Source: Oscillatoria princeps RMCB-10
GTDB taxonomy: Bacteria; Cyanobacteriota; Cyanobacteriia; Cyanobacteriales; Oscillatoriaceae
NCBI GenBank assembly: GCA_019359235.1
Contig: JAHHHT010000045.1
Span: 1 to 58,876, forward strand
Direction: 5' to 3'
Length of the DNA stretch: 58,876 bases
A program made the position numbers and the translations under genes. Shown here in pieces: positions 1 through 58,876 of this stretch (position 1 is the stretch's first letter; every line of letters starts with the position of its first letter). Below the pieces are notes generated by a model. That model made no database searches, was not told the DNA's origin, and saw only the letters and a list, made by a program, of their open reading frames with translations.

Positions 1-63
<63 letters not shown>

Positions 64-254
64 TGCGAACGAGTTTGTGACTCCCTCCCCTGAGGGGAGG
101 TTTTTTGTTATAATCGCATCTCCAGGTCGCCCTGAAGACCTCTAATTGCTTTGACGAGGTTTTTGATGCTTTCTGGCTTTCAAACTATTCTTTTATCTTG
201 GTTCGGTGCCGTGAGGGCGTCGGGCCGCTTGCGCTGCCTCTTGACTCACCGCGC
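64..254 (-). other. rRNA operon 5' leader
   Basis: About 190 nt separate the inferred start of transcription from the 16S gene. The leader has a perfect hairpin, CCTCCCC-TGA-GGGGAGG (84-100), just upstream of the 16S 5' end, which may serve in RNase III or other processing. On the plus strand this hairpin is followed by TTTTTT (101-106), so it could also stop antisense transcription. A GATTATAAC stretch upstream of the hairpin resembles a second -10 element but has no convincing -35. Confidence 0.6.
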
Positions 255-260
255 TTTACT

Positions 261-289
261 ACTGTAACAACCCTATCTGAGTTTGTCAA
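261..289 (-). promoter_or_regulatory. sigma70-type promoter of the rRNA operon
   Basis: On the minus strand TTGACA (284-289) is followed after exactly 17 bases by TACAGT (261-266). This is a near-consensus -35/-10 pair pointing toward the 16S gene. Transcription would start near 254. Promoter strength and position fit an rRNA operon. Confidence 0.85.
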
Positions 290-299
290 GCATTTTTCC

Positions 300-1196
300 A
301 AACTTTTTTGAAAAAATTTTCGGAAACCCTGAATCTCCCTGCCGGCAAGGGGTTGAGCTAGATTGCGCTGCTAGGCTGACAGGGGCAAAAGCAAAAAATT
401 TAGTCTGGGCCCCTGCTGGTTGGCCCCCGCCGGCCCGCCCCACCAGAGGCCATTCCCTCCTGGCTGGCCCTTTAGGGGTCTGGGAGGGAGTGGGCTGCTC
501 TGTGAGTGAGCGCCGGCGAAGAGGAAATCTTCCCACCTAGGGTATTGCTCTGCAGCACCGGCAGAGGCCAGGGGGTGGGGAGCCGCCCCAGTCGTGCCGG
601 TGGCCCCAACCTGTTTTAAACATGTGGCCTCCGCCGTCCGCACCGGCCAGTCTGAGCGTGCCCCCGCAAAAGATTAAATATAAAGAGGCGATATGTGGCC
701 TCTGGCGTGAGTGGATCTTCCTTGGTGCGGCCACCTTTTGCATCCTCTCCCACGCACTTTGGCGGCGGCAACCCTCGGACGGTGGCACCGGCTGGCACGG
801 AAAAGCCGCCTGCCACCTCCTGCCGGTGAACCATCCCACGGTGCTGCAGCTGTTTGCGGCCAGCGATCAGCTCCAGGTAAACGTTTCCCTCCGCGCTTCG
901 GCCAATTGGCAATCCAACCGGCCCCCCCTTCAGGCGCGGGCAGTGACAGACAAGCTATTTGTGAGACTGAGACATAACCAATGCCTCACATCCTTATATA
1001 GGATCTGCCAGTCCGGTTGCGGCAAACAGGCCAGGAGCCTTGACTGGCAGGGAATTTCAGCAGCCAGCGCCACCCCCGACCGGCAGCCTGTGCCGCCGGC
1101 TGCCAGGCAGACGGTATCCTGGAAAGCAGGATAAACTCACAGATTTAACAAACTCCTCAGCCAATCTCAGGAAGCGAGTACCGCCTCAGCTAGCTC
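300..1196. other. gene-free stretch upstream of the rRNA operon
   Basis: No convincing gene. Open frames exist on both strands (the longest is 622-1134 on plus), but their translations are rich in P, G, R, C and W, lack family motifs, and overlap one another in the way GC-rich noncoding DNA does. Short inverted CCGG-rich words are frequent. I see no tRNA or known riboswitch here. Confidence 0.6.
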
Positions 1197-1544
1197 ATGG
1201 ATCACGCAACCGCCCGTAACTTCGTCATCAATCAGGGAACCGCTCTGCTAACCCAGAAAAATCCCGACGCTCTCCTGATGCTCCTCAAGCAGGGCAAGCC
1301 CCCGATTCCCGGTCAAATGACCTCTCTGTTGCTAGCGCTGAAAGTCCTGTTTGACGCCCTGAAGGACACCCCCAGCTTCGACCGGCAGCTGGCAACCGCC
1401 CTCTACCTCTTGGCGTATGAAAGCCGCCAGCTGTTTGTATATGGCCAGATGACAGGGATCGATTGGCCACCGCTGCTGGACGAAGACCTCAACCGGCTGG
1501 GGCTGGCTGTCAAGAGCATCTTTACCGGCGTCTGGCACAGCTAG
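1197..1544 (+). CDS. conserved cyanobacterial hypothetical protein (115 aa)
   Basis: A small, mostly helical soluble protein with no signal peptide or membrane segment. The N-terminus (MDHATARNFVINQGTALL) and the C-terminal WPPLLDEDLNRL...SIFTG block are, as I recall, typical of a short cyanobacterial family that some databases label dethiobiotin synthase without good reason. No P-loop or other catalytic motif is visible, so I assign no function. It ends 21 nt before the GTG start of aroE on the same strand, so the two are probably co-transcribed. Confidence 0.85.
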   Translation: MDHATARNFVINQGTALLTQKNPDALLMLLKQGKPPIPGQMTSLLLALKVLFDALKDTPSFDRQLATALYLLAYESRQLFVYGQMTGIDWPPLLDEDLNRLGLAVKSIFTGVWHS

Positions 1545-1565
1545 TTTGAGGAGCACAGAACACTC

Positions 1566-2429
1566 GTGATTACAGGTAAAACCAAACTTCTAGGATTGAT
1601 CGGCCATCCGGTGGAGCATTCCCTGTCGCCGCTGATGCACAATGCCGCAATTGCCCATCTGGGACTGGATTATGTCTATCTCCCCCTGCCGGTGAAACCG
1701 GAGGATCTCCAGGTCGCTGTTGCCGGCTTTGCCGCTCTGGGTTTGGTGGGATTTAGCGTCACCATTCCCCACAAACAAGCCATTTTGCCCTTGTTATCGG
1801 AAATCTCTCCGGTGGCCCGAGCCGTGGGTGCCGTGAACACCGTCTGGCACACCGGCAGCGGCTGGGCGGGCACAAATACTGATGTCGAGGGCTTTCTCGC
1901 TCCCCTGCTCGCCTGCAATCGCGATTGGAGCCAAACCTCAGCACTAATTTTAGGTGCCGGTGGCGCGGCGCGGGCTGTTGTCGCGGGCTGCGCCCAGTTG
2001 GGCGTTCGGGAGGTTCGCGTCGTCGGGCGTGACCGGCACAAACTCGAAGCATTCCAGCGCAGTTGGGTGAATTCCCCCGTGCCGGTGCTGGCCACCCACA
2101 CCTGGGAAGAACTGCCCCAGCTGATCCCCCAATCCTCCCTGCTGGTTAACACCACGCCGGTGGGCATGTATCCCCAGGTTGACGAGATGCCGGTGAGTGC
2201 GGCCCAGATGGCGGCACTGCCCGCCGGTGCCATTGTCTATGACCTGATTTACACCCCCAACCCCACCCAATTTCTCAAAGCGGCTCGTTCCGCCGGCGCG
2301 ATGGCCATTGATGGGCTGGAAATGCTCGTCGGGCAAGGAGCCGCTGCCTTGCAAATCTGGCTGCAGCAGCCGGTGCCGGTGGCTGTCATGCGCCAATCCC
2401 TGCGCCAGCACCTGGGCTTGCCGACTTGA
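1566..2429 (+). CDS. aroE: shikimate dehydrogenase (NADP+)
   Basis: Reduces 3-dehydroshikimate to shikimate with NADPH in the chorismate pathway to aromatic amino acids. The 287-residue length is normal. Substrate-binding motifs are visible: GHPVEHSLSPLMHN near the N-terminus, TIPHK, and NTDVEGF around residue 105. They are followed by the NADP-binding loop LGAGGAARAVV and the C-terminal DLIYTPNPTQFL and GLEMLVGQGAAA blocks. The start is GTG (1566), chosen because MITGKTKLLGLIGHPV matches the family N-terminus. It lies close behind the preceding small gene and is probably in the same transcript. Confidence 0.97.
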   Translation: MITGKTKLLGLIGHPVEHSLSPLMHNAAIAHLGLDYVYLPLPVKPEDLQVAVAGFAALGLVGFSVTIPHKQAILPLLSEISPVARAVGAVNTVWHTGSGWAGTNTDVEGFLAPLLACNRDWSQTSALILGAGGAARAVVAGCAQLGVREVRVVGRDRHKLEAFQRSWVNSPVPVLATHTWEELPQLIPQSSLLVNTTPVGMYPQVDEMPVSAAQMAALPAGAIVYDLIYTPNPTQFLKAARSAGAMAIDGLEMLVGQGAAALQIWLQQPVPVAVMRQSLRQHLGLPT

Positions 2430-3423
2430 CCCGTCAGCCGCCCAATTTTGCCACCGCTTTCCGCACGCAGATGCAAACGGGAGCCCTGCTTCCCGCTGGG
2501 CGTGCCCTTCTGACGCCGATCTGCCGTGCTGTCTGCGTTTATCCTTGTGCTTCTGCGGTGGCTATTTTGGATTGTAAATCTAACACTCAACTCTAAAATC
2601 TCAATTCGATGCCGGTCAAATAAGATGCCTTTGTGTGGGAGATGGCATCTGATGATGCTGCGGGACTTGCGCCTTAATTGTCTCGCAGTTCCGTGGGACA
2701 AATGTTGGCTGTTACTGAAGCGGCTAAAGTGGCTTGAGAAAATTTATCAGTCAGCCTTAACTCTAAGTTTTTCAGAAATTTTATAAATTTATGAATCTCT
2801 CCCTCTGTTATAGCAGTAGCCACTTAGGTTAGGACGTAGGACAGGCGTCTCGCCTGTCCCTGTGCCTGCTAGCAAGTGAGAACCCTTGTCCTAAACTGAC
2901 TATTTATTGCTATAAGATGAAGTCGCTCAAATCCAAGTGGGTGTTCACTTCTAAAATTTACGGCTCATTTGAATTTGAGCATTCCACGGCCAGAAAAAAT
3001 TTTGAATCAAATACAATCTATTGGCACTTTCCCTGTTGACTAACTCCTCAGGTATAATAATAAAACAGGCAAAACTACTGTCTATATAAAGGCCACAAGC
3101 CAGGTATTTCATCCGTCTTACGATAGATTAGAACTACCTAATTGGATATAGATTGTTCAAAACCCTAAACCGGCTTGACTTCATCCCTGGAAATCAAGCC
3201 GCGTTCTGAGTCTTCGCCACCCCTTAAAATTGAACAGAGCAGCCCGGCGGCTGAGCAGTCCAGGTTCCCGTTCTCCCCCCGGTGCTGAGCGCCCCAGCGC
3301 CATCTCCAACAGCGATGCTGTCATACCCTTGGGGTGCCCCAAGGGATTTCTTCCCAGATTTGCGGTAAGCTGAGGGGTGGAGTTGCTGCCAAAAATTAAT
3401 CCAGTCGTTAGGGAGTTGATGCT
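2430..3423. other. about 1 kb without a gene, containing a MITE-like repeat
   Basis: No open frame here looks like a protein. The first 350 bases are nondescript and AT content rises from about 2560. The only structured item is the 106-bp inverted-repeat element at 2809-2914. The segment just before 3424 carries a purine stretch (GGGAG) that serves the next gene as a ribosome-binding site. Confidence 0.6.
2809..2914 (+). repeat. MITE-like element, copy 1 (106 bp)
   Basis: Starts TATAGCAGTAGCCACTTAGG and ends with TTGCTATA. The ends form imperfect inverted repeats of about 27 bp, sharing TATAGCA..TA and TTAGGAC. The middle is a perfect short hairpin, GGACAGGCG-TCT-CGCCTGTCC. Copies recur at 21777-21882 (same length and orientation) and 23029-23158 (opposite orientation). 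TA-flanked termini suggest mobilisation by an IS630/Tc1-type transposase, which is inference. Confidence 0.85.
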
Positions 3424-3867
3424 ATGATAAAAATGCGGTCGCGAGCCATTGCTGTTGCGATTGTCTCCTGTCTTATCGGGATGGCTACTTGGTTTTGTCC
3501 GCCCCCGGCGTGGGCGCTAACCCAGATTAAACTGACCGACATTTCCTACAAGGACTGTCCGCCGGAACTGGCCGTAGGAAGCGTCACAAGTGGCGGAAAC
3601 CCGATGGCGGCCAGCTGCTATATCGTGACTGGCAAAGCTGTCAATACCACGAATAAAACCGTTTACGATGCGGATATTTTTGGCCGCATCTACGATGCCA
3701 ATAACAACAACGTGTCGCCCAACCGCACCCGCCTCGGCGCTATCGATGAAGTTCCCCCCGGCGTCAGTGAGTTTCAAATGCGAATCTCCGTGCCTGCCAA
3801 TCAGCCGACTCCCCTGAAGCTCGAGCAATTCAAAGCTGCCGGTTTCGCCGGCAGGGTTCGCAACTAA
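3424..3867 (+). CDS. secreted FxLYD-like protein (147 aa)
   Basis: Has a clear Sec signal peptide: MIKMRSR, a hydrophobic core IAVAIVSCLIGMATWF, then a probable cleavage after PPAWA near residue 31. The mature part is one small beta-sandwich-like domain (TGKAVNTTNKTVYDADIFGRI... PPGVSEFQMRISV) resembling FxLYD-type extracellular domains found in many cyanobacterial periplasmic proteins. Two cysteines (PP-C-PPEL and AS-C-YIV) could form a disulphide. A second possible start lies at 3433. It stands alone. The function is unknown; periplasmic or cell-surface location is inferred from the signal peptide. Confidence 0.8.
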   Translation: MIKMRSRAIAVAIVSCLIGMATWFCPPPAWALTQIKLTDISYKDCPPELAVGSVTSGGNPMAASCYIVTGKAVNTTNKTVYDADIFGRIYDANNNNVSPNRTRLGAIDEVPPGVSEFQMRISVPANQPTPLKLEQFKAAGFAGRVRN

Positions 3868-4160
3868 CAGAGCTATTCAATCCGGAAGGCTTGCTCAAAT
3901 ACCTTTGAGCGGCGGCTTGCAGTGAGGACTTTAATCCTTGCTTCAAATTCGACAGTAAGCACTAAAGTCCCGATCTGCTCGCCGGTAAGGCTTTAAACAA
4001 GCAATTAACCGGATTTTATATCAGTCGCACCCACTTCTGCGTCTGGCAGCAGGCCACAGGTTCCGATTCGGGATGCGCCAGACAAGCGGAAGCGCAGGCA
4101 TTGCTTGGCAGCCGGTGCCCCCTGTGTTGCGCTAGTTCAAAAACCTTGTAACTGAAAAGC

Positions 4161-4451
4161 CTAGGGCCCTTGGATGGCAAATACCCCAAGTAGAGAGGGG
4201 AGAAGCTGCTGGAGGAATTGCAGCAGGACGATGGCGAGGATAGCGGAAAAGTCAATACCGCCGAGGGGGGGAATGATAGAGCGAAACAGGTTGAGGTAGG
4301 GGTCGGTTAACTGGCTGAGAACCGAAAAGGGCGGGTCGTACCAGTTGATATTGGGAAACCAGCTCAAGAGAATCCGAATAAACAGCAGCACCAAGTATAT
4401 GCTCAAAAAGCTGCTGAGGGTTTTAACCAGTAGCACGACTGCGGAATCCAT
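4161..4451 (-). CDS. YggT/Ycf19 family membrane protein
   Basis: A 96-residue integral membrane protein with two hydrophobic segments (VLLVKTLSSFLSIYLVLLFI and FSAILAIVLLQFLQQLL). They flank the family signature RILLSWFPNINWYDPPFSVL..LTDPYLNLFRSIIPP. The ATG at 4451 is preferred over the upstream one at 4556 because AAAGGAAG lies about 11 nt before it and homologues start here. Plant and cyanobacterial relatives have been linked to thylakoid or nucleoid organisation and photosynthetic complex assembly. The adjoining minus-strand gene (4587-4922) is just upstream. Confidence 0.9.
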   Translation of the reverse strand: MDSAVVLLVKTLSSFLSIYLVLLFIRILLSWFPNINWYDPPFSVLSQLTDPYLNLFRSIIPPLGGIDFSAILAIVLLQFLQQLLPSLLGVFAIQGP

Positions 4452-4586
4452 AGACTTTGAAGCTTCCTTTAGTATTTTACAGGCTGTTTGGACTTCATTT
4501 AGTTTAATCGATTTCAGTCTGGCGAGTCGGGAGCGAACACGGCCCGCTCCCGGCAATCCTTGGCCTGGTGGCGCTTTGGCAGGGGT

Positions 4587-4922
4587 TCAGGCATCTTCAG
4601 CCAGCGAGCGCTCACTGTTGCGTGCCGGTGGGGTGCCATTCACATCCCTCAGTTGCACACGCACGTCGTCGATCGCCTCATTGAGTTGAGCGATTTTATC
4701 CTCCAAGCTGCGACGCGCCGCTTCAATGCTCTCTTGTTTCAGAGGACGGCTTCTCCCTTTTATCGCAGACGTCTCTGGCACAGTGGCGGGGCGTAACTTG
4801 TCCTCGGAGGCGGGGGTTTCGTCAGAGCGTCGAGATAGCAGGACGCCCAAAACCCCACCGAGCAAGCCGCCCACTACAGCACCGGCGAGAAATCCACCTG
4901 TAAAACCATCTCGATTACTCAT
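4587..4922 (-). CDS. small glycine-zipper membrane protein with coiled coil (111 aa)
   Basis: Residues 7-29 form one membrane helix dominated by glycine (GGFLAGAVVGGLLGGVLGVLL), a glycine-zipper pattern that suggests helix packing or oligomerisation. A charged linker follows, then a predicted coiled coil (EAARRSLEDKIAQLNEAIDDVRVQL, roughly 70-93). Similar short YtxH-like proteins are common in cyanobacteria. No enzymatic motif is seen and the function is unknown. It reads in the same direction as, and just ahead of, the YggT gene, so a shared transcript is possible. Confidence 0.75.
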   Translation of the reverse strand: MSNRDGFTGGFLAGAVVGGLLGGVLGVLLSRRSDETPASEDKLRPATVPETSAIKGRSRPLKQESIEAARRSLEDKIAQLNEAIDDVRVQLRDVNGTPPARNSERSLAEDA

Positions 4923-5049
4923 CGTTTATAAGCAGTAACTTTCCTTTAATTTCAGCTTAACCGCTGGCTGGGAGCGCTGCCTACTGGGAGTTAGAGACGG
5001 GCTTGCCGAAGAATTCGGCGCTGACGTTAGGCCCATCGCCCCTAGCCGT

Positions 5050-5700
5050 TCAGGTGCCAAAGGTGCGGTCGCCGGCATCTCCCAAGCCGGGCACAATAAA
5101 GCCATGAGCGTTGACCCCTTCATCAATGGCCGCTGTGTAGATGTTCAAACTCGGATAAGCGGCACCCAGCTTTTGCAGAGCCGGTGGGGCCGCCACCACA
5201 GAAATAATCCTTATCAAAGCTGGGTCAGCGCCGCGCTGGGTGAGTTCGGCCATCGCGGCCATGATCGTCCCGCCAGTGGCCAGCATGGGGTCGCTGATCA
5301 GCACCCGCGTCTGAGGGGCAAACTGCTGGGGCAACTTATTTAAATAGCAGCTGATTGCGAGCGTCTCCTCATCCCGAACCATGCCCAGATGGTATATCGC
5401 TGCTAAGGGCAGTACCGTTTGCGCCCCTTCCAGCAGCGCCAGTCCCGCCCGCAGAATCGGCACCACCACCACCGGCACCTCCGGATTCACCATCGTCGCC
5501 GGACAGGTGGTCAAGGGCGTCTGCACAGTCGTTTCTTCGGCAGGCAGCCAATCTCGGCTGGCCTCGTAAGTCAGCCAGCGTCCCAGTTCTGTCATGGCGC
5601 TGCGAAACAGCGCCGGTGGGGTTAAGGCGTCGCGGGCGACAGCCAGCCAGTGCTTGATTAAGGGATGGGGGGGGACGTAAACACGCAGTTGGAGCGTCAT
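5050..5700 (-). CDS. upp: uracil phosphoribosyltransferase
   Basis: Salvages uracil with PRPP to make UMP in the cytosol. The 216-residue protein has the family's PRPP loop (LISDPMLATGGTI, about residues 132-144), the VVVPILRAGLALLEG block and the uracil-binding C-terminus DEGVNAHGFIVPGLGDAGDR. The open frame continues upstream, but the start at 5700 (MTLQLRVYVPPHPLIKHW) is the family N-terminus. The upstream extension reads as random sequence. It diverges from crtISO, with a shared intergenic region of about 280 bp. Confidence 0.95.
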   Translation of the reverse strand: MTLQLRVYVPPHPLIKHWLAVARDALTPPALFRSAMTELGRWLTYEASRDWLPAEETTVQTPLTTCPATMVNPEVPVVVVPILRAGLALLEGAQTVLPLAAIYHLGMVRDEETLAISCYLNKLPQQFAPQTRVLISDPMLATGGTIMAAMAELTQRGADPALIRIISVVAAPPALQKLGAAYPSLNIYTAAIDEGVNAHGFIVPGLGDAGDRTFGT

Positions 5701-5820
5701 AGGCGGGAAAGTGGGCGGGATGCCAGCTTGCAGACCTGAACCATCATACTCCCTGCGCGGTGCACCGGCAGCACCTGCGGCTCCCTTGCATCCGGGCTCA
5801 GAAATTTTTTTCGGCAGGTA

Positions 5821-5850
5821 TTGACAATATTTTTCAACAAAAGCTATAGT
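5821..5850 (+). promoter_or_regulatory. probable promoter of crtISO
   Basis: TTGACA (5821-5826), an 18-bp AT-rich spacer, then TATAGT (5845-5850), pointing toward the carotenoid isomerase gene 130 bp downstream. Both hexamers are near consensus. Assignment to crtISO is by orientation and distance. Confidence 0.65.
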
Positions 5851-5978
5851 AGCTTTCAGTGTTCTCCTCTCTAAGTACCGGCAGGCGGGATCGGTAAGTC
5901 GTAGCAAACAGATCCCGTGCTTTTTTTTTGGGAGCACCCAGTCGCCGGTCTGGGAAGCGGGTACGATAAAGTGAAGAA

Positions 5979-7547
5979 ATGTTTCGCGCTCGCACCCAAC
6001 CCATGCCTGCTAATACCACCACTACCCAGCAGCTATCCGATCAGGCCAGTTCAGGGACAGAATTTGACGTGATTGTCATCGGCTCCGGCATCGGAGGATT
6101 GGTCACGGCCACCCAGCTGGCGGCAAAGGGAGCCCTTGTGCTGGTGCTGGAACGCTATCTGATTCCCGGAGGCAGTGCCGGCTACTTTGAGCGGGAAGGC
6201 TACCGCTTCGATGTGGGAGCCTCGATGATTTTTGGATTTGGCCAGGAAGGCACCACCAATCTCCTCACCCGCGCCCTGCAAGCGGTCAGCGTCAGCCTGG
6301 AAACCATCCCTGACCCCGTGCAGATTCACTATCATCTGCCGGGGGGTCTGGAGCTACAAGTGCACAAAGCTTATGAGAAATTTTTGCAAGAGCTAACCAG
6401 TCACTTCCCCCACGAGCGGGAGGGGATTCGCCAGTTTTATGACGAGTGCTGGAAGGTGTTCAACTGCCTGAACGCGATGGAATTGCTGTCGCTGGAGGAG
6501 CCGCGCTATCTGATGCGGGCGTTTTTGCAGCACCCCAAAGCCTGTCTGGGTTTGCTGAAGTACCTGCCGGTGAATGCCGGTGACATCGCCCGCCGGTACA
6601 TAAGCGACCCCAAGTTGCTGAAGTTTATTGACATTGAGTGTTATTGCTGGTCGGTGGTGCCGGCAGACCTGACACCGATGATCAATGCCGGCATGGTATT
6701 CTCTGACCGGCACTATGGCGGGATTAACTACCCCAAAGGTGGAGTGGGCCAAATCGCTCTGAAACTGGTAGAGGGGCTGGAAAAAGCTGGGGGCAAGATT
6801 AAGTACCAAGCCAGGGTGACGAAGATTGTCACAGAAAAAGGGCGTGCTGCCGGCGTCCAACTGGCCACCGGCGAGGTTTACCGGGCCAAGCGGATCGTCT
6901 CCAACGCCACGCGCTGGGATACCTTTGAGAAATTGCTGCCGGCTGAGGACATACCACTGGACGAGCGGAGATGGCAGGAACGTTACCAGCCCTCTCCCAG
7001 CTTTCTGAGTTTGCACTTGGGGGTTGAGGCGTCTGTGCTGCCGGTCGGTACGGCGTGCCACCACGTCGTGCTAGAACAGTGGGAGCGCATGGAAGAACCG
7101 GAAGGGACAATCTTCGTGTCGATTCCCACGCTGCTAGACCCGGATTTGGCACCGGAGGGGTATCACATTGTCCATACGTTCACGCCCAGCCGGATGGAAG
7201 AGTGGGAGGGGCTGGGAGCCAGCGAGTATGAAGAGAAGAAGGAGGAAGCAGCTGGGCGGATTATCGACCGGCTGGAAAAGATTTTTCCCGGACTGGATGC
7301 CGGTTTGGATTACATGGAAGTGGGGACTGCCCGCAGCCACCAGCGGTTTTTGGGGCGTGCGGACGGCACTTACGGGCCAATTCCCCGGCAGAAGTTGAAA
7401 GGGCTGCTGGGGATGCCGTTTAATCGCACAGCGATTCCGGGGCTGTACTGTGTGGGGGACAGCACCTTTCCGGGACAGGGGCTAAATGCCGTGGCGTTTT
7501 CCGGGTTTGCCTGCGCCCACCGGATTGTGGTAGATTTGGGGCTGTGA
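5979..7547 (+). CDS. crtH: prolycopene (carotenoid) cis-trans isomerase CrtISO/CrtH
   Basis: FAD-dependent isomerase that turns poly-cis lycopene into all-trans lycopene for carotenoid synthesis; thylakoid-associated. The 522-residue protein starts its Rossmann fold at [19 protein letters not shown] (about residues 30-48). It carries [14 protein letters not shown], the [14 protein letters not shown] substrate-site region, and the C-terminal FAD motif [22 protein letters not shown]. It looks full length. An alternative start at 6003 (MPANTT) would remove eight residues that lack conservation; neither has a strong ribosome-binding site. The divergent neighbour is upp. Confidence 0.96.
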
Positions 7548-7735
7548 TTGTGGGAAACGCTACTGAGGTGCGAATTCAAATGACCGGCAATTGGTCATTG
7601 GGCATGGAACATTGGGGATAGATTGTTTTTCCCATGCCCGATGCCCGATGCCCCATTTTTCTCTTCCATGTTCGGGCTTTCCACCACAAGAAAACCGGTT
7701 AGGGGTGGCTTCACTTTTTCGCTATTAAGACCCTA

Positions 7736-8272
7736 TTAGGGGGTATTATTGCGGCTGTAAGTCTCCGCAGCATCGAAGGATTCATTTTTCAAAATTGCCT
7801 TATTCCTAGCAGCAATGAGACGTTCAGGGTCAATCCCCTCGAAGGTTGGCGGTATCCAGGCTCGAACCACCAGGAGTGCCGCTAGAACCAGCAAAAAAGC
7901 GCCGGTTGCCAAGATATGAACCCAGGGAGTTTCCAGCACTCCTCGCACGATGACTTCTCGCAAGACGGAAACGATGGAAACTTCCACGGCGACGCCAATG
8001 GAAACGCGCTGCTCCTGCAGGTAGATAATCAGGAGTCTGAACAACTCGACCAAGATTAACAAATATAGGATATCTGCGGTCACTTCTTGGAAATTAAGGG
8101 GAGGCAGCAGCGAGAAGAACATATCTCGCAGCTGGAGCACCATGAAGCAAAATAGACCGATACACAGGGAAATCACAATTAAGTCTTGGATGGTTTCCAG
8201 GGTGCGCACGATCCGATTGCGATTTAACCAGGTGTACCACTGACTTGACGAGTTATTCAAGGACTTTTGCAT
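7736..8272 (-). CDS. PsiE-like (phosphate-starvation-inducible E) membrane protein
   Basis: A 178-residue protein with four hydrophobic segments at about residues 31-50, 65-85, 98-115 and 120-138. It has the PsiE-family pattern VEVSIVSVLREVIVRGVLE in the middle. The C-terminus is soluble (FEGIDPERLIAARN). PsiE-family proteins are widespread small inner-membrane proteins of unknown mechanism. No Pho box was recognised upstream. It stands alone between crtISO and a gene-free stretch. Confidence 0.85.
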   Translation of the reverse strand: MQKSLNNSSSQWYTWLNRNRIVRTLETIQDLIVISLCIGLFCFMVLQLRDMFFSLLPPLNFQEVTADILYLLILVELFRLLIIYLQEQRVSIGVAVEVSIVSVLREVIVRGVLETPWVHILATGAFLLVLAALLVVRAWIPPTFEGIDPERLIAARNKAILKNESFDAAETYSRNNTP

Positions 8273-8705
8273 TTATGGCTCCTCCGTGTCGATGCTTCTA
8301 GCTTATGTTAACGCAAGCTTATAAGTCAAACTCCTAAATATAAGAATTATTTATAGCAAATATTCTTTAGATGGGGCTGGCGAACAAAGCGACGCAGGCC
8401 ATTGTGGGCCAAGCCCCCGGGGTGAGGGCCAGCGTCTCGCCGGTGTTTTGGCCTTAGAGCCTGCTGGCAAGCGTGCGGTGTCCACCGGCACCGGCGGGGG
8501 ACAAACAGCGCTAGCCCCCGGAAACTGGCCAGCGGTATGGCATCCCTCAGCGACGCGCCGGTGCCGGCTAACCCTCCCATCCCTCTCTCCTCCGCCTTCC
8601 TGGCGGTGGGTGGGTTGTGAGCCGGTTCAAATCAAAAAGTCCAGACAAGATAAAAATTAGTTTAAAATCCTTAAAAGAGTTTTTTCAGGGAAGAAGCGAA
8701 ACGGA
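8273..8705. other. gene-free stretch
   Basis: No credible coding frame. The middle part is GC-rich with CCGG words and short inverted repeats. The last 60 bases before 8706 are AT-rich with AAGAAGCGAAACGG before the start of the fasciclin gene. I looked for a tRNA because of the string GGTTCAAATC near 8624, but no cloverleaf surrounds it. Confidence 0.5.
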
Positions 8706-9107
8706 ATGGCTGACATAGTTGATATTGCGGTGGGTGCCGGCTCTTTCAAAACCTTGGTGACAGCTGTCCAAGCTGCCGGGTTAGTGGACGCGCTAAAAAG
8801 CCCCGGACCCTTTACTGTCTTTGCGCCGAATGACGATGCCTTTGCCAAACTGCCACCGGGAACTGTACAAACCCTGGTGCAGAATACCCCCCAGCTCGGC
8901 AGGATTCTAAAGTATCACGTCGTTGCTGGCAAGCTGATGAAGGCTGATTTGGAGAAACTCGATTCTGTCACCTCACTTGAAGGCTCACCGATCAGAATTG
9001 ATTGCTCTGACGGCTTTGAGGTTAAAAATGCCACAGTTGTCGCAGCCGATATAGAAGCTGATAACGGTGTGATTCACGTTATTGACAACGTGATACTTAT
9101 GGGGTAA
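8706..9107 (+). CDS. fasciclin (FAS1) domain protein, candidate CupS
   Basis: A single FAS1 domain fills the 133-residue protein. It shows the H1 motif [16 protein letters not shown] (about residues 37-52), the YH motif [11 protein letters not shown] (about 75-85) and [13 protein letters not shown] at the end. There is no signal peptide, unlike most secreted fasciclins. The length and lack of signal match CupS, the FAS1 subunit of the low-CO2-inducible NDH-1MS complex. In Synechocystis its gene (sll1735) follows cupA, and here the cupA operon lies only 0.8 kb away, on the opposite strand. CupS identity is therefore likely but not proven; FAS1 proteins are numerous in cyanobacteria. Confidence 0.9.
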
Positions 9108-9146
9108 AATAATAAGCTTTCTTTTCAATTAGGGGGGCGGTGTGAT

Positions 9147-9179
9147 AGAAACCGGGTTTCTTGAAGAAACCCGGTTTCT
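9147..9179 (+). repeat. AGAAACCSGGTTTCT palindrome pair after the fasciclin gene
   Basis: A perfect 15-bp inverted repeat (9147-9161 and 9165-9179) with a 3-base loop; each arm is itself nearly palindromic. The same element is scattered through the window. Placed between two convergent genes, it could end transcription in either direction. Confidence 0.8.
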
Positions 9180-9240
9180 GGCCTCCTGAGGTTTCACAAA
9201 TCATAACCGCTATATTATAGGAAAGGCGTGGGAACTTGTT

Positions 9241-9807
9241 CTAAGCAAAGATTCGGGCGAGAGGGCAGGTAAAACCGGGCAGCAGCGGGCTTGTCAGCTC
9301 GTCATTCCTAAAGAGGGTTGCCACAAGCTTTAGAGTGGCTTGTTCGCGGCGGTAGACTTCAATTTGTTGCAAGCGCCAGTCGGCAATCCAGTATTCCTGC
9401 ACCCCCCGCGATGAGTAGAGCTTCAGCTTGGCTTCTCTGTCTCGCCGTTCATTTTCCACACCTGGGGAGAGAACCTCTACAATTAGCTCTGGCGAGCCGG
9501 TTAAATGCCCCGCCTCATCGATCAAAGCAGCGAATCTTTCATTGCTAGCCCAGACAATATCGGGTATGACATTATCCGCATCCGTAAAAATAATTCCCGG
9601 TGCCGGTGCGGTTTGTCCTAAACCAGTAGACTGCGACCAAGCATCAAGTGCGGAGTAAATTCTGCCACCAGTTTTTTGATGGCCCCAGTGCGGTGCTCTT
9701 GTCACAAATAACTCTCCATCGATAATTTCATAGCGGTTGCCGTTGTCTGGCAACAGATCGAGGTCGGCGGCAGTCCAGCGTACCCTCTCAGTTGTGGTCT
9801 GGCTCAT
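9241..9807 (-). CDS. Uma2-family (DUF820) putative nuclease
   Basis: A 188-residue PD-(D/E)XK-fold protein of a family hugely expanded in cyanobacteria. The motifs are RYEIIDGELFV near residues 25-35, PDIVWAS (metal-binding D), PELIVEVLSPG (catalytic E) and RREAK-like KLKLYSSRGVQEYWIAD. These contain the conserved D, E-x-x and K. The biological role is unknown; many copies are thought to be mobile or defensive. It follows cupA in the same direction, separated by a GC-rich palindromic repeat, and is probably an insertion between the cupA operon and the fasciclin gene. Confidence 0.92.
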   Translation of the reverse strand: MSQTTTERVRWTAADLDLLPDNGNRYEIIDGELFVTRAPHWGHQKTGGRIYSALDAWSQSTGLGQTAPAPGIIFTDADNVIPDIVWASNERFAALIDEAGHLTGSPELIVEVLSPGVENERRDREAKLKLYSSRGVQEYWIADWRLQQIEVYRREQATLKLVATLFRNDELTSPLLPGFTCPLARIFA

Positions 9808-9876
9808 ACAAGCACTCCTTGTGGGTGATGCCTACATTATAGGCGATGCGGCGAGTGGTGCCGGCACCGGCTTGAG

Positions 9877-9930
9877 CCCCCCTTTTTTAGGGGGGTTGGG
9901 GGGAGCTGCCCCCCTTTTTTAAGGGGGGTT
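9877..9930. repeat. poly-G/poly-C palindromic repeat
   Basis: Two tandem copies of the CCCCCCTTTTTTAGGGGGG type of palindrome, joined by TTGGGGGGAGCTG. The same class occurs inside the elements at 48848-48995 and 50930-51075 and at 55989-56094. It lies between cupA and the Uma2 gene and can fold into strong hairpins. Confidence 0.8.
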
Positions 9931-9942
9931 GGGCGGATTTGC

Positions 9943-11241
9943 TTACCTGTAATCCTGCCGTTGAATATCCCGGAGGCGAGCTTCAGGACGCTTGAAGCGA
10001 TCCATCTGGGCTTCAAAAAACTTCCGGTTCGCCATCAGATGCTTCGGATTCGGGTCATCTAAAGGATAAAGCAGAGCAGTCCGCAACGCTTGAATCACCG
10101 CAGAGGTGACGCAGTACATCGAGCGCTGGAAACTGATACCGAGCTGGATGAGCATATCATCTTCGCCCCGGCAGTGCTGGCTGTAGTAATCTACCAGATA
10201 GGGCGGCAAGAAGTGCAGCATGTCTTGCATCAGCTGTGTCGGCGGAATGCCGGCAGTCCCCACCGGGAACACGTCGGCATAAAGAATCCCGTAGTGGAAG
10301 TCTTTCTGGTCTTGAGGAACTTGCTTCGCCTGCGCGTTGTAAGACTTCGTACCCCGGAAGGGAGCGGTGCGGTAGAAAACTGCTTCCACATAGGGCAGTG
10401 CCGCTTCGTACAGCCACATGAAGCCCTTGGATTTGGGGATGATTTCGTAGCATTCGCCGCGAATGTAGACGTGGTGGTAGATGGGGCGACCGGCAATCGC
10501 AAAAATCCCGTTGACCAGGAAGTTCATCGCTTCCGGGACGCTTTTAATGCTCCCTTCGTCATAGCGGTCGCTCATTTCAAAGAAAACCGGAGCCATTATC
10601 TCCCAGAACAAGCCCAGATTGGCGTAGTAAGACAGCTGGCGCACCTGTTCGAGGAACATATCTGGGAACAGCTTGTAGAGTCCCAGCATCACCGGATTGA
10701 ACTTGAAATAAGCCTTAATCGCCCGGTCGGCATTGGCTTTGTATTCGTCGGTGTCGAGATAGGGGTCAAACTGCCCGCCCATTCCCCTGTGCCACAGCAT
10801 GGCTCGCATGCAAGCTTCGGCGAATTCCATGTTGATGCGGTCGTGCCACAAGTGGTGAAAGAGCCTGGGCATTTTAAAAGTTTCGCCCTTCTCCATAAAG
10901 GCCAGGAGTTCCGGGTGGGCTGTGGCTTCTCCGCGCCATATCCGCAAATCGGCATCATCCCCGGCATAGTGGTTGTGCCGGTCTAAATACTCCTGGGACA
11001 GGAAATATTTAAAAAACGGAAACGGCTCTAAAAATACTTGCTCGGCAATGTAAAGAAGGTCGCGCCAGTAGAAATCCATCGGCACGGCATAGGCTTTGTA
11101 AAGGCCGATGATTTGCATGAGATTTTCCGGAGTGTCCGGCAGCATCGCGCCACCTGCTTCCAGGCGGTGAATGACTGGGGCAAATTCGTGGCCAGAGGGA
11201 GGCAGTTTAGTAGGAGTAGGCGAAAGAATTACTGCTGTCAT
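9943..11241 (-). CDS. cupA: CO2 hydration protein CupA/ChpY
   Basis: Peripheral subunit of the NDH-1 CO2-uptake complex that hydrates CO2 to bicarbonate at the thylakoid. The 432-residue sequence has the family blocks RLEAGGAMLPDTPENLMQI, WHDRINMEFAEACM, YHHVYIRGECYEIIPKSKG, FRGTKSYNAQAKQVP and GISFQRSMYCVTSAVIQ. From memory these resemble CupA (low-CO2-inducible) more than the shorter CupB. The ndhD and ndhF genes upstream on the same strand support this. The last gene of the CO2-uptake set here is cupA, 95 bp after the cytochrome b561 gene. Confidence 0.93.
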   Translation of the reverse strand: MTAVILSPTPTKLPPSGHEFAPVIHRLEAGGAMLPDTPENLMQIIGLYKAYAVPMDFYWRDLLYIAEQVFLEPFPFFKYFLSQEYLDRHNHYAGDDADLRIWRGEATAHPELLAFMEKGETFKMPRLFHHLWHDRINMEFAEACMRAMLWHRGMGGQFDPYLDTDEYKANADRAIKAYFKFNPVMLGLYKLFPDMFLEQVRQLSYYANLGLFWEIMAPVFFEMSDRYDEGSIKSVPEAMNFLVNGIFAIAGRPIYHHVYIRGECYEIIPKSKGFMWLYEAALPYVEAVFYRTAPFRGTKSYNAQAKQVPQDQKDFHYGILYADVFPVGTAGIPPTQLMQDMLHFLPPYLVDYYSQHCRGEDDMLIQLGISFQRSMYCVTSAVIQALRTALLYPLDDPNPKHLMANRKFFEAQMDRFKRPEARLRDIQRQDYR

Positions 11242-11336
11242 GGAATTTTACTGGTTCTGAGTATTTGGTTTTCAGGTATTATATAAGATGTGAGAGGAAA
11301 AGTGTGAGAAAATTGAATGGCTTAGTTCTCTCGATG

Positions 11337-11906
11337 CTAAAAGGATCTTGTTTTCCTGACCGATTGCCAGAAGCGTCGCCCGGTCGCCCGCAAAAATTTC
11401 CACTGGTCTAGGGCGTGTAAGGCCACAAAAGCCAGAAAGGTGTAGGCCAGCCAAAAGTGCAGGCTTCTGCCCAGATCGGCCAGGGCATTATTCTGAGGGA
11501 AAATATCGGGAAGAGGAATCCCGAAAAACCGCACGTTATTGCTTTTGTAAGAGTTGGATAAAAACCAACCACTGAGGGGAACACCCAGCATAAAAACGTA
11601 AAGGACTGTGTGGAGTGCGACCGTGCGGATTCGCTCGAACTTGGGAAGAGGGCGACCGGCAGGTTTTTGGCCCTGAAGTTTGCGCAACAGTATAAAAATT
11701 CTATTTGTCAGCAAGAGCATAGCAGTCACTCCCAGGGACTTGTGGGAGTCGTACAAAGCAGCTCTGTAGGAGACGCCTCGCTCTAAGGTGGCCATATAAG
11801 TGCCGCCCACAAACAGCAGTGAGTAGATGGCAGCCATCCACCAGTGCACCGCCCACAGATGCTGGGATACGGTCTTCTTTGTTCGGGGTTTAACAAGTGT
11901 TGCCAT
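11337..11906 (-). CDS. cytochrome b561 family protein inside the CO2-uptake operon
   Basis: A 189-residue four-helix membrane protein with the histidine pattern of bacterial b-type cytochrome b561. It has HLWAVHWWMAAIYSLLF in helix 1, DSHKSLGVTAMLLL in helix 2, ALHTVLYVFMLGVPLSGW in helix 3 and LHFWLAYTFLAFVALHALD in helix 4. These suggest di-haem binding. Such proteins pass electrons within the membrane, often to or from quinone. It sits between ndhD and cupA, all on the minus strand, so it may be a redox partner of the NDH-1MS complex; that role is inference. Confidence 0.88.
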   Translation of the reverse strand: MATLVKPRTKKTVSQHLWAVHWWMAAIYSLLFVGGTYMATLERGVSYRAALYDSHKSLGVTAMLLLTNRIFILLRKLQGQKPAGRPLPKFERIRTVALHTVLYVFMLGVPLSGWFLSNSYKSNNVRFFGIPLPDIFPQNNALADLGRSLHFWLAYTFLAFVALHALDQWKFLRATGRRFWQSVRKTRSF

Positions 11907-12133
11907 AGTTTTTCAGGCTTTAGGAAGCAGATTTGACGTTCCGACCCAACCGCAGGGCGTGCGCGAGCCTCAAGGCATCATGCTGTTTCTAAGTCCTGAT
12001 TCACGCCCCATTGAAATTATCCTGCTGTGGCAATCATCCGCCGGGGGATTCATTCCCAGGCTAAGAGCTAAATTCAGCTTGAGCTGGCTGTTGAGCTGAA
12101 ACTCTCAGCCCGGGAGGCTGCAGGGAAGGAGAT

Positions 12134-13660
12134 TTATCGCGTCTCCCTGGGAAACTGAACGGATGGCTGGATCGCGGTAGCGACTTGCTGATTGCTAGTA
12201 GTCTCCACAGCAGCAACCATTGCGGTGGTGGTTGCCTCACTCCAGCGCAAAAGCCACGCCGGCTGCAGTCCCAGTAAGAAGATAATTGCTGCTAAAATGA
12301 GAGCCGGTGTGCGCTCGGGCCAGCGGACTTTGGGATAATATGCCAGAGAGTTATTCAGCCGGCCAAAACAGGTGCGGTTGAGCAGAATTACGAAGTAAAC
12401 TGCGGTTAAGCCAGAGGAAATAATGCACAGGAGGGTTGGCACTGGAAAAGCTGAGAAACTGCCCTGAAACACTAGAAACTCAGCAATAAAGCCCACCATG
12501 CCGGGAATGCCGGCGCTGGCCATGCCGGCCAAAACCAGCAGGGCGCTGGTCAGGGGCAAACCCCGGATGGGATTCATCAGCCCATTGAGTACGTCCAATT
12601 CGCGGGTGCCGACTTTTTTCTCGACGACGCCCACCAAGTGAAACAGTATGGCCAGGATTAAACCGTGACTGACCATCTGCCCGACAGCTCCCAGCAGACT
12701 GAGCGGCGTGCCGGCGGCGGCAGCGACTAGAATATAGCCCATGTGCCCGATAGAGCTGTAAGCCACCATTCGTTTGATGTCTTTTTGGGCGATGGCGCTG
12801 AGTGCGCCGTAGATGACACTCACCACGCCGATAATTGCCAGACCGGGAGCCACAAGGGCCCAGGTTTCAGGAAACAGCTGCAAACCGAACCGCACTAAGC
12901 CATAAGTTCCCAGTTTGGCGAGAATGCCACCCAGCAGAATGGCCACCGGCGGGGAAGCTTCCACATAGGCATCAGGGAGCCAGGTGTGCAGGGGAACCAG
13001 GGGGATTTTGATGCCGAAACCCACCAGCAGCACGGTTATCAGCACCAGCTGCGTCGTCAGGGGCAAGTCGCCGGTGGCGATGGAGTTCCAGTCGAAGCTG
13101 CCCGATCCGCTCAGCCACGCCATCCCCAGAAATCCTGCTAAAATCAGGATTCCGGAAACAGCGGTGTAGATGAGAAACTTCATAGCTGCGTAGCCGCGCT
13201 TCTCACCGCCCCAGATCGCTATCAGCAGGTACAGGGGAATGAGTTCCAGCTCGTAAAACAGGACAAACAGCAGCAAATTCTGGGCGACAAAAGCGCCGGC
13301 AATAGCGGAATTGACGAGGAGAATCAAAGGATAGTAGAGCCGGGGGCGCTCAACTCCTTCGCCACTCCCATAGATGGCAATCCAGGTCAGCAGAGCGCTT
13401 AGCACCAGCAGCGGCAAGGACAAACCGTCAGCACCCAGACTGTAGCTAAGACCTAACTGTGGAATCCAGGGCAAATACTCTTGGAACTGCAATCCAGAAG
13501 CGGTTAAGTCAAACTGGCGCAACAGCCAAAAATTCCAGAGGAGGATGCCGCTTGCGAACGCCAGGGCGATAAAACGCAGCCGGTTTGCCGTGTGGTTTCC
13601 GGGCAAAAACCCGACAGCCGCAGCCCCCACCACGGGCAACCATATCAAGGTACTGAGCAT
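12134..13660 (-). CDS. ndhD3: NADH dehydrogenase-like subunit NdhD, CO2-uptake type (NdhD3-like)
   Basis: A 508-residue proton-pumping antiporter-type subunit with about 14 membrane helices. The family hallmarks are present: the conserved glutamate in LLFVLFYELELIPLYLLI, the lysine-bearing helix GFGIKIPLVPLHTWLPDAYVEASP cut here as GIKIPLVPLHTWLPDA, and AQKDIKRMVAYSSIGHMGYI. In cyanobacteria NdhD3/D4 belong to CO2-uptake NDH-1 complexes. The CupA-like gene downstream and NdhF3-like gene upstream point to the inducible D3 type. The D3 versus D4 distinction is inferred from context. Confidence 0.92.
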   Translation of the reverse strand: MLSTLIWLPVVGAAAVGFLPGNHTANRLRFIALAFASGILLWNFWLLRQFDLTASGLQFQEYLPWIPQLGLSYSLGADGLSLPLLVLSALLTWIAIYGSGEGVERPRLYYPLILLVNSAIAGAFVAQNLLLFVLFYELELIPLYLLIAIWGGEKRGYAAMKFLIYTAVSGILILAGFLGMAWLSGSGSFDWNSIATGDLPLTTQLVLITVLLVGFGIKIPLVPLHTWLPDAYVEASPPVAILLGGILAKLGTYGLVRFGLQLFPETWALVAPGLAIIGVVSVIYGALSAIAQKDIKRMVAYSSIGHMGYILVAAAAGTPLSLLGAVGQMVSHGLILAILFHLVGVVEKKVGTRELDVLNGLMNPIRGLPLTSALLVLAGMASAGIPGMVGFIAEFLVFQGSFSAFPVPTLLCIISSGLTAVYFVILLNRTCFGRLNNSLAYYPKVRWPERTPALILAAIIFLLGLQPAWLLRWSEATTTAMVAAVETTSNQQVATAIQPSVQFPRETR

Positions 13661-13744
13661 ATTGCGATTCGGCTCCTGTAGAAACGTTGTCTCTCGTTAT
13701 CTGAAGTTCCCAGGGTGAGCTGGGAACGATAAATTGAGCGAGGG

Positions 13745-14515
13745 CTAGCTAACCACAGTTATTGTTCCGGTATCCAAATCGTAATACCCCCCTACGACTT
13801 TCAGTTTTCCTTCGTTAATTAATTGAGAGATGACTGGAGAGGCTTTTAACTTTTCTGCTTGATACAGGACATTCGCTTTTGTGGCGTTCTCAAGCGGGTC
13901 GCCAGACTGTCCTTTGGATTTGTCTGCAGCCGGTTTAATGGCCTCTAGCAAGCTGGCAATTTGACCGGGTACTTGAGCGCCTTTGATTGTGGCGTCTACC
14001 GCGCCACATTTTTCATGACCGATTACCATTATCACTTTCGCCCCTAATACTAAGGTGCCAAATTCAAGACTGCCAATCTCCTCGGGAGTGGCGATATTAC
14101 CGGCTACGCGGCAGACAAATAAGTCCCCAAGTCCCTGGTCAAAGACAATCTCCGACGGCACCCGCGAGTCGGCACAGCCGAGAATCGCCGCAAATGGATT
14201 CTGACCTTTGGCAACTTCTGTCAGACGTGCCATGTCTTGGTTGGGACTTGTACGTTTGTTGGCAACAAAGCGCTGGTTCCCCTCCATTAACTTTTGCAAA
14301 ATCTGATCGGGGGTCATCTCATTAGGGTTAATGGCTATTGGGGAAGCTGCCCCCTTGGGTGCTTCGGAAACAGCCCCCTTGGTTGGTTCGGAAACAGCCT
14401 CATTTTTATTGCTGCAGCCGAGTCCTACTGTCAGCGCCCCTGTCCCGATCGCGCCTGCGCCTAATTTGAGCAAATTTCGTCTGGAAAGAGGCAGCCTCTG
14501 ATTTTTACCGCTCAT
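13745..14515 (-). CDS. beta-type carbonic anhydrase, Tat-exported lipoprotein
   Basis: Interconverts CO2 and bicarbonate. The 256-residue protein starts with a twin-arginine signal (LSRRNLLKLGAGAIG) ending in a lipobox-like GLGC with Cys34, so it is probably a membrane-anchored lipoprotein outside the cytosol, in lumen or periplasm. The zinc-site motifs of beta-carbonic anhydrase are intact: CADSRVPSE (Cys114, Asp116, Arg118) and GHEKCGAV (His167, Cys170). It lies between ndhF and ndhD in the same direction. This recalls EcaB, a beta-CA reported to affect CupA/CupB-dependent CO2 uptake in Synechocystis, but here the gene is embedded in the operon. Confidence 0.94.
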   Translation of the reverse strand: MSGKNQRLPLSRRNLLKLGAGAIGTGALTVGLGCSNKNEAVSEPTKGAVSEAPKGAASPIAINPNEMTPDQILQKLMEGNQRFVANKRTSPNQDMARLTEVAKGQNPFAAILGCADSRVPSEIVFDQGLGDLFVCRVAGNIATPEEIGSLEFGTLVLGAKVIMVIGHEKCGAVDATIKGAQVPGQIASLLEAIKPAADKSKGQSGDPLENATKANVLYQAEKLKASPVISQLINEGKLKVVGGYYDLDTGTITVVS

Positions 14516-14627
14516 GTTCTCCTCTGTTAATTTGACAATTTAATTTTTCGCTAATACTCTACCATGAATTTGATATTTTAGATTGAACAGTCAATCTAAA
14601 ATATCACATCTAAGCTCTCAAATCACT

Positions 14628-16499
14628 TCAGCCGGCTCCCACAATCAGGGAAAGGCGAGACAGAAATGGCCAGCTCACCACAAGTCCGATGAACGCGGTT
14701 CCGACCAGGATGGTCAGGACGTAAAACTGACTCTGACCGGAGACGCTGTACCTCAAGCTCTGCCCGCCAAACAGAGTGGCCAAGCCTACGAAGTTCACCA
14801 CCCCATCCACGATGTAGCGGTCAAGCCAGTAGATAACTTTTGAAACTGAATCGACGACAAACACGATACTGAGGCGGTAAAGCTTGGCGGTGTAGAAGTC
14901 GTAGGCAAAAAAGTCTTGCAGGGACTTGGAGCCGAATTGCACCGGCTTGGGCCAGCTGTCATTCAGGTAAATCACCGCCCCTGCGCCGCAACCTATGGCG
15001 CTGGAGGCTAGCAGCAAGCCGGCAGCGGTTTTATCGAGGGTTGCCCAGTCTGGCAGCAAGTGCCACTGGAGCAGCAGCAGCGGAACGTGCAGGGTAAAGC
15101 CGGCCAAAACGACCATCGGCAAGGCCATTGGCCAGTGCACCTCGGGCGAGCGCTCGGTCATTTGCTTGGATTTGCCGGCAAAAATCAGGCCAAACTCGCG
15201 GGTGACGCTGAAGGCGGTTAAGGCGTTAACCAGGAGCAAGACTCCCACCAGCAGGGGTTGGGTGGCCCACAGGTTGTCGGCCATTTGCAGCAGCGCCCAG
15301 AAGCAGCCGAGAGGGGGCACAGCGATCAAGCCGGCAGCGCCGACGATATAGCACAGCCCGGATATGGGCCGGCGCGACCAAAGACCGCCATACTGGCTGA
15401 GGTCTTGGGTGATGCTGTTCCAGACGATGGTGCCGGTGCTCATCACCAGGAGGGCCATTGAAACCGCGTAGGTGAGCAGCAACATCAGGGCTGTTTCGTC
15501 CAGTCGCGTCCCCACGGCGATAAACACCAAGCCCATGTAAGCGCTGACGGAGTAGGACAGGGAGCGCTTGATGTCAATCTGGGCGATGGCGATTGAGGAA
15601 GCGCCAACTGCTGTGACTGCGCCGATCGAGATCATTACCGCACTAGCCACCGGCGACAGGGCTAAAACGGGTTGCAGTTTAATCAGCACCCACGCGCCGG
15701 TGGCCACCACTACTGAGCTCCGCAAGATGGTAGAGGGGACTGGCCCTTCCATCGCTTCATCCAGCCACAGGTGCAGGGGAAACTGGGCGCACTTGGCCAA
15801 AGGGCCGGCGATTAATGCCAGACTGAGCAGGGTAGCCACTTTCGGGTCGAGAGTGGCAGTCTGCGCCCACTGCGCCAGTTCGCTATAGTTCCAGGTTCCT
15901 GCCAGGGGCAACAGGGCCACCACCCCCATGAGCAGGATTAAATCTCCCACCCGCTTGGTGAGGAAAGCGTCGCGGGCACCTGTGACCACCAGGGTCTGGC
16001 TGAACCACAGCCCGACTAGCAGGTATGTCCCCAGGGTGAGGATTTCCAAAATTACATAGCTAAAGAATAAGGAGTTGCACAGGACTAGGGAACACATGCC
16101 GGCTTCAAACAGTCCCAGCAGGGAATAGAAGCGGGCCCAGCCCCAGTCCATCTCCATGTACCCGACCGCGTAAATCTGCGCCAGCAGGTTCAAGCCGGTG
16201 ACTAAGAGCATTGCCCCGACACTGACCGAGGAGATTTCCAGGTCAATAGAGAGGTTCAAACCGGCAGCACTCAGCCAGGTTACAGAGAGCTGTTGCGCCG
16301 GCTGGTTCCAGGTGGCCAGCAGGGCGAACAAGCTGTGCGCGAACGCCAGCAAGGTCATTAATAAGTTGACGTACCCTGCCGGTCTTGGCCCACTGCGCCT
16401 GATAAGTCCAGGCGACCAAGCCCCGGCGAAAAGCCCACCGATTAAGGCATAGCAAGGGACTAACCAAACGCTCTCAAGCAGGAACTGAGCCATCCGCAT
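14628..16499 (-). CDS. ndhF3: NADH dehydrogenase-like subunit NdhF, CO2-uptake type (NdhF3-like)
   Basis: A 623-residue polytopic antiporter-like subunit of the NDH-1 complex. It starts FLLESVWLVPCYALIGGLFA and carries RRSGPRPAGYVNLLMTLL, KCAQFPLHLWLDEAMEGPVP and AIAQIDIKRSLSYSVSAYMG. The last of these holds the lysine of the antiporter fold. NdhF3/F4 proteins are shorter than respiratory NdhF1, and this one fits. It is the first gene of the minus-strand set ndhF, carbonic anhydrase, ndhD, b561, cupA. A second ATG six bases downstream (16493) is an equally good start. Confidence 0.93.
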   Translation of the reverse strand: MRMAQFLLESVWLVPCYALIGGLFAGAWSPGLIRRSGPRPAGYVNLLMTLLAFAHSLFALLATWNQPAQQLSVTWLSAAGLNLSIDLEISSVSVGAMLLVTGLNLLAQIYAVGYMEMDWGWARFYSLLGLFEAGMCSLVLCNSLFFSYVILEILTLGTYLLVGLWFSQTLVVTGARDAFLTKRVGDLILLMGVVALLPLAGTWNYSELAQWAQTATLDPKVATLLSLALIAGPLAKCAQFPLHLWLDEAMEGPVPSTILRSSVVVATGAWVLIKLQPVLALSPVASAVMISIGAVTAVGASSIAIAQIDIKRSLSYSVSAYMGLVFIAVGTRLDETALMLLLTYAVSMALLVMSTGTIVWNSITQDLSQYGGLWSRRPISGLCYIVGAAGLIAVPPLGCFWALLQMADNLWATQPLLVGVLLLVNALTAFSVTREFGLIFAGKSKQMTERSPEVHWPMALPMVVLAGFTLHVPLLLLQWHLLPDWATLDKTAAGLLLASSAIGCGAGAVIYLNDSWPKPVQFGSKSLQDFFAYDFYTAKLYRLSIVFVVDSVSKVIYWLDRYIVDGVVNFVGLATLFGGQSLRYSVSGQSQFYVLTILVGTAFIGLVVSWPFLSRLSLIVGAG

Positions 16500-17403
16500 T
16501 ACCTCTGATCAGCCAAAAACATAGAGAAACTTTGGGCCCAACCCTGAGGTTGTCCCAGTCAGCCCGCGAGCCGGGCGAAGGCAGGTTAATGTTTACTTAA
16601 GATTCCCCTTACAGATTATCTTGAGATGGCTGCAAATTCTCTTTCCGATCTAAAGAATTCGGCGATGGTAACTGTAATCAAAACTTATGACACGGCGTTA
16701 ATCGGGCGTCCTGCTGAGCATTAATCCCTAACCATTTTTCAGCCATTACAAAAACCAATGGTAATCATTGATTATTTTCTATAGAACGGGTTTAATCTCC
16801 TTGAAGCAAAGGTGAGATGCTTAGCGGAGCGCAAAAGTCAATAGGTTTTTCAGAGAAATCACCATAAGTGGGCACGATCTAAGTGACCGCCCAAAATTTA
16901 GTCGGGGCCGAGCGGCAGCGGCGGTAAGTAATTGTACTTGGGCCAGCAGGCGTCTGTCAGGGGGGATGTGGCGCATAAGGGGAGGCGCAGCCCGCGCCGG
17001 CGCGTCCGGAAAGGTCAGTATTGCGCGATCCCAGCCTGTTAGGGGGCACCATAGCAACCTGAAAGGTGTCTCCATATGTGGAAATAGGTGATAGAGGTGA
17101 GCCGGCGCTGCCATTAAAGCTCATTTATAAAGAAAAAGTGAAGCCACAAGAAACCGGGTTTCTTGTACTGGGTCAGCCGGAAAACTGAGCCCTCCTGCAA
17201 AAGAAACCCGGTTTCTGGCCCCCATTCATGCTTAACAATTACTTTATAAATCAGCTCTTACTGCCCTTGCCCTAACTGCGCCACCTCTGGCCAAGTTGGG
17301 AATTCCCTGAAATACATGGGAATTGCACACAGGTGCATCACTGCCAAAAAAAACCAGACCCGGTTTCTGGAGCTGTCCACTTTTCAACAGCAGTGAGTCT
17401 ATC
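16500..17403. other. regulatory and gene-free region upstream of the CO2-uptake operon
   Basis: No convincing gene. It should hold the promoter of the minus-strand ndhF operon. A perfect inverted repeat, CAATG-N5-CATTG (16756-16770), lies about 260 bp upstream of ndhF. Two arms of the AGAAACCSGGTTTCT repeat lie at 17149-17164 and 17201-17216 and can pair across 36 bases. Confidence 0.5.
16756..16770. promoter_or_regulatory. inverted repeat, candidate operator of the CO2-uptake operon
   Basis: CAATG-GTAAT-CATTG is a perfect 5-bp inverted repeat with 5-bp spacer, in an AT-rich stretch upstream of ndhF. CO2-uptake operons are controlled by LysR-type regulators (NdhR/CcmR, CmpR), whose sites are interrupted dyads. 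This sequence does not exactly match the site I remember for NdhR, so it is only a candidate. Confidence 0.25.
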
Positions 17404-17802
17404 GTGGCAAACTTAACTCCTCGGCACAAATCGCAGTTTATTTCAATCCCCGATCTCAATTCGCGCAAACGAGCGCTGCGCGACCTGTACACAAGAACAC
17501 TTTCCCAGACATTGGCTGTATTCGGCCCCAGAGAAAACCGCAATAACCGGCACCGCCCTGTTGCAGCGGGGAACCGGCAGCCACCCGATCCCGAAAAGCA
17601 GGGCAATCGGGACAGCACCGCCCAAAGCCAGCCCATTCAGGGTTCAGGGACGGATGCGCCCGATTCCGAAAGGGCCGGCATGATTTGGCTGGAGAAGATC
17701 GTTTTATTGGTTGCCCTGATTTTGCTGGGGATTGCCGCAGTCAATACCGCAATTGCCATTTATCCCCAGGAAAATCCCCAACGCCAGGAAGTTCTACAGT
17801 AG
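17404..17802 (+). CDS. possible small single-pass membrane protein
   Basis: Unrecognised. From a GTG at 17404 the frame codes for about 132 residues. They comprise a basic N-terminal part, a hydrophilic middle rich in N, R, P and D, and one convincing membrane helix near the end (WLEKIVLLVALILLGIAAV) followed by a short tail. No good ribosome-binding site is seen. A shorter version from the ATG at 17680 would be little more than the membrane helix. Coding status is uncertain. Confidence 0.35.
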   Translation: MANLTPRHKSQFISIPDLNSRKRALRDLYTRTLSQTLAVFGPRENRNNRHRPVAAGNRQPPDPEKQGNRDSTAQSQPIQGSGTDAPDSERAGMIWLEKIVLLVALILLGIAAVNTAIAIYPQENPQRQEVLQ

Positions 17803-18177
17803 TGGGAGCTTGGCCTGACGCCGGCCTGCCGGTAAAGTGCCGCGCCTGCTTCCAGAAACCCGGTTTCTCCGAAAAAACCGGGTTTTCAGTTTATTAATTT
17901 CAACACACCAGAGGTCACGAAGGTGTTTTTAGAGAAAGCCGGTTTCTAGTGCTGAAGTAGGAAGCGCAATAACTTTTCCGCTAATTATTTATACTTAGCC
18001 AGATAAGAGTTGGGACAAACGCTGGACTTTGAGAATTAGAACAGCCTTTTTGAAAATTACGGAAACGGCGGGTGGGGTTCATCAAATCTTTACAATTGAC
18101 CGCTGAACTTTAATAAGACTAAAAAAAAAATCTGAAAATAACCTGCTAAAATACTAGCAAATCAGGCAAAAAGCTGG

Positions 18178-18608
18178 GTGCGATTCGTTTAACCTAAATG
18201 GCCACCAAATGGCCAGGGACGGTTAGCTGGGTTCGCCTGAACCTTGACAACTGAGTAGGGATGGTGGTGGTGCGATTCGTTTAGCCCAAACGGAAAACGG
18301 TCTGACTAGACCCGACCGGGGACGAAAGACGAGTCCACAAGACTACGTTGGGATAATGACGATGCGTACAGTGAGCCAAAAGTTGAATCCGTAATTGCCC
18401 GGATGAAATGGGAATGCAAAACCTAGAACGGCTTAGTAGCCATCAAGGCGGTCGTACAGAAAGGAAGGAAAGACCAGCAGTCAAAGCCGAGAGTTGTTAC
18501 CCGGCGTCCGTGACAAGGATAATCTAACTCAGTAGCCGGATGAAGGGAAACTTTCATGTCCAGTTCTGAAGCAGAGGTGGGTGCGGCAACGCACTCATCG
18601 ACTGGAAC
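18178..18608 (+). mobile_element. short ORF-less group II intron (or deletion derivative)
   Basis: The 3' part has a 34-nt domain V (18533-18566): TAGCCGGATGAAG, a GAAA loop, then CTTTCATGTCCAGTTC, including the AGC catalytic triad position. Domain VI follows, with a 10-bp stem around GCAA (GGTGGGTGCG / CGCACTCATC) and a bulged A at 18601, seven bases before an AC end at 18608. The 5' boundary GTGCGATTCGTTTA fits the group II GUGYG start. This 14-mer occurs twice (18178 and 18270), so the true 5' end is uncertain. No reverse transcriptase is present. Total length is about 430 nt, so domains II-IV must be very small or lost. Confidence 0.75.
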
Positions 18609-18648
18609 AAAATACTACCATAAAAAAATCATTCAAAGGGGAAATAGA

Positions 18649-19227
18649 ATGAACATCTACCAAAAACTAGCTCTGGCGCTTGTCGGCTCTAGTTTGAGTT
18701 TAGGCGCGCTCGGCACGATTCCTGCAACTGCCGCTGTCCTCACCTATAATTTTAAGTTTAAGGAGATGAATGGCAGCGACGGATATGGAAGTTTTTCATT
18801 TAACAGCTCTGACCTACAAGGAAAGCCTTATGAGAACGTGAGCTTATTATCTTTCACGTTAAACTTGTGGGGCAATACTTTGACAAAATTGCAGTTTTCA
18901 GGAGGGGGCGTTTATTTCAGGGAAGGAAGTTTTCGAGGATTGAACGGAAGCATCGGTGGTTACGATCAATCCTGTATGAATAGCGCGCCCAACCCGTATG
19001 CGCAGGCATATTGCCAGTTTAGCGGTTCGTTTGGTGCTTACGAGAACTATACAGATCCGAATCAGCCCTATTATGTGTTTATGGGCCATAAAGGCAGAGA
19101 GTCTGTATACTATACGCCGTCTTACGAGCAGGTTCCCGAACCGAGTGCCATAGGGGCATTGCTGGGACTGGGAATTTTTAAATGGAATCAATCGCGCCGG
19201 AAGCAAGTAAATAAAGCTAGCAATTAG
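18649..19227 (+). CDS. PEP-CTERM sorted secreted protein
   Basis: A 192-residue exported protein. The start at 18649 is chosen because AAAGGGGA lies just before it and it opens a signal peptide (NIYQKLALALVGSSLSLGAL ... ATAA). The upstream extension lies in the group II intron. The C-terminus is a standard PEP-CTERM sorting tag: VPEPSAIGALLGLGIF then a basic tail WNQSRRKQ, recognised by an exosortase (not encoded in this window). The middle is a beta-rich domain of unknown function with a cysteine pair (QSCMNS and AYCQF). The protein likely ends up outside the cell or in the envelope. Confidence 0.85.
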   Translation: MNIYQKLALALVGSSLSLGALGTIPATAAVLTYNFKFKEMNGSDGYGSFSFNSSDLQGKPYENVSLLSFTLNLWGNTLTKLQFSGGGVYFREGSFRGLNGSIGGYDQSCMNSAPNPYAQAYCQFSGSFGAYENYTDPNQPYYVFMGHKGRESVYYTPSYEQVPEPSAIGALLGLGIFKWNQSRRKQVNKASN

Positions 19228-19269
19228 CATTCGGCGATTGAAAATAGACAGTTGGGCGATCGCTGCTGA

Positions 19270-19386
19270 ACGTCAGTTCTGCTGCCGGCAGATCGGACGT
19301 TGAGTGGCGAGGAGATTGCTTTAGGAATTCCAGCACAGTCGATTCACTGGTTTGATCTGCGCACTGGCGACCGGCTGAAGTTTTGA
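19270..19386 (+). pseudogene. C-terminal remnant of an unidentified protein
   Basis: Directly after a TGA (19267) one frame reads as natural protein sequence to a TGA at 19384. It includes the block GEEIALGIPAQSIHWFDLRT followed by GDRLKF. There is no start codon or ribosome-binding site. It looks like the last 35 residues of a decayed gene. I cannot name the family. Confidence 0.3.
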
Positions 19387-19440
19387 GGGGCAGAAACCGG
19401 GTTTCGCCGAAGTTACCCGGTTTCTCCGGTTTCTCTGCGG

Positions 19441-20463
19441 CTAACTCAAGCGTTCTTCCAGCAAGTCACTCACCTGTTCCAAAAAGCGCCAAGCAACCAG
19501 CAATTGAGCGAATTCAGTCGCAGAAACCTGTTCGCGCTCCCGCTTGAGAATTGCTTGCTCTATGGGAATGCCGGTGAAATCGACAATGTGCCGCTCTAGC
19601 TCCGCAATAGTCTGCTGCGACAGCACGCCGTCGATGTGTATAATCATAACATTTCGCCCCCAGTAAGTGCAGGGAACTGCTGTCAGCAAGAAGGGCGGCT
19701 GGTTGGCGTTCAGCATCGCCGCCAAGTCAAATGGCAGGGGCAAAGTGGGCAGGGGTGCGGGTGCCGGCACGACAATCAGTTCTACTTTATAATACCCCTC
19801 CGGCAGCTGGCCGGTGAACTCGTGGCGGGAAAATTCTTTCAGCCGGCTGTTAAAAATTTTAATCACAACATCGGCACTCGTCTTTTGGAAATCCAGCCAC
19901 CGCTTGTAAGCGGCTTCCCGCTTCAGCATCTCCTCCACGAGCGTCTCAGCGCGGTGTCCCCGGCGCTTCACGTCGCGCTCAAATTTCCACTGCCACTTGA
20001 CATCGTGATCGGGGTCAACATAGATGCTGAAATCCAGCAGCGGCAGTAATTCGGGATAGAGAGCGTGCAATCCTTCTACAATGATAATGGGCTTGGGGGC
20101 GAAGGGCACCGGCGGGTCAAAAAAGCCGGTGGCGTGGTTGTAAATCGGAACGTCTACTGTTTTCCCCTGTTTCAGCTGGGTTAAGTGTTCCCGCAGCAAA
20201 TCCAGATGGTTGGCTTCGGGATCTAGCGGCAAGCGCCCGCTGGTTTTTCTTTGCTCACGGTCTTCTTTATGATACCCGTCCATTGCGATCGTGTCAACAA
20301 TGTCAGTACCGATAAGCCGGCGGATGCCGTCGCTGTAGGTGGTTTTGCCGCTGCCACTGTCGCCGGCGACGCCAATGATAACAGGAGAGCGCAGCTGGGA
20401 AAGCTGCGAGCGCAGAGTAATGCAAGCCGGCTGGTTGCTAGGTGTTGGTTCGATGGTTTGCAT
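19441..20463 (-). CDS. phosphoribulokinase/uridine-kinase superfamily protein
   Basis: A 340-residue P-loop kinase. Walker A is GVAGDSGSGKTT (about residues 31-42). It has MDGYHKEDREQRKTSG in place of the canonical PRK CLDDYH region, then LDPEANHLDLLREHL and PIYNHATGFFDPP, and the Walker-B-like PIIIVEGLHALYPEL. These are PRK-family motifs, but the C-terminal 130 residues differ from Calvin-cycle PRK, so this is the cyanobacterial PRK paralogue of unknown substrate. The tail (VSATEFAQLLVAWRFLEQVS) is helical. The gene is monocistronic or follows the next minus-strand gene, from which it is separated by a palindromic repeat. Confidence 0.88.
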   Translation of the reverse strand: MQTIEPTPSNQPACITLRSQLSQLRSPVIIGVAGDSGSGKTTYSDGIRRLIGTDIVDTIAMDGYHKEDREQRKTSGRLPLDPEANHLDLLREHLTQLKQGKTVDVPIYNHATGFFDPPVPFAPKPIIIVEGLHALYPELLPLLDFSIYVDPDHDVKWQWKFERDVKRRGHRAETLVEEMLKREAAYKRWLDFQKTSADVVIKIFNSRLKEFSRHEFTGQLPEGYYKVELIVVPAPAPLPTLPLPFDLAAMLNANQPPFLLTAVPCTYWGRNVMIIHIDGVLSQQTIAELERHIVDFTGIPIEQAILKREREQVSATEFAQLLVAWRFLEQVSDLLEERLS

Positions 20464-20559
20464 GAGATTGTCGCTTGATAAGTAGGTTTTTTCAACTTAA
20501 ATTTTGCCGCATTTTCAAGAATCGGGAGGCTGTCCCGGGGAACCAGAAACCGGGGAACT

Positions 20560-20592
20560 AGAAACCGGGTTTCTTTAAGAAACCCGGTTTCT
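20560..20592 (-). repeat. AGAAACCSGGTTTCT palindrome between two minus-strand genes
   Basis: A perfect 15-bp inverted repeat (20560-20574 and 20578-20592) with a 3-base loop, identical in design to the element at 9147-9179. It lies just after the stop of the isocitrate-lyase-like gene and may act as its terminator. A partial copy lies 20 bases away on the other side (near 20545). Confidence 0.8.
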
Positions 20593-20675
20593 TAATCCAC
20601 TCCCCAGAACCCCGGCATCTTTGCTATGCTTGTAGAGACGAGATTTAGTGCCGGAAACCAGGTTTCTCAGATCGC

Positions 20676-21545
20676 TCAATTTCCCACTTTGAACTGTTGC
20701 TCCAAGCGGCGATATTCGGGAACGCCAATGATTGTCTCGAATTCCTGGAAGTTCAGCAAATCCGAGAAACCGGCGGTGGTGCCGTGTTTTTTCAGGTAGC
20801 GGAAGCAAGCAGCCATTGCTTTGGTTGCGGAAAACAAGCCGGCAAGCGGGAACACCGCTATTTTATAGCCGAGTTCCTGCAACTCCCTGGCTGTGAGTAG
20901 GGGTGTTTTGCCGCCTTCTATCATATTAGCGAATAGGGGGACGTCTGGGAAGGCAGCTGCTATGGCTTTCAAGTCTTCAACGGATTGAGGCGCTTCTATG
21001 AATACGATATCCGCACCGGCTTCACAATACGCCCGCCCCCGGCGAATTGCTTCTTCTAAGCCCAGCGGGGCGCGGGCGTCGGTGCGCCCAATAATTACTA
21101 AGCCGCTGTCGCCTCGGGCGTGGACGGCAGCTTTGATTTTTTCGACATGTTCTTCGGCGGGGATGACGCGCTTGCCTTCAAAGTGGCCGCATTTTTTGGG
21201 CCATTCTTGGTCTTCCAGGATGATGCCGGCGACACCCAGCTGCACGGCATCGGTGACGGTGCGGATCACATTGAGGGGGTTGCCATAGCCGGTGTCGATG
21301 TCGGCGACCAGGGGGGTGCTGACCGATTGAACAATTCGCCCAACGCTGTAGAGCATTTCGGTTGCGGTGAGGAAACCGTAGTCGGGGCGTCCGAGGGTGG
21401 AGCCGGAAATGCCGAATCCGCTAGTGAAGACAACCTCGAATCCCAGCTGTTCGACCAGCTGTGCGCCAATGCAGTCGTAGACGCCGGGAAGTACGAGGAT
21501 TTCTGGGCGTTCCAGTATTTGCCGGAGTTTTTGGGCTTGGGACAT
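20676..21545 (-). CDS. isocitrate lyase / PEP phosphonomutase superfamily protein
   Basis: A 289-residue TIM-barrel enzyme. It has TSGFGISGSTLGRPDYGFLT, the metal-binding VADIDTGYGNP (Asp pair), the active-site loop ILEDQEWPKKCGHFEGKRVI with the catalytic KKCGH cysteine, IIGRTDAR, and ADIVFIEAPQS. Members include methylisocitrate lyase, carboxy-PEP phosphonomutase and oxaloacetate hydrolase/decarboxylase. The KKCGH loop favours a C-C lyase such as a methylisocitrate-lyase-like activity. No methylcitrate-cycle genes are nearby, so the substrate is open. Confidence 0.9.
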   Translation of the reverse strand: MSQAQKLRQILERPEILVLPGVYDCIGAQLVEQLGFEVVFTSGFGISGSTLGRPDYGFLTATEMLYSVGRIVQSVSTPLVADIDTGYGNPLNVIRTVTDAVQLGVAGIILEDQEWPKKCGHFEGKRVIPAEEHVEKIKAAVHARGDSGLVIIGRTDARAPLGLEEAIRRGRAYCEAGADIVFIEAPQSVEDLKAIAAAFPDVPLFANMIEGGKTPLLTARELQELGYKIAVFPLAGLFSATKAMAACFRYLKKHGTTAGFSDLLNFQEFETIIGVPEYRRLEQQFKVGN

Positions 21546-21707
21546 GAATTGTAGGGGTTGGTTTTACTAGACTATTTTCATATTTAATCAAAGTCTGTAG
21601 CCGCTGTAAGTGATTTATGAAAATAATGTTTTTCAATAAACCGCAAAGAATCTCACAGATCGTTTCTACCTGCTATATAGCGCATCTAAATCCTTCGTGT
21701 AAATTTC

Positions 21708-21740
21708 AGAACCCCGGTTTCTTAAAGAAACCGGGGTTCT
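21708..21740. repeat. AGAACCCCGGTTTCTT palindrome variant
   Basis: An inverted repeat AGAACCCCGGTTTCTT-A-AAGAAACCGGGGTTCT, in which both arms carry the matching CC/GG change relative to the common form. The paired change keeps the stem intact. Confidence 0.75.
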
Positions 21741-21776
21741 GGGCCCCCAGCGGTTGCGCCCATCATTTAGACTTGC

Positions 21777-21882
21777 TATAGCAGTAGCCACTTAGATTAG
21801 GACGTAGGACAGGCGTCTCGCCTGTCCCTATCCCTACTAGCAAGTGAGATGCCTTGTCCTAAACTGACTGTCTATTACTATA
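21777..21882 (+). repeat. MITE-like element, copy 2 (106 bp)
   Basis: Same length and orientation as the copy at 2809-2914, with scattered point differences. Ends are TATAGCAGTAGCCACTTAGA and TATTACTATA; the central GGACAGGCG-TCT-CGCCTGTCC hairpin is unchanged. It lies in a gene-free gap of about 480 bp downstream of the internally duplicated protein gene. Confidence 0.85.
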
Positions 21883-22029
21883 TATATAAAGCAGCGAACC
21901 GCGTCAAGCCCCTAGGCTGCAATCGTCTGGGGTTGAGATAAAAAAAGCGGTCGCCCTTCTCTCGGGATCTCGCCTCGCACGGGAAGGGTTTCCGCTGATT
22001 TTTGTCTGTAGCGAATTGCCCAATGTCAA

Positions 22030-22554
22030 TCAAGCGGCGGGCACCGCCAGGCCGAACGAGTACATGTAGCTTTCTAGTGTCGCAACGTTCTGATCGTAGG
22101 CAGAGTAGTCACCTAGTGAAACACCCTGACTCTGTACAAAAAATTGGAACGGCAAATTTCTCACACCGAAAAACGTCAGGAATCCGTCTGGCTGAAGGCT
22201 ATCTCCGTTCAAACCAATTGCCCAGTACCGCTCTTTGTAACTCTTCAGTTCATCGATTATACCGCTGCAGGCTTGCGCCTCCTGAACGCGCACACTGTCG
22301 ATATAGTTTTCCAGGGTAGAGATATTGATATCGTAAGCGGATGGGTCGCCTATGGAAGCGTAGTTGCGCAGGTAATAATTGAACGGTAGATTGCGCTCTA
22401 AAAAGAATTTCAGGAATCCATCTGGCTGTAAAGTATCTCCGTTAATGCCAATGGCCCAGTTGCGACTCTTGTAATTATTAAGTTCAGCAATAGTCGCCTG
22501 AGCTGCTTCGATCTCTTGTTTGGGGAGAATTCCTACTTGTGGCAGTTGCGTCAT
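22030..22554 (-). CDS. protein of unknown function with two tandem ~76-residue repeats
   Basis: Unrecognised. The 174-residue protein is an internal duplication: residues about 15-88 and 92-168 align well. Each repeat has a helix ending in a YK-S/E-R motif, then WAIG(I/L)NGD(T/S)LQPDGFL, FF..RNLPF, and (S)(I/L)GD.SAYD.N..TLE.Y. There is no signal peptide, membrane segment or catalytic motif. The strong conservation of NGD.LQPDGFL in both repeats suggests a binding site present twice. It is flanked by MITE copies and separated from the glucan lyase operon by about 850 bp. Confidence 0.8.
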   Translation of the reverse strand: MTQLPQVGILPKQEIEAAQATIAELNNYKSRNWAIGINGDTLQPDGFLKFFLERNLPFNYYLRNYASIGDPSAYDINISTLENYIDSVRVQEAQACSGIIDELKSYKERYWAIGLNGDSLQPDGFLTFFGVRNLPFQFFVQSQGVSLGDYSAYDQNVATLESYMYSFGLAVPAA

Positions 22555-22668
22555 ATAAAATCTTGTCCAAAGAGTGATAATTTGAATTGAAAGCCGAGCG
22601 CTTCAATTCAGCAATGGGTTGGGCCGTAACTGGGCCCACCGGCTAAAAGTAAAGAGGCTCGGCTGTTC

Positions 22669-22728
22669 TTTCTATATAGTAGACGATTTCACAGGGGAGT
22701 GTCTGACTTTTTGGAGTTAGAGGCTTTT
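22669..22728 (+). repeat. left copy of a ~60-bp sequence repeated at both sides of the glucan lyase block
   Basis: The shared core is GACGATTTCACAGGG followed by AGT.T.TGACTTTTT and GAGTTAG. It matches 29901-29962 in the same orientation with only a handful of differences. It lies downstream of the glucan lyase gene. The identity of the element is unknown to me; it may be an IS end. Confidence 0.7.
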
Positions 22729-23028
22729 TTTTACAGACCGGCGGCTGCCGGCTCGCATCTGGGCCATTTTATTGAATCAAGGGATTCTCCCCCTCCCACT
22801 CTCTCACTCATTCTTACCCATATCTTCAGTAGGGTGGGTTCCGCTTTGCGGAACCCACCTATAAGCCTTGCGGCTCCAGACGCGATAAATCAGACGCGAC
22901 AAATCAGACGCGATAAATCAGACGCGATTTATCGCCTCTCCACAAGAGAGCCGCCCCGCACCCGAAGCACTCCTGCCTGTAGCGGTTAATTCACTGGCTT
23001 GAATCTAAAACAGATCATACCCAGTTGA

Positions 23029-23158
23029 TATAGCAGTGCACAGTCAGTTTAGGACAGGGCATCTCACTTGTTAGTAGGAACAGGGACAGGCGTTAGCGTA
23101 GCGGCGCGTACTGAGGGAACGCCTGTCCTACGTCCTAACCTAAGTGGCTACTGCTATA
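23029..23158 (-). repeat. MITE-like element, copy 3 (130 bp, inverted)
   Basis: Opposite orientation to the copies at 2809 and 21777, with the same termini (TATAGCAGT... and ...CTACTGCTATA). Its central hairpin loop is enlarged by about 24 bp (GTTAGCGTAGCGGCGCGTAC region), so the element is longer. Confidence 0.8.
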
Positions 23159-23241
23159 TAGATAGTATTTCTGGCTCTCCGAGAAAAGGCTTTCCTGCCT
23201 TTTTTCAATCCAAAATCCAAAATATAAAATCTAAAATTGCG

Positions 23242-23284
23242 ATAAAAACCCTACAGCCCGGTCAAACCGGCAGCTGTAGGGTTT
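23242..23284 (-). terminator. rho-independent terminator of the glucan lyase gene
   Basis: A perfect 12-bp stem, AAACCCTACAGC / GCTGTAGGGTTT (23246-23257 with 23273-23284), with a 15-base loop. On the minus strand it is followed by TTTTT. It lies 120 bp after the stop codon of the glucan lyase gene. Confidence 0.8.
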
Positions 23285-23406
23285 CCGTCAGTTTCACTGG
23301 CCAATCAAGTTGGTGTTAGGGGTCTGCCACCCCAGAAAGCCCACAAAGGAGTCTGGAAAAATGGCACCAGCCCACCGGCTGACTGGCACTGAACACTGTC
23401 AAGTTA

Positions 23407-26400
23407 TTAGGCGTTGTATTCTGCCTTGATTTCGATGCGCGAGCTGCGGTCGAACACTTTGACGAAACTGGTGTTGATGTTGGGGTTGTAGTACCAGGCA
23501 TTGCTGGTGGAACCGCTGAGCTTATGCGCCAGTTCGTCAGGGGAGACGCCTGCGATCTCGTCAAGCTTTTGCCCGTCTATGGTCACGCTCTTCAAGCAAC
23601 CAGAGCTGCCTTTGGGCTCCCACGGGTCGTGCAGGATTGCCACGAAGAAAAATTCTTCCTTGGGCGTATACTTGTCGTGTTTGCGCTCCACAGTAATCAG
23701 GCGAGTTGAGCCAGTTTTGCTGTGCTTGATCTCTACCTCGCGATATTCGCTGTTCGCCAGGTCATCCCCGTCGTACACCACCGATTCCGCCGGCTCAGAA
23801 GCGCGGCTGATGCCGTCATCCAAATACATGGTGTATTGCCCGCTCGCACCAGGATAGATGTTCAGCGTTATGGGATTGAGCAGACCTTTGCTGTTCCGCT
23901 CTCCCACATACTGCTCAACCTCAATCATGGGGATGATAGCGCCCCATCGCACGAAGATGGGAACGATAAAAGGAATGTGATTGGGGTCGCCAGAAAGGTG
24001 CGCATCAAACTGGCGTATCGTAGTGCCGCCCTCATAAGCCTCACCGAGCGGCTGTTTGTTGTCCTTAAAAGTGTACCAGTTGCTGCCAGTAGGCAGATAG
24101 ACATCCCGCTTGCCGTAGCCGTTCGCCGGTGACTGCGGATCGAGAACTGGAGCGACGAGGATATCGTGCCGGAGGAAGAACTGGTCGTCGAGGAAGGCGA
24201 TCTTGTCATTGTAGATTGCCTTATCCTTTGGATCGTTCAGGAACATAGGCCGGCAGATGGGCAAGCCATCGAATGTGTTCTCAAACATGGCGTCATAGAA
24301 AACCTGCATCAGCCGGTACCGCAATTCAATGTAATACTTGCAGGCCGGCAAAACTGCGCGGTACAAATCTTGCGGTTGCGGCAGGGGCTTGTGCTGTTCG
24401 CGGAACCATTCTTCGTACATGAAGATTTCTTGGAACTGTTTCCGCCCTTTGCGCATGTAGTGATTGCGGAACCAGGGCAGGAAAGCTCCCGCAGCGACCC
24501 AGCGGATCATCAGTTCAGGACCGACCCACTGTTGCTCGTCGTTTTCTTGTTCAAAGCCCCCAATATCTTGCCCGTTCATAGTCACGCCGGAGATGCCGAC
24601 TGACAGAGCTTGGGACACGTTCATCTTGAGGAAATCCCAAGTGGAAGAGTTGTCGCCCGTCCACAGTGCGGCAAAGCGGTGAGCGCCGGTGAAACTGCCG
24701 CGCCCAACGATGAAGTTACGGTCAGTGCGCCGCTTTCCTGCTTTTTCTGGACCGGCCTGCTCTGAGTATACAAAGTTGTTGAGGCCCTGGTAAGTGGCTT
24801 TGTGGAGGTTGTAGGAATACAAGTTCCACACCTTGATAGCCGGCGTCAGTTTGGGTTCGTCTCCCGAGATAGAATCGTCGGTCACCTTCAATCGGAAGGG
24901 GAAGCCGCGCATATCCCCACGGCGGGAACGGATAGCAGGTGTTGTCATGTCCTGCCAAACCATTTCCAGGCCCATATCAAAGAGGTATTGATATTGCTTG
25001 CCCCACCACCGGCGCACGTCAGGCCGGCCAAAATCGGGGTAATGACCGGGCGTACCCATTTCCGCTCCCGTAATTCGGTCATTTCCGTAGTACACTTCCC
25101 CGATATAAGGCTCGCCTTTATTGGCGTTGTGTTCCGGGTCGTATGCGAAGAAAACGCTTTCCTGCCCTGGAGGATCGTAATTCTGGTAGCTGTAACCTTT
25201 ATTAAGGTCTTCAGGGTTGTTCAGATCGAGATCGCCGAAGTAGCGCTGATCTTTTACAAAATAGCCCTGATCGCGCCCTTCGGTGTAGGTTGAGTAGAAC
25301 GGCTCCTTTCGGCTAATAATTGGCGTAATGTTGGTGCTGCACTTCACCCCCAGGGATTTTAAGTAATCAAACATCCCTTTCGGATCGGGGAACTTGTTTG
25401 TATCAATCGTGAAGGTGTGGTAGTTATTCTGTACGTCCACATCCACATGCAGGCCGTCGAGCGGAATTTGGTAGTCGCGATGTTTGCGAACGCACCATTC
25501 CAGATCCCCCCGATTTTCATACCCATAGCACCCTTGGTGATATCCCAAGGCCCACCGGGGTTTTAGCCGCGAGCGTCCGACAATCTCAGTAAAGCTGTCT
25601 ACAAGTTCGGCAGGAGTGTCCGCCATGAAGAAATAGTAGTCAAGGTCGCCGTAGCGAGTACCGACCATATAGCGGCTGGAGTTGTAGAAGCCAATATCCA
25701 TCAGCACTTGACCGCGATTGTCAACGTACATGCCGGTGACACAATCTTTTTCAGGAACTCCGTTAAATTCAATGAAAAACGGTTCCGAGTGGTACATCGG
25801 TTCCCGCACGTCCAGAGGTCCGTAGTTATAGACCTGCCGGTACCGCATGTTATCGAAATTGAAATAGTTGAGCTGCGCGGTATTGCGGCAGAGTGAATAG
25901 CCACCTTGTTCGCCAAAGCCGATATACTTAGCCGGTGCGGGTTTCTTGACAAGCTGGATAATAGAATAATCGTCATTCCCGTTGGGAACGAATACTATGC
26001 CCGGTTGTGCCGTCTCCCAGACCTTAAAGCTGCTCCCGTCAGGCTCGCAATTTATCACCTCGATCTTGAAGGGCTCTTTGGTGAGAACCACTTGCATGAC
26101 AGATTCGTTATTCTGCCGCTTTTTCGTAGTTAGTACGCAGCCCTTACCACCCTCTAGGTCTTTCGGTTCTATGTAGAACTGTTCATCTCCCTGCTGGACT
26201 GTATTCTTTAAGTCTTGGAAGGTGTCCCGCACCACCGACCGGGTGTTGTTACGAGTGTAATCATTGGCGAGTTTTTTCGGGTTGAAACGAACCCGGAAGG
26301 TATCATTCTGCACGAACTGGAGCAGCATGGCGCAGAAACTGCCATCGCTCTTTTCAAACTCGATTACCAGCGCTTGTTCTTCGGCCTTGAATTGATAAGA

Positions 26401-26496
26401 AGAGACTTTCTTAAGGGTCTGCCAGTTTTTGATGTCGTTGAAATATTCTTCGACGGTAACGAACTTGTAAGCAGGTGTTAGCTGTGGACCTGACAT
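23407..26496 (-). CDS. GH31 alpha-1,4-glucan lyase (exo-lytic, 1,5-anhydrofructose-forming)
   Basis: A 1029-residue GH31 protein, close in length to red-algal and fungal glucan lyases, which cut glucose from the non-reducing end of glycogen or starch by elimination and release 1,5-anhydro-D-fructose. The nucleophile motif reads MVWQDMTTP (Asp516) instead of the W-x-DMNE of hydrolases. This QDMT form is what I recall from the lyases. The acid/base site is WTGDNSSTW (Asp615), with GVTMNGQDIGGF after it. N-terminal galactose-mutarotase-like and C-terminal beta domains (VAPVLDPQSP, YLDDG) are present. There is no signal peptide, so it is cytosolic and probably acts on glycogen. A GAGAGG ribosome-binding site precedes the ATG. 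A lytic rather than hydrolytic activity is inference from motif and neighbours. Confidence 0.88.
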   Translation of the reverse strand: MSGPQLTPAYKFVTVEEYFNDIKNWQTLKKVSSYQFKAEEQALVIEFEKSDGSFCAMLLQFVQNDTFRVRFNPKKLANDYTRNNTRSVVRDTFQDLKNTVQQGDEQFYIEPKDLEGGKGCVLTTKKRQNNESVMQVVLTKEPFKIEVINCEPDGSSFKVWETAQPGIVFVPNGNDDYSIIQLVKKPAPAKYIGFGEQGGYSLCRNTAQLNYFNFDNMRYRQVYNYGPLDVREPMYHSEPFFIEFNGVPEKDCVTGMYVDNRGQVLMDIGFYNSSRYMVGTRYGDLDYYFFMADTPAELVDSFTEIVGRSRLKPRWALGYHQGCYGYENRGDLEWCVRKHRDYQIPLDGLHVDVDVQNNYHTFTIDTNKFPDPKGMFDYLKSLGVKCSTNITPIISRKEPFYSTYTEGRDQGYFVKDQRYFGDLDLNNPEDLNKGYSYQNYDPPGQESVFFAYDPEHNANKGEPYIGEVYYGNDRITGAEMGTPGHYPDFGRPDVRRWWGKQYQYLFDMGLEMVWQDMTTPAIRSRRGDMRGFPFRLKVTDDSISGDEPKLTPAIKVWNLYSYNLHKATYQGLNNFVYSEQAGPEKAGKRRTDRNFIVGRGSFTGAHRFAALWTGDNSSTWDFLKMNVSQALSVGISGVTMNGQDIGGFEQENDEQQWVGPELMIRWVAAGAFLPWFRNHYMRKGRKQFQEIFMYEEWFREQHKPLPQPQDLYRAVLPACKYYIELRYRLMQVFYDAMFENTFDGLPICRPMFLNDPKDKAIYNDKIAFLDDQFFLRHDILVAPVLDPQSPANGYGKRDVYLPTGSNWYTFKDNKQPLGEAYEGGTTIRQFDAHLSGDPNHIPFIVPIFVRWGAIIPMIEVEQYVGERNSKGLLNPITLNIYPGASGQYTMYLDDGISRASEPAESVVYDGDDLANSEYREVEIKHSKTGSTRLITVERKHDKYTPKEEFFFVAILHDPWEPKGSSGCLKSVTIDGQKLDEIAGVSPDELAHKLSGSTSNAWYYNPNINTSFVKVFDRSSRIEIKAEYNA

Positions 26497-26691
26497 TAAA
26501 AAACCTCTCGTAATAGTGAACGAACTTCTTGGCGAGACTGACTGAGGTGTGGCAACCTGAACTCCCTAACCCGAACTCCTCAGGATTGAGTCGCGCAATC
26601 CCTTGGAGCCAAGGACAGAGGAAGTGACGGGTACTGGCGATCGGGCTCTCAAACCTTAGTTTGCGATCTCCCTCAGATAGAGTTGCTGAGT

Positions 26692-27450
26692 TTAAGCTTT
26701 ATCCTGCGGGTGATACTCTATTGCCATCCAGATGCAATCAGTATCTGAGTAATATTGGTGCCACGGATAAAGGTATTGGCTGTTTTCCTCTACTTGACAG
26801 AATGGAAGATAGGTTGTATAGCCCGGACTCATCAACAGATCCTCATAGATAGTGGCGTAGTCTTGAGCTTTGAACTTCTGCATTCTGCCCACGCCAAATA
26901 TCTGCGTGTGGATTTCGATAAAGTCATGCTGGTTGTGTATAAAACAATTCGTGTGCGAGGGCGCAAACCACAAATTTAGTTTAACGAGAAAGCGTTCCTT
27001 TTTCCCTGGCGTCTCCGTTTGCCTCGTCATGTAATACGGATCGACCTCTACAACAGCCGCGTCATCTTGTGGCGAGATCCACAGAGGTGTGTTCTTGGGG
27101 TAGTAGAGTTCGGTACTGTCGGAATTATTAGGAGGGTCTGGCATCTGATCTCCTAACAGGAACCAGCCCGGCTCCAAAATAATATTCCCCATGTTGGTGG
27201 TGTCTTTGACCTCCAGCAATATCAGTGATTCCGCCTTCTCGACGATTATATCCTTGAGGATTGTAGACGCAAAAGCGGGAATAATATTTCTGACCGGCTT
27301 GCCCACATAAACATCGGACATGTGAGGGTTGACCGCGATGGTCGGGTTCTTGATGTAATAGTCCCTCACGTTTTCGACGAACTTCGCTTCTATATGGGCC
27401 CCAGCAAAGTTTAACCTCTTTTCCGTGTTACATGCCCGCACGCTTACCAT
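26692..27450 (-). CDS. cupin protein, candidate isomerase half of aldos-2-ulose dehydratase
   Basis: A 252-residue protein without signal peptide. Its metal-site segment is FIHNQHDFIEIH (His172, His175, Glu179, His181), and a later conserved block YLYPWHQY (His231) is followed by DCIWMAIEY. These match, in order and wording, segments I recall from the cupin region of Phanerochaete aldos-2-ulose dehydratase (FHNHVEASFCEIH; YPWHAW; FDVWVAFEF). In the fungal enzyme this region holds a second zinc site linked to the isomerisation of ascopyrone M to microthecin. GAGGAG precedes the ATG. It lies between the propeller gene and the glucan lyase gene on the same strand. The exact reaction is inferred. 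Confidence 0.75.
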   Translation of the reverse strand: MVSVRACNTEKRLNFAGAHIEAKFVENVRDYYIKNPTIAVNPHMSDVYVGKPVRNIIPAFASTILKDIIVEKAESLILLEVKDTTNMGNIILEPGWFLLGDQMPDPPNNSDSTELYYPKNTPLWISPQDDAAVVEVDPYYMTRQTETPGKKERFLVKLNLWFAPSHTNCFIHNQHDFIEIHTQIFGVGRMQKFKAQDYATIYEDLLMSPGYTTYLPFCQVEENSQYLYPWHQYYSDTDCIWMAIEYHPQDKA

Positions 27451-27726
27451 AGTTTAGCTCTTCTCTCCTCGTGTAGATCGGCGTATGTTTGAATTTTACT
27501 TTACCTGCGCTCCCCATACAAGGGGCTGCCTAAAATTTTTGCTCAACCGGCAGTTATATTGTCCACTTGCCATCCTTATTTTTGGGTAGGGGCGGGCATA
27601 TATCTCTAGTAAACCAGCCCCTACAAAACATCCCTGCGTTCTCGACCGCCACCTGAAGATGCGGGCTGCGATTGCTCATCCTATTATAGCAATCTTCGTG
27701 CGGAAGTCAACCCCGCGCCCTGCCTC

Positions 27727-29001
27727 CTAAACCGGCGCAAATCTGTTGTGGTAAACAATAACAGATGGGTTCTCCGCACAATAATATCCTGCCACAGAAT
27801 AGCCTATAGTGGCAAAGTCCAACCGGCCATCGCCATCGAAATCAGCCACCGCTATGCGGGCGGTAGAATCTTCCGAAATCCGCCATTTCACGAACACGCC
27901 ATTTTTCACATCGATGGCCTTGTAGTAAAACACACCCTGCCAAGGCATAGGCCCTCGGAGCGCAACCAGGAACTCATCGTCCCCGTCCTTATCAAAATCC
28001 CCACAAATCACAAAATGTCCTGGCCCTTCTCCCATAGGATTGGGATCGCCGTAGACATCCAGAACCACCCTTTTCCACTTACAATTTAGAGAATTTTCGC
28101 TGTCTGCAGCATTGCTGCCATCCGTATCCTTGCAGTAGACCACTACCGTATTGCCATGAAACGGCTCAACGGCTGCAATGTAGGCCAAGCTGTCATTGCC
28201 TACCTTGCCCGCATCCACATCGCCACTGCCTTTAAACCCTGTTTTAGAAACTTCCACCAGCTCGCCCTCGCCGATCGGCTTGGCGTGCCATTTTCCCCCT
28301 TCGGCGCTGTAATAGAGCCAGGTGATTCCTTCTTCAGAAGCAATTAGCGCCGAATCGAGATTCGAGCCTGACTTCTTGCCATATTTCTTAATGGACACCC
28401 CGTGAATGACATGGAATTTTTTATCTAGGGGCGGCTCCCCAGGCGGCATTCCATCATCTATGGGATGGAGCTCCTCACGCACCCACTCTCCTGCTCGGTA
28501 GACATCATCCGGCTGAGTGAACAGCAATACCGGCGTAATCGAGTGCAGATCGTTGGGTCTGCCAACAATAGGCAGGGCCAAAACTTGAAGTTTCTTTTCC
28601 TGCGTAAAATAGCCTACCTTGAGGCGGTGCATGGAAGTGGCTTTGCCAATGTAGCGAGCAACCCAATCCCGGTTGGACTTACCCGGATTTTCCAGCCAGA
28701 CAATTTTGCCCCCATTGGGGTCGCAATTTATCATCGTCTGACCGTATTGATAGCAAATAATGATATCATTCCAGCCATCCCCGTTTACATCTGCATAGTG
28801 CATGCCAACGGGGCCAAGATATTTAGTGATTTGTGTCTTTTTCCAACCTGGATTTTTGTACCAGTTCACCTCACCTACATTCATGCCATAGGCCACAATA
28901 TCCGGTTTCTTGTCCCTAGAAATATCGAAAGCCTCAATCCAGTAGCCATCTTGCCGGCGATCTTCAACAACCTGTCGTTCAAACTTAGGTTGAATAAACA
29001 T
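27727..29001 (-). CDS. beta-propeller protein, candidate dehydratase half of aldos-2-ulose dehydratase
   Basis: A 424-residue propeller of FG-GAP/VCBS type with calcium-loop-like motifs ADVNGDGWNDI (70-80), GDFDKDGDDEF (334-344) and ADFDGDGRLDF (386-396). It parallels the N-terminal propeller of fungal aldos-2-ulose dehydratase: DGYWIEAF, MHYADVNGDGWNDIII, GKIVWLENPG, MHRLKVGYF, AVEPFHGNTVVVY, with conserved histidines (68, 125, 282) that could hold the zinc. That enzyme dehydrates 1,5-anhydrofructose to ascopyrone M. The start at 29001 is preferred because GGAGGG lies 7 nt before it, inside the alternative upstream start (29016). No signal peptide. It is the first gene of the glucan lyase cluster. 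Confidence 0.8.
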   Translation of the reverse strand: MFIQPKFERQVVEDRRQDGYWIEAFDISRDKKPDIVAYGMNVGEVNWYKNPGWKKTQITKYLGPVGMHYADVNGDGWNDIIICYQYGQTMINCDPNGGKIVWLENPGKSNRDWVARYIGKATSMHRLKVGYFTQEKKLQVLALPIVGRPNDLHSITPVLLFTQPDDVYRAGEWVREELHPIDDGMPPGEPPLDKKFHVIHGVSIKKYGKKSGSNLDSALIASEEGITWLYYSAEGGKWHAKPIGEGELVEVSKTGFKGSGDVDAGKVGNDSLAYIAAVEPFHGNTVVVYCKDTDGSNAADSENSLNCKWKRVVLDVYGDPNPMGEGPGHFVICGDFDKDGDDEFLVALRGPMPWQGVFYYKAIDVKNGVFVKWRISEDSTARIAVADFDGDGRLDFATIGYSVAGYYCAENPSVIVYHNRFAPV

Positions 29002-29016
29002 GTGCGTACCCTCCAT

Positions 29017-30718
29017 TCTTCTTACAGCTCAAGCTACTTTATGTGTGGGGTCTAGCCCCCTGCTGACACTACTTATTTATTCTTCAGCCGCTCACAACAG
29101 TCTAACACGCTTGTCTTTCATCTCGCGCACGAGCGCTGTCTGACTCCTAATTTTTTTTTGTTGGCGTTTTTTTTGCTAACACCCTGCTGAACTCCTTTTA
29201 ATCCTACTGGACTAACCGGCACCTGTCATTATTTCAATAATTTATTAATTTTTTTAAGTTTATCTTCTATGACAGTAACAGTAACCCCTGCGCCGCTTGC
29301 CACCACCGACCACCTCCTGTCCTTGAACGGCAAAGAAAGAAGTGGCTGCTGCAAGCGCTAGCCAAGAAACATATATCTCTTGGGAAGCGAATCAGCGATT
29401 GCTCCCACTCAAAGAGATTGGATTGAATGTCCCGTCAAAAAATTTTTCTTCAATATCGAAGCACTGCCCACAGTCCCATTCTTCTTTGCGGCGATGCGGA
29501 TTCATCGCTGACAGTGCGTCAGATCCCCTACTGATAGGGTGGCGCTAACCGTGCCAGATTGACCGAACCGCAGGGGGCAATCTTGTTAATTTTGACCGTC
29601 AGCCCGATCGCCGTCCAGCTCTAAGTGCGGTCGGATGTCACCCCAAAGGGTGAATTGACCCAGACATTCGCACAGTTCCTTAAAGGAGTGGAAGGTTCTG
29701 GCCATCGCTTTACCCTGTGTGGGAAGCAGTGAGGGTAAAGCATAAAAGGCTCACGCTCAAACGGTTTGACCTCCTTTTTTATGGACTTTTGTCAGTCAGG
29801 GCCATCCCCTGGGGTCAGCCCTTGGTAGAGCTTACCTGAGAGGAGTTCCAGCGTACCATCTCGGTTGGCCATCAAGAATGCCTCTCGATATCACCTAACC
29901 TTTCTATCTAATAAGACGATTTCACAGGGCAGTTTGTGACTTTTTCGAGTTAGGGGGGTTTTCGCTGGGGTGAAATACAAGGTGTGTCTGTAAATGTATT
30001 CTTTTATACAGAAGCCAGGGAAGAATGTGGGTCGTAGCGGCTGTTATTCGCGATTGAAATAAAGGCTTTTTTCCAGACCGGCGCACCGGCAGCAAAAACC
30101 CTCAGACAGCATCTCAGTTTCGCAAATACATCCAAAGATAGATACACATAACACGATTTAAGTGATAAAATTACCAGTTTACGTGCAAAAATGAGAGGCA
30201 CCAAAAAACCCGCAAGGGCTTTAACCCTTGAGGGCAAAGGCTTACAAGAATTTCAGAGTTTCCTGAGCGTGCCGGCGGAGCGGGCAGACCACCCCCGAGC
30301 CCGGGACGTTTCGGCAAGCTCCCCTGGCCCGCGCCACCTCTCCCCGAGCCTCCAGCGCTTTGCCCCTTTTTTTCCACTCCCTTGGGGAAATGCAGCAACC
30401 GGCTCCCGAGGAGCCGGCACCGGCAGCACAGGCAGCCTCAGGCCATGTTTGGCGATATTCTGTCCTGTCGCAGCGGCACTTCTGTATATAGGTGCTCCCC
30501 CTCCCGCCGGAACTCCCTCACTGCCGCCTGCCGGTGGCCTATCTGGCAGAGCAGCGCCGCCCGTACGAGCGCGTTTCTTCCATCCTTGGGGATACGCCTG
30601 CCGGCTTTGAGATCCAGTCCAGGTCTATATTTCGTATGACAGGCGTCTCGCCTGTCCAAGTGTCAAGGACGCCGGCTGGACGCCCCTGCGGTCAGGCGAG
30701 CCGGCACTAGCGAGAACC
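29017..30718. other. 1.7 kb without a firm gene; repeat and possible gene remnants
   Basis: The first 300 bases should hold the promoter of the glucan lyase cluster. On the minus strand two short frames read like protein. The first is at 29792-29872 (26 residues, MANRDGTLELLSG..., with GAGAGG before it). The second is at 29586-29705 (39 residues, MARTFHSFKELCECLG...). They could be remnants of one lost gene. A perfect 10-bp stem GCTTTACCCT / AGGGTAAAGC lies at 29707-29741. The repeat at 29901-29962 follows. From 30190 to 30718 the DNA is GC-rich, CCGG-rich and apparently noncoding, with a MITE fragment (ACAGGCGTCTCGCCTGTC) near 30640. Confidence 0.45.
29901..29962 (+). repeat. right copy of the ~60-bp repeat flanking the glucan lyase block
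   Basis: Direct repeat of 22669-22728, sharing GACGATTTCACAGGG, TGACTTTTT and GAGTTAG. The copies are about 7.2 kb apart and enclose the glucan lyase, cupin and propeller genes. Beyond the match, the left copy continues into TTTTTTACAGACCGGCG. A similar CTTTTTTCCAGACCGGCG occurs about 100 bp further on here, as if this copy had received an insertion. Confidence 0.7.
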
Positions 30719-32032
30719 CTACAGCCGGGCAAACCGCACCCGCAGGCCATCTTTAGGGTGCCGAGTGGGAAAGACAACTGCTTCCAGACTCTGACCGGCT
30801 AGCAACTCCCACTGATACTCCCGCAACAAATGCGCCGCCACAATCTTCATCTCCAGCTTGGCAAAGGCAATTCCAATACAAACCCGGGGACCGCCGCCAA
30901 ACCCAATCAAGCTGAAAGGGCGCTTTTTGTGTTCCTGACGCTCCGGACTGAACCGGTCGGGGTCAAATGTCTCCGGTTCCGGGTAAACATCAGGGAGCCG
31001 GTGCGTCGTAACAATAGAATATTGCAGTTGCCAGCCAGCCGGCACGTAATAGCCGTTGAACTCGAACGGCTTCACCACGCCGCGAAAGCCACCACCCACC
31101 GGCGGGTGCAGGCGCTCAATTTCCAACAGGATTTGCTCTAAATACGGCATTTGCCCCAGCTGTTCCAAATTCAGCGGGCCGGTTTGCGCCAGCTTCATCT
31201 GTTCAGAGCGGGCGCGTCGCAACACCTGCGGATTGCGCCCCAGCTCCAGGCACAGCCAAGTTAACATGGAAGTTGTCGTTTCATGGCCGGCAAACAGCAT
31301 CAGCATCGCTTGAGCAATCAGTTCTTTCTCGCTCAGGCAATTGCCTTCCTGATCGCGGGCTTGTATCAGCAAGCTGAGAACATCCTTAGTGGGGTTTTGC
31401 CGGCGCTCCTCGACAACTTTAGCGATGTGTTCTAGCAGCTGGTCGCGGGCTGCGATCGCCTTGCCGAACTTCGTCCAGGGCAAGCGCGAAGGGAGAATCG
31501 AAAAGAAACCGTTTGTCAGCGTCGAAAACAGCCGGCTGAGTCGCGCCACCTCGGCACCAGGAGTTGCGCCCACCAGCAGCTGGCTGGCAATATCAAACGT
31601 TAATTGTTTAAACTCCTCGAACCAGGTGAATTCCCCTTTTTCCTCCCACCCGCGCAGATAGCTTTGGGCGAGCGACTCCATCGTACTGGCATAGCCAGCC
31701 AGCGCCGGTCCGTGAAGCGCCGGCATCATCAGCCGCCGGTTGCGCCGGTGCTCCTCTCCCTCTTGCAGAAAAAGCGATTCCCCCAGCAGAACCTTGAAAG
31801 TATCAGGCCAACCTTCGTGCCAGGAAAAACAGTCGAAATGACTCGTCAGGACAAACTCAGCCGCCTCTGGGCCAATCATAAATACAGTCGGTTTGCCCAG
31901 CAGCCCACTTTTAAAAATCGGCCCGTACTGGGCGTAACACTTCTTGATATAGTCCGGGTCGAACAGAAATTGCAGAGTTTGGCCAATCACCGGCAAGCCC
32001 ATCTGGCCGGGAGGAAGTTGTTTGCTAGGCAT
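30719..32032 (-). CDS. cytochrome P450, CYP120-like
   Basis: A 437-residue haem monooxygenase. The I-helix is MLMLFAGHETTTSML, the ExxR-region reads LEQILLEIERLHPP, the PERF region DPDRFSPERQEHKKRPFSLI, and the haem-binding loop FGGGPRVCIGIAFAKLE with the axial cysteine. The N-terminus LPPGQMGLPVIGQTLQFL and overall pattern resemble CYP120A1 of Synechocystis, which hydroxylates retinoids. An apocarotenoid or retinoid substrate is plausible but not proven. The start at 32032 (MPSKQLPPG) is preferred to the longer frame from 32116. No redox partner is adjacent. Confidence 0.94.
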   Translation of the reverse strand: MPSKQLPPGQMGLPVIGQTLQFLFDPDYIKKCYAQYGPIFKSGLLGKPTVFMIGPEAAEFVLTSHFDCFSWHEGWPDTFKVLLGESLFLQEGEEHRRNRRLMMPALHGPALAGYASTMESLAQSYLRGWEEKGEFTWFEEFKQLTFDIASQLLVGATPGAEVARLSRLFSTLTNGFFSILPSRLPWTKFGKAIAARDQLLEHIAKVVEERRQNPTKDVLSLLIQARDQEGNCLSEKELIAQAMLMLFAGHETTTSMLTWLCLELGRNPQVLRRARSEQMKLAQTGPLNLEQLGQMPYLEQILLEIERLHPPVGGGFRGVVKPFEFNGYYVPAGWQLQYSIVTTHRLPDVYPEPETFDPDRFSPERQEHKKRPFSLIGFGGGPRVCIGIAFAKLEMKIVAAHLLREYQWELLAGQSLEAVVFPTRHPKDGLRVRFARL

Positions 32033-32317
32033 AGGACAGCTATTTACAGTTGCCTCCAGCCTATCAGCTACAGCGCCGCAAAAGCATCCCCTGCCCCCAT
32101 AAAAAAGAAGCCCCATAAGGCGCGGGCGGCACTGATGGGGCTGTTGACGCAGTTAGGAAGTATCTTATTGTTTCTAGTTAGCCACAGAAATCTGGCACAC
32201 CGAATTGTCTTAACAACTTCTTAAGCTTACAGGCAAGATTTCCTCAGATTTTAGGTGAATCTGACCCAAAAACAAAAGATTCAACCCTTTCTCCCTCCTA
32301 ACATGCTGTATTGCCGG

Positions 32318-33130
32318 CTACTTTTGGGGCACCAATTTGGCAGAATCCAGATTGATAAACGGTACAGCACCGTTCCCCCCCAAAACCGTCGGGAAATGGC
32401 CATCCCATTTCTCAATCGCCTGCTTTTGCAGAATTTCCGCCGTCAGATTTTCCCGCAGCAGTCGCTGCGCCTCCGCCTGACCTTGGGCGCGGTTAACTTC
32501 CGCTTCTGCCTCCTTCGTAGCCTTGAGCGCTATAAACTCCGCCCGCTTGGCATCTTGTTCCGCAATCTGCTTAGCCTCAACCGCCTCCCTGAACCGGTCA
32601 GAGAAGTGGATATTAACCAGCGAGATGTCATCCACCGCCAGATTATAATTAGCCAGTCGCGCCGTCAATTGATCGTCAATGCCGGCTTTCACCTCTCCTC
32701 GCTTCGTAATGATTTGCTCCGCCGTGTACTGGGCCATCACCGCTTTCAGAACTTCTTCAATCGCCGGGTTGATAATCCGCTGGACAATCTGCCCCTCATC
32801 ACCTATCTGCTGAAAAACAGTATTAGCCCGTTCCGCAAAAATGTGCCAGTTTAGCGCCACATCCGTGTACACGTCCTGCAAATCTTTCGAGGCAGCCTCA
32901 GCAGGAACTTGGTGTTTCTGCACCCGGACGCTCAGCCTTTGAACCGAGTTGACTACCGGCACAATCAGGTGAATACCCTCACTGAGAACCTTATCCTGAA
33001 CTTGCCCGAAATTCAACACAACACCCCGCTCGCCGGCATTCACAATCGCGAACGGCTGGAAAACAATTAGCGCCAGCACTAGCAGCGCCGCCACCGCACT
33101 GGCAATATAAACTGAACTCGTCGATTTCAT
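32318..33130 (-). CDS. SPFH/prohibitin-like protein (paralogue 1)
   Basis: A 270-residue protein with one N-terminal membrane helix (VYIASAVAALLVLALIVF), then a band-7/SPFH domain (VNAGERGVVLNFGQVQDKVL; TDVALNWHIFAERANTVFQQ). A long charged coiled coil follows (EAKQIAEQDAKRAEFIALKA). Prohibitin-like proteins form ring scaffolds that protect or control membrane proteases such as FtsH. The start at 33130 (MKSTSS) is chosen because the preceding frame is unlike the family. It follows a close paralogue on the same strand. Confidence 0.92.
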   Translation of the reverse strand: MKSTSSVYIASAVAALLVLALIVFQPFAIVNAGERGVVLNFGQVQDKVLSEGIHLIVPVVNSVQRLSVRVQKHQVPAEAASKDLQDVYTDVALNWHIFAERANTVFQQIGDEGQIVQRIINPAIEEVLKAVMAQYTAEQIITKRGEVKAGIDDQLTARLANYNLAVDDISLVNIHFSDRFREAVEAKQIAEQDAKRAEFIALKATKEAEAEVNRAQGQAEAQRLLRENLTAEILQKQAIEKWDGHFPTVLGGNGAVPFINLDSAKLVPQK

Positions 33131-33282
33131 AATCTGCCTAACTTTTTTTTCGTTCCCAGACTCCAGCCTGGGAACACATACCTGAGAGGCAGAGCCTCTC
33201 GCTGACTGTCGGCTGGAGCCAACTGCTGGGCAACTCTCTTCTTGGCGCACAGGCGCGTCTTGGCGGTTCCTTACATTTTACA

Positions 33283-34119
33283 TCACCGCTTAGCCGCCGG
33301 CGCATTCAAAGAACCCGTATCGATATTAATAAACGGTAGCGCACCGCTGCCACCCATCACCATCGGAAAACGGCCATCCCATTTTTCAATCGCTTGCTGT
33401 TGCAGCAGCGGTGGCGTTAGCGTCTGCCGCTGCAATCGCTGCGCCTCGGCTTGACCTTTGGCGCGGTTGATTTCTGCCTGCGCTTCCTGCTTAGCCTTCA
33501 GGGCGACAAACTCCGCCCGTTTGGCTTCTTGCTCGGCAATCTGCTTGGCCTCAATCGCTTTGGCAAATTCAGCAGAAAAAGACACATTCACCAAAGACAC
33601 ATCATCCACGAGCACCCCGTAAGCGGCTAACCGCGCTTTCAGCTGATTGTCAATTTCTTGCTTCAGTTCCGTGCGCTTGGTGATGATTTCCTCAGCGTTC
33701 TTTTTGGCAGCTGCCGCCTTGACCACTTCCGAAACTGCCGGCGAGATAATCCGATTCACAATTTCTGTTTCATCCCCCACCCGCTGGAAAACCTCATTCA
33801 CGCGCTTGGGGTCGATGTGCCAGTTGAGGGCCACATCGGTTTTGACATCCTGCAAGTCTCTGGATGCCGCTTCGGCGTTCACGTCGTTCTTTTGCACGCG
33901 AACGCTGAGTTTTTTTACCGAGGTCACCACCGGCACAATCATGTGGAGCCCCTCATCCAAGACCTTATCCTGAACTTTGCCAAATTGCATGACTGCGCCT
34001 CTCTCGCCGGCATTAACAATCACAAAAGGTCTGAAAAGAATCGCCGTCAGCAGCAGGACAATCCCCCCGCTAATGTACAGGGCAGTCTTATAGGCATCAC
34101 TAATATCTGCGGTTTTCAT
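33283..34119 (-). CDS. SPFH/prohibitin-like protein (paralogue 2)
   Basis: A 278-residue protein with the same layout as the gene downstream: membrane helix (TALYISGGIVLLLTAILF), SPFH domain (VNAGERGAVMQFGKVQDKVL; TDVALNWHIDPKRVNEVFQR) and coiled coil (EAKQIAEQEAKRAEFVALKA). The two share most positions in the SPFH domain and the same C-terminus (PFINIDTGSL versus PFINLDSAKL). This points to a tandem duplication and possibly a mixed ring of both proteins. They are separated by about 150 bp. Confidence 0.92.
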   Translation of the reverse strand: MKTADISDAYKTALYISGGIVLLLTAILFRPFVIVNAGERGAVMQFGKVQDKVLDEGLHMIVPVVTSVKKLSVRVQKNDVNAEAASRDLQDVKTDVALNWHIDPKRVNEVFQRVGDETEIVNRIISPAVSEVVKAAAAKKNAEEIITKRTELKQEIDNQLKARLAAYGVLVDDVSLVNVSFSAEFAKAIEAKQIAEQEAKRAEFVALKAKQEAQAEINRAKGQAEAQRLQRQTLTPPLLQQQAIEKWDGRFPMVMGGSGALPFINIDTGSLNAPAAKR

Positions 34120-34383
34120 GTTTCGCTCAACTCCAGAATATGACGAGGCCGCACGAACGCCGGTCGCTAGGTTTTTTAGGTAAGAATATCGCTCAACTCA
34201 GATGTGGCAATAAAAAAATATGCTATAATTTGAGTGAGTTCTCTCCTGATGCGGTAGGTTGGTGGCAGGTGGCGCGGTGGCAGGTGGCGCGGCGTGGGGT
34301 GTCCCTCAAACCGGCAACCTCTTCCCCCAAGCCCCAACCCCTAACCCCTAAAACCCTGTGACTCTGAATTTAGTTTAACTAAT

Positions 34384-35043
34384 ATGCAGATTAACCAGCG
34401 TCACGCTTGGCCCCTCACAACAGAGGAGGCAATCCCAATCCAGCTGCAGCTGCGCCAGTCCGTGATTGCGGAAGACCAACTCGGGCCAGTGCGCTATGTG
34501 GCCGGTGTTGATGTCGGCTACGATCTGGCAGAGAATATCACTCGGGCCGCTGTGGCCGTGCTCAGCTTTCCCGACTTGCAGCTCGTCGAACACGCGATCG
34601 CCCGCCGCCCCACAACCTTTCCCTACATTCCCGGTTTCCTCTCCTTCCGAGAAGTGCCGGCAGTCCTCGACGCCCTGGAAAAGCTGAGCGTCACCCCGGA
34701 CTTGCTGCTGTGTGATGGCCAAGGCATCGCCCACCCCCGCCGGTTTGGCATTGCCTGCCATTTGGGCGTACTGACAAATTTGCCGGCTATCGGCGTCGCT
34801 AAGTCCCTGTTGGTTGGCAAACACGATCAGTTGCCCCTGCGGCGAGGCAGCTGGCAGCCCCTCAGGGATCGCGACGAGACGATCGGCGCAGTGCTCAGAA
34901 CCCGGAGCGGAGTCAAGCCGGTGTATATTTCCACCGGCCACCGCGTCAGCTTGACAACTGCCATTGATTATGTTATGAACTGCACGCCCAAATACCGCCT
35001 GCCGGAGACAACCCGCTGGGCTGACAAACTGGCATCCGGGTAA
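34384..35043 (+). CDS. nfi: endonuclease V (deoxyinosine 3' endonuclease)
   Basis: DNA repair enzyme that nicks near deoxyinosine. The 219-residue protein has the catalytic-site motifs of the family: VAGVDVGYD (metal-binding Asp), the wedge [16 protein letters not shown] (Pro-Tyr-Ile-Pro loop and a catalytic Glu), [21 protein letters not shown] (Asp and His) and [10 protein letters not shown]. Its length is typical. The start is ATG 34384. It is divergent from the SPFH pair and stands alone. Confidence 0.96.
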
Positions 35044-35402
35044 ATCACACGCCTGCTGCCGGTGGGAATATTCACATCTCCACCCTTTTGTCCTGTAGCA
35101 ATTTGGCTAGTGCTAGATATAACCCAAGTTGCAACTTTTCCAGGCTCTGACTTGAAAATGTTTGTAGTTGGGCTTTAGCCCTACCGGCTCGCCCGCAGTG
35201 AGGCAAGTGCGTTTCTTCTATTACTGAGGTACTGAGAAACCCGGTGAGCGCAGGGGCGAGTCCCGCCACGCCCCTTTCCGGGTTTCTGGGGCCTGCTTCA
35301 TCCAACTGAGAGCCACTGTAGGTCGCGTCCGCACAGAACAGTTGCTCAACAGAACAACCAGAGGGTGCGGTCAGTCTACGAAACTTGTCTCCCACACAAC
35401 CG
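35044..35402. other. spacer upstream of the CHAT giant gene
   Basis: No gene. It contains a degenerate copy of the GAGAAACCCGG / CCGGGTTTCT palindrome whose arms (35230-35242 and 35277-35287) are separated by a GC-rich insert. No clear ribosome-binding site or promoter for the next gene was recognised. Confidence 0.5.
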
Positions 35403-38400
35403 ATGCCATCCATGAGGAGAATTAGCCTGCTGCTCGCAGCACTTCCCTTCGCAGGAGCTATCGCCGGCACACCGGCAGTCGCCCAATCGATAGTCCCCGC
35501 TGCCGGCGACACCGGCACCGTCACCACCCAAAACGGCAACCGCACCGACATCACCGGCGGAGCTACCTCCAAGGATGGCGCGAATCTCTTCCACTCCTTC
35601 ACCCAGTTTGGCCTCAGCCAAGACCAGATTGCCAACTTTATCTCCAATCCCAAAATCCGCAATATCTTCGGCAGAGTCACCGGCGGCGACGCTTCCCTAA
35701 TTAACGGCTTAATCCAAGTCACCGGCGGCAATTCCAACCTGTTCGTGATCAACCCCGCCGGCATCATCTTTGGCCCAAATGCCAGCTTGAACGTGCCGGC
35801 ATCCTTTACCGCCACCACCGCCAGCGGTATCGGGTTTGGCTCAAATGGGTTTAACGCCTTGTTTAACGCCTTTGGCACCAATGACTACACCTCCCTCACC
35901 GGCACTCCCAGCGCCTTTTATTTCCAGATGGCGCAGCCAGGGGCGATCGTCAGCGAAGCCAACTTAGCCGTATCCCAAGGACAAAATCTCGCCTTGCTGG
36001 GGGGAACCGCTGTCAGCACCGGCACCCTGTCCGCCCCCGGTGGCCAAATCACTGTCGCCGCTGTTCGGGGCAACAGCGCCTTTCGCATCACTCAACAGGG
36101 GCATCTGCTGAGTTTGGAGGTGGGAGCCGGGATTGGGGGATTGGGGGATGGGGGGCCAAAAAAAGGGGGACTAGGGCAGCCGGCGAGCCAAACTCTAACC
36201 CCTCTCTCTTTACCGCAATTGCTCACCGGCGGGAGTGGGAGTCACGCCAGCAGCCTCACTGTTGACAGTGATGGCTCAGTGAGGCTTTTCGGTTCAGGCA
36301 TCCGGGTGGAAAACGGCGATGTCGCAGTTGTGGGAGCAGCCGGCGGCGCGAGCGTGGGAGCGAAAACCGCCACCCTGTCTGCTGCCAACAATCTGACATT
36401 ATTTTCCCCAGGCGTCGCCGGACAGCAGTTGCAGCTGTCTAGCTCAGGCGACTTGAATCTTCTGGCAAAAAATACCGTGACGCTGCTCGACAGCCCGGGG
36501 AATCCTTTTCTAGTGCGTGCCGAGGGAAATTTGCTCATTCAGGGCGACACCGGCATTCAAATCCGAACTGTGAATCCTTTACAGGCGCTACTGGAAAGCA
36601 CCGCCGACATCACTCTGCGAAGTGATGGCAACATTTCTGCAGACACTCGCTGGATTGCCGGTGGCAATGTCTCTATTCTCAACTTGTCAGGAGAGCCGGC
36701 AAGTTTTACCAGCTCTTACTACCCGGAAATCTTTGCCGGAGGAGATGTGACCTTTGGCGACTACACCGGCCCTTCCCTCAATGTCGAGGCGGGAGGTAGC
36801 ATTAAAGCTGGGAATATCACCATCAATGGGATCTCGCCAGGGATTTCCATCGAGCCGGCGCTGATTTTAACAGCCGGCACAGGGGACGTATCACCCAGCG
36901 CCACTCCAACCCCCACCCCCGCACCGCAACCCCTGGAGAGCAATTCTCCCTCACCCTTGCCGCAGCAGCCGCAAGTCCCCTCCCTCCCTGCTTCAGCCGC
37001 AGAAGGAAAAAATGCTATTTCTGCCGCAGGGAGTGCCCCCAGCAGCACCCTCGAAGTTGGCAATATCACAATAAACGCTTCAGGTCAAGGGGGGCCGGTG
37101 ATTTTGAGATCGAGCGGCAATATTCAAACCGGCTCGATTGTCTCAAAGGGTGGGGATATTTACCTGAGCAGCGCCACAGGAGGCATCAGTACCATTTCGG
37201 GCACCCTAGATGCCTCAGCCAGCAGTGGCGGTGGGTCAATCTCCCTCTCTGCCGGCAGTGATATTGCTGCCGGCGATCTCAAAGCTAGCAGTCAGAACGG
37301 TGCCGGTGGCAAGATTACTCTCTACAGCGAATCGGGTTCCATCAGTGCCGGCGATCTTAACACCGCTTCAGTCCGTAGCAGTGCCGGCGAAATTGCCCTG
37401 CACGCGCAATTTGGGGATATAGCGGCAAGCCAGCTGAATGCGAGCAGTACAAACGGAGCCGGCAGCCACATCACTGTCTATGGCACAGGAAATATTAGCG
37501 CAACAGACATTGATGCCAGTGGAATATCCGGCGGGAATATTTATCTTATCAGCCGCAAGGGGAACATAGATACCAGCACCGGCACGGTGCGGGGTGCCGG
37601 TGGGGCGATGCAACTCCACGCAGGCGGCACCCTCACCACCGGCAGTATTATCTCCAATGGCGGCAATATCAGCCTGAGGGGCAACAGTGCTATCAATACC
37701 GCAGCCGGTGTGCTGGACTCCAGTGCTCAAACTGGCACCGGCGGCAATATTACCCTTCACGCAGGGGAAGGCATTACCGCAGCAGAGATCATCAGTGCCG
37801 GCGGCAAGATCAGCCTCACCACCCCTGATACCATCGATACCAGCGCCGGCACCCTAAACTCCTCTTCCGCACAGGGAGATGGAGGCGCGATCTCCCTGAA
37901 AGCGGGGCGCAACATTACCGCAGGAGTCATTGACTCTCACTCCCAGTCTGGCAATGGAGGGAATGTCAAGATTGAGAGTTTGAACGCAGGCAGACCAGTC
38001 GCCAGCTCAGCTAATATGGTGGAATCCTCGGCAAATGGGGCAGCGGCGAAGTCAACTCCAGCCGTCTTTAACGCGCCAGAGAATATTGCTTCGAGCCCTA
38101 GCAAAAACCCCACCCCCAATCAGAATACAGCCCGACTGGGAATTCAGTCAACTCCTGCCGATTTATCTGGCATTGAAGTTGAATATATTAATGCCCAAGG
38201 TGGCAGTGCCGGCAGGGGGGGGAATGTTCAGATAACATCCTTGGGTGTTTTGCGGGCGACGGGCGTTTTCACAGATCGCAACGGAGTGGCTGCCAGCATT
38301 TCTACTGCAGGAGGAACCGGAGGGGGTGAGATTTTTCTCCAGCTGCTTCCTGGAGCCAATCAGTCTCTTTTCGCAGTCGGTGACGCCACGACAAACGGCA

Positions 38401-41400
38401 CTGCTGGCGCAATTACCGCTGGATGGATTAACTCCCCCGAGGAGATTATCTACCTGGAGGCTAACTCTTCCGCAATTCAGTTTCCTTTTAACAATACCAT
38501 TGAGCCCGGTCAGTCCTTTCAAGAGTTCGCGCAGGGCAGGATTGCCATCCCGGGCGCTTTCGGTTCTGACTTCGGCACCATACCCCCATTCCTGCCTGAA
38601 TCCCCCCCAGCGATAGCGCCGCCAGCGATTGAGACTCCTGCAATTTCCGCTGGGGTGCCGGTGCCCCCTAATATCGGCCAGACACCCCCGACAGTTCCGG
38701 AAATCCCTCCCGCTGCCGGTGAAGTTCCCCCAGCACTCCCCGAGTCGCCCCCCAGTGCCGATCAGACGGGCCAGAGCCCCCCACCACTCCCCGAGTCGCC
38801 CCCCGCTGTCGCTGAAGTCCCCCCACCAGTCCCACAGTCGCCGGTGACTGCTGGGCCCACACCTGTTCCCGCACCGGTTGCCCCACCGGCACCCGCACCG
38901 GTTGCCCCACCGGCACCCGCACCGGCACCCGTTCCCCCACCGGCACCGGCACCGGCACCCGTACCCGTTCCCCCACCGGCACCCGCACCGGCACCCGTTC
39001 CCCCACCGGCACCCGCACCGGCACCCGTTCCCCCACCGGCACCGGCACCGGCACCCGTTCCCCCACCGGCACCGGCACCGGTTCCCGCACAGGTTCCCGC
39101 ACCGGCACCGGCACCTTCCCAGCCCCCGCCACCCGGGCCGGACAATAGCGGATCTCAATTAGCACAAAATGCAAATTTTGTCAACAATAATTTAGCGCAG
39201 CGGGGACTGACAGGCAGCAGCAGTGCCGGGGAAACTGAGCAGCAGCGGCGTGACGGCATCAGAAATTGCCTGACACCAGACACGAGTCAGGAGAAAAGCG
39301 CCGGTTCCTCCCACTCAGGAGCCAGCACTTTTGGGGCGATTGAGTGCTACCAGCAGAATTTGGCGCTGGCGCGAGAACTGCGCGACCGCCCCACAGAGGT
39401 TTCCGCGCTGTACCATCTGGGGATTGCTTACTATCAAGCGGGAGAGTACGCCAAAGCGATTGAGTCCGGCGAGCAGCACTTGGCCATAGGCCGGCAGCTG
39501 GGCCACCTGCCCTCGCAGGGGCTGGCGCTTGCCAGTTTGGGAGCCACCTACGCCGCTCTGGGAAACTACGACAAAGCCATTGAATTCTACCAGCAGAGTT
39601 TGGCGATAGCGCGGGAAGTCCCAACAGCGGAGTGGGAAGGCTCTGTCTTGAGAAATTTGGGACTGGTTTACCTGGAGCGAGAAAACTACGACAGAGCCAT
39701 TGAGTACCAGCAGCAGAGTTTGCAGGGAGCTAGACAGCGCGGGGATCTCTACGGCGAGGGACAGGCGCTGGGCAATCTCGGCATCGCCTACTTTTCCCGG
39801 GGAGACTACAGCAAAGCCATTGAATACCAGCAGCAGACTTTGGCCATAGCGCTGAAGCTGGGAGATATCCGTCTTCAGGGGCGAGCGCTGGGAAATCTGG
39901 GGTGGGCGCACTACGGGCTGGGCGATTACAGCAAAGCAGCTGAGTGCCACCGGCAGCATTTGGCCATTGCGCGACAGCTGGGGAACCGTCCGGAGGAGGG
40001 GCGAGCGCTAAACAACTTGGGCGATGCGCTGTTTCAAGCCGGCAATTCTCAGGAAGCTGCAGAAACCTTACGCGCCGCTATTGAGGTGTGGGAGTCGCTC
40101 AGGAGCGGGTTGGGGAGTGACGATGCCAGCAAAGTGTCCATTTTTGAAGGCCAAGCTCTCACTTATACCAGTTTGCAAGAGGTTCTCGTCGCCCAGAATC
40201 AGGTTGAGGCGGCGCTGGAAATGGCAGAGCGAGGGAGGGCGCGGGCATTTGTGGAGCTGCTGGCTCGCCGCGCCGGCGGTCAAACCGCACAGCGTTCGGT
40301 GGCGTCTCCCACCACCCCGCCTAGCATTGAGCAAATCAAACAGATAGCCATTGCGCAAAATGCCACTCTGGTTGAATATTCGGTGATTCAGAACGCCTTT
40401 GACGTTGAGGGCAAGCGAAAAATCCGGGAATCAAAGCTTTATATTTGGGTGGTTTCGCCGGAGGGAAAAATTGCTTTTCGCGAGGTGGATTTGAAACCGC
40501 TGTGGCAGCTCGGAGGTGCCGGTGCCGGCAGGGCGGAACCGGGGCGAGAGTTGGCACTCAGTTCTTTAGAAAAGCTGGTGGCTAGCAGCCGGGATTCTAT
40601 TGGTGTGAGAGGTCGCGGTTTGAGTGTGGTGGCGAGAGAGGACGGTTCTGGCGAAACGGCGGCGGGGTTTGGCAGCTGGCGGCAATTGCGGCGGCTGCAC
40701 CAGTTGCTGGTTGAGCCGATTGCCGATTTGCTGCCGGCGAACCCAGAAGATAGGGTGATTTTTATTCCGCACGAAGCGCTGTTTTTGGTTCCGTTTCCAG
40801 CGCTGGTGGATGGGGCAGGGAAGTATTTGATTGAAAAGCACACGGTCCTGACGTCACCTGCCATTCAGGTGCTGGAGTTTACGCGGCTTTCCCGGCAGCG
40901 AAACCGGGAGTTTTGGAAGAAAAATGCGGGGGAGGTGCTGGTGGTGGGGAATCCGGCGATGCCGAGTTGGCCACCGGCACCCGGGGAGAAGCCCCAGCCC
41001 CTTCCGCCTCTGCCGGGGGCTGAGCGGGAAGCGGTAGAAATTGCTCGGCTTTTGAAGGCGCAAGCGCTCACCGGCACACTGGCGACGAAGGCGTCTGTTG
41101 TGGGGCGGATGCGGCGAGCCCGGATTGTTCATTTGGCCACTCACGGGTTGCTGGATGATGTTAGCGGTGCCGGTATTCCGGGGGCGCTGGCGCTGGCTCC
41201 CGAACCGCCGGATGGGGGGGTGCTGGGTGCCGGTGAGATTCTGTCGCTGAATTTAAATGCTGAGCTGGTGGTGCTGAGCGCTTGCGATACCGGTGTGGGG
41301 CGGATCGCCAGCGATGGGGTGATTGGGCTGTCGAGGGCTTTAATCGGTGCCGGTGCTAGCAGCGCTATTGTCTCCCTGTGGGCTGTGCCAGATGCGCCCA

Positions 41401-41549
41401 CGGCGTCTTTGATGGCGGAGTTCTACCGCCGGCTGCAGCGGGGGGATGACAGAGCCAAGGCGCTGCGGGGGGCGATGCTGGAAATCGCCCAGCTGCATCC
41501 CAATCCCAGAGACTGGGCTGCTTTCACCCTGATCGGGGAGGCGGAGTAA
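35403..41549 (+). CDS. giant TPS-haemagglutinin / TPR / CHAT protease protein
   Basis: A 2048-residue exported protein. It has a signal peptide ([19 protein letters not shown]...AVAQS) and a two-partner-secretion haemagglutinin domain (about 30-270: [33 protein letters not shown]). A long beta-helix of glycine/serine-rich repeats follows to about residue 1060, then a proline-rich [11 protein letters not shown] linker (about 1062-1242). Six or so TPR units (about 1309-1620, [21 protein letters not shown] type) lead to a C-terminal CHAT caspase-like peptidase with HLATHG (His1914) and LSACDTG (Cys1961). The catalytic pair is intact. No TpsB partner is in the window. The start could also be 35412; a TTG at 35385 is less likely. 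Confidence 0.93.
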
Positions 41550-41569
41550 ACCAAGTGCACTGTACTTGG

Positions 41570-43055
41570 AAGCAAACAACTCAGGTTAAAATTAACATGG
41601 CTGAAGTGCTTACCTAGCAAAAGGTTTGTGTCAAAAATTACTCAATTTCCGTTTAAACAGTTTCAACGCCCCCCGGGGGCCGGTCAAGACGGGCTGGTCA
41701 CTTTCCCCCCACCCCGGGAGTCGCACTGAAAGTCTTCACGCGGATTAATTAAACTTCACACAGCTGAAGTGCTTATAGGGCAAACGTCGCAGTGTTGAAA
41801 ATTACTCAAAATCCGGTTAAACAGTTTGGATGCACCCCGGGGTCGGGGAGAAACGGAGGCTTCTGTTTTCCGGCTGCCGGGAGTCGCACTGAAAGTCTTC
41901 ACGCGGATTAATTAAACTTAACACAGCTGTAGTGCTTATATGGCGAACGTTGCAGTGTTGAAAATTACTCAATTTCCGGTTAAACAGTTTGGATGCACCC
42001 CGGGGTCGGGGGGAAAACGAACTCGTCTTTTTTCCGGCTGCCGGGAGTCGCACTGAAAGTCTTCACGCGGATTAATTAAACTTCACACAGCTGTAGTGCT
42101 TATAGGGTAAATGTTGTAGGGGCTAAAATTACTCAATTTCCGGTTAAACAGTTTGGATGCACCCCGGGGTCGGGGAGAAACGGAGGCTTCTGTTTTCCGG
42201 CTGCCGGGAGTCGCACTGAAAGTCTTCACGCGGATTAATTAAACTTCACACAGCTGTAGTGCTTATATGGCGAACGTTGCAGTGTTGAAAATTACTCAAT
42301 TTCCGGTTAAACAGTTTGGATGCACCCCGGGGTCGGGGAGAAACGGAGGCTTCTGTTTTCCGGCTGCCGGCGGGGCGCACTGAAAGTCTTCACGCGGATT
42401 AATTAAACTTCACACAGCTGTAGTGCTTATATGGCGAACGTTGCAGTGTTGAAAATTACTCAATTTCCGCTTGAACAGTTTCGACGCACCCCGGGGCGGG
42501 AGAAAAACGGACTCGTCTGTTTTCCGGGAGCCGGCGGGCGCACTGAAAGTCTTCACGCGGATTAATTAAAATTAACACAACTGTAGCCCTTATAGGGCAA
42601 GCCTCGCAATGCTTAAAATTACTCAATTTCCGCTTAAACAGTTTCGACACGCCCCGGGGGCGGGGGAAACGGACTCGTCCCTTTTTCGGGAGCCGGCGGG
42701 GCGCACTGAAAGTCTTCACGCGGATTAATTAAAATTAACACAACTGTAGTGCTTATAGGACAAGCGTCGTAGTGATTAAAAATCACTCAATTTCCGCTTG
42801 AACAGTTTCGATGCACCCCGGGGCGGGAGAAAAACGGACTCGTCTGTTTTCCGGGAGCCGGCGGGGCGCACTGAAAGTCTTCACGCGGATTAATTAAAAT
42901 TTACACAACTTTAGCCCTTATAGGACAAGCGTCGTAGTGTTAAAAATCAATCAATTTCCGCTTAAACAGTTTCGATTATACCCCCGGGCTGGGGAAAGAC
43001 CGGCTCGCCCCTTTCCGGGTGCCGGCGGGGCGCACTGAAAGTCTTGACGCCATTC
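41570..43055 (+). repeat. tandem array of about nine 163-165-bp units
   Basis: The word CACTGAAAGTCTTCACGCGG followed by ATTAATTAAA recurs with its ACGCGG at 41738, 41901, 42065, 42228, 42392, 42555, 42718 and 42883; a final degenerate one is at 43047. Spacings are 163-165 bp. Each unit has an AT-rich half (TTACTCAATTTCCG, AACAGTTT) and a GC-rich half (CACCCCGGGG, then GGAAAACAG-like arms) able to form a hairpin. Arm changes between units partly compensate. Units in the left half and right half form two subtypes. Small open frames inside are repeat products, not genes. Confidence 0.92.
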
Positions 43056-43113
43056 ATCTGCGTTTATCTGCGTGCCTCTGCGGTTTTAAAAACTCTAGCA
43101 CCGCAGGCGCTCG

Positions 43114-43626
43114 TCAGTGGGTTTCGGGAACTCCCACCGGCGCTTCTCGCTGAGCGGAGAATTCAAAACTCTCCCGCCGTGAGTCGAGCGTGATTTGACC
43201 TTTCAAAGTTTCTCCCTCCATTTTACCTTGAACCAGCACCGGCTCTCGTGAGGCCGCACCGGCTGTGCTGGCGGCTTCGGGGCAGAGTGCCTGGGGGGCA
43301 ACTGAACCGGCTAAGGTCAAATTTCCTTTGTCCCACCGGCCCGACAGTGCCGGTTTCTCCTCAACCTTAACCCCTGAATCAGCTTTGCGGTTTGCCGGCT
43401 GCAAGGAGCCATTTAAATAAACGCCCGATTGCAGAATCGTTAACACCAGGGCTTCAGACTTTTTGCATCCGGGCAATTGTTTTGTGTCAGTGCGATAGCG
43501 ACCGGCTATGGGGGGAGGAGCCTTAAGATTAGTCTCCCCGTAAGCGCTTACTGCCTTAAACAGAAGCGCGACCGAACCGATGGCAACGGCATATAACGTT
43601 AAGGTTTTTAGGTTGAAATGGCTCAT
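43114..43626 (-). CDS. exported or membrane-anchored protein of unknown function (170 aa)
   Basis: Unrecognised. It starts with a signal-anchor-like helix (LKTLTLYAVAIGSVALLFKA). The rest is a beta-rich hydrophilic domain (IAGRYRTDTKQLPGCKKSEAL; LSGRWDKGNLTLAGSV; LVQGKMEGETLKGQITLDSR) with the look of a small envelope beta-barrel or lipocalin-like fold and two cysteines. It is downstream of the antiporter gene on the same strand, separated by about 220 bp. Confidence 0.7.
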   Translation of the reverse strand: MSHFNLKTLTLYAVAIGSVALLFKAVSAYGETNLKAPPPIAGRYRTDTKQLPGCKKSEALVLTILQSGVYLNGSLQPANRKADSGVKVEEKPALSGRWDKGNLTLAGSVAPQALCPEAASTAGAASREPVLVQGKMEGETLKGQITLDSRRESFEFSAQREAPVGVPETH

Positions 43627-43847
43627 TTTGTAAGAAATAAGGAATAGGTGATAATGGCGGCTTGTTCCCGTTTCAATCCCGTCGCCAGGATTCAGCTGAC
43701 AGTTCCTCCCTCCGCCGCTCTAGCAGTTCTAAATGATTTGTGAAATCCTCTCTCTTCCCTTGGCGAACAGGCGCGTCTGTGGCGGGGTATAAAAAAAATT
43801 TCACACCTCAATTAGAACTGTCAAAACATCTTCCGGCAACCTGGACA

Positions 43848-46070
43848 TTATTTGCGGGCTGCCGCCTTCTGTGCGAGGACGGAGGCGAGGTGAGGGGTAA
43901 ATTGGGAGTGCCGGCGGCAAATCAGCAGGGAGGAGTGGCACTCAATGGCCAGCTCATCGGTGTACCGGCCCAGGGTTTGGCGCTCTATCCCCCAAGCGCG
44001 ACTGGTGCCGGCAAGGGTGAGATCGGCGGATTGGGATGCTTCCACCACAGCTTGGATTGGCTCTGCGGCTTCCAGGACTGGAAATTCCATGCGCTCGCGC
44101 ACAGCAGCTGGCAATTGCTGCGTGAGAGCGCGAAACTCGTTGCTGAATTCGCTGGCCGACTGGCCAGGGGCGGCAGCCCGCAAAACCGCCAGCCGCCTGT
44201 TACTGTCGTTAACCAGAAGTCTCAGCGCTAGTTCCAGCGCCAGATCGTCGTGGATATTGGCGGAGTAGGGCACAAGCAAAGAGTCCAAGCGCTCCCGCCC
44301 CCGGTCCACAAAGACAGCGACATCTGCGGGGGCTGTGGTGAGAATTTGACCGACTCGCCCCCCCAAACGGTTGTTGCTGAAGGCGGGGCGGTGCCATCCC
44401 AGCAGAATTAAATCCGCCCGGTCCAGTTGGGCAATTTGTGCGGTTTCCCGCGCCACATCACTGCAGATGCGGACAATGGAACGCACGCCGGCGCGAGTTT
44501 CAGGCGGTTCCAGGCTTTGAGTTAACTCTTCGAGGCGCTCCCGGCGCTCTTGGATTAACCGCTCTGCCTCCAGTGGGGTGCTTTCAAAGAGATAGTCTTC
44601 TTGCAGCTCAATCAAGCTCAGCAGGTCAACCGCTGCCGGTTGGGAGGCCGTGCCGGCAATGGCCACCGCCAGCTGCAGCAGCCCTTTCTGGGTGCTGGGA
44701 TTGGCCACGGGCACCAGAATCCGGTAAGCGGGCATCTCCCGCTCCTGGGGAGCGGGCGCGGAACTGGCGAGGGGCTCTGACGGGGGCACCGGCACTACAG
44801 TATCCAGCCGGATCAGATGTTTCGGATAAGTCCACTCTAGCAGGGGGGAAGTCATAAAGGTAGTCACCAGCGCCATAATCACCAGCATGGTGAACAGCAG
44901 GGGCGAGATGACGCCCAGGGACAGGCCAATATTGAGGACAATCAGTTCTGTCAGCCCGCGAGTGTTCATCAGCCAGCCGAGGGCGGAGGCTTCCCGGTTC
45001 TCAATGCCGCAGACTCTAGCAGCGAAGTAGGTGCCCACGTACTTGCCGGCGATGGCTACGATCAGGACAGAGGCGCACAGCAGCCACAATTCTGGCCGGT
45101 TGAGCAAGCCAATTTCCGTGCGCAAACCGCTGTAGGCAAAAAACACCGGCAGCAGGAAGATGAGAACAAAGTCTTCTGTTTTCTGGGCGATTTCCCGCAC
45201 CAAACCGGGGTTTTTGGGCATTGCCGCCCCCAGCAGGAAGGCACCAAAGATCAGGTGGATGCCGATCAATTCAGTGATTAGGGCGGAAACCACTACGCCC
45301 ATGTAAATCCACGCCAGCAGCAGCTGGGATAGCCTGCCGGTGCGGTTGTAGTGGACGGAAAGCCGGTTCAGCAGCCAGCGCCCTGCTGTCAGCATGAAGG
45401 CAATGTAGAGCAAGGATTCCACAATCGTGGGCAGCGCGCCGGCCATGCTGTTGGTGCGAGTGACGGCAATCGCCACGGCTAGCAAGCACCACGCTGTCAC
45501 GTCGTCCACCGCCGCACAGGTGAGCGCCAGCGTCCCCAAGCGCGTCCCCTGGAGGTTGTTCTCGGTAATAATTCTGGCCAGCACCGGAAAAGCGGTAATC
45601 GACATCGCCGCGCCCAGAAACATGGCGAAGGCGGTGAACGACACGCTGGAATTGGAAACCAGCGGGTAAAGGAGCAGCGCTAGCATGCTTCCCAGGGAAA
45701 AGGGCACCAAAATACTGACGTGGGAAGTCAAAATTGCTATATCCAAGTTGCCTTTGAGGTATTTTGGGTCTAGCTCTAGGCCAATCAGAAACATGAAAAA
45801 GATTAGCCCCACCTGGGACAGTACGTTCAAAAACGGAACAGTCTCCGCTGGGAACAGGAATGCTGACAAATCTGGGGCAATCCAGCCCAGCAGGGACGGG
45901 CCCAGCATGATGCCGGCTACGATTTCCCCGATTACCAGGGGTTGCTTGAGCCAGCGGAATCCCAGACCCATTAGCCGGGAGAGTCCGATGACAGCCAGAA
46001 CTTCTATGAGAACTAGAACGACGGCGTGCATAATTTCCTCAATGGGGATTTGACGGGGCGGTGGCGTCAT
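43848..46070 (-). CDS. cation/proton antiporter (CPA2 type) with C-terminal universal stress domain
   Basis: A 740-residue protein. Residues about 15-410 form a 12-13-helix Na+/H+ or K+/H+ antiporter domain (QPLVIGEIVAGIMLGPSLLG, FLIGLELDPKYLKG, TCAAVDDVTAWCLLAV with the ion-binding aspartates, NTRGLTELIVLNIGLSLG). A cytosolic UspA-like domain follows (YRILVPVANPSTQKGLLQLA; ADLILLGWHRP), typical of cyanobacterial NhaS/KefB-like proteins. The start at 46070 (MTPPPRQ) has GAGGAG eight bases upstream and is preferred to 46115. Ion preference cannot be told from sequence. Confidence 0.94.
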   Translation of the reverse strand: MTPPPRQIPIEEIMHAVVLVLIEVLAVIGLSRLMGLGFRWLKQPLVIGEIVAGIMLGPSLLGWIAPDLSAFLFPAETVPFLNVLSQVGLIFFMFLIGLELDPKYLKGNLDIAILTSHVSILVPFSLGSMLALLLYPLVSNSSVSFTAFAMFLGAAMSITAFPVLARIITENNLQGTRLGTLALTCAAVDDVTAWCLLAVAIAVTRTNSMAGALPTIVESLLYIAFMLTAGRWLLNRLSVHYNRTGRLSQLLLAWIYMGVVVSALITELIGIHLIFGAFLLGAAMPKNPGLVREIAQKTEDFVLIFLLPVFFAYSGLRTEIGLLNRPELWLLCASVLIVAIAGKYVGTYFAARVCGIENREASALGWLMNTRGLTELIVLNIGLSLGVISPLLFTMLVIMALVTTFMTSPLLEWTYPKHLIRLDTVVPVPPSEPLASSAPAPQEREMPAYRILVPVANPSTQKGLLQLAVAIAGTASQPAAVDLLSLIELQEDYLFESTPLEAERLIQERRERLEELTQSLEPPETRAGVRSIVRICSDVARETAQIAQLDRADLILLGWHRPAFSNNRLGGRVGQILTTAPADVAVFVDRGRERLDSLLVPYSANIHDDLALELALRLLVNDSNRRLAVLRAAAPGQSASEFSNEFRALTQQLPAAVRERMEFPVLEAAEPIQAVVEASQSADLTLAGTSRAWGIERQTLGRYTDELAIECHSSLLICRRHSQFTPHLASVLAQKAAARK

Positions 46071-46129
46071 GTTCTGCACTCCTCTGCCCAAAAGCCAGAG
46101 TCTCGCCTCGAACACTCGCTAGAATTAAG

Positions 46130-46450
46130 TTAGCCCAGTGCTGCGGCAGCTCTCCACCGAACGCTGGACTTTGGTGAAAATCTGAGTCCTTTGTGAAGAG
46201 AGCCAGCCTGAGTTGGTGGAGAACTGCGTTCCAGGGGTTGTGTGGCGCATTTGAATGCTTGCCAGTTTAACGCATCTGCAGTAACGATTAAACCGGCATC
46301 TTCGGTTAAGCCGGTGTCGCTGACAAGACTAGCCCCAATAACACTGGCACTGGCGGCGTTACCCACAGAAATAGGAGTTACAGGTCGGGCGCAGTTCCTG
46401 GCTTTAGAGCGATAAAAACTGAGCTTTTTTTCAGCGTTTTGTTCAGTCAT
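46130..46450 (-). CDS. possible small protein upstream of the antiporter gene
   Basis: Unrecognised. From ATG 46450 (MTEQNAEKKLSFYRSKARNC) the frame codes for 106 residues with a fairly natural first two-thirds, but a C-terminus rich in R, S and P. ACAGGA directly before the start is a weak ribosome-binding site. It would be divergent from the kinase gene and lies 60 bp before the antiporter start. Coding status is uncertain. Confidence 0.35.
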   Translation of the reverse strand: MTEQNAEKKLSFYRSKARNCARPVTPISVGNAASASVIGASLVSDTGLTEDAGLIVTADALNWQAFKCATQPLERSSPPTQAGSLHKGLRFSPKSSVRWRAAAALG

Positions 46451-46500
46451 GTCCTGTTTTTTAGCGCTTAGAGGCGTTGCAACTGGCGGGAGATAAGTGG

Positions 46501-47931
46501 ATGATCTTGATAAAATGCAGCAACGGGCACGAAAATCCGGCTGGGTCACGTTTTTGCGCGAGCTGCGGCGAATCGTTGCTGGGGACTTCCGCCGGCACTC
46601 TGCAAAATAAGGGCGCTAGCGCACCGGCTTCCCAGGCGCATCCTTTCGAGTTACTGCCGGGAACGCAGCTTCGCAATCGTTATATCATACTGCGCCAGCT
46701 CGGTCAAGGGGGTTTTGGCAAAACTTACCTGGCGGAAGATACCGGTCGCTTTAATGAAGCCGTCGTCCTAAAAGAACTGATCCCAAGTTTATTGGGAACC
46801 GGCGCTATAGAGAAAGCTGCGCAGCTTTTTGAGCGGGAAGCTGTTACGCTCCACAAGCTGCAGCACCCCCAAATTCCCCGGTTTTGGGAATTGTTTCGGG
46901 AGGGGAAACGCCTGTTTTTGGTTCAGGAGTGGGTGGAAGGTGAAACCTTTGACGCTTTGCTGCGCAAGCGAGTGCAGCGGGGGGAATGTTTCAGGGAAGC
47001 TGAAATTGTTCAGCTGTTTTGCCAGTTGCTGCCCGTTTTGAGCTATCTCCACCGGCTCGGTGTGATTCACCGCGACATCTCTCCCGACAATATTATATGC
47101 CGCGAGCGAGACGGTATGCCGGTGCTGATTGACTTCGGCGGTGTCAAGCAAGTCGCTCTGGAGCTAGCCGGTGTTAGTGAGTCCGGAAGCGCCACTCGTC
47201 TGGGTAAAAGTGGCTACGCTCCCGATGAGCAAATGCGTCTGGGAATCGCCGCACCCCACAGCGATTTGTACGCTTTGGCGGTGACGGCTGTTGTTTTGAT
47301 GACCGGCAAGCAGCCTCAGGAACTTATAGATCCACTTTCTATGGATTGGCTTTGGGAGAAGCAACTGAAGTTGAGCCCGAAGCTGAAGGGAATTCTCACG
47401 CGCATGCTGGCGCAGCAGCCGGTTGAGCGCTTCCAGTCTGCGGAGGAAATCCTGCAATTGCTTGACTCGAAGTGGGTGCCACCGGCAACTCAGCTGAGTT
47501 ATACTGTTAGCGTGGGCAGCAAAACCGGCACTCATGCCGCTCCCGCGCCGGTGAATAATTCCGGTGAGGGCGGGATTTTCAGCGCCACTCCGGTGCCGGC
47601 GGAAATCCCAGGGTGGAACTGGGGGGCTTTTTTGCTTCCGGGTTTCTGGTGTCTGACCAATCATGTTTGGATTGGACTTATCGCTTGGGTTGACATCACC
47701 CTTGTCACCGGCGGGTTGCCGTCTCTGACGGTGGCTTTTATTCTGGGGGCGAAAGGGAATGAGTGGGCGTGGAAAAGCCGCCGGTGGAAGAGTGTTGCGG
47801 CTTTTAAGTCTCATCAAAGGGCGTGGGCGACAGCAGGATGTCTGATTTGGATACTTATTTTGCTGGCAGTTTTATTGCTGGTTTTTGGGATTGTATTTTT
47901 GGGGCTATCTGCAATTATGGGTTGGGATTAA
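46501..47931 (+). CDS. Ser/Thr protein kinase with N-terminal zinc ribbon and C-terminal membrane segment
   Basis: A 476-residue Hanks-type kinase. It has an N-terminal zinc ribbon (IKCSNGHENPAGSRFCASCG), the glycine loop LGQGGFGKTYLAED, and VVLKELIP (ATP lysine). The catalytic loop is HRDISPDNIIC, the DFG motif DFGGVKQV, and the activation segment ends GYAPDEQ. The C-terminus has one or two hydrophobic helices (GCLIWILILLAVLLLVFGIV), so the kinase is membrane-tethered. The start at 46501 (MILIKCSNGHE) has GGGAG before it. It is divergent from the antiporter; a link between them is only positional. Confidence 0.94.
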   Translation: MILIKCSNGHENPAGSRFCASCGESLLGTSAGTLQNKGASAPASQAHPFELLPGTQLRNRYIILRQLGQGGFGKTYLAEDTGRFNEAVVLKELIPSLLGTGAIEKAAQLFEREAVTLHKLQHPQIPRFWELFREGKRLFLVQEWVEGETFDALLRKRVQRGECFREAEIVQLFCQLLPVLSYLHRLGVIHRDISPDNIICRERDGMPVLIDFGGVKQVALELAGVSESGSATRLGKSGYAPDEQMRLGIAAPHSDLYALAVTAVVLMTGKQPQELIDPLSMDWLWEKQLKLSPKLKGILTRMLAQQPVERFQSAEEILQLLDSKWVPPATQLSYTVSVGSKTGTHAAPAPVNNSGEGGIFSATPVPAEIPGWNWGAFLLPGFWCLTNHVWIGLIAWVDITLVTGGLPSLTVAFILGAKGNEWAWKSRRWKSVAAFKSHQRAWATAGCLIWILILLAVLLLVFGIVFLGLSAIMGWD

Positions 47932-47981
47932 TGAACCGCCACAGTAGGGTGCGTTCCCAAGGGGAACGCACCCCCCCGCTT

Positions 47982-48776
47982 TTACGCTGAGATGAATTTC
48001 CAGCTAGCCATTACTAAGATGGAGTAGATGATAAACCGGAGTGCGCTTTGGGGGGCGAACTTGCAAAGTTGAGCGCCCACAAGCACTCCGGGTACTGTAC
48101 CCAGCCAAATCGGCAATACTAAACTCCAGTTCACTGTGCCCAGGCTGAGGTGTCCGAGGGAGGTAAACACCAGCAAAATTGCCGCTTGTGAAATATCTGT
48201 GCCTACCAACTTGCGAGGGTCGAGGCGAAAAAAGGCAATCATTACCAGCACAAACATTGAGCCGGCGGACACGCTAGTCAGCCCGACCAGACAGCCTAAA
48301 ACAGCTCCCAGACTGAGTGTTAGGGCGCGACCGGCGTTAGTTGTTAAGTCAAATTTTGGCGGTTCGGGCACGTTCAAGTTGGGCGCAAAAGTCTTGAGGA
48401 CAAATTGCGCGATTGCTAGCAAAGTGACAGACAGCATCATGATTCCGAGGGAGCGGATCAGGATGCCATCCAGGTTGAGAGCCTCACTCTGCTTGAGCAG
48501 GTGTAAAATCCCCACCCCCGTCAGAGATCCGGGAACACTCCCCAACGCCAGCCATTTGACAACTTCCAGGTCAAGTGTTTCCTGCTTCCAGTGCTTGAAA
48601 CTGCCGATAACTTTCATCAATGTGGCAGCCACAATATCAGAACTAATAGCAATCGAGGGGGGCACTTGGAACACAAAAATCAGCATCGGGGTGATGAGAG
48701 CCGCTCCTCCAATTCCGGTTAAGCCAACCGTGATGCCAACAAAGAAACTCAGACTGGAGAGTAATACGTAGTTCAT
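47982..48776 (-). CDS. TauE/SafE (TSUP) family sulfite/anion exporter
   Basis: A 264-residue integral membrane protein with about eight helices. It shows the two-fold repeated family signature GLTGIGGAALITPMLIF near the N-terminus and GCLVGLTSVSAGSMFVLVMI in the second half. TSUP proteins export or import sulfite, sulfonates or other small anions. No sulfur-metabolism gene is adjacent, so the substrate is unknown. It is convergent with the kinase gene. Confidence 0.92.
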   Translation of the reverse strand: MNYVLLSSLSFFVGITVGLTGIGGAALITPMLIFVFQVPPSIAISSDIVAATLMKVIGSFKHWKQETLDLEVVKWLALGSVPGSLTGVGILHLLKQSEALNLDGILIRSLGIMMLSVTLLAIAQFVLKTFAPNLNVPEPPKFDLTTNAGRALTLSLGAVLGCLVGLTSVSAGSMFVLVMIAFFRLDPRKLVGTDISQAAILLVFTSLGHLSLGTVNWSLVLPIWLGTVPGVLVGAQLCKFAPQSALRFIIYSILVMASWKFISA

Positions 48777-48847
48777 AATGCTACTCTAACACAGGGATTA
48801 AAGGGCGGGATTTTAACTTGTAATTTGGACAGATTTTTCTGCTAAAA

Positions 48848-48995
48848 TAACTCAAGTTGCTCCCTACAAGGTCTTTGCATCTCGATCCCCCCAACCCCCC
48901 TTAAAAAGGGGGGCTTTGAGATGTTCCCCCCCTTTTTAAGGGGGGGCTAGGGGGGGATCTGACCTGACTCACTGCGCTCGTAGCAACTTGAGCTA
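48848..48995 (+). repeat. inverted-repeat element upstream copy (148 bp)
   Basis: Ends TAACTCAAGTTGCT and AGCAACTTGAGCTA are inverted repeats. Inside are two nested poly-G/poly-C palindromes (GATCCCCCC..CCCCCCTTAAAAAGGGG and CCCCCCCTTTTTAAGGGGG) joined by CTTTGAGATGTT. A second copy in opposite orientation lies at 50930-51075, so the two bracket the DyP peroxidase gene. Confidence 0.85.
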
Positions 48996-49085
48996 AAATA
49001 CAGCTCAGTGGCAGAGGGCATTGGGCATTGAGCATTCGGCTTATGAGTGTGCTATTATAGCACTTTTCATCTGAGTGAGGTACTG

Positions 49086-49117
49086 AGAAACCCGGTTTCT
49101 TAAAGAAACCGGGTTTC
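49086..49117. repeat. AGAAACCCGGTTTCTT palindrome
   Basis: Inverted repeat AGAAACCCGGTTTCTT / AAGAAACCGGGTTTC with almost no loop; same family as 9147-9179 and 20560-20592. A degenerate copy also follows the second bracket element at 51104-51137. Confidence 0.75.
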
Positions 49118-49431
49118 AAAGGGCTATTTCATCCAGCGGAAAACCGCCTAGGCGGGCGTTCGAGAAGAGCGAGGACTCTCAAAATCAGCGCGGTTTTTTT
49201 TCGAGGAAAGAGGAGGGACGGGGGCACAAGAGTTCCCAAGAAAGCTCCCCTCCCCGTTGACGGGGAGAGGTTGGGGGTGGGGTCTGACCCCCCATTAATT
49301 CGCCAACAGCATCTTTCCGATCGCCGGCTTGTCCCCGTTCTAATCACCGGCAAGGCTTGTGGGACGCAGGTTCCCACGTCCCAAGTGCTCCTATCGCTGT
49401 GTGCCGGTGCGATCGACTGAAAGCCTTCCAG

Positions 49432-50883
49432 CTATCCCCGCTGAAGGTTTCTCAGGAAACTGATGCTGGGGGCAAAGAAAAATTCCCCTCCCTTCATGCT
49501 AATAAAATCAAAAAAATCCACCTGCACCCGCTCGTTTTGGCCCCAGTCTTTGGGCCACATTTGCCCCGCATTCTGTTTTTTCCCCTGTCCCACCAGAGCG
49601 TCAAGACCGGTTGTGTAGTTGACAAATTGCTGGTTATTCGCCCAGTTTTTTTGCACAAACATGAACTGGTTAAAAATGTCTGCCTGGAAACACAGGAACA
49701 GCAATCCCACTTTCTCCCCTTCCCCCGGCTGGACTTTTATGTCTCTTAAATGCGCCAGCTGATTGTGAAACCGCGACAGTTTGGACAGGGAGTTATCGCG
49801 GGCGTCAGGCATTTCGCCATAGCTGACTGCGCGCCGGACAATTCGGTGAGCGCGGTGCTCTTCCAGCGTCTGGTAGCGGTCGTTTTTGTCGCCGCGCGGA
49901 TTCGTCTTGCGGATGTGCGCGTGAAAAGGACATTTCGAGCCTTCGTGGTCTCCATCATAATTGAAATTATTGACCACCGGCTCGGGATTTTGTTCCGTGG
50001 GAGAAAGCGTCACCGGCGTCCCATCTCTGAACCGCCCCACAGCTAAAGCTCCCGCTCTTTCCGCATTTTTCCCTGAGAGTCCCAGCTTTCTCGCAAGCTC
50101 TCTCTCCGCTTCTTTGAAGCCCCGCACGTCTTGTTCGAGTTTTCGGTAAACGCAATAGCTGCCAAAGCTGTACTCTCCTTCACCCAAAGGGTCTTTTACA
50201 AGTACTAATTCTAAGGGAGCGGTGGGGTCCCACTTGTCGGTGCCCTGTTCTTTTGCTACTTGGTCGATATCTTCTTTCAGAAACAGGGGCTGGCTGATTC
50301 CATCTCGGAAACCGAAGTGTTCGATGGCCTGCCCTTTTCTATTTTTGAGCACCACACCGGCTTCTGTGCTGGCAATCTCCCCTGCGCTGCGAATTGACTC
50401 CACAACTTGTTTTGCGGCAGACTCCAGCCGGTGGCAATCGTCATCAGCGAGGAGAATTAAAGCGTGGATTTCCTCTTGAAATCCTTCTTCCCATTCGTGC
50501 CGGTGCGGGTCTTTCAGCACCTGCTGGAATTGCCCCATGCCAACCTTGAATCCCGGACTGGGAAATTCGCGATTGCCTCCCGCTTGTAATTTGAAGCCCA
50601 GAGCTTCATATCCCCTGTAGGAGAGAAAGAAGTTGGCAAACAGGGGTTCGGATTTTTCGCCGGCGCTCTCGTCTAGCTGCTTCTTTGCCGAGGTGACAAA
50701 TTGTTTGGCGAAGTCGCTAATCCATTTTCTGGCGGCGTCCGCGTCTGGCTTGAATTTGACGAAAATATGTGCCGAGTAGTCTCGCTCGTGACTTTTCAGG
50801 ATATTTCCCTGTAAATCTTCTAACAGGGCTTGGTACTTCGGCTCGTTGGGATCTATCTTGGTTTGGGTTAAGTCTACTGACAC
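49432..50883 (-). CDS. DyP-type haem peroxidase
   Basis: A 483-residue dye-decolourising peroxidase. The signature distal loop is HFGFRDGISQP (Asp194). The proximal haem region is KCPFHAHIRKTNPRG (His323 the likely axial ligand). The LGFKL..NREFPSPGFKVGMGQF block and C-terminal QNERVQVDFFDFISMKGGEFFFAP are also family-like. There is no Tat or Sec signal, so it is cytosolic. The length fits the larger (class V-like) DyPs. It lies alone between two inverted copies of a 146-148-bp element, so it may have been moved as a unit. Confidence 0.94.
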   Translation of the reverse strand: MSVDLTQTKIDPNEPKYQALLEDLQGNILKSHERDYSAHIFVKFKPDADAARKWISDFAKQFVTSAKKQLDESAGEKSEPLFANFFLSYRGYEALGFKLQAGGNREFPSPGFKVGMGQFQQVLKDPHRHEWEEGFQEEIHALILLADDDCHRLESAAKQVVESIRSAGEIASTEAGVVLKNRKGQAIEHFGFRDGISQPLFLKEDIDQVAKEQGTDKWDPTAPLELVLVKDPLGEGEYSFGSYCVYRKLEQDVRGFKEAERELARKLGLSGKNAERAGALAVGRFRDGTPVTLSPTEQNPEPVVNNFNYDGDHEGSKCPFHAHIRKTNPRGDKNDRYQTLEEHRAHRIVRRAVSYGEMPDARDNSLSKLSRFHNQLAHLRDIKVQPGEGEKVGLLFLCFQADIFNQFMFVQKNWANNQQFVNYTTGLDALVGQGKKQNAGQMWPKDWGQNERVQVDFFDFISMKGGEFFFAPSISFLRNLQRG

Positions 50884-50929
50884 AGATTCCTCCTCCAGCG
50901 CTTCTCTGGTTCGCCAAATCTCTATAAAA

Positions 50930-51075
50930 TAATTGAAGTTGCTATTTTGCGGTAAGTCAGGTCAGATCCCCCCCTAGCCCCCCCTTAAAAAGGGGGGGAA
51001 CATCTCAAAGCCCCCTTTTTAAGGGGGGTTTGGGGGGATCTGGATGCTTAGACTTGTAGGTAGCAACTTGAGTTA
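50930..51075 (-). repeat. inverted-repeat element downstream copy (146 bp)
   Basis: Reverse-complement relative of 48848-48995, with the same nested poly-G/poly-C palindromes, the same CATCTCAAAG joint and the same GTCAGGTCAGATCCCCCCCT flank. Ends are TAATTGAAGTTGCT and AGCAACTTGAGTTA. It lies just upstream of the DyP gene's start. Confidence 0.85.
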
Positions 51076-51331
51076 AACTAATTGACGTCGGGGTGAGTGG
51101 GCAAGAAATCGGCTTTCTGTAAGAAACCCGGTTTCTTGGCTAAATATCTCTCATTGAGAGCATGAGGGCTAAATCCCTCACTGCGAACACGTTGAGTTTA
51201 TTGATGTTCCCCTGCCAAGACCTGCCGGTGAGGTGGCGAACTGCTGGATTTTCCTCAAGGTTATCAGCCTGCCGGCGCTCTGTCAAGATGTAAAACACAT
51301 TAACCTGGATGTAAACTTTTATTAAGAATGC

Positions 51332-51360
51332 TTGACGGCCCGAGAGGGCCCAAATATACT
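51332..51360 (+). promoter_or_regulatory. strong sigma70-type promoter of the putative precursor peptide genes
   Basis: TTGACG (51332-51337), exactly 17 bp, TATACT (51355-51360). Transcription would start near 51367. A perfect 8-bp hairpin, CCGATAAG-ATT-CTTATCGG (51370-51388), would sit at the very 5' end of the message. AGAGAGG precedes the ATG at 51426. Confidence 0.8.
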
Positions 51361-51425
51361 GGTCGGAAACCGATAAGATTCTTATCGGGGAGCGTTCTAC
51401 CTAACTATTCGCAGAGAGGTCAATT

Positions 51426-51749
51426 ATGGATAAACCTCCTTACCCTCCTGACTTGGCCGAGGCGTGGGATCGCGTCTTTGGCCACGCTTGGCACAAGGAC
51501 AACAGGGAGTTTCTGCAGGGACTGCGGAAAGACCCCAGGCAAACAATTACTAATGTGGTTAATTCGGGCCAGCCGGCAAGTATCGTAGGCCCTTGCGCTA
51601 CTATCCTGGAGTATGTCAACAGCGACAACTGCGAATATGGTTACATCGCGATTCCTGTGCTGCCAGAGGGGTTGCAGGGATTGACAGACGAACAGCTCTA
51701 TGCGTATGCCAGTCAGAGCGAGCTGTACGGAATTATGAGACACAGCTGA
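51426..51749 (+). CDS. putative RiPP (TOMM) precursor peptide A with NHLP-like leader
   Basis: A 107-residue protein, paralogous along its whole length to the next gene. The N-terminal helix DLAEAWDRVFGHAW and the segment KDNREFLQGLRKDPRQTI resemble the nitrile-hydratase-like (NHLP) leader pattern AW.D..F...L..DP. The C-terminal half has PCATILEYVNSDNCEYG and ends DEQLYAYASQSELYGIMRHS. Cys, Ser and Thr that a cyclodehydratase could modify are present but not crowded, so a classical azole-rich core is not obvious. The pairing of two such genes ahead of a YcaO gene recalls the BMA_0021/BMA_0022-type TOMM family. A strong promoter precedes it. Confidence 0.75.
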   Translation: MDKPPYPPDLAEAWDRVFGHAWHKDNREFLQGLRKDPRQTITNVVNSGQPASIVGPCATILEYVNSDNCEYGYIAIPVLPEGLQGLTDEQLYAYASQSELYGIMRHS

Positions 51750-51880
51750 GCGGAAGCCCCAGGGAGTTGGGCCAATCCGCCCTGTGATTGCCGCAAGTCC
51801 TTGAGATGGCCTGAAGCTTTGTGTTGGGGATGCGTTTCCCTGACGATTTGGCACAACCTACGCATGAAAAGAGGTAAATT

Positions 51881-52243
51881 ATGGCACGCTCTGCTTGTCC
51901 GCAAGATTTACGAGAGGCTTGGGCGCGGGTTTTTGCCTACGCTTGGAGCAACAAAGATGATCAAGACTTTCTGCGCCGGCTGAATAAAGACCCGAGAAAA
52001 ACAATTGAGGAGTCCAGCCAACAAGGCAGAACTAAACAGAATAAAGCCCCAAAAAATGAGAAGGAGCAACTCCTAGCAGCAGCTTGCAGCACTATCCTCC
52101 AATATGTAGATGCTGAAAACTCGGAGGAGGGTTTCTTGGCGCTTCCTCCTTTGCCAGACAGTTTCGCAGATGAGCTAACCGAGGAACAGCTCTATACCTA
52201 TGCCAGACAAGACGGACTGTACGGAATTCTGAGAGTAAGTTGA
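51881..52243 (+). CDS. putative RiPP (TOMM) precursor peptide B with NHLP-like leader
   Basis: A 120-residue paralogue of the preceding gene. It shares DLREAWARVFAYAW, the leader block DQDFLRRLNKDPRKTIEESS, CSTILQYVDAENSEEGFLAL and the terminal EEQLYTYARQDGLYGILRVS. It differs by a 13-residue lysine/glutamate-rich insert (NKAPKNEKEQLLA region) between leader and core. AGAGGT precedes the ATG. It lies 131 bp after precursor A and 262 bp before the YcaO gene. An imperfect palindrome (TTAGAGTCCTGCAGGGTCTAA, split around 52261-52281) in the latter gap could limit read-through. Confidence 0.75.
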   Translation: MARSACPQDLREAWARVFAYAWSNKDDQDFLRRLNKDPRKTIEESSQQGRTKQNKAPKNEKEQLLAAACSTILQYVDAENSEEGFLALPPLPDSFADELTEEQLYTYARQDGLYGILRVS

Positions 52244-52505
52244 ACCTCAGAACTGCCCGTTTAGAGTCCTGCAGGGTCTAACAGGGATAGCGCTAATTCA
52301 CGGAGCTGTTTGGGAATTACCGCTCCCCTGTCAAATCCCTCGAATGAGGGAGAGCCTATTTGGCGGGCATAGCTTGAAAGTTGAAAGCGTGTTCCAGTAA
52401 AATGGAGAGTTGTGGCGCGTTCGCGACGCTGAACGCGCTACAGCTTTCTGACTGAAAAGCGGCACCTACTATTTAGCTTCTATACAACATTGATTAAAAA
52501 CTGCA

Positions 52506-54884
52506 ATGCGCCAGCCGAGGTTTAAACACTGTTTTCGCTGGGAAATTGTCCCCTCAGAAGGCGTATTTTTACGGTCGGAAAAAGAACACTTCCTGCTGCG
52601 GGGGGACGCCTACATTCAACTGGCACCGTTCCTAGACGGACAGCACACCGCAGAAGAAATCGCAGAGAGCCTGCAAGACCGGCTGTCCGCTCCTGAAGTA
52701 TTCTATCTGCTCGACCGGCTGCGAAGCAAGGGCTATATTGCAGACGCTAACCCGTGCGTGCCAGCGGAGCGTGCCGCATTTTGGGAGATGCTAAACCTCG
52801 CTCCAGAAGAAAGCGAAAAGCGCCTGCAAGAGGTGACGGTTTCTGTGGTTTCCTTTGGCGAAGTGGGGAGCGAACCCTTCAAAGCCATGCTGGCATCTCT
52901 TGGGGTGAAAATCGCTGAGAGTGGCGATCTATGCGTGGTGCTGGCGGAGGATTACCTGCAAGAAGAGCTGGACGCTTTCAATCGGGAAGCTTTGAATGGC
53001 AATCGCCCGTGGATGCTGGTGAAACCCGTGGGAATAGAAATCTGGGTAGGCCCTATATTTATCCCCGGAAAAACCGGCTGCTGGGAGTGTTTGGCGCAGC
53101 GGCTGCGAGGGCACCGAAAAGTCGAAAGTTACCTGCAGCAGCGAAACAAAACTGCTAAACTGCTGCCAACTTCCATTGCCGCACTGCAGTCAACCCTCTC
53201 CACAGCCCTGGGGCTAGCCGCCACCGAAACCGTCAAGTGGATAGCCGGCGATCAAAATCAATCCCTGGAGGGGAAAATCGTCACTCTCAACGCCCTCTCC
53301 CTGGAAAAGAACAGTCACGCCCTCGTGCGGCGTCCCCAGTGTCCGCGCTGCTCAGATGCAAAGCTGATGGCAACGCTCCAGTCAGCGCCGGTGGCGCTGC
53401 AAAGCCGGAAAAAGACGTTTACCAGCGATGGCGGACATCGCAGCCTCTCGCCAGAGCAAACGTTTAAAACGTTCTCGCACCACGTCAGTCCGATTACCGG
53501 CATCATCGGCGCTCTGCAGCGAACCTCTACCTGGGAGGATGAGGGGGGGCTGACAGCTTCTTACCGCGCCAGTCACTGCTTTGTCGCAGCCGGCAGTGAC
53601 CTGCACTCCCTGCAAGAAAGCTTGCGCAGCGAATCCTACGGCAAGGGAAAAAGCGACACTCAGGCAAAAGTCAGCGCCCTGTGCGAATCTGTCGAGCGCT
53701 ATTCCGGCGTTTTTCAGGGGGATGAAGCCAGAATTCGAGCCAGCCTAAAAGACCTGGAAGATGCCGGCATTCACCCAAACGCCTTCATGCTTTTCAGCGA
53801 ACGGCAATTCCAGAACCGCGAGCAACTGAATGGAAATCGCACCAGAGCTAACAGATTTAACTGGATTCCAGAGCAATTTGACGAAGACGCGGAAATTGAG
53901 TGGAGTCCCGTTTGGTCGCTAACCGGCAGCGCGCCCCGATACGTTCCGACGGCTTGCTGCTACTACGGCTATTCCCAAAAGCACAGCGCCCGCTTCGCTT
54001 TTGCAGACGCCAATGGATGCGCCGCCGGCAGTAACTTAGAAGAGGCAATCCTGCAAGGCTTCATGGAATTAGTCGAGCGAGACAGCATTGCCCTGTGGTG
54101 GTACAACCGCTTGCGCAAACCGGCAGTGGATCTGTCGAGTTTTGACGCCCCCTACTTTCAGGAACTGGTGGCGCGTTACAAAACGCTGCACCGCGACCTC
54201 TGGGTGCTGGATCTGACGAGCGATTTGAACATTCCCGCCTTCGCCGCTATCTCGCGCCGCAATGACCGAGAGGAGGAGAATATTATCATGGGATTCGGGG
54301 CCCACTTTGACCCGCAAATTGCCATTCTCCGCGCCTTAACTGAACTGAATCAGTCGCTTCCCGCCGCGTTTTTTGGCATACTCGACCCAGACAAAGCCTA
54401 TCGCGACCGCGACGCGGAGGGTATTGAATGGTGGAAGACGGCAACTGTCGCCAACCAGCCCTATTTGCTGCCCGACAAAACCGCAATCCCAAAGACTAGC
54501 TGCGACTATGCAGGGCGCTGGAGCGACGATCTATATATAGATGTGATGAACTGCGTGGAGATTGCTCGGGCGAGCGGGATGGAAACCGCAGTCCTCGATC
54601 AAAGCCGGCCCGACCTCGGACTGCGTGCGGTCAGGGTTATTGTACCCGGTTTGCGGCATTTCTGGCCGAGATTTGCAGCCGGTCGGCTGTATGACGTACC
54701 CGTTAAAATGGGTTGGCTGGCTGAACCTTTAGCCCTACGAGCGTGCTGGCCCCCAGGACAATTTTCATCGGTGGCGGTGTGCGCTTTTCCAGCGACTGCC
54801 TGGGAACGAGGGAAACGAGGAAAACGAGGAAAATGTAAAATCTACAATCGGGATGGCCCATGCTTAAGGGATATCAAATCATAG
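52506..54884 (+). CDS. fused E1-like / YcaO azoline cyclodehydratase (TOMM type), altered C-terminus
   Basis: A 792-residue fusion. Residues about 1-290 form the E1/ThiF-like partner domain with peptide-binding wing (RSEKEHFLLRGDAYIQLAPF) and a four-cysteine zinc site (Cys192, Cys195, Cys279, Cys282). About 320-740 is YcaO, with ATP-site glutamates in SALCESVERYSG and QGFMELVERDS. Such enzymes turn Cys, Ser and Thr of a precursor into azolines. Family members end soon after DVPVKMGWLAEPL in a proline-rich tail (PxPxP). Here the frame runs on about 50 residues through a GKRGKRGK stretch and overlaps the next gene by 25 bp; no frame restores the motif. The downstream amidohydrolase and upstream peptide pair support a TOMM cluster. 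Confidence 0.88.
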   Translation: MRQPRFKHCFRWEIVPSEGVFLRSEKEHFLLRGDAYIQLAPFLDGQHTAEEIAESLQDRLSAPEVFYLLDRLRSKGYIADANPCVPAERAAFWEMLNLAPEESEKRLQEVTVSVVSFGEVGSEPFKAMLASLGVKIAESGDLCVVLAEDYLQEELDAFNREALNGNRPWMLVKPVGIEIWVGPIFIPGKTGCWECLAQRLRGHRKVESYLQQRNKTAKLLPTSIAALQSTLSTALGLAATETVKWIAGDQNQSLEGKIVTLNALSLEKNSHALVRRPQCPRCSDAKLMATLQSAPVALQSRKKTFTSDGGHRSLSPEQTFKTFSHHVSPITGIIGALQRTSTWEDEGGLTASYRASHCFVAAGSDLHSLQESLRSESYGKGKSDTQAKVSALCESVERYSGVFQGDEARIRASLKDLEDAGIHPNAFMLFSERQFQNREQLNGNRTRANRFNWIPEQFDEDAEIEWSPVWSLTGSAPRYVPTACCYYGYSQKHSARFAFADANGCAAGSNLEEAILQGFMELVERDSIALWWYNRLRKPAVDLSSFDAPYFQELVARYKTLHRDLWVLDLTSDLNIPAFAAISRRNDREEENIIMGFGAHFDPQIAILRALTELNQSLPAAFFGILDPDKAYRDRDAEGIEWWKTATVANQPYLLPDKTAIPKTSCDYAGRWSDDLYIDVMNCVEIARASGMETAVLDQSRPDLGLRAVRVIVPGLRHFWPRFAAGRLYDVPVKMGWLAEPLALRACWPPGQFSSVAVCAFPATAWERGKRGKRGKCKIYNRDGPCLRDIKS

Positions 54885-55944
54885 ATGCGGACTGCCACGT
54901 ACTCGAGCCCATTGACCTGTGGGAGAAGTACCTCGAACCGGCATTTAAAAACCGAGCACCGTCGCCAGAGATGAAAGTCGATGGCCAGATAATTTATCAC
55001 AAAGTATCCCGCGAACTGCAAGAGGAAGGGCTGAAGGTGATGCTGCGGGACATAAAGAGCTATGGGATCTCTAGCTACGATCCGGAGTCCCAGGTCAAGG
55101 CAATCGCCAAAATGGGGGCGGATGTCTCGTTCCTGTATCCGACGATGGGGCTGTGGCTGTTTGCAGTTGATACAATGGAGCCGCAACTGGCTGGCGCATT
55201 CGTCCGCGCCTACAACAATTGGCTGCGAGATTTTTGCAGCTACAACCCGCAAATTCTCCGAGGTGTGGGAGCGATTAACCCCCACTCCCCGGAAGAGATG
55301 GTGCCAGAATTGCAGCGGATCGCGGAATTTGGATGGAAAGCGGTTGTTTTGCGGCCCAACCCGGTGAGGGGCCGGCTGCTTTCTGACCCCGCATACGAGC
55401 CTTTTTGGGGCGAGTGCTCGCGGCTGGGAATCGCAGTCAGCATCCACGAGGGCACCCATTCCCAGCTGCCCACCACCGGCTCCGACCGATTCAGCACCCG
55501 TTTTGCCCAGCACGCCTGCTCTCACACGATGGAGCAGATGATGGCCCTGCTGGCCCTGATTGAGGGGGGGTGCTGGAGCGCCACCCCCACCTGCGGGTGG
55601 GCTTTCTGGAGTCAGGCTGCGGCTGGCTGCCTTACTGGCTGTGGCGGCTGGATTCGGAGTACAGCCAGCTGTCTTGGGAAGTCAAAGATCGTGTTAAAAT
55701 AAAGCCGTCCGAGTATTTCCGCCGGCAGTGCTTTATCTCGTTTGAACCTTCTGAGCCTTACCTGCCAGAAATTCTCAGCTACATCGGCTGTGATAACCTT
55801 ATTTTTGGTTCTGACTTCCCTCACATAGACCACCACCCGGACGTTATCGACCAAGTGGTAGGGCTGAGCGACCGGCTCTCCGAGACAACGGTGCGAAAAA
55901 TCCTCTGGGATAACCCCCTTCGCTTTTACGGAGTGGAGATCTAA
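54860..55944 (+). pseudogene. amidohydrolase (PF04909/ACMSD-like), frameshifted in a G run
   Basis: Two consecutive frames together make one TIM-barrel amidohydrolase of about 361 residues. Frame 1 from 54860 carries the metal motif IIDADCHVLEP, FLYPTMGLWLF, and AVSIHEGTHSQLP. Frame 2 (from about 55570 to 55944) carries VGFLESGCGWLPYWLWRLD and the C-terminal FGSDFPHIDHHPD. The frame changes at a run of seven G (55564-55570); an eighth G would restore ALIEGGVLERHPHLRVGF. It is either a true disruption or a sequencing error. It overlaps the end of the YcaO frame, so it is probably co-transcribed with it. It might trim or tailor the peptide product. Confidence 0.85.
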
Positions 55945-55988
55945 AATATTTTAATATCTGTCCGGTTCGTTAACAAGTCCCACTTGCG

Positions 55989-56094
55989 ATCCCCCCCCTA
56001 CCCCCCCTTGAAAAGGGGGGGAACTAAAAGCACTTGCGATCCCCCCCACGCCCCTTGCGATCCCCCCCTACCCCCCCTTAAAAAGGGGGGGGAA
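55989..56094. repeat. poly-G/poly-C palindromic repeats
   Basis: Two copies of the GATCCCCCCC-TA-CCCCCCTT-AAAAGGGGG hairpin, the first ending near 56023 and the second at 56059-56094. They are joined by AACTAAAAGCACTTGCGATC-type sequence. Same class as at 9877-9930 and inside the elements flanking the DyP gene. It lies between the amidohydrolase and the peptidase genes. Confidence 0.75.
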
Positions 56095-56125
56095 ACTGAA
56101 AGCTTCTGAAACAATATTTACTTCC

Positions 56126-58198
56126 ATGAATCAAGAAAATTACTCTGCTGCAAAAGCCTCTCCCCCTACAGCCCCAAAATCTCCTCAGATTCTTTCATGT
56201 CATGGAGATGAGCGCACCGGCAACTACTTTTGGATGCGCGATCGCAACGATCCAAAACTCATCGCCTATCTGGAAGCTGAAAACGCCTATACCGCTTTGA
56301 TGATGCGGGACACCGAGGCACTGCAAGCCAGTCTCTATGATGAAATGCTCGCTCGCGTTCAAGAAACCGAACTTTCTGTTCCTTACCGCCAGGGGGATTT
56401 CTACTATTATTGGCGCACGGAAGCTGGAAATAACTATAATGTTTTTTGTCGCAAGCGGGGCTGTCTCGATGGGCCAGAAGAAGTGGTACTCGCTCAAAAC
56501 AAGCTGGCAGAAAGATATAACTATTTGCGTTTAAATGTATGTGAGGTTAGCCCCAACCACCAGGTTTTAGCCTATTCTATCGACACGATCGGGGCCGAGC
56601 AATACACACTTTTCTTTTTCGACCTCACTACATTTGAGCTATACCCAGAAAGCATAGCTTTGGTTGACTCTTTCGTTTGGAGTAATGACAGCCAAACCTG
56701 CTTTTACACCCAAGTTGACTCTGTTAACCGGCCTTCCAAAATGTTTCGGCACACTCTAGGCAGTGACCCCAAAGAAGACATTCTGGTTCACTGCGAACCA
56801 GATGAAGGGTACAGTCTCAAAGTCTATAAAACCCGCAGTCAAGCCTATATATTATTGTATTTAGCGAGCCTGCGAACATCGGAAGTTCGGTATTTAGATG
56901 CTAGTCATCCTAGGGGCGATTTTCAGGTAATACATCCCCGCTCTAAAGGGCTTTTTTACACTGTTGAACATCACAGCGATTACTTTTACGTCGTTACCAA
57001 CGACGAGGCCATCAACTTTAAACTAATGAAAGCGCCGGTGGCATCTCCATCAAAGGAGAATTGGCAGACTATAATTCCCCATAGAGAGAAGGTAACGATT
57101 AAGGAGGTAAGCGCTTTTGCTGACCATTTGGCAATTTACGAAAGAGAGGGGGGATTGCCAAGGGTGCGGATTTGCCAGCTTTCCACAGGAGACGAACACT
57201 ACATTGATTTTCCAGACCCAGTTTATGAACTCGGAGAAGATAATAACCCAGAATACAGCACTAATATTTTGCGGTTTGGGTACAGGTCTTTAGTGACTCC
57301 GGATTCCATTTTTGATGATAACATGGTTTCCAGAGAGTCCACACTAAAAAAACAGATGGAAGTTCTTGGCGGCTATGACAAAACCCAGTACAAAAGCGAG
57401 AGAATTTGGGCCACAGCCGCTGACGGCACACAGATTCCCATCTCCCTTGTCTATAAAGACGGAATAGAAAAAGATGGCCAAAACCCACTTTTGCTGACTG
57501 GCTATGGAGCTTACGCAGCCTGCGAATATATTTCTTTCTCGCCAACTCGACTTTCACTGCTCGACCGTGGGGTAATAATTGCCATCGCTCACGTTCGTGG
57601 GGGTGGGGAGATGGGTCGCCAGTGGTACGAAGATGGCAAGTTCTTGAAAAAGAAAAACACGTTCACTGACTTCATCGCTTGTGCCGAACATCTTGTGGCG
57701 AACAAGTGGACAGCAAGCGAACGATTAGCTATTGTGGGGGAGAGTGGGGGCGGACTCTTGATAGGAGCTGCGCTCAATATGCGACCAAATCTCTTCAAAG
57801 TCGCCGTTGCTAAAGCGCCTTTTGTGGACATCCTGACTTCTATCTTGGACACGACTCTTCCGCTGTCAGTGTTGGATTGGGAAGAGTGGGGGAATCCCAA
57901 CGACAAAACCTATTACGAATATATCAAATCTTACGCTCCCTACGATAATGTTGAGCCGAAGGATTACCCACATTTGTTGATAACCACTGCCTTGAATGAC
58001 TCGAGTGTTCCCTATTGGGAGCCTGTGAAATGGACTGCCAAGCTGCGAGAGAACAAGACTGATGACAATATTCTGCTACTTAAAATCAATATGAGTGCGG
58101 GGCACAGAGGTGCGTCAGGACGCTATGATATCCTGAAAGAGGTGGCATTCGAGTATGCGTTTATTCTAGAGCGATGGGGGCTGAATCTTAGAAAGTAA
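56126..58198 (+). CDS. oligopeptidase B / prolyl oligopeptidase family serine peptidase (S9A)
   Basis: A 690-residue cytosolic peptidase: an N-terminal seven-bladed propeller (about 80-410) and a C-terminal alpha/beta-hydrolase. The catalytic triad is complete: GESGGGLLIGAALNMRP (Ser540), TALNDSSVPYWEPVKW (Asp625) and SAGHRGASGRYD (His660). HVRGGGEMGRQWYEDGK and the YWEP..W block are typical of oligopeptidase B, which cuts short peptides after Arg or Lys. It lies 180 bp after the amidohydrolase. It could process the neighbouring precursor peptides, but oligopeptidase B genes are common and the link is positional. Confidence 0.92.
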   Translation: MNQENYSAAKASPPTAPKSPQILSCHGDERTGNYFWMRDRNDPKLIAYLEAENAYTALMMRDTEALQASLYDEMLARVQETELSVPYRQGDFYYYWRTEAGNNYNVFCRKRGCLDGPEEVVLAQNKLAERYNYLRLNVCEVSPNHQVLAYSIDTIGAEQYTLFFFDLTTFELYPESIALVDSFVWSNDSQTCFYTQVDSVNRPSKMFRHTLGSDPKEDILVHCEPDEGYSLKVYKTRSQAYILLYLASLRTSEVRYLDASHPRGDFQVIHPRSKGLFYTVEHHSDYFYVVTNDEAINFKLMKAPVASPSKENWQTIIPHREKVTIKEVSAFADHLAIYEREGGLPRVRICQLSTGDEHYIDFPDPVYELGEDNNPEYSTNILRFGYRSLVTPDSIFDDNMVSRESTLKKQMEVLGGYDKTQYKSERIWATAADGTQIPISLVYKDGIEKDGQNPLLLTGYGAYAACEYISFSPTRLSLLDRGVIIAIAHVRGGGEMGRQWYEDGKFLKKKNTFTDFIACAEHLVANKWTASERLAIVGESGGGLLIGAALNMRPNLFKVAVAKAPFVDILTSILDTTLPLSVLDWEEWGNPNDKTYYEYIKSYAPYDNVEPKDYPHLLITTALNDSSVPYWEPVKWTAKLRENKTDDNILLLKINMSAGHRGASGRYDILKEVAFEYAFILERWGLNLRK

Positions 58199-58244
58199 AG
58201 CCGATTTGTACGGATTGAAGAGGCTGAAGATTAGCCGAATATAG

Positions 58245-58876
58245 AGTGGCTGGGTGCACAAATTCTACCTCGTGGAAGCGGAACGCGCCCGCGCGATCAG
58301 CAACTATTCAGAAGCTAGAGAACACTACGACTCGGCAATCGCCCTCGCCCAAGAAAACGAATACCTCAACGAAGAAGCCCTCGCCTGCGAACTGGCGGGC
58401 CGGTTTTATCTCGCCCGTGGCCAAAACCGCATCGCCCGCCACTATTTGCAAGACGCCCACTACGCCTACCCGCAGTGGGGTGCGGTGGCGAAAGTCAAGG
58501 ACTTGGAGGAACGATATCCCCAGTTTCTCGCACCGGCATCCTCCGCAACCAAAAGCGCCACCATCTCCACCACCGGCAGCGGTTCTGGCGAAACCCTGGA
58601 CTTAGCCACCGTCGTCAAAGCCTCCCAAGCGATTGCAGGTGAAATTGTCCTCGACAAATTGCTCGCCAAACTCATCAACCTCGTCCTGGAAAATGCCGGC
58701 GCTCAAAAAGGCTTCCTCATCCTTTCTGACAGCGGAAACCTCACCATTGAAGCTGCCGGCAGTGCCGACAGTCCCGCACAAGTCCTGCAATCAACACCCG
58801 CCCTCACCGCCGGACTTCTCCCCGCAGCCATCATCAATTATGTCGCCCGCACGCAGGAAAATATCGTCTTAAACGA
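58245..58876 (+). pseudogene. N-terminally truncated fragment of an AAA/GAF multidomain sensor kinase (continues past the window)
   Basis: The frame is open from just after a TAG (58242) to the window end. It begins directly with KFYLVEAERARAISNYSEAR, the TPR-like helical segment that in cyanobacterial trifunctional Ser/Thr kinase/AAA-ATPase/histidine kinases lies deep inside an approximately 1800-residue protein. It continues ALAQENEYLNEEALACELAG, HYLQDAHYAYPQWGAVAKV, then the start of a GAF domain (DKLLAKLINLVLENAGAQKG). The kinase and ATPase parts are missing upstream, where oligopeptidase B ends 47 bp before. A GTG at 58254 could start a shorter protein, but no ribosome-binding site is seen. 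Confidence 0.8.

Follow-up and report, generated by a model that had tools for sequence, protein, structure and literature searches.

A probable bacterial 1,5-anhydrofructose pathway: a predicted glucan lyase gene beside split aldos-2-ulose dehydratase-like genes in Oscillatoria princeps

Introduction

Fungal aldos-2-ulose dehydratase (AUDH; Phanerochaete, PDB 4a7k/4a7y/4a7z) is a single chain that unites a beta-propeller, cupins and a lectin-like domain. The locus described here resembles it in an AUDH-specific propeller, which is matched from end to end and shares four histidines with the fungal enzyme, and, less firmly, in a bicupin whose predicted fold is AUDH-like. It differs in that propeller and cupin are separate genes, that a lectin-like domain was not found, that the cupin sequence is very diverged and that the propeller is dispensable. 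The alpha-1,4-glucan lyase of Gracilariopsis (2x2h) shares with the GH31 protein of the locus the motif QDMTxP, the asparagine N459, the GDNS acid/base region, PWFRNHY and a grouping in the tree, whereas the latter protein is bacterial, only distantly related and adjoins a cupin. In Anthracobia, Yu is said to have described in 2004 a fungal anhydrofructose pathway with a separate 1,5-anhydrofructose (AF) dehydratase and ascopyrone tautomerase; here the likeness lies in the lay-out, a lyase with two separate downstream activities. Rhizobial AF utilisation (the AF reductase of Sinorhizobium morelense, 2glx) has a parallel in Rhizobiaceae in which the cupin family lies beside an AF-reductase-like protein. 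However, the reductase from Shinella is distant from 2glx, and neither a lyase (two plasmids, searched without a positive control) nor a propeller (plasmid collection) was found in that setting.

In its accessible parts, PMC12441222 attributes glucan lyase to fungi and red algae and presents bacteria as organisms that degrade AF and anhydroglucitol. The same parts describe the use of AF as sole carbon source by a Sinorhizobium and the antibacterial activity of ascopyrone and microthecin, fungal products of AF. For marine Opitutae, the accessible text of PMC6003095 deals with AF degradation, not production. PMC12903740, considered as a report of glucan lyase in cyanobacteria, was set aside since the phrase stands only in the reference list of the accessible text. 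We found no published bacterial cluster of the make-up described below in the literature consulted; an earlier notice of a bacterial lyase-like GH31 is possible.

Results

The window analysed is the whole stretch of 58,876 nucleotides from O. princeps RMCB-10. It contains three genes in a row, all on the minus strand: an AUDH-type beta-propeller protein (27727..29016, 429 aa), putatively part of a 2-keto-sugar or anhydrofructose dehydratase; a small bicupin (26692..27450, 252 aa), a putative metal enzyme acting on AF or its dehydration product; and a GH31 protein (23407..26496, 1029 aa), predicted to be an alpha-1,4-glucan lyase with AF as product. A previous sequence-only reading had reported these three minus-strand genes with characteristic motifs, every one of which is present in the sequence; it ended the propeller gene at 29001, a plausible alternative start at the in-frame Met6. 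The intergenic gaps are 276 nt between propeller and cupin and 195 nt between cupin and GH31. Within the former lies a promoter-like site, TTGACT-16-TATAAT (27683..27710, minus strand, 11/12 matches), which would drive the cupin and GH31 genes; sites of at least 9/12 numbered 10, against 6.7 ± 2.6 in shuffles. A terminator-like hairpin of 9 pairs follows the GH31 gene (23364..23389, minus strand), and such sites showed no excess in the region (8 versus 7.6 in shuffles). Propeller and cupin are separate open reading frames, not an AUDH-style single chain, and Pfam detected no C-terminal lectin-like domain in either protein. Inspection by eye revealed no signal peptide in the three proteins and no recognisable export or self-resistance gene among the open reading frames between 19000 and 34000, six of which, including the trio, were also scanned for domains. 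By the same means, none of the genes adjoining the trio could be identified as an AF reductase or isomerase.

The largest protein contains a GH31 catalytic domain (PF01055, 262 bits, cut-off 23.5). In a phmmer search of the PDB, the algal glucan lyase 2x2h was the top chain having one GH31 unit (175.3 bits) and ranked second overall, behind maltase-glucoamylase, a chain whose two GH31 domains are added together in the summed score. When the best single stretch was considered for three chains compared in detail, 2x2h reached 155 bits, a plant alpha-glucosidase 100.7 and maltase-glucoamylase 61.7; a six-row GH31 profile left the first two chains unchanged. The motif VWQDMTTP aligns with VWQDMTVP of 2x2h and thus has the lyase context QDMTxP, not the xDMNE form. 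In WTGDNS, D615 (codon 24652..24654, minus strand) aligns with chain position D654 of 2x2h, which we take to be the acid/base D665 of the algal lyase. By alignment, D516 in VWQDMTTP (codon 24949..24951, minus strand), the candidate nucleophile/base, corresponds to D553 of that enzyme, a position taken from the accessible part of PMC12441222. N389 in CSTNITP (codon 25330..25332, minus strand) corresponds to N459, given there as a lyase determinant, where hydrolases have Ile.

At the N459 position, Asn was found in 20 of 21 lyase-type rows, two of which (L012 and L044) are one locus and from which the fragments L052 and L053 were left out, and Ile in all ten hydrolase-type rows, eight of them cyanobacterial rows hand-picked from many matches. 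The exception, L048, has Thr at this position and VWLDMTTP as nucleophile motif. In the tree, a branch with 100/100 support separates 18 lyase-type rows, including 2x2h, from 10 hydrolase-type rows. The set has 2x2h as its one known lyase, and the copying of its row from the alignment with the window GH31 may have made the grouping look better than it is. Full-length relatives share 58-66% identity with the window protein, and 91% in a same-genus genome; 2x2h forms a long branch. The same genome also encodes a separate hydrolase-type GH31 (L056). Residues, clade and score are all lyase-like, in agreement with the earlier assignment, and we predict that the window GH31 is an alpha-1,4-glucan lyase.

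The propeller protein matched fungal AUDH (4a7k) with an E-value of 1.9e-75 over residues 9-422, and the Pfam family AUDH_beta_propeller (PF22301) with 188 bits for a cut-off of 27. These matches tie the protein to AUDH specifically and go beyond a generic FG-GAP propeller, as the sequence-only reading had proposed. His130, 205, 287 and 334 are identical in all 15 aligned propellers, AUDH included, and are candidate zinc ligands; H130 aligns with chain position 155 of 4a7k, presumably the catalytic His155 that Claesson reportedly described in 2012. In the propeller tree, fungal AUDH is nested within the cupin-associated propellers, a clade with 100/100 support; the 4a7k row was copied from the alignment to the window protein, which may favour this placement. 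The 4a7k chain is a long branch in that tree.

A kinship of the cupin with AUDH is weak by sequence and is suggested mainly by the predicted structure. Fourteen of the 15 cupin members matched Pfam AUDH_Cupin at E ≤1 (best 3.9e-4), below the cut-off wherever scores were given; GlgX_C, ComK and DUF5029 were also matched weakly by a few members. A Streptomyces homologue matched AUDH_Cupin at 7.3e-4, and none of four rhizobial homologues did. Searches of PDB sequences returned nothing with the single protein (E 1) or with 6-row or 15-row profiles (E 10). PF18637 gave nothing above the cut-off in 243 genomes of the order (Cyanobacteriales), which nevertheless holds these cupins, showing that the family model is too distant to find them. 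A first model built from six sequences was poor (pLDDT 49.6) and was set aside. The model used came from a 15-row alignment (pLDDT 73.6, residues 85-126 below 50). Among the 50 PDB matches listed for this model, AUDH 4a7z had the best TM score (0.52), while the 48 non-AUDH rows reached at most 0.32; ordered by Foldseek E-value, AUDH came 9th-10th among those 50, after BacB, oxalate decarboxylase and AerE. Superposition of the model on AUDH is loose (rmsd 10.7 and 14.8 Å). H172, H175, E179, H181 and H231 are invariant in the 12 aligned sequences and are candidate zinc ligands.

Conservation of the gene order was then followed across the order. The cupin adjoins the lyase in 15 of the 15 genomes having both, while the propeller is adjacent in five of them, elsewhere in one and not found in nine, two of which are only 88-90% complete. 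No lyase match was obtained in three of the 18 cupin-bearing genomes. The trio picked out from the window was recovered in identical order in Plectonema, Mastigocoleus, Planktothricoides and two further genomes (G388 and G420). The stable unit is the cupin and the lyase. The term compact operon, used in the sequence-only reading, has to be qualified in view of the promoter-like site between propeller and cupin and of a stable unit of only two genes. As judged from these sequence comparisons, the trio is more than a chance assembly. In Planktothricoides, the propeller gene has a frame break. In G391, a genome of the same genus, the collinear place lacks a segment corresponding approximately to 22753..30715; the flanking matches there (G391:C5 373725-376527, window 30716-33500; 376729-377655, window 21832-22752) are 201 bp apart. 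IS copies surround the trio at locus L024.

Outside the order, two Streptomyces plasmids carry the cupin next to an AUDH-type propeller, and a WecB-like UDP-sugar enzyme is also present there. Separate parts as neighbouring genes in both Cyanobacteriota and Actinomycetota, against one chain in fungi, make "split" an apt description of this AUDH. In Rhizobiaceae, the cupin is accompanied at all seven loci examined by three genes, which encode a helix-turn-helix regulator, a Gfo/Idh reductase and a TIM-barrel isomerase. Relatives of the cupin in this family also lie near sugar transporters. Only two PDB chains matched the Shinella reductase at 1e-15, both of them 1,5-anhydrofructose reductases; the similarity to 2glx is distant (E 1.5e-28, 103 bits). 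An AraC-type assignment of the rhizobial regulator was dropped, Pfam giving a weak helix-turn-helix match only. A GH31 search of five plasmid records of other contexts, including one Rhizobium and one Shinella, gave no match and was run without a positive control; no rhizobial propeller was present in the plasmid collection. In two cyanobacteria and on a Persicobacter plasmid, other propellers have different company: a GMC sugar dehydrogenase, a ferritin-like protein and a TIM-barrel isomerase. The GMC protein of L020 was considered as a pyranose oxidase and rejected, its PDB matches being FAD glucose and fructose dehydrogenases.

Discussion

We consider it probable that these genes encode a bacterial AF pathway, in which glycogen is converted to AF, followed by elimination or tautomerisation by the split parts of AUDH. 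As suggested by its residues and clade, the GH31 protein would cleave terminal alpha-1,4-glucose from intracellular glycogen or oligosaccharides by elimination, not hydrolysis, and release AF; D516 would form the glycosyl-enzyme and then serve as base, with the assistance of N389. The roles that two metal sites have in fungal AUDH may be filled here by the stand-alone cupin, together with the stand-alone propeller where a genome has one. The 2-keto sugar would lose water by beta-elimination and the enone would be isomerised, to yield ascopyrone M, followed by microthecin or a closely related compound. Since the cupin remains beside the lyase even in genomes without a detected propeller, its substrate is most likely AF itself or the product that first arises from AF, with the propeller as an add-on step.

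GH31 enzymes are mostly hydrolases, and with the summed phmmer score of maltase-glucoamylase this would suit an ordinary alpha-glucosidase or transglucosidase whose two neighbours are there by chance. Such a reading is very improbable given the lyase residues and clade, the hydrolase-type GH31 already present elsewhere in the genome and the cupin-lyase adjacency in every genome of the order having both. It is also unlikely that the propeller serves some 2-keto sugar in place of AF, for example glucosone, the substrate of fungal AUDH behind pyranose oxidase, and that its position next to the lyase is secondary. The propellers found with GMC sugar dehydrogenases would fit this, as would the activity of the fungal enzyme behind pyranose oxidase, reportedly described by Koths in 1992; however, the cupin-associated propellers form their own clade, with fungal AUDH within it.

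The sequence-only reading went further and saw in the operon a source of microthecin or ascopyrones as antimicrobials. Their antibacterial activity (PMC12441222, accessible part), the patchy distribution and the mobility indicated by the segment missing from G391 and by the IS copies at L024 would suit such an accessory trait. A defensive product is nevertheless improbable, since the trio showed neither signal peptides nor an accompanying exporter or resistance gene (by eye, six open reading frames scanned), nine of the 15 lyase and cupin genomes are without a detected propeller, and the surroundings of the rhizobial relatives look catabolic. A role in carbon use or storage turnover is a possibility that we regard with some doubt: glycogen would be diverted to AF and recycled through the cupin, as isomerase or epimerase, to central metabolism, the propeller being an occasional side branch. 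The constant adjacency of cupin and lyase, the regulator, reductase and isomerase paired with the cupin in all seven rhizobial loci (the Shinella reductase being nearest to AF reductase) and the growth of a Sinorhizobium on AF as sole carbon source (PMC12441222, accessible part) are in its favour. On the other hand, none of the genes flanking the window trio was recognised as encoding an AF reductase or isomerase, and the chemistry of fungal AUDH yields unusual enones, not central metabolites.

Within the AF pathway that we prefer, a broader and tentative proposal, which may well be right but falls somewhat short of even chances, is that bacterial AF metabolism is modular and built around an unnamed cupin family as the true AF-handling enzyme. 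This cupin would be coupled to a glucan lyase in cyanobacteria; on Streptomyces plasmids its partners would be an AUDH-type propeller and a WecB-like UDP-sugar enzyme, and in Rhizobiaceae a reductase and an isomerase. Fungal AUDH would be a fusion of a bacterial propeller and cupin. Under this modular proposal, gene retention would put the cupin step after the lyase and before the propeller, and hence predicts which metal site of AUDH acts first.

If the pathway is true, it would place an AF route inside a photosynthetic, glycogen-storing bacterium, and three independent genomic contexts would point to AF as a bacterial metabolite. Proteins now annotated as "hypothetical" and "VCBS repeat-containing" would gain a function, and small single-site enzymes would offer a means to ask which site of AUDH dehydrates and which isomerises.

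The trio and its surroundings

On the minus strand of the window, which is contig C16 of the 8.49 Mb genome, the trio reads from 5′ to 3′ as the gene of a propeller of the aldos-2-ulose dehydratase (AUDH) type (29016-27727), the cupin gene (27450-26692), and the GH31 gene (26496-23407). Every motif quoted by the sequence-only reading was found in the three proteins. Pattern matching alone revealed a promoter-like site (11/12 match) in the gap that separates the propeller and cupin genes, as well as a hairpin with a T-run 3′ of the GH31 gene. These signals suggest that the cupin and GH31 genes may form one transcript apart from the propeller. An ORF of 174 aa (22030-22554, minus strand) is situated between the genes of the GH31 protein and a PEP-mutase-like protein; by eye it has two similar halves, and neither Pfam nor NCBIfam gave a match at E 0.1. 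A dispersed repeat of around 106 bp, which occurs dozens of times in each of two same-genus genomes or across both, is present as inverted copies at 21671-21883 and 23015-23162.

The propeller is related, and the cupin probably related, to fungal AUDH

Residues 9-422 of the window propeller matched AUDH with an E-value of 1.9e-75, and the protein scored far above the cut-off of the AUDH-specific Pfam model, in agreement with the kinship proposed from the sequence alone. His130, 205, 287, and 334 are identical in 15/15 aligned propellers, including AUDH and a gammaproteobacterial protein of 28% identity. H130 aligns with position 155 of the 4a7k chain; His155 of AUDH is reportedly the likely acid/base, and zinc is said to occupy both the propeller and the cupin sites of that enzyme. 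The cupin-associated propellers fall into one clade (100/100) with fungal AUDH inside, the AUDH row being taken from an alignment and forming a long branch. An origin of AUDH by fusion of the bacterial propeller and cupin would predict this position.

The proposed relation of the cupin to AUDH was sustained only in part. The window protein matched none of the generic cupin families of Pfam. The AUDH_Cupin family was matched, weakly, at E ≤1 by 14 of the 15 cupins scanned (best 3.9e-4); GlgX_C and ComK came next, with three cupins each. A Streptomyces homologue reached 7.3e-4 for AUDH_Cupin. However, the window member scored 13.1 bits for a cut-off of 25, and the four rhizobial cupins scanned gave no match to this family. 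An AlphaFold2 model built with 15 sequences (pLDDT 73.6, pTM 0.75) was compared with the PDB by Foldseek. AUDH gave TM values of 0.52 (4a7z) and 0.50 (4a7y), and the other 48 of the best 50 rows were at or below 0.32, but the two AUDH entries ranked only 9 and 10 by E-value. Their rmsd of 10.7 and 14.8 Å suggests that the two cupin halves may be placed differently than in AUDH. H172, H175, E179, H181, and H231 are invariant across 12 diverse cupins. Taken together, the family matches, the modeled fold, and the invariant residues make homology to the AUDH cupins likely, although not proven.

The GH31 protein carries the lyase residue pattern

With phmmer, the first PDB match of the window GH31 protein was maltase-glucoamylase, whose 201.4 bits are the sum of four stretches over two GH31 domains (best single stretch 61.7 bits). 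The algal α-1,4-glucan lyase 2x2h was second (175.3 bits, best stretch 155), above plant α-glucosidase (164.6 bits, best stretch 100.7); stretch scores cover these three chains. A six-row GH31 profile left the first two chains unchanged. As described in PMC12441222, D553 of the lyase is assisted by N459, and GH31 hydrolases have Ile at this place. Counting along the phmmer alignment, D553 is residue 542 of the 2x2h chain (offset 11) and N459 residue 448, which aligns with N389 of the window protein.

Among the 32 rows aligned with MAFFT, which exclude the damaged lyase-type loci L052 and L053, this position is Asn in 20/21 lyase-type cyanobacterial rows, or 19/20 loci since L012 and L044 are identical DNA. 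It is Ile in 10/10 hydrolase-type rows, namely eight paralogues from seven genomes, hand-picked out of many, and two PDB hydrolases; one such paralogue (L056) belongs to the window's own genome. A tree of 28 of these rows (L041, L043, L044, and L051 omitted) is split by a 100/100 branch, with 2x2h and all 17 included cyanobacterial lyase-type rows on the same side; the 2x2h row, copied from the alignment with the window protein, is a long branch.

The exception, locus L048 (7225-10410), has Thr in place of N459 and the motif VWLDMTTP, and adjoins an intact cupin; its activity may be different. A second type of lyase-like cyanobacterial GH31, 31% identical, occurs at L054 (7635-10931) with WQDMTCP and the diagnostic Asn. 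Its best PDB match is 2x2h, with α-glucosidase II close behind, and no cupin match was found within the 18 kb of this locus.

Distribution of the trio

The trio recurs in other genomes, among them those of the cyanobacteria Plectonema, Mastigocoleus, and Planktothricoides. Lyase-type GH31 proteins (at least 505 bits) and the cupin were each searched in 291 genomes of the window's order, assumed to be the same draw, and were found in 19 and 18, respectively. Both occur in 15 genomes, the window's included, and in all 15 the cupin is directly upstream of the lyase on the same strand. One of these cupins is a C-terminal fragment only (G312), and one lyase frame appears broken near its start (G501). 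Four genomes have the lyase without the cupin: in G392 the lyase begins at a contig end, and the lyases of G579, G581, and G461 are truncated or broken. The three with the cupin only (G433, G485, G504) are of one genus.

The propeller is adjacent in five of the 15 genomes (the window, G388, G420, G408 with a frame break, and G386 with a diverged copy), elsewhere in the genome in G540, and was not found in the other nine. Full-length propellers occur in 2/386 genomes surveyed in the phylum, the window's own included. In the same-genus genome G391, a segment of around 8 kb that includes the trio is absent from the collinear place; the window has direct repeats of 49 nt with 86% likeness at 22681-22729 and 29914-29962.

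In another locus, L024, two direct 939-bp copies (5339-6277 and 14141-15079, 99.5% identical) flank the trio; they are insertion sequence-like, and the arrangement looks like a composite transposon. Locus L025 (features at 9456-9533, 9988-11424, and 11494-11817) looks like a gene replacement: a 26-codon remnant match to the window-type propeller (9456-9533) is adjoined by a diverged propeller (9988-11424) that, judged by eye, probably carries a lipoprotein signal, and a second remnant of a cupin lies upstream. In several genomes (L045 11249-11788, L048 10870-11418, L049 6900-7448, L050 10370-10771), the lyase gene is followed by one for a SnoaL-like protein, which by eye probably has a signal peptide and is possibly a fourth member. 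In L089 (6791-7339) this gene still adjoins the cupin though the lyase is gone, a piece is present in L052, and none was found in the window.

Cupin and propeller in other contexts

On two Streptomyces plasmids (L100 3788-9221, NZ_CP108675.1; also L102), the cupin, annotated 'hypothetical protein' (profile E around 1e-87), is directly upstream of an AUDH-type propeller. The pair sits behind a gene passing the wecB model (UDP-GlcNAc 2-epimerase) and a berberine-like FAD protein; an acyltransferase and a hydrolase accompany them. This is possibly a biosynthetic cluster starting from a UDP-sugar, not from glycogen; a search run without positive control gave no lyase match on either plasmid.

Among Rhizobiaceae, 24 plasmid records of Rhizobium, Shinella, Sinorhizobium, and Ensifer matched the cupin. 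In 7/7 loci examined (L104 8995-12573, from Shinella; L103, L105-L109), it accompanies a helix-turn-helix regulator, a Gfo/Idh oxidoreductase, and a TIM-barrel isomerase, several genes being broken in L107. Sugar ABC transporters or GMC oxidoreductases adjoin several loci. For the one Gfo/Idh protein compared, that of Shinella, two 1,5-anhydro-D-fructose reductases were the sole PDB matches at E ≤1e-15.

In two cyanobacteria and on one Persicobacter plasmid (Bacteroidota) (L020 1661-10014, L092 2722-9921, L101 4414-14836), propellers of another clade are accompanied by a GMC sugar dehydrogenase, a ferritin-like protein, and a TIM-barrel isomerase; both cyanobacterial propellers have a likely signal peptide by eye. 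In a Chloroflexota locus (L013), the isomerase and the propeller occur together with a short remnant of the GMC gene (4112-4294).

A putative anhydrofructose pathway

In the literature searched, which did not extend to specialist GH31 papers, we found no described bacterial cluster of glucan lyase with AUDH parts. The gene content, residue patterns, kinship, and linkage established here are consistent with a pathway in which 1,5-anhydrofructose would be the shared metabolite. No signal peptide is evident by eye in the three proteins, which would make glycogen of the cell itself the substrate. We favor a scheme in which the GH31 protein would act as a lyase converting glycogen to anhydrofructose, the cupin would then act on this compound or an early product, and the propeller would be an additional dehydratase, the latter two by metal-dependent chemistry. 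The pathway may end either in a defensive enone or in carbon recycling.
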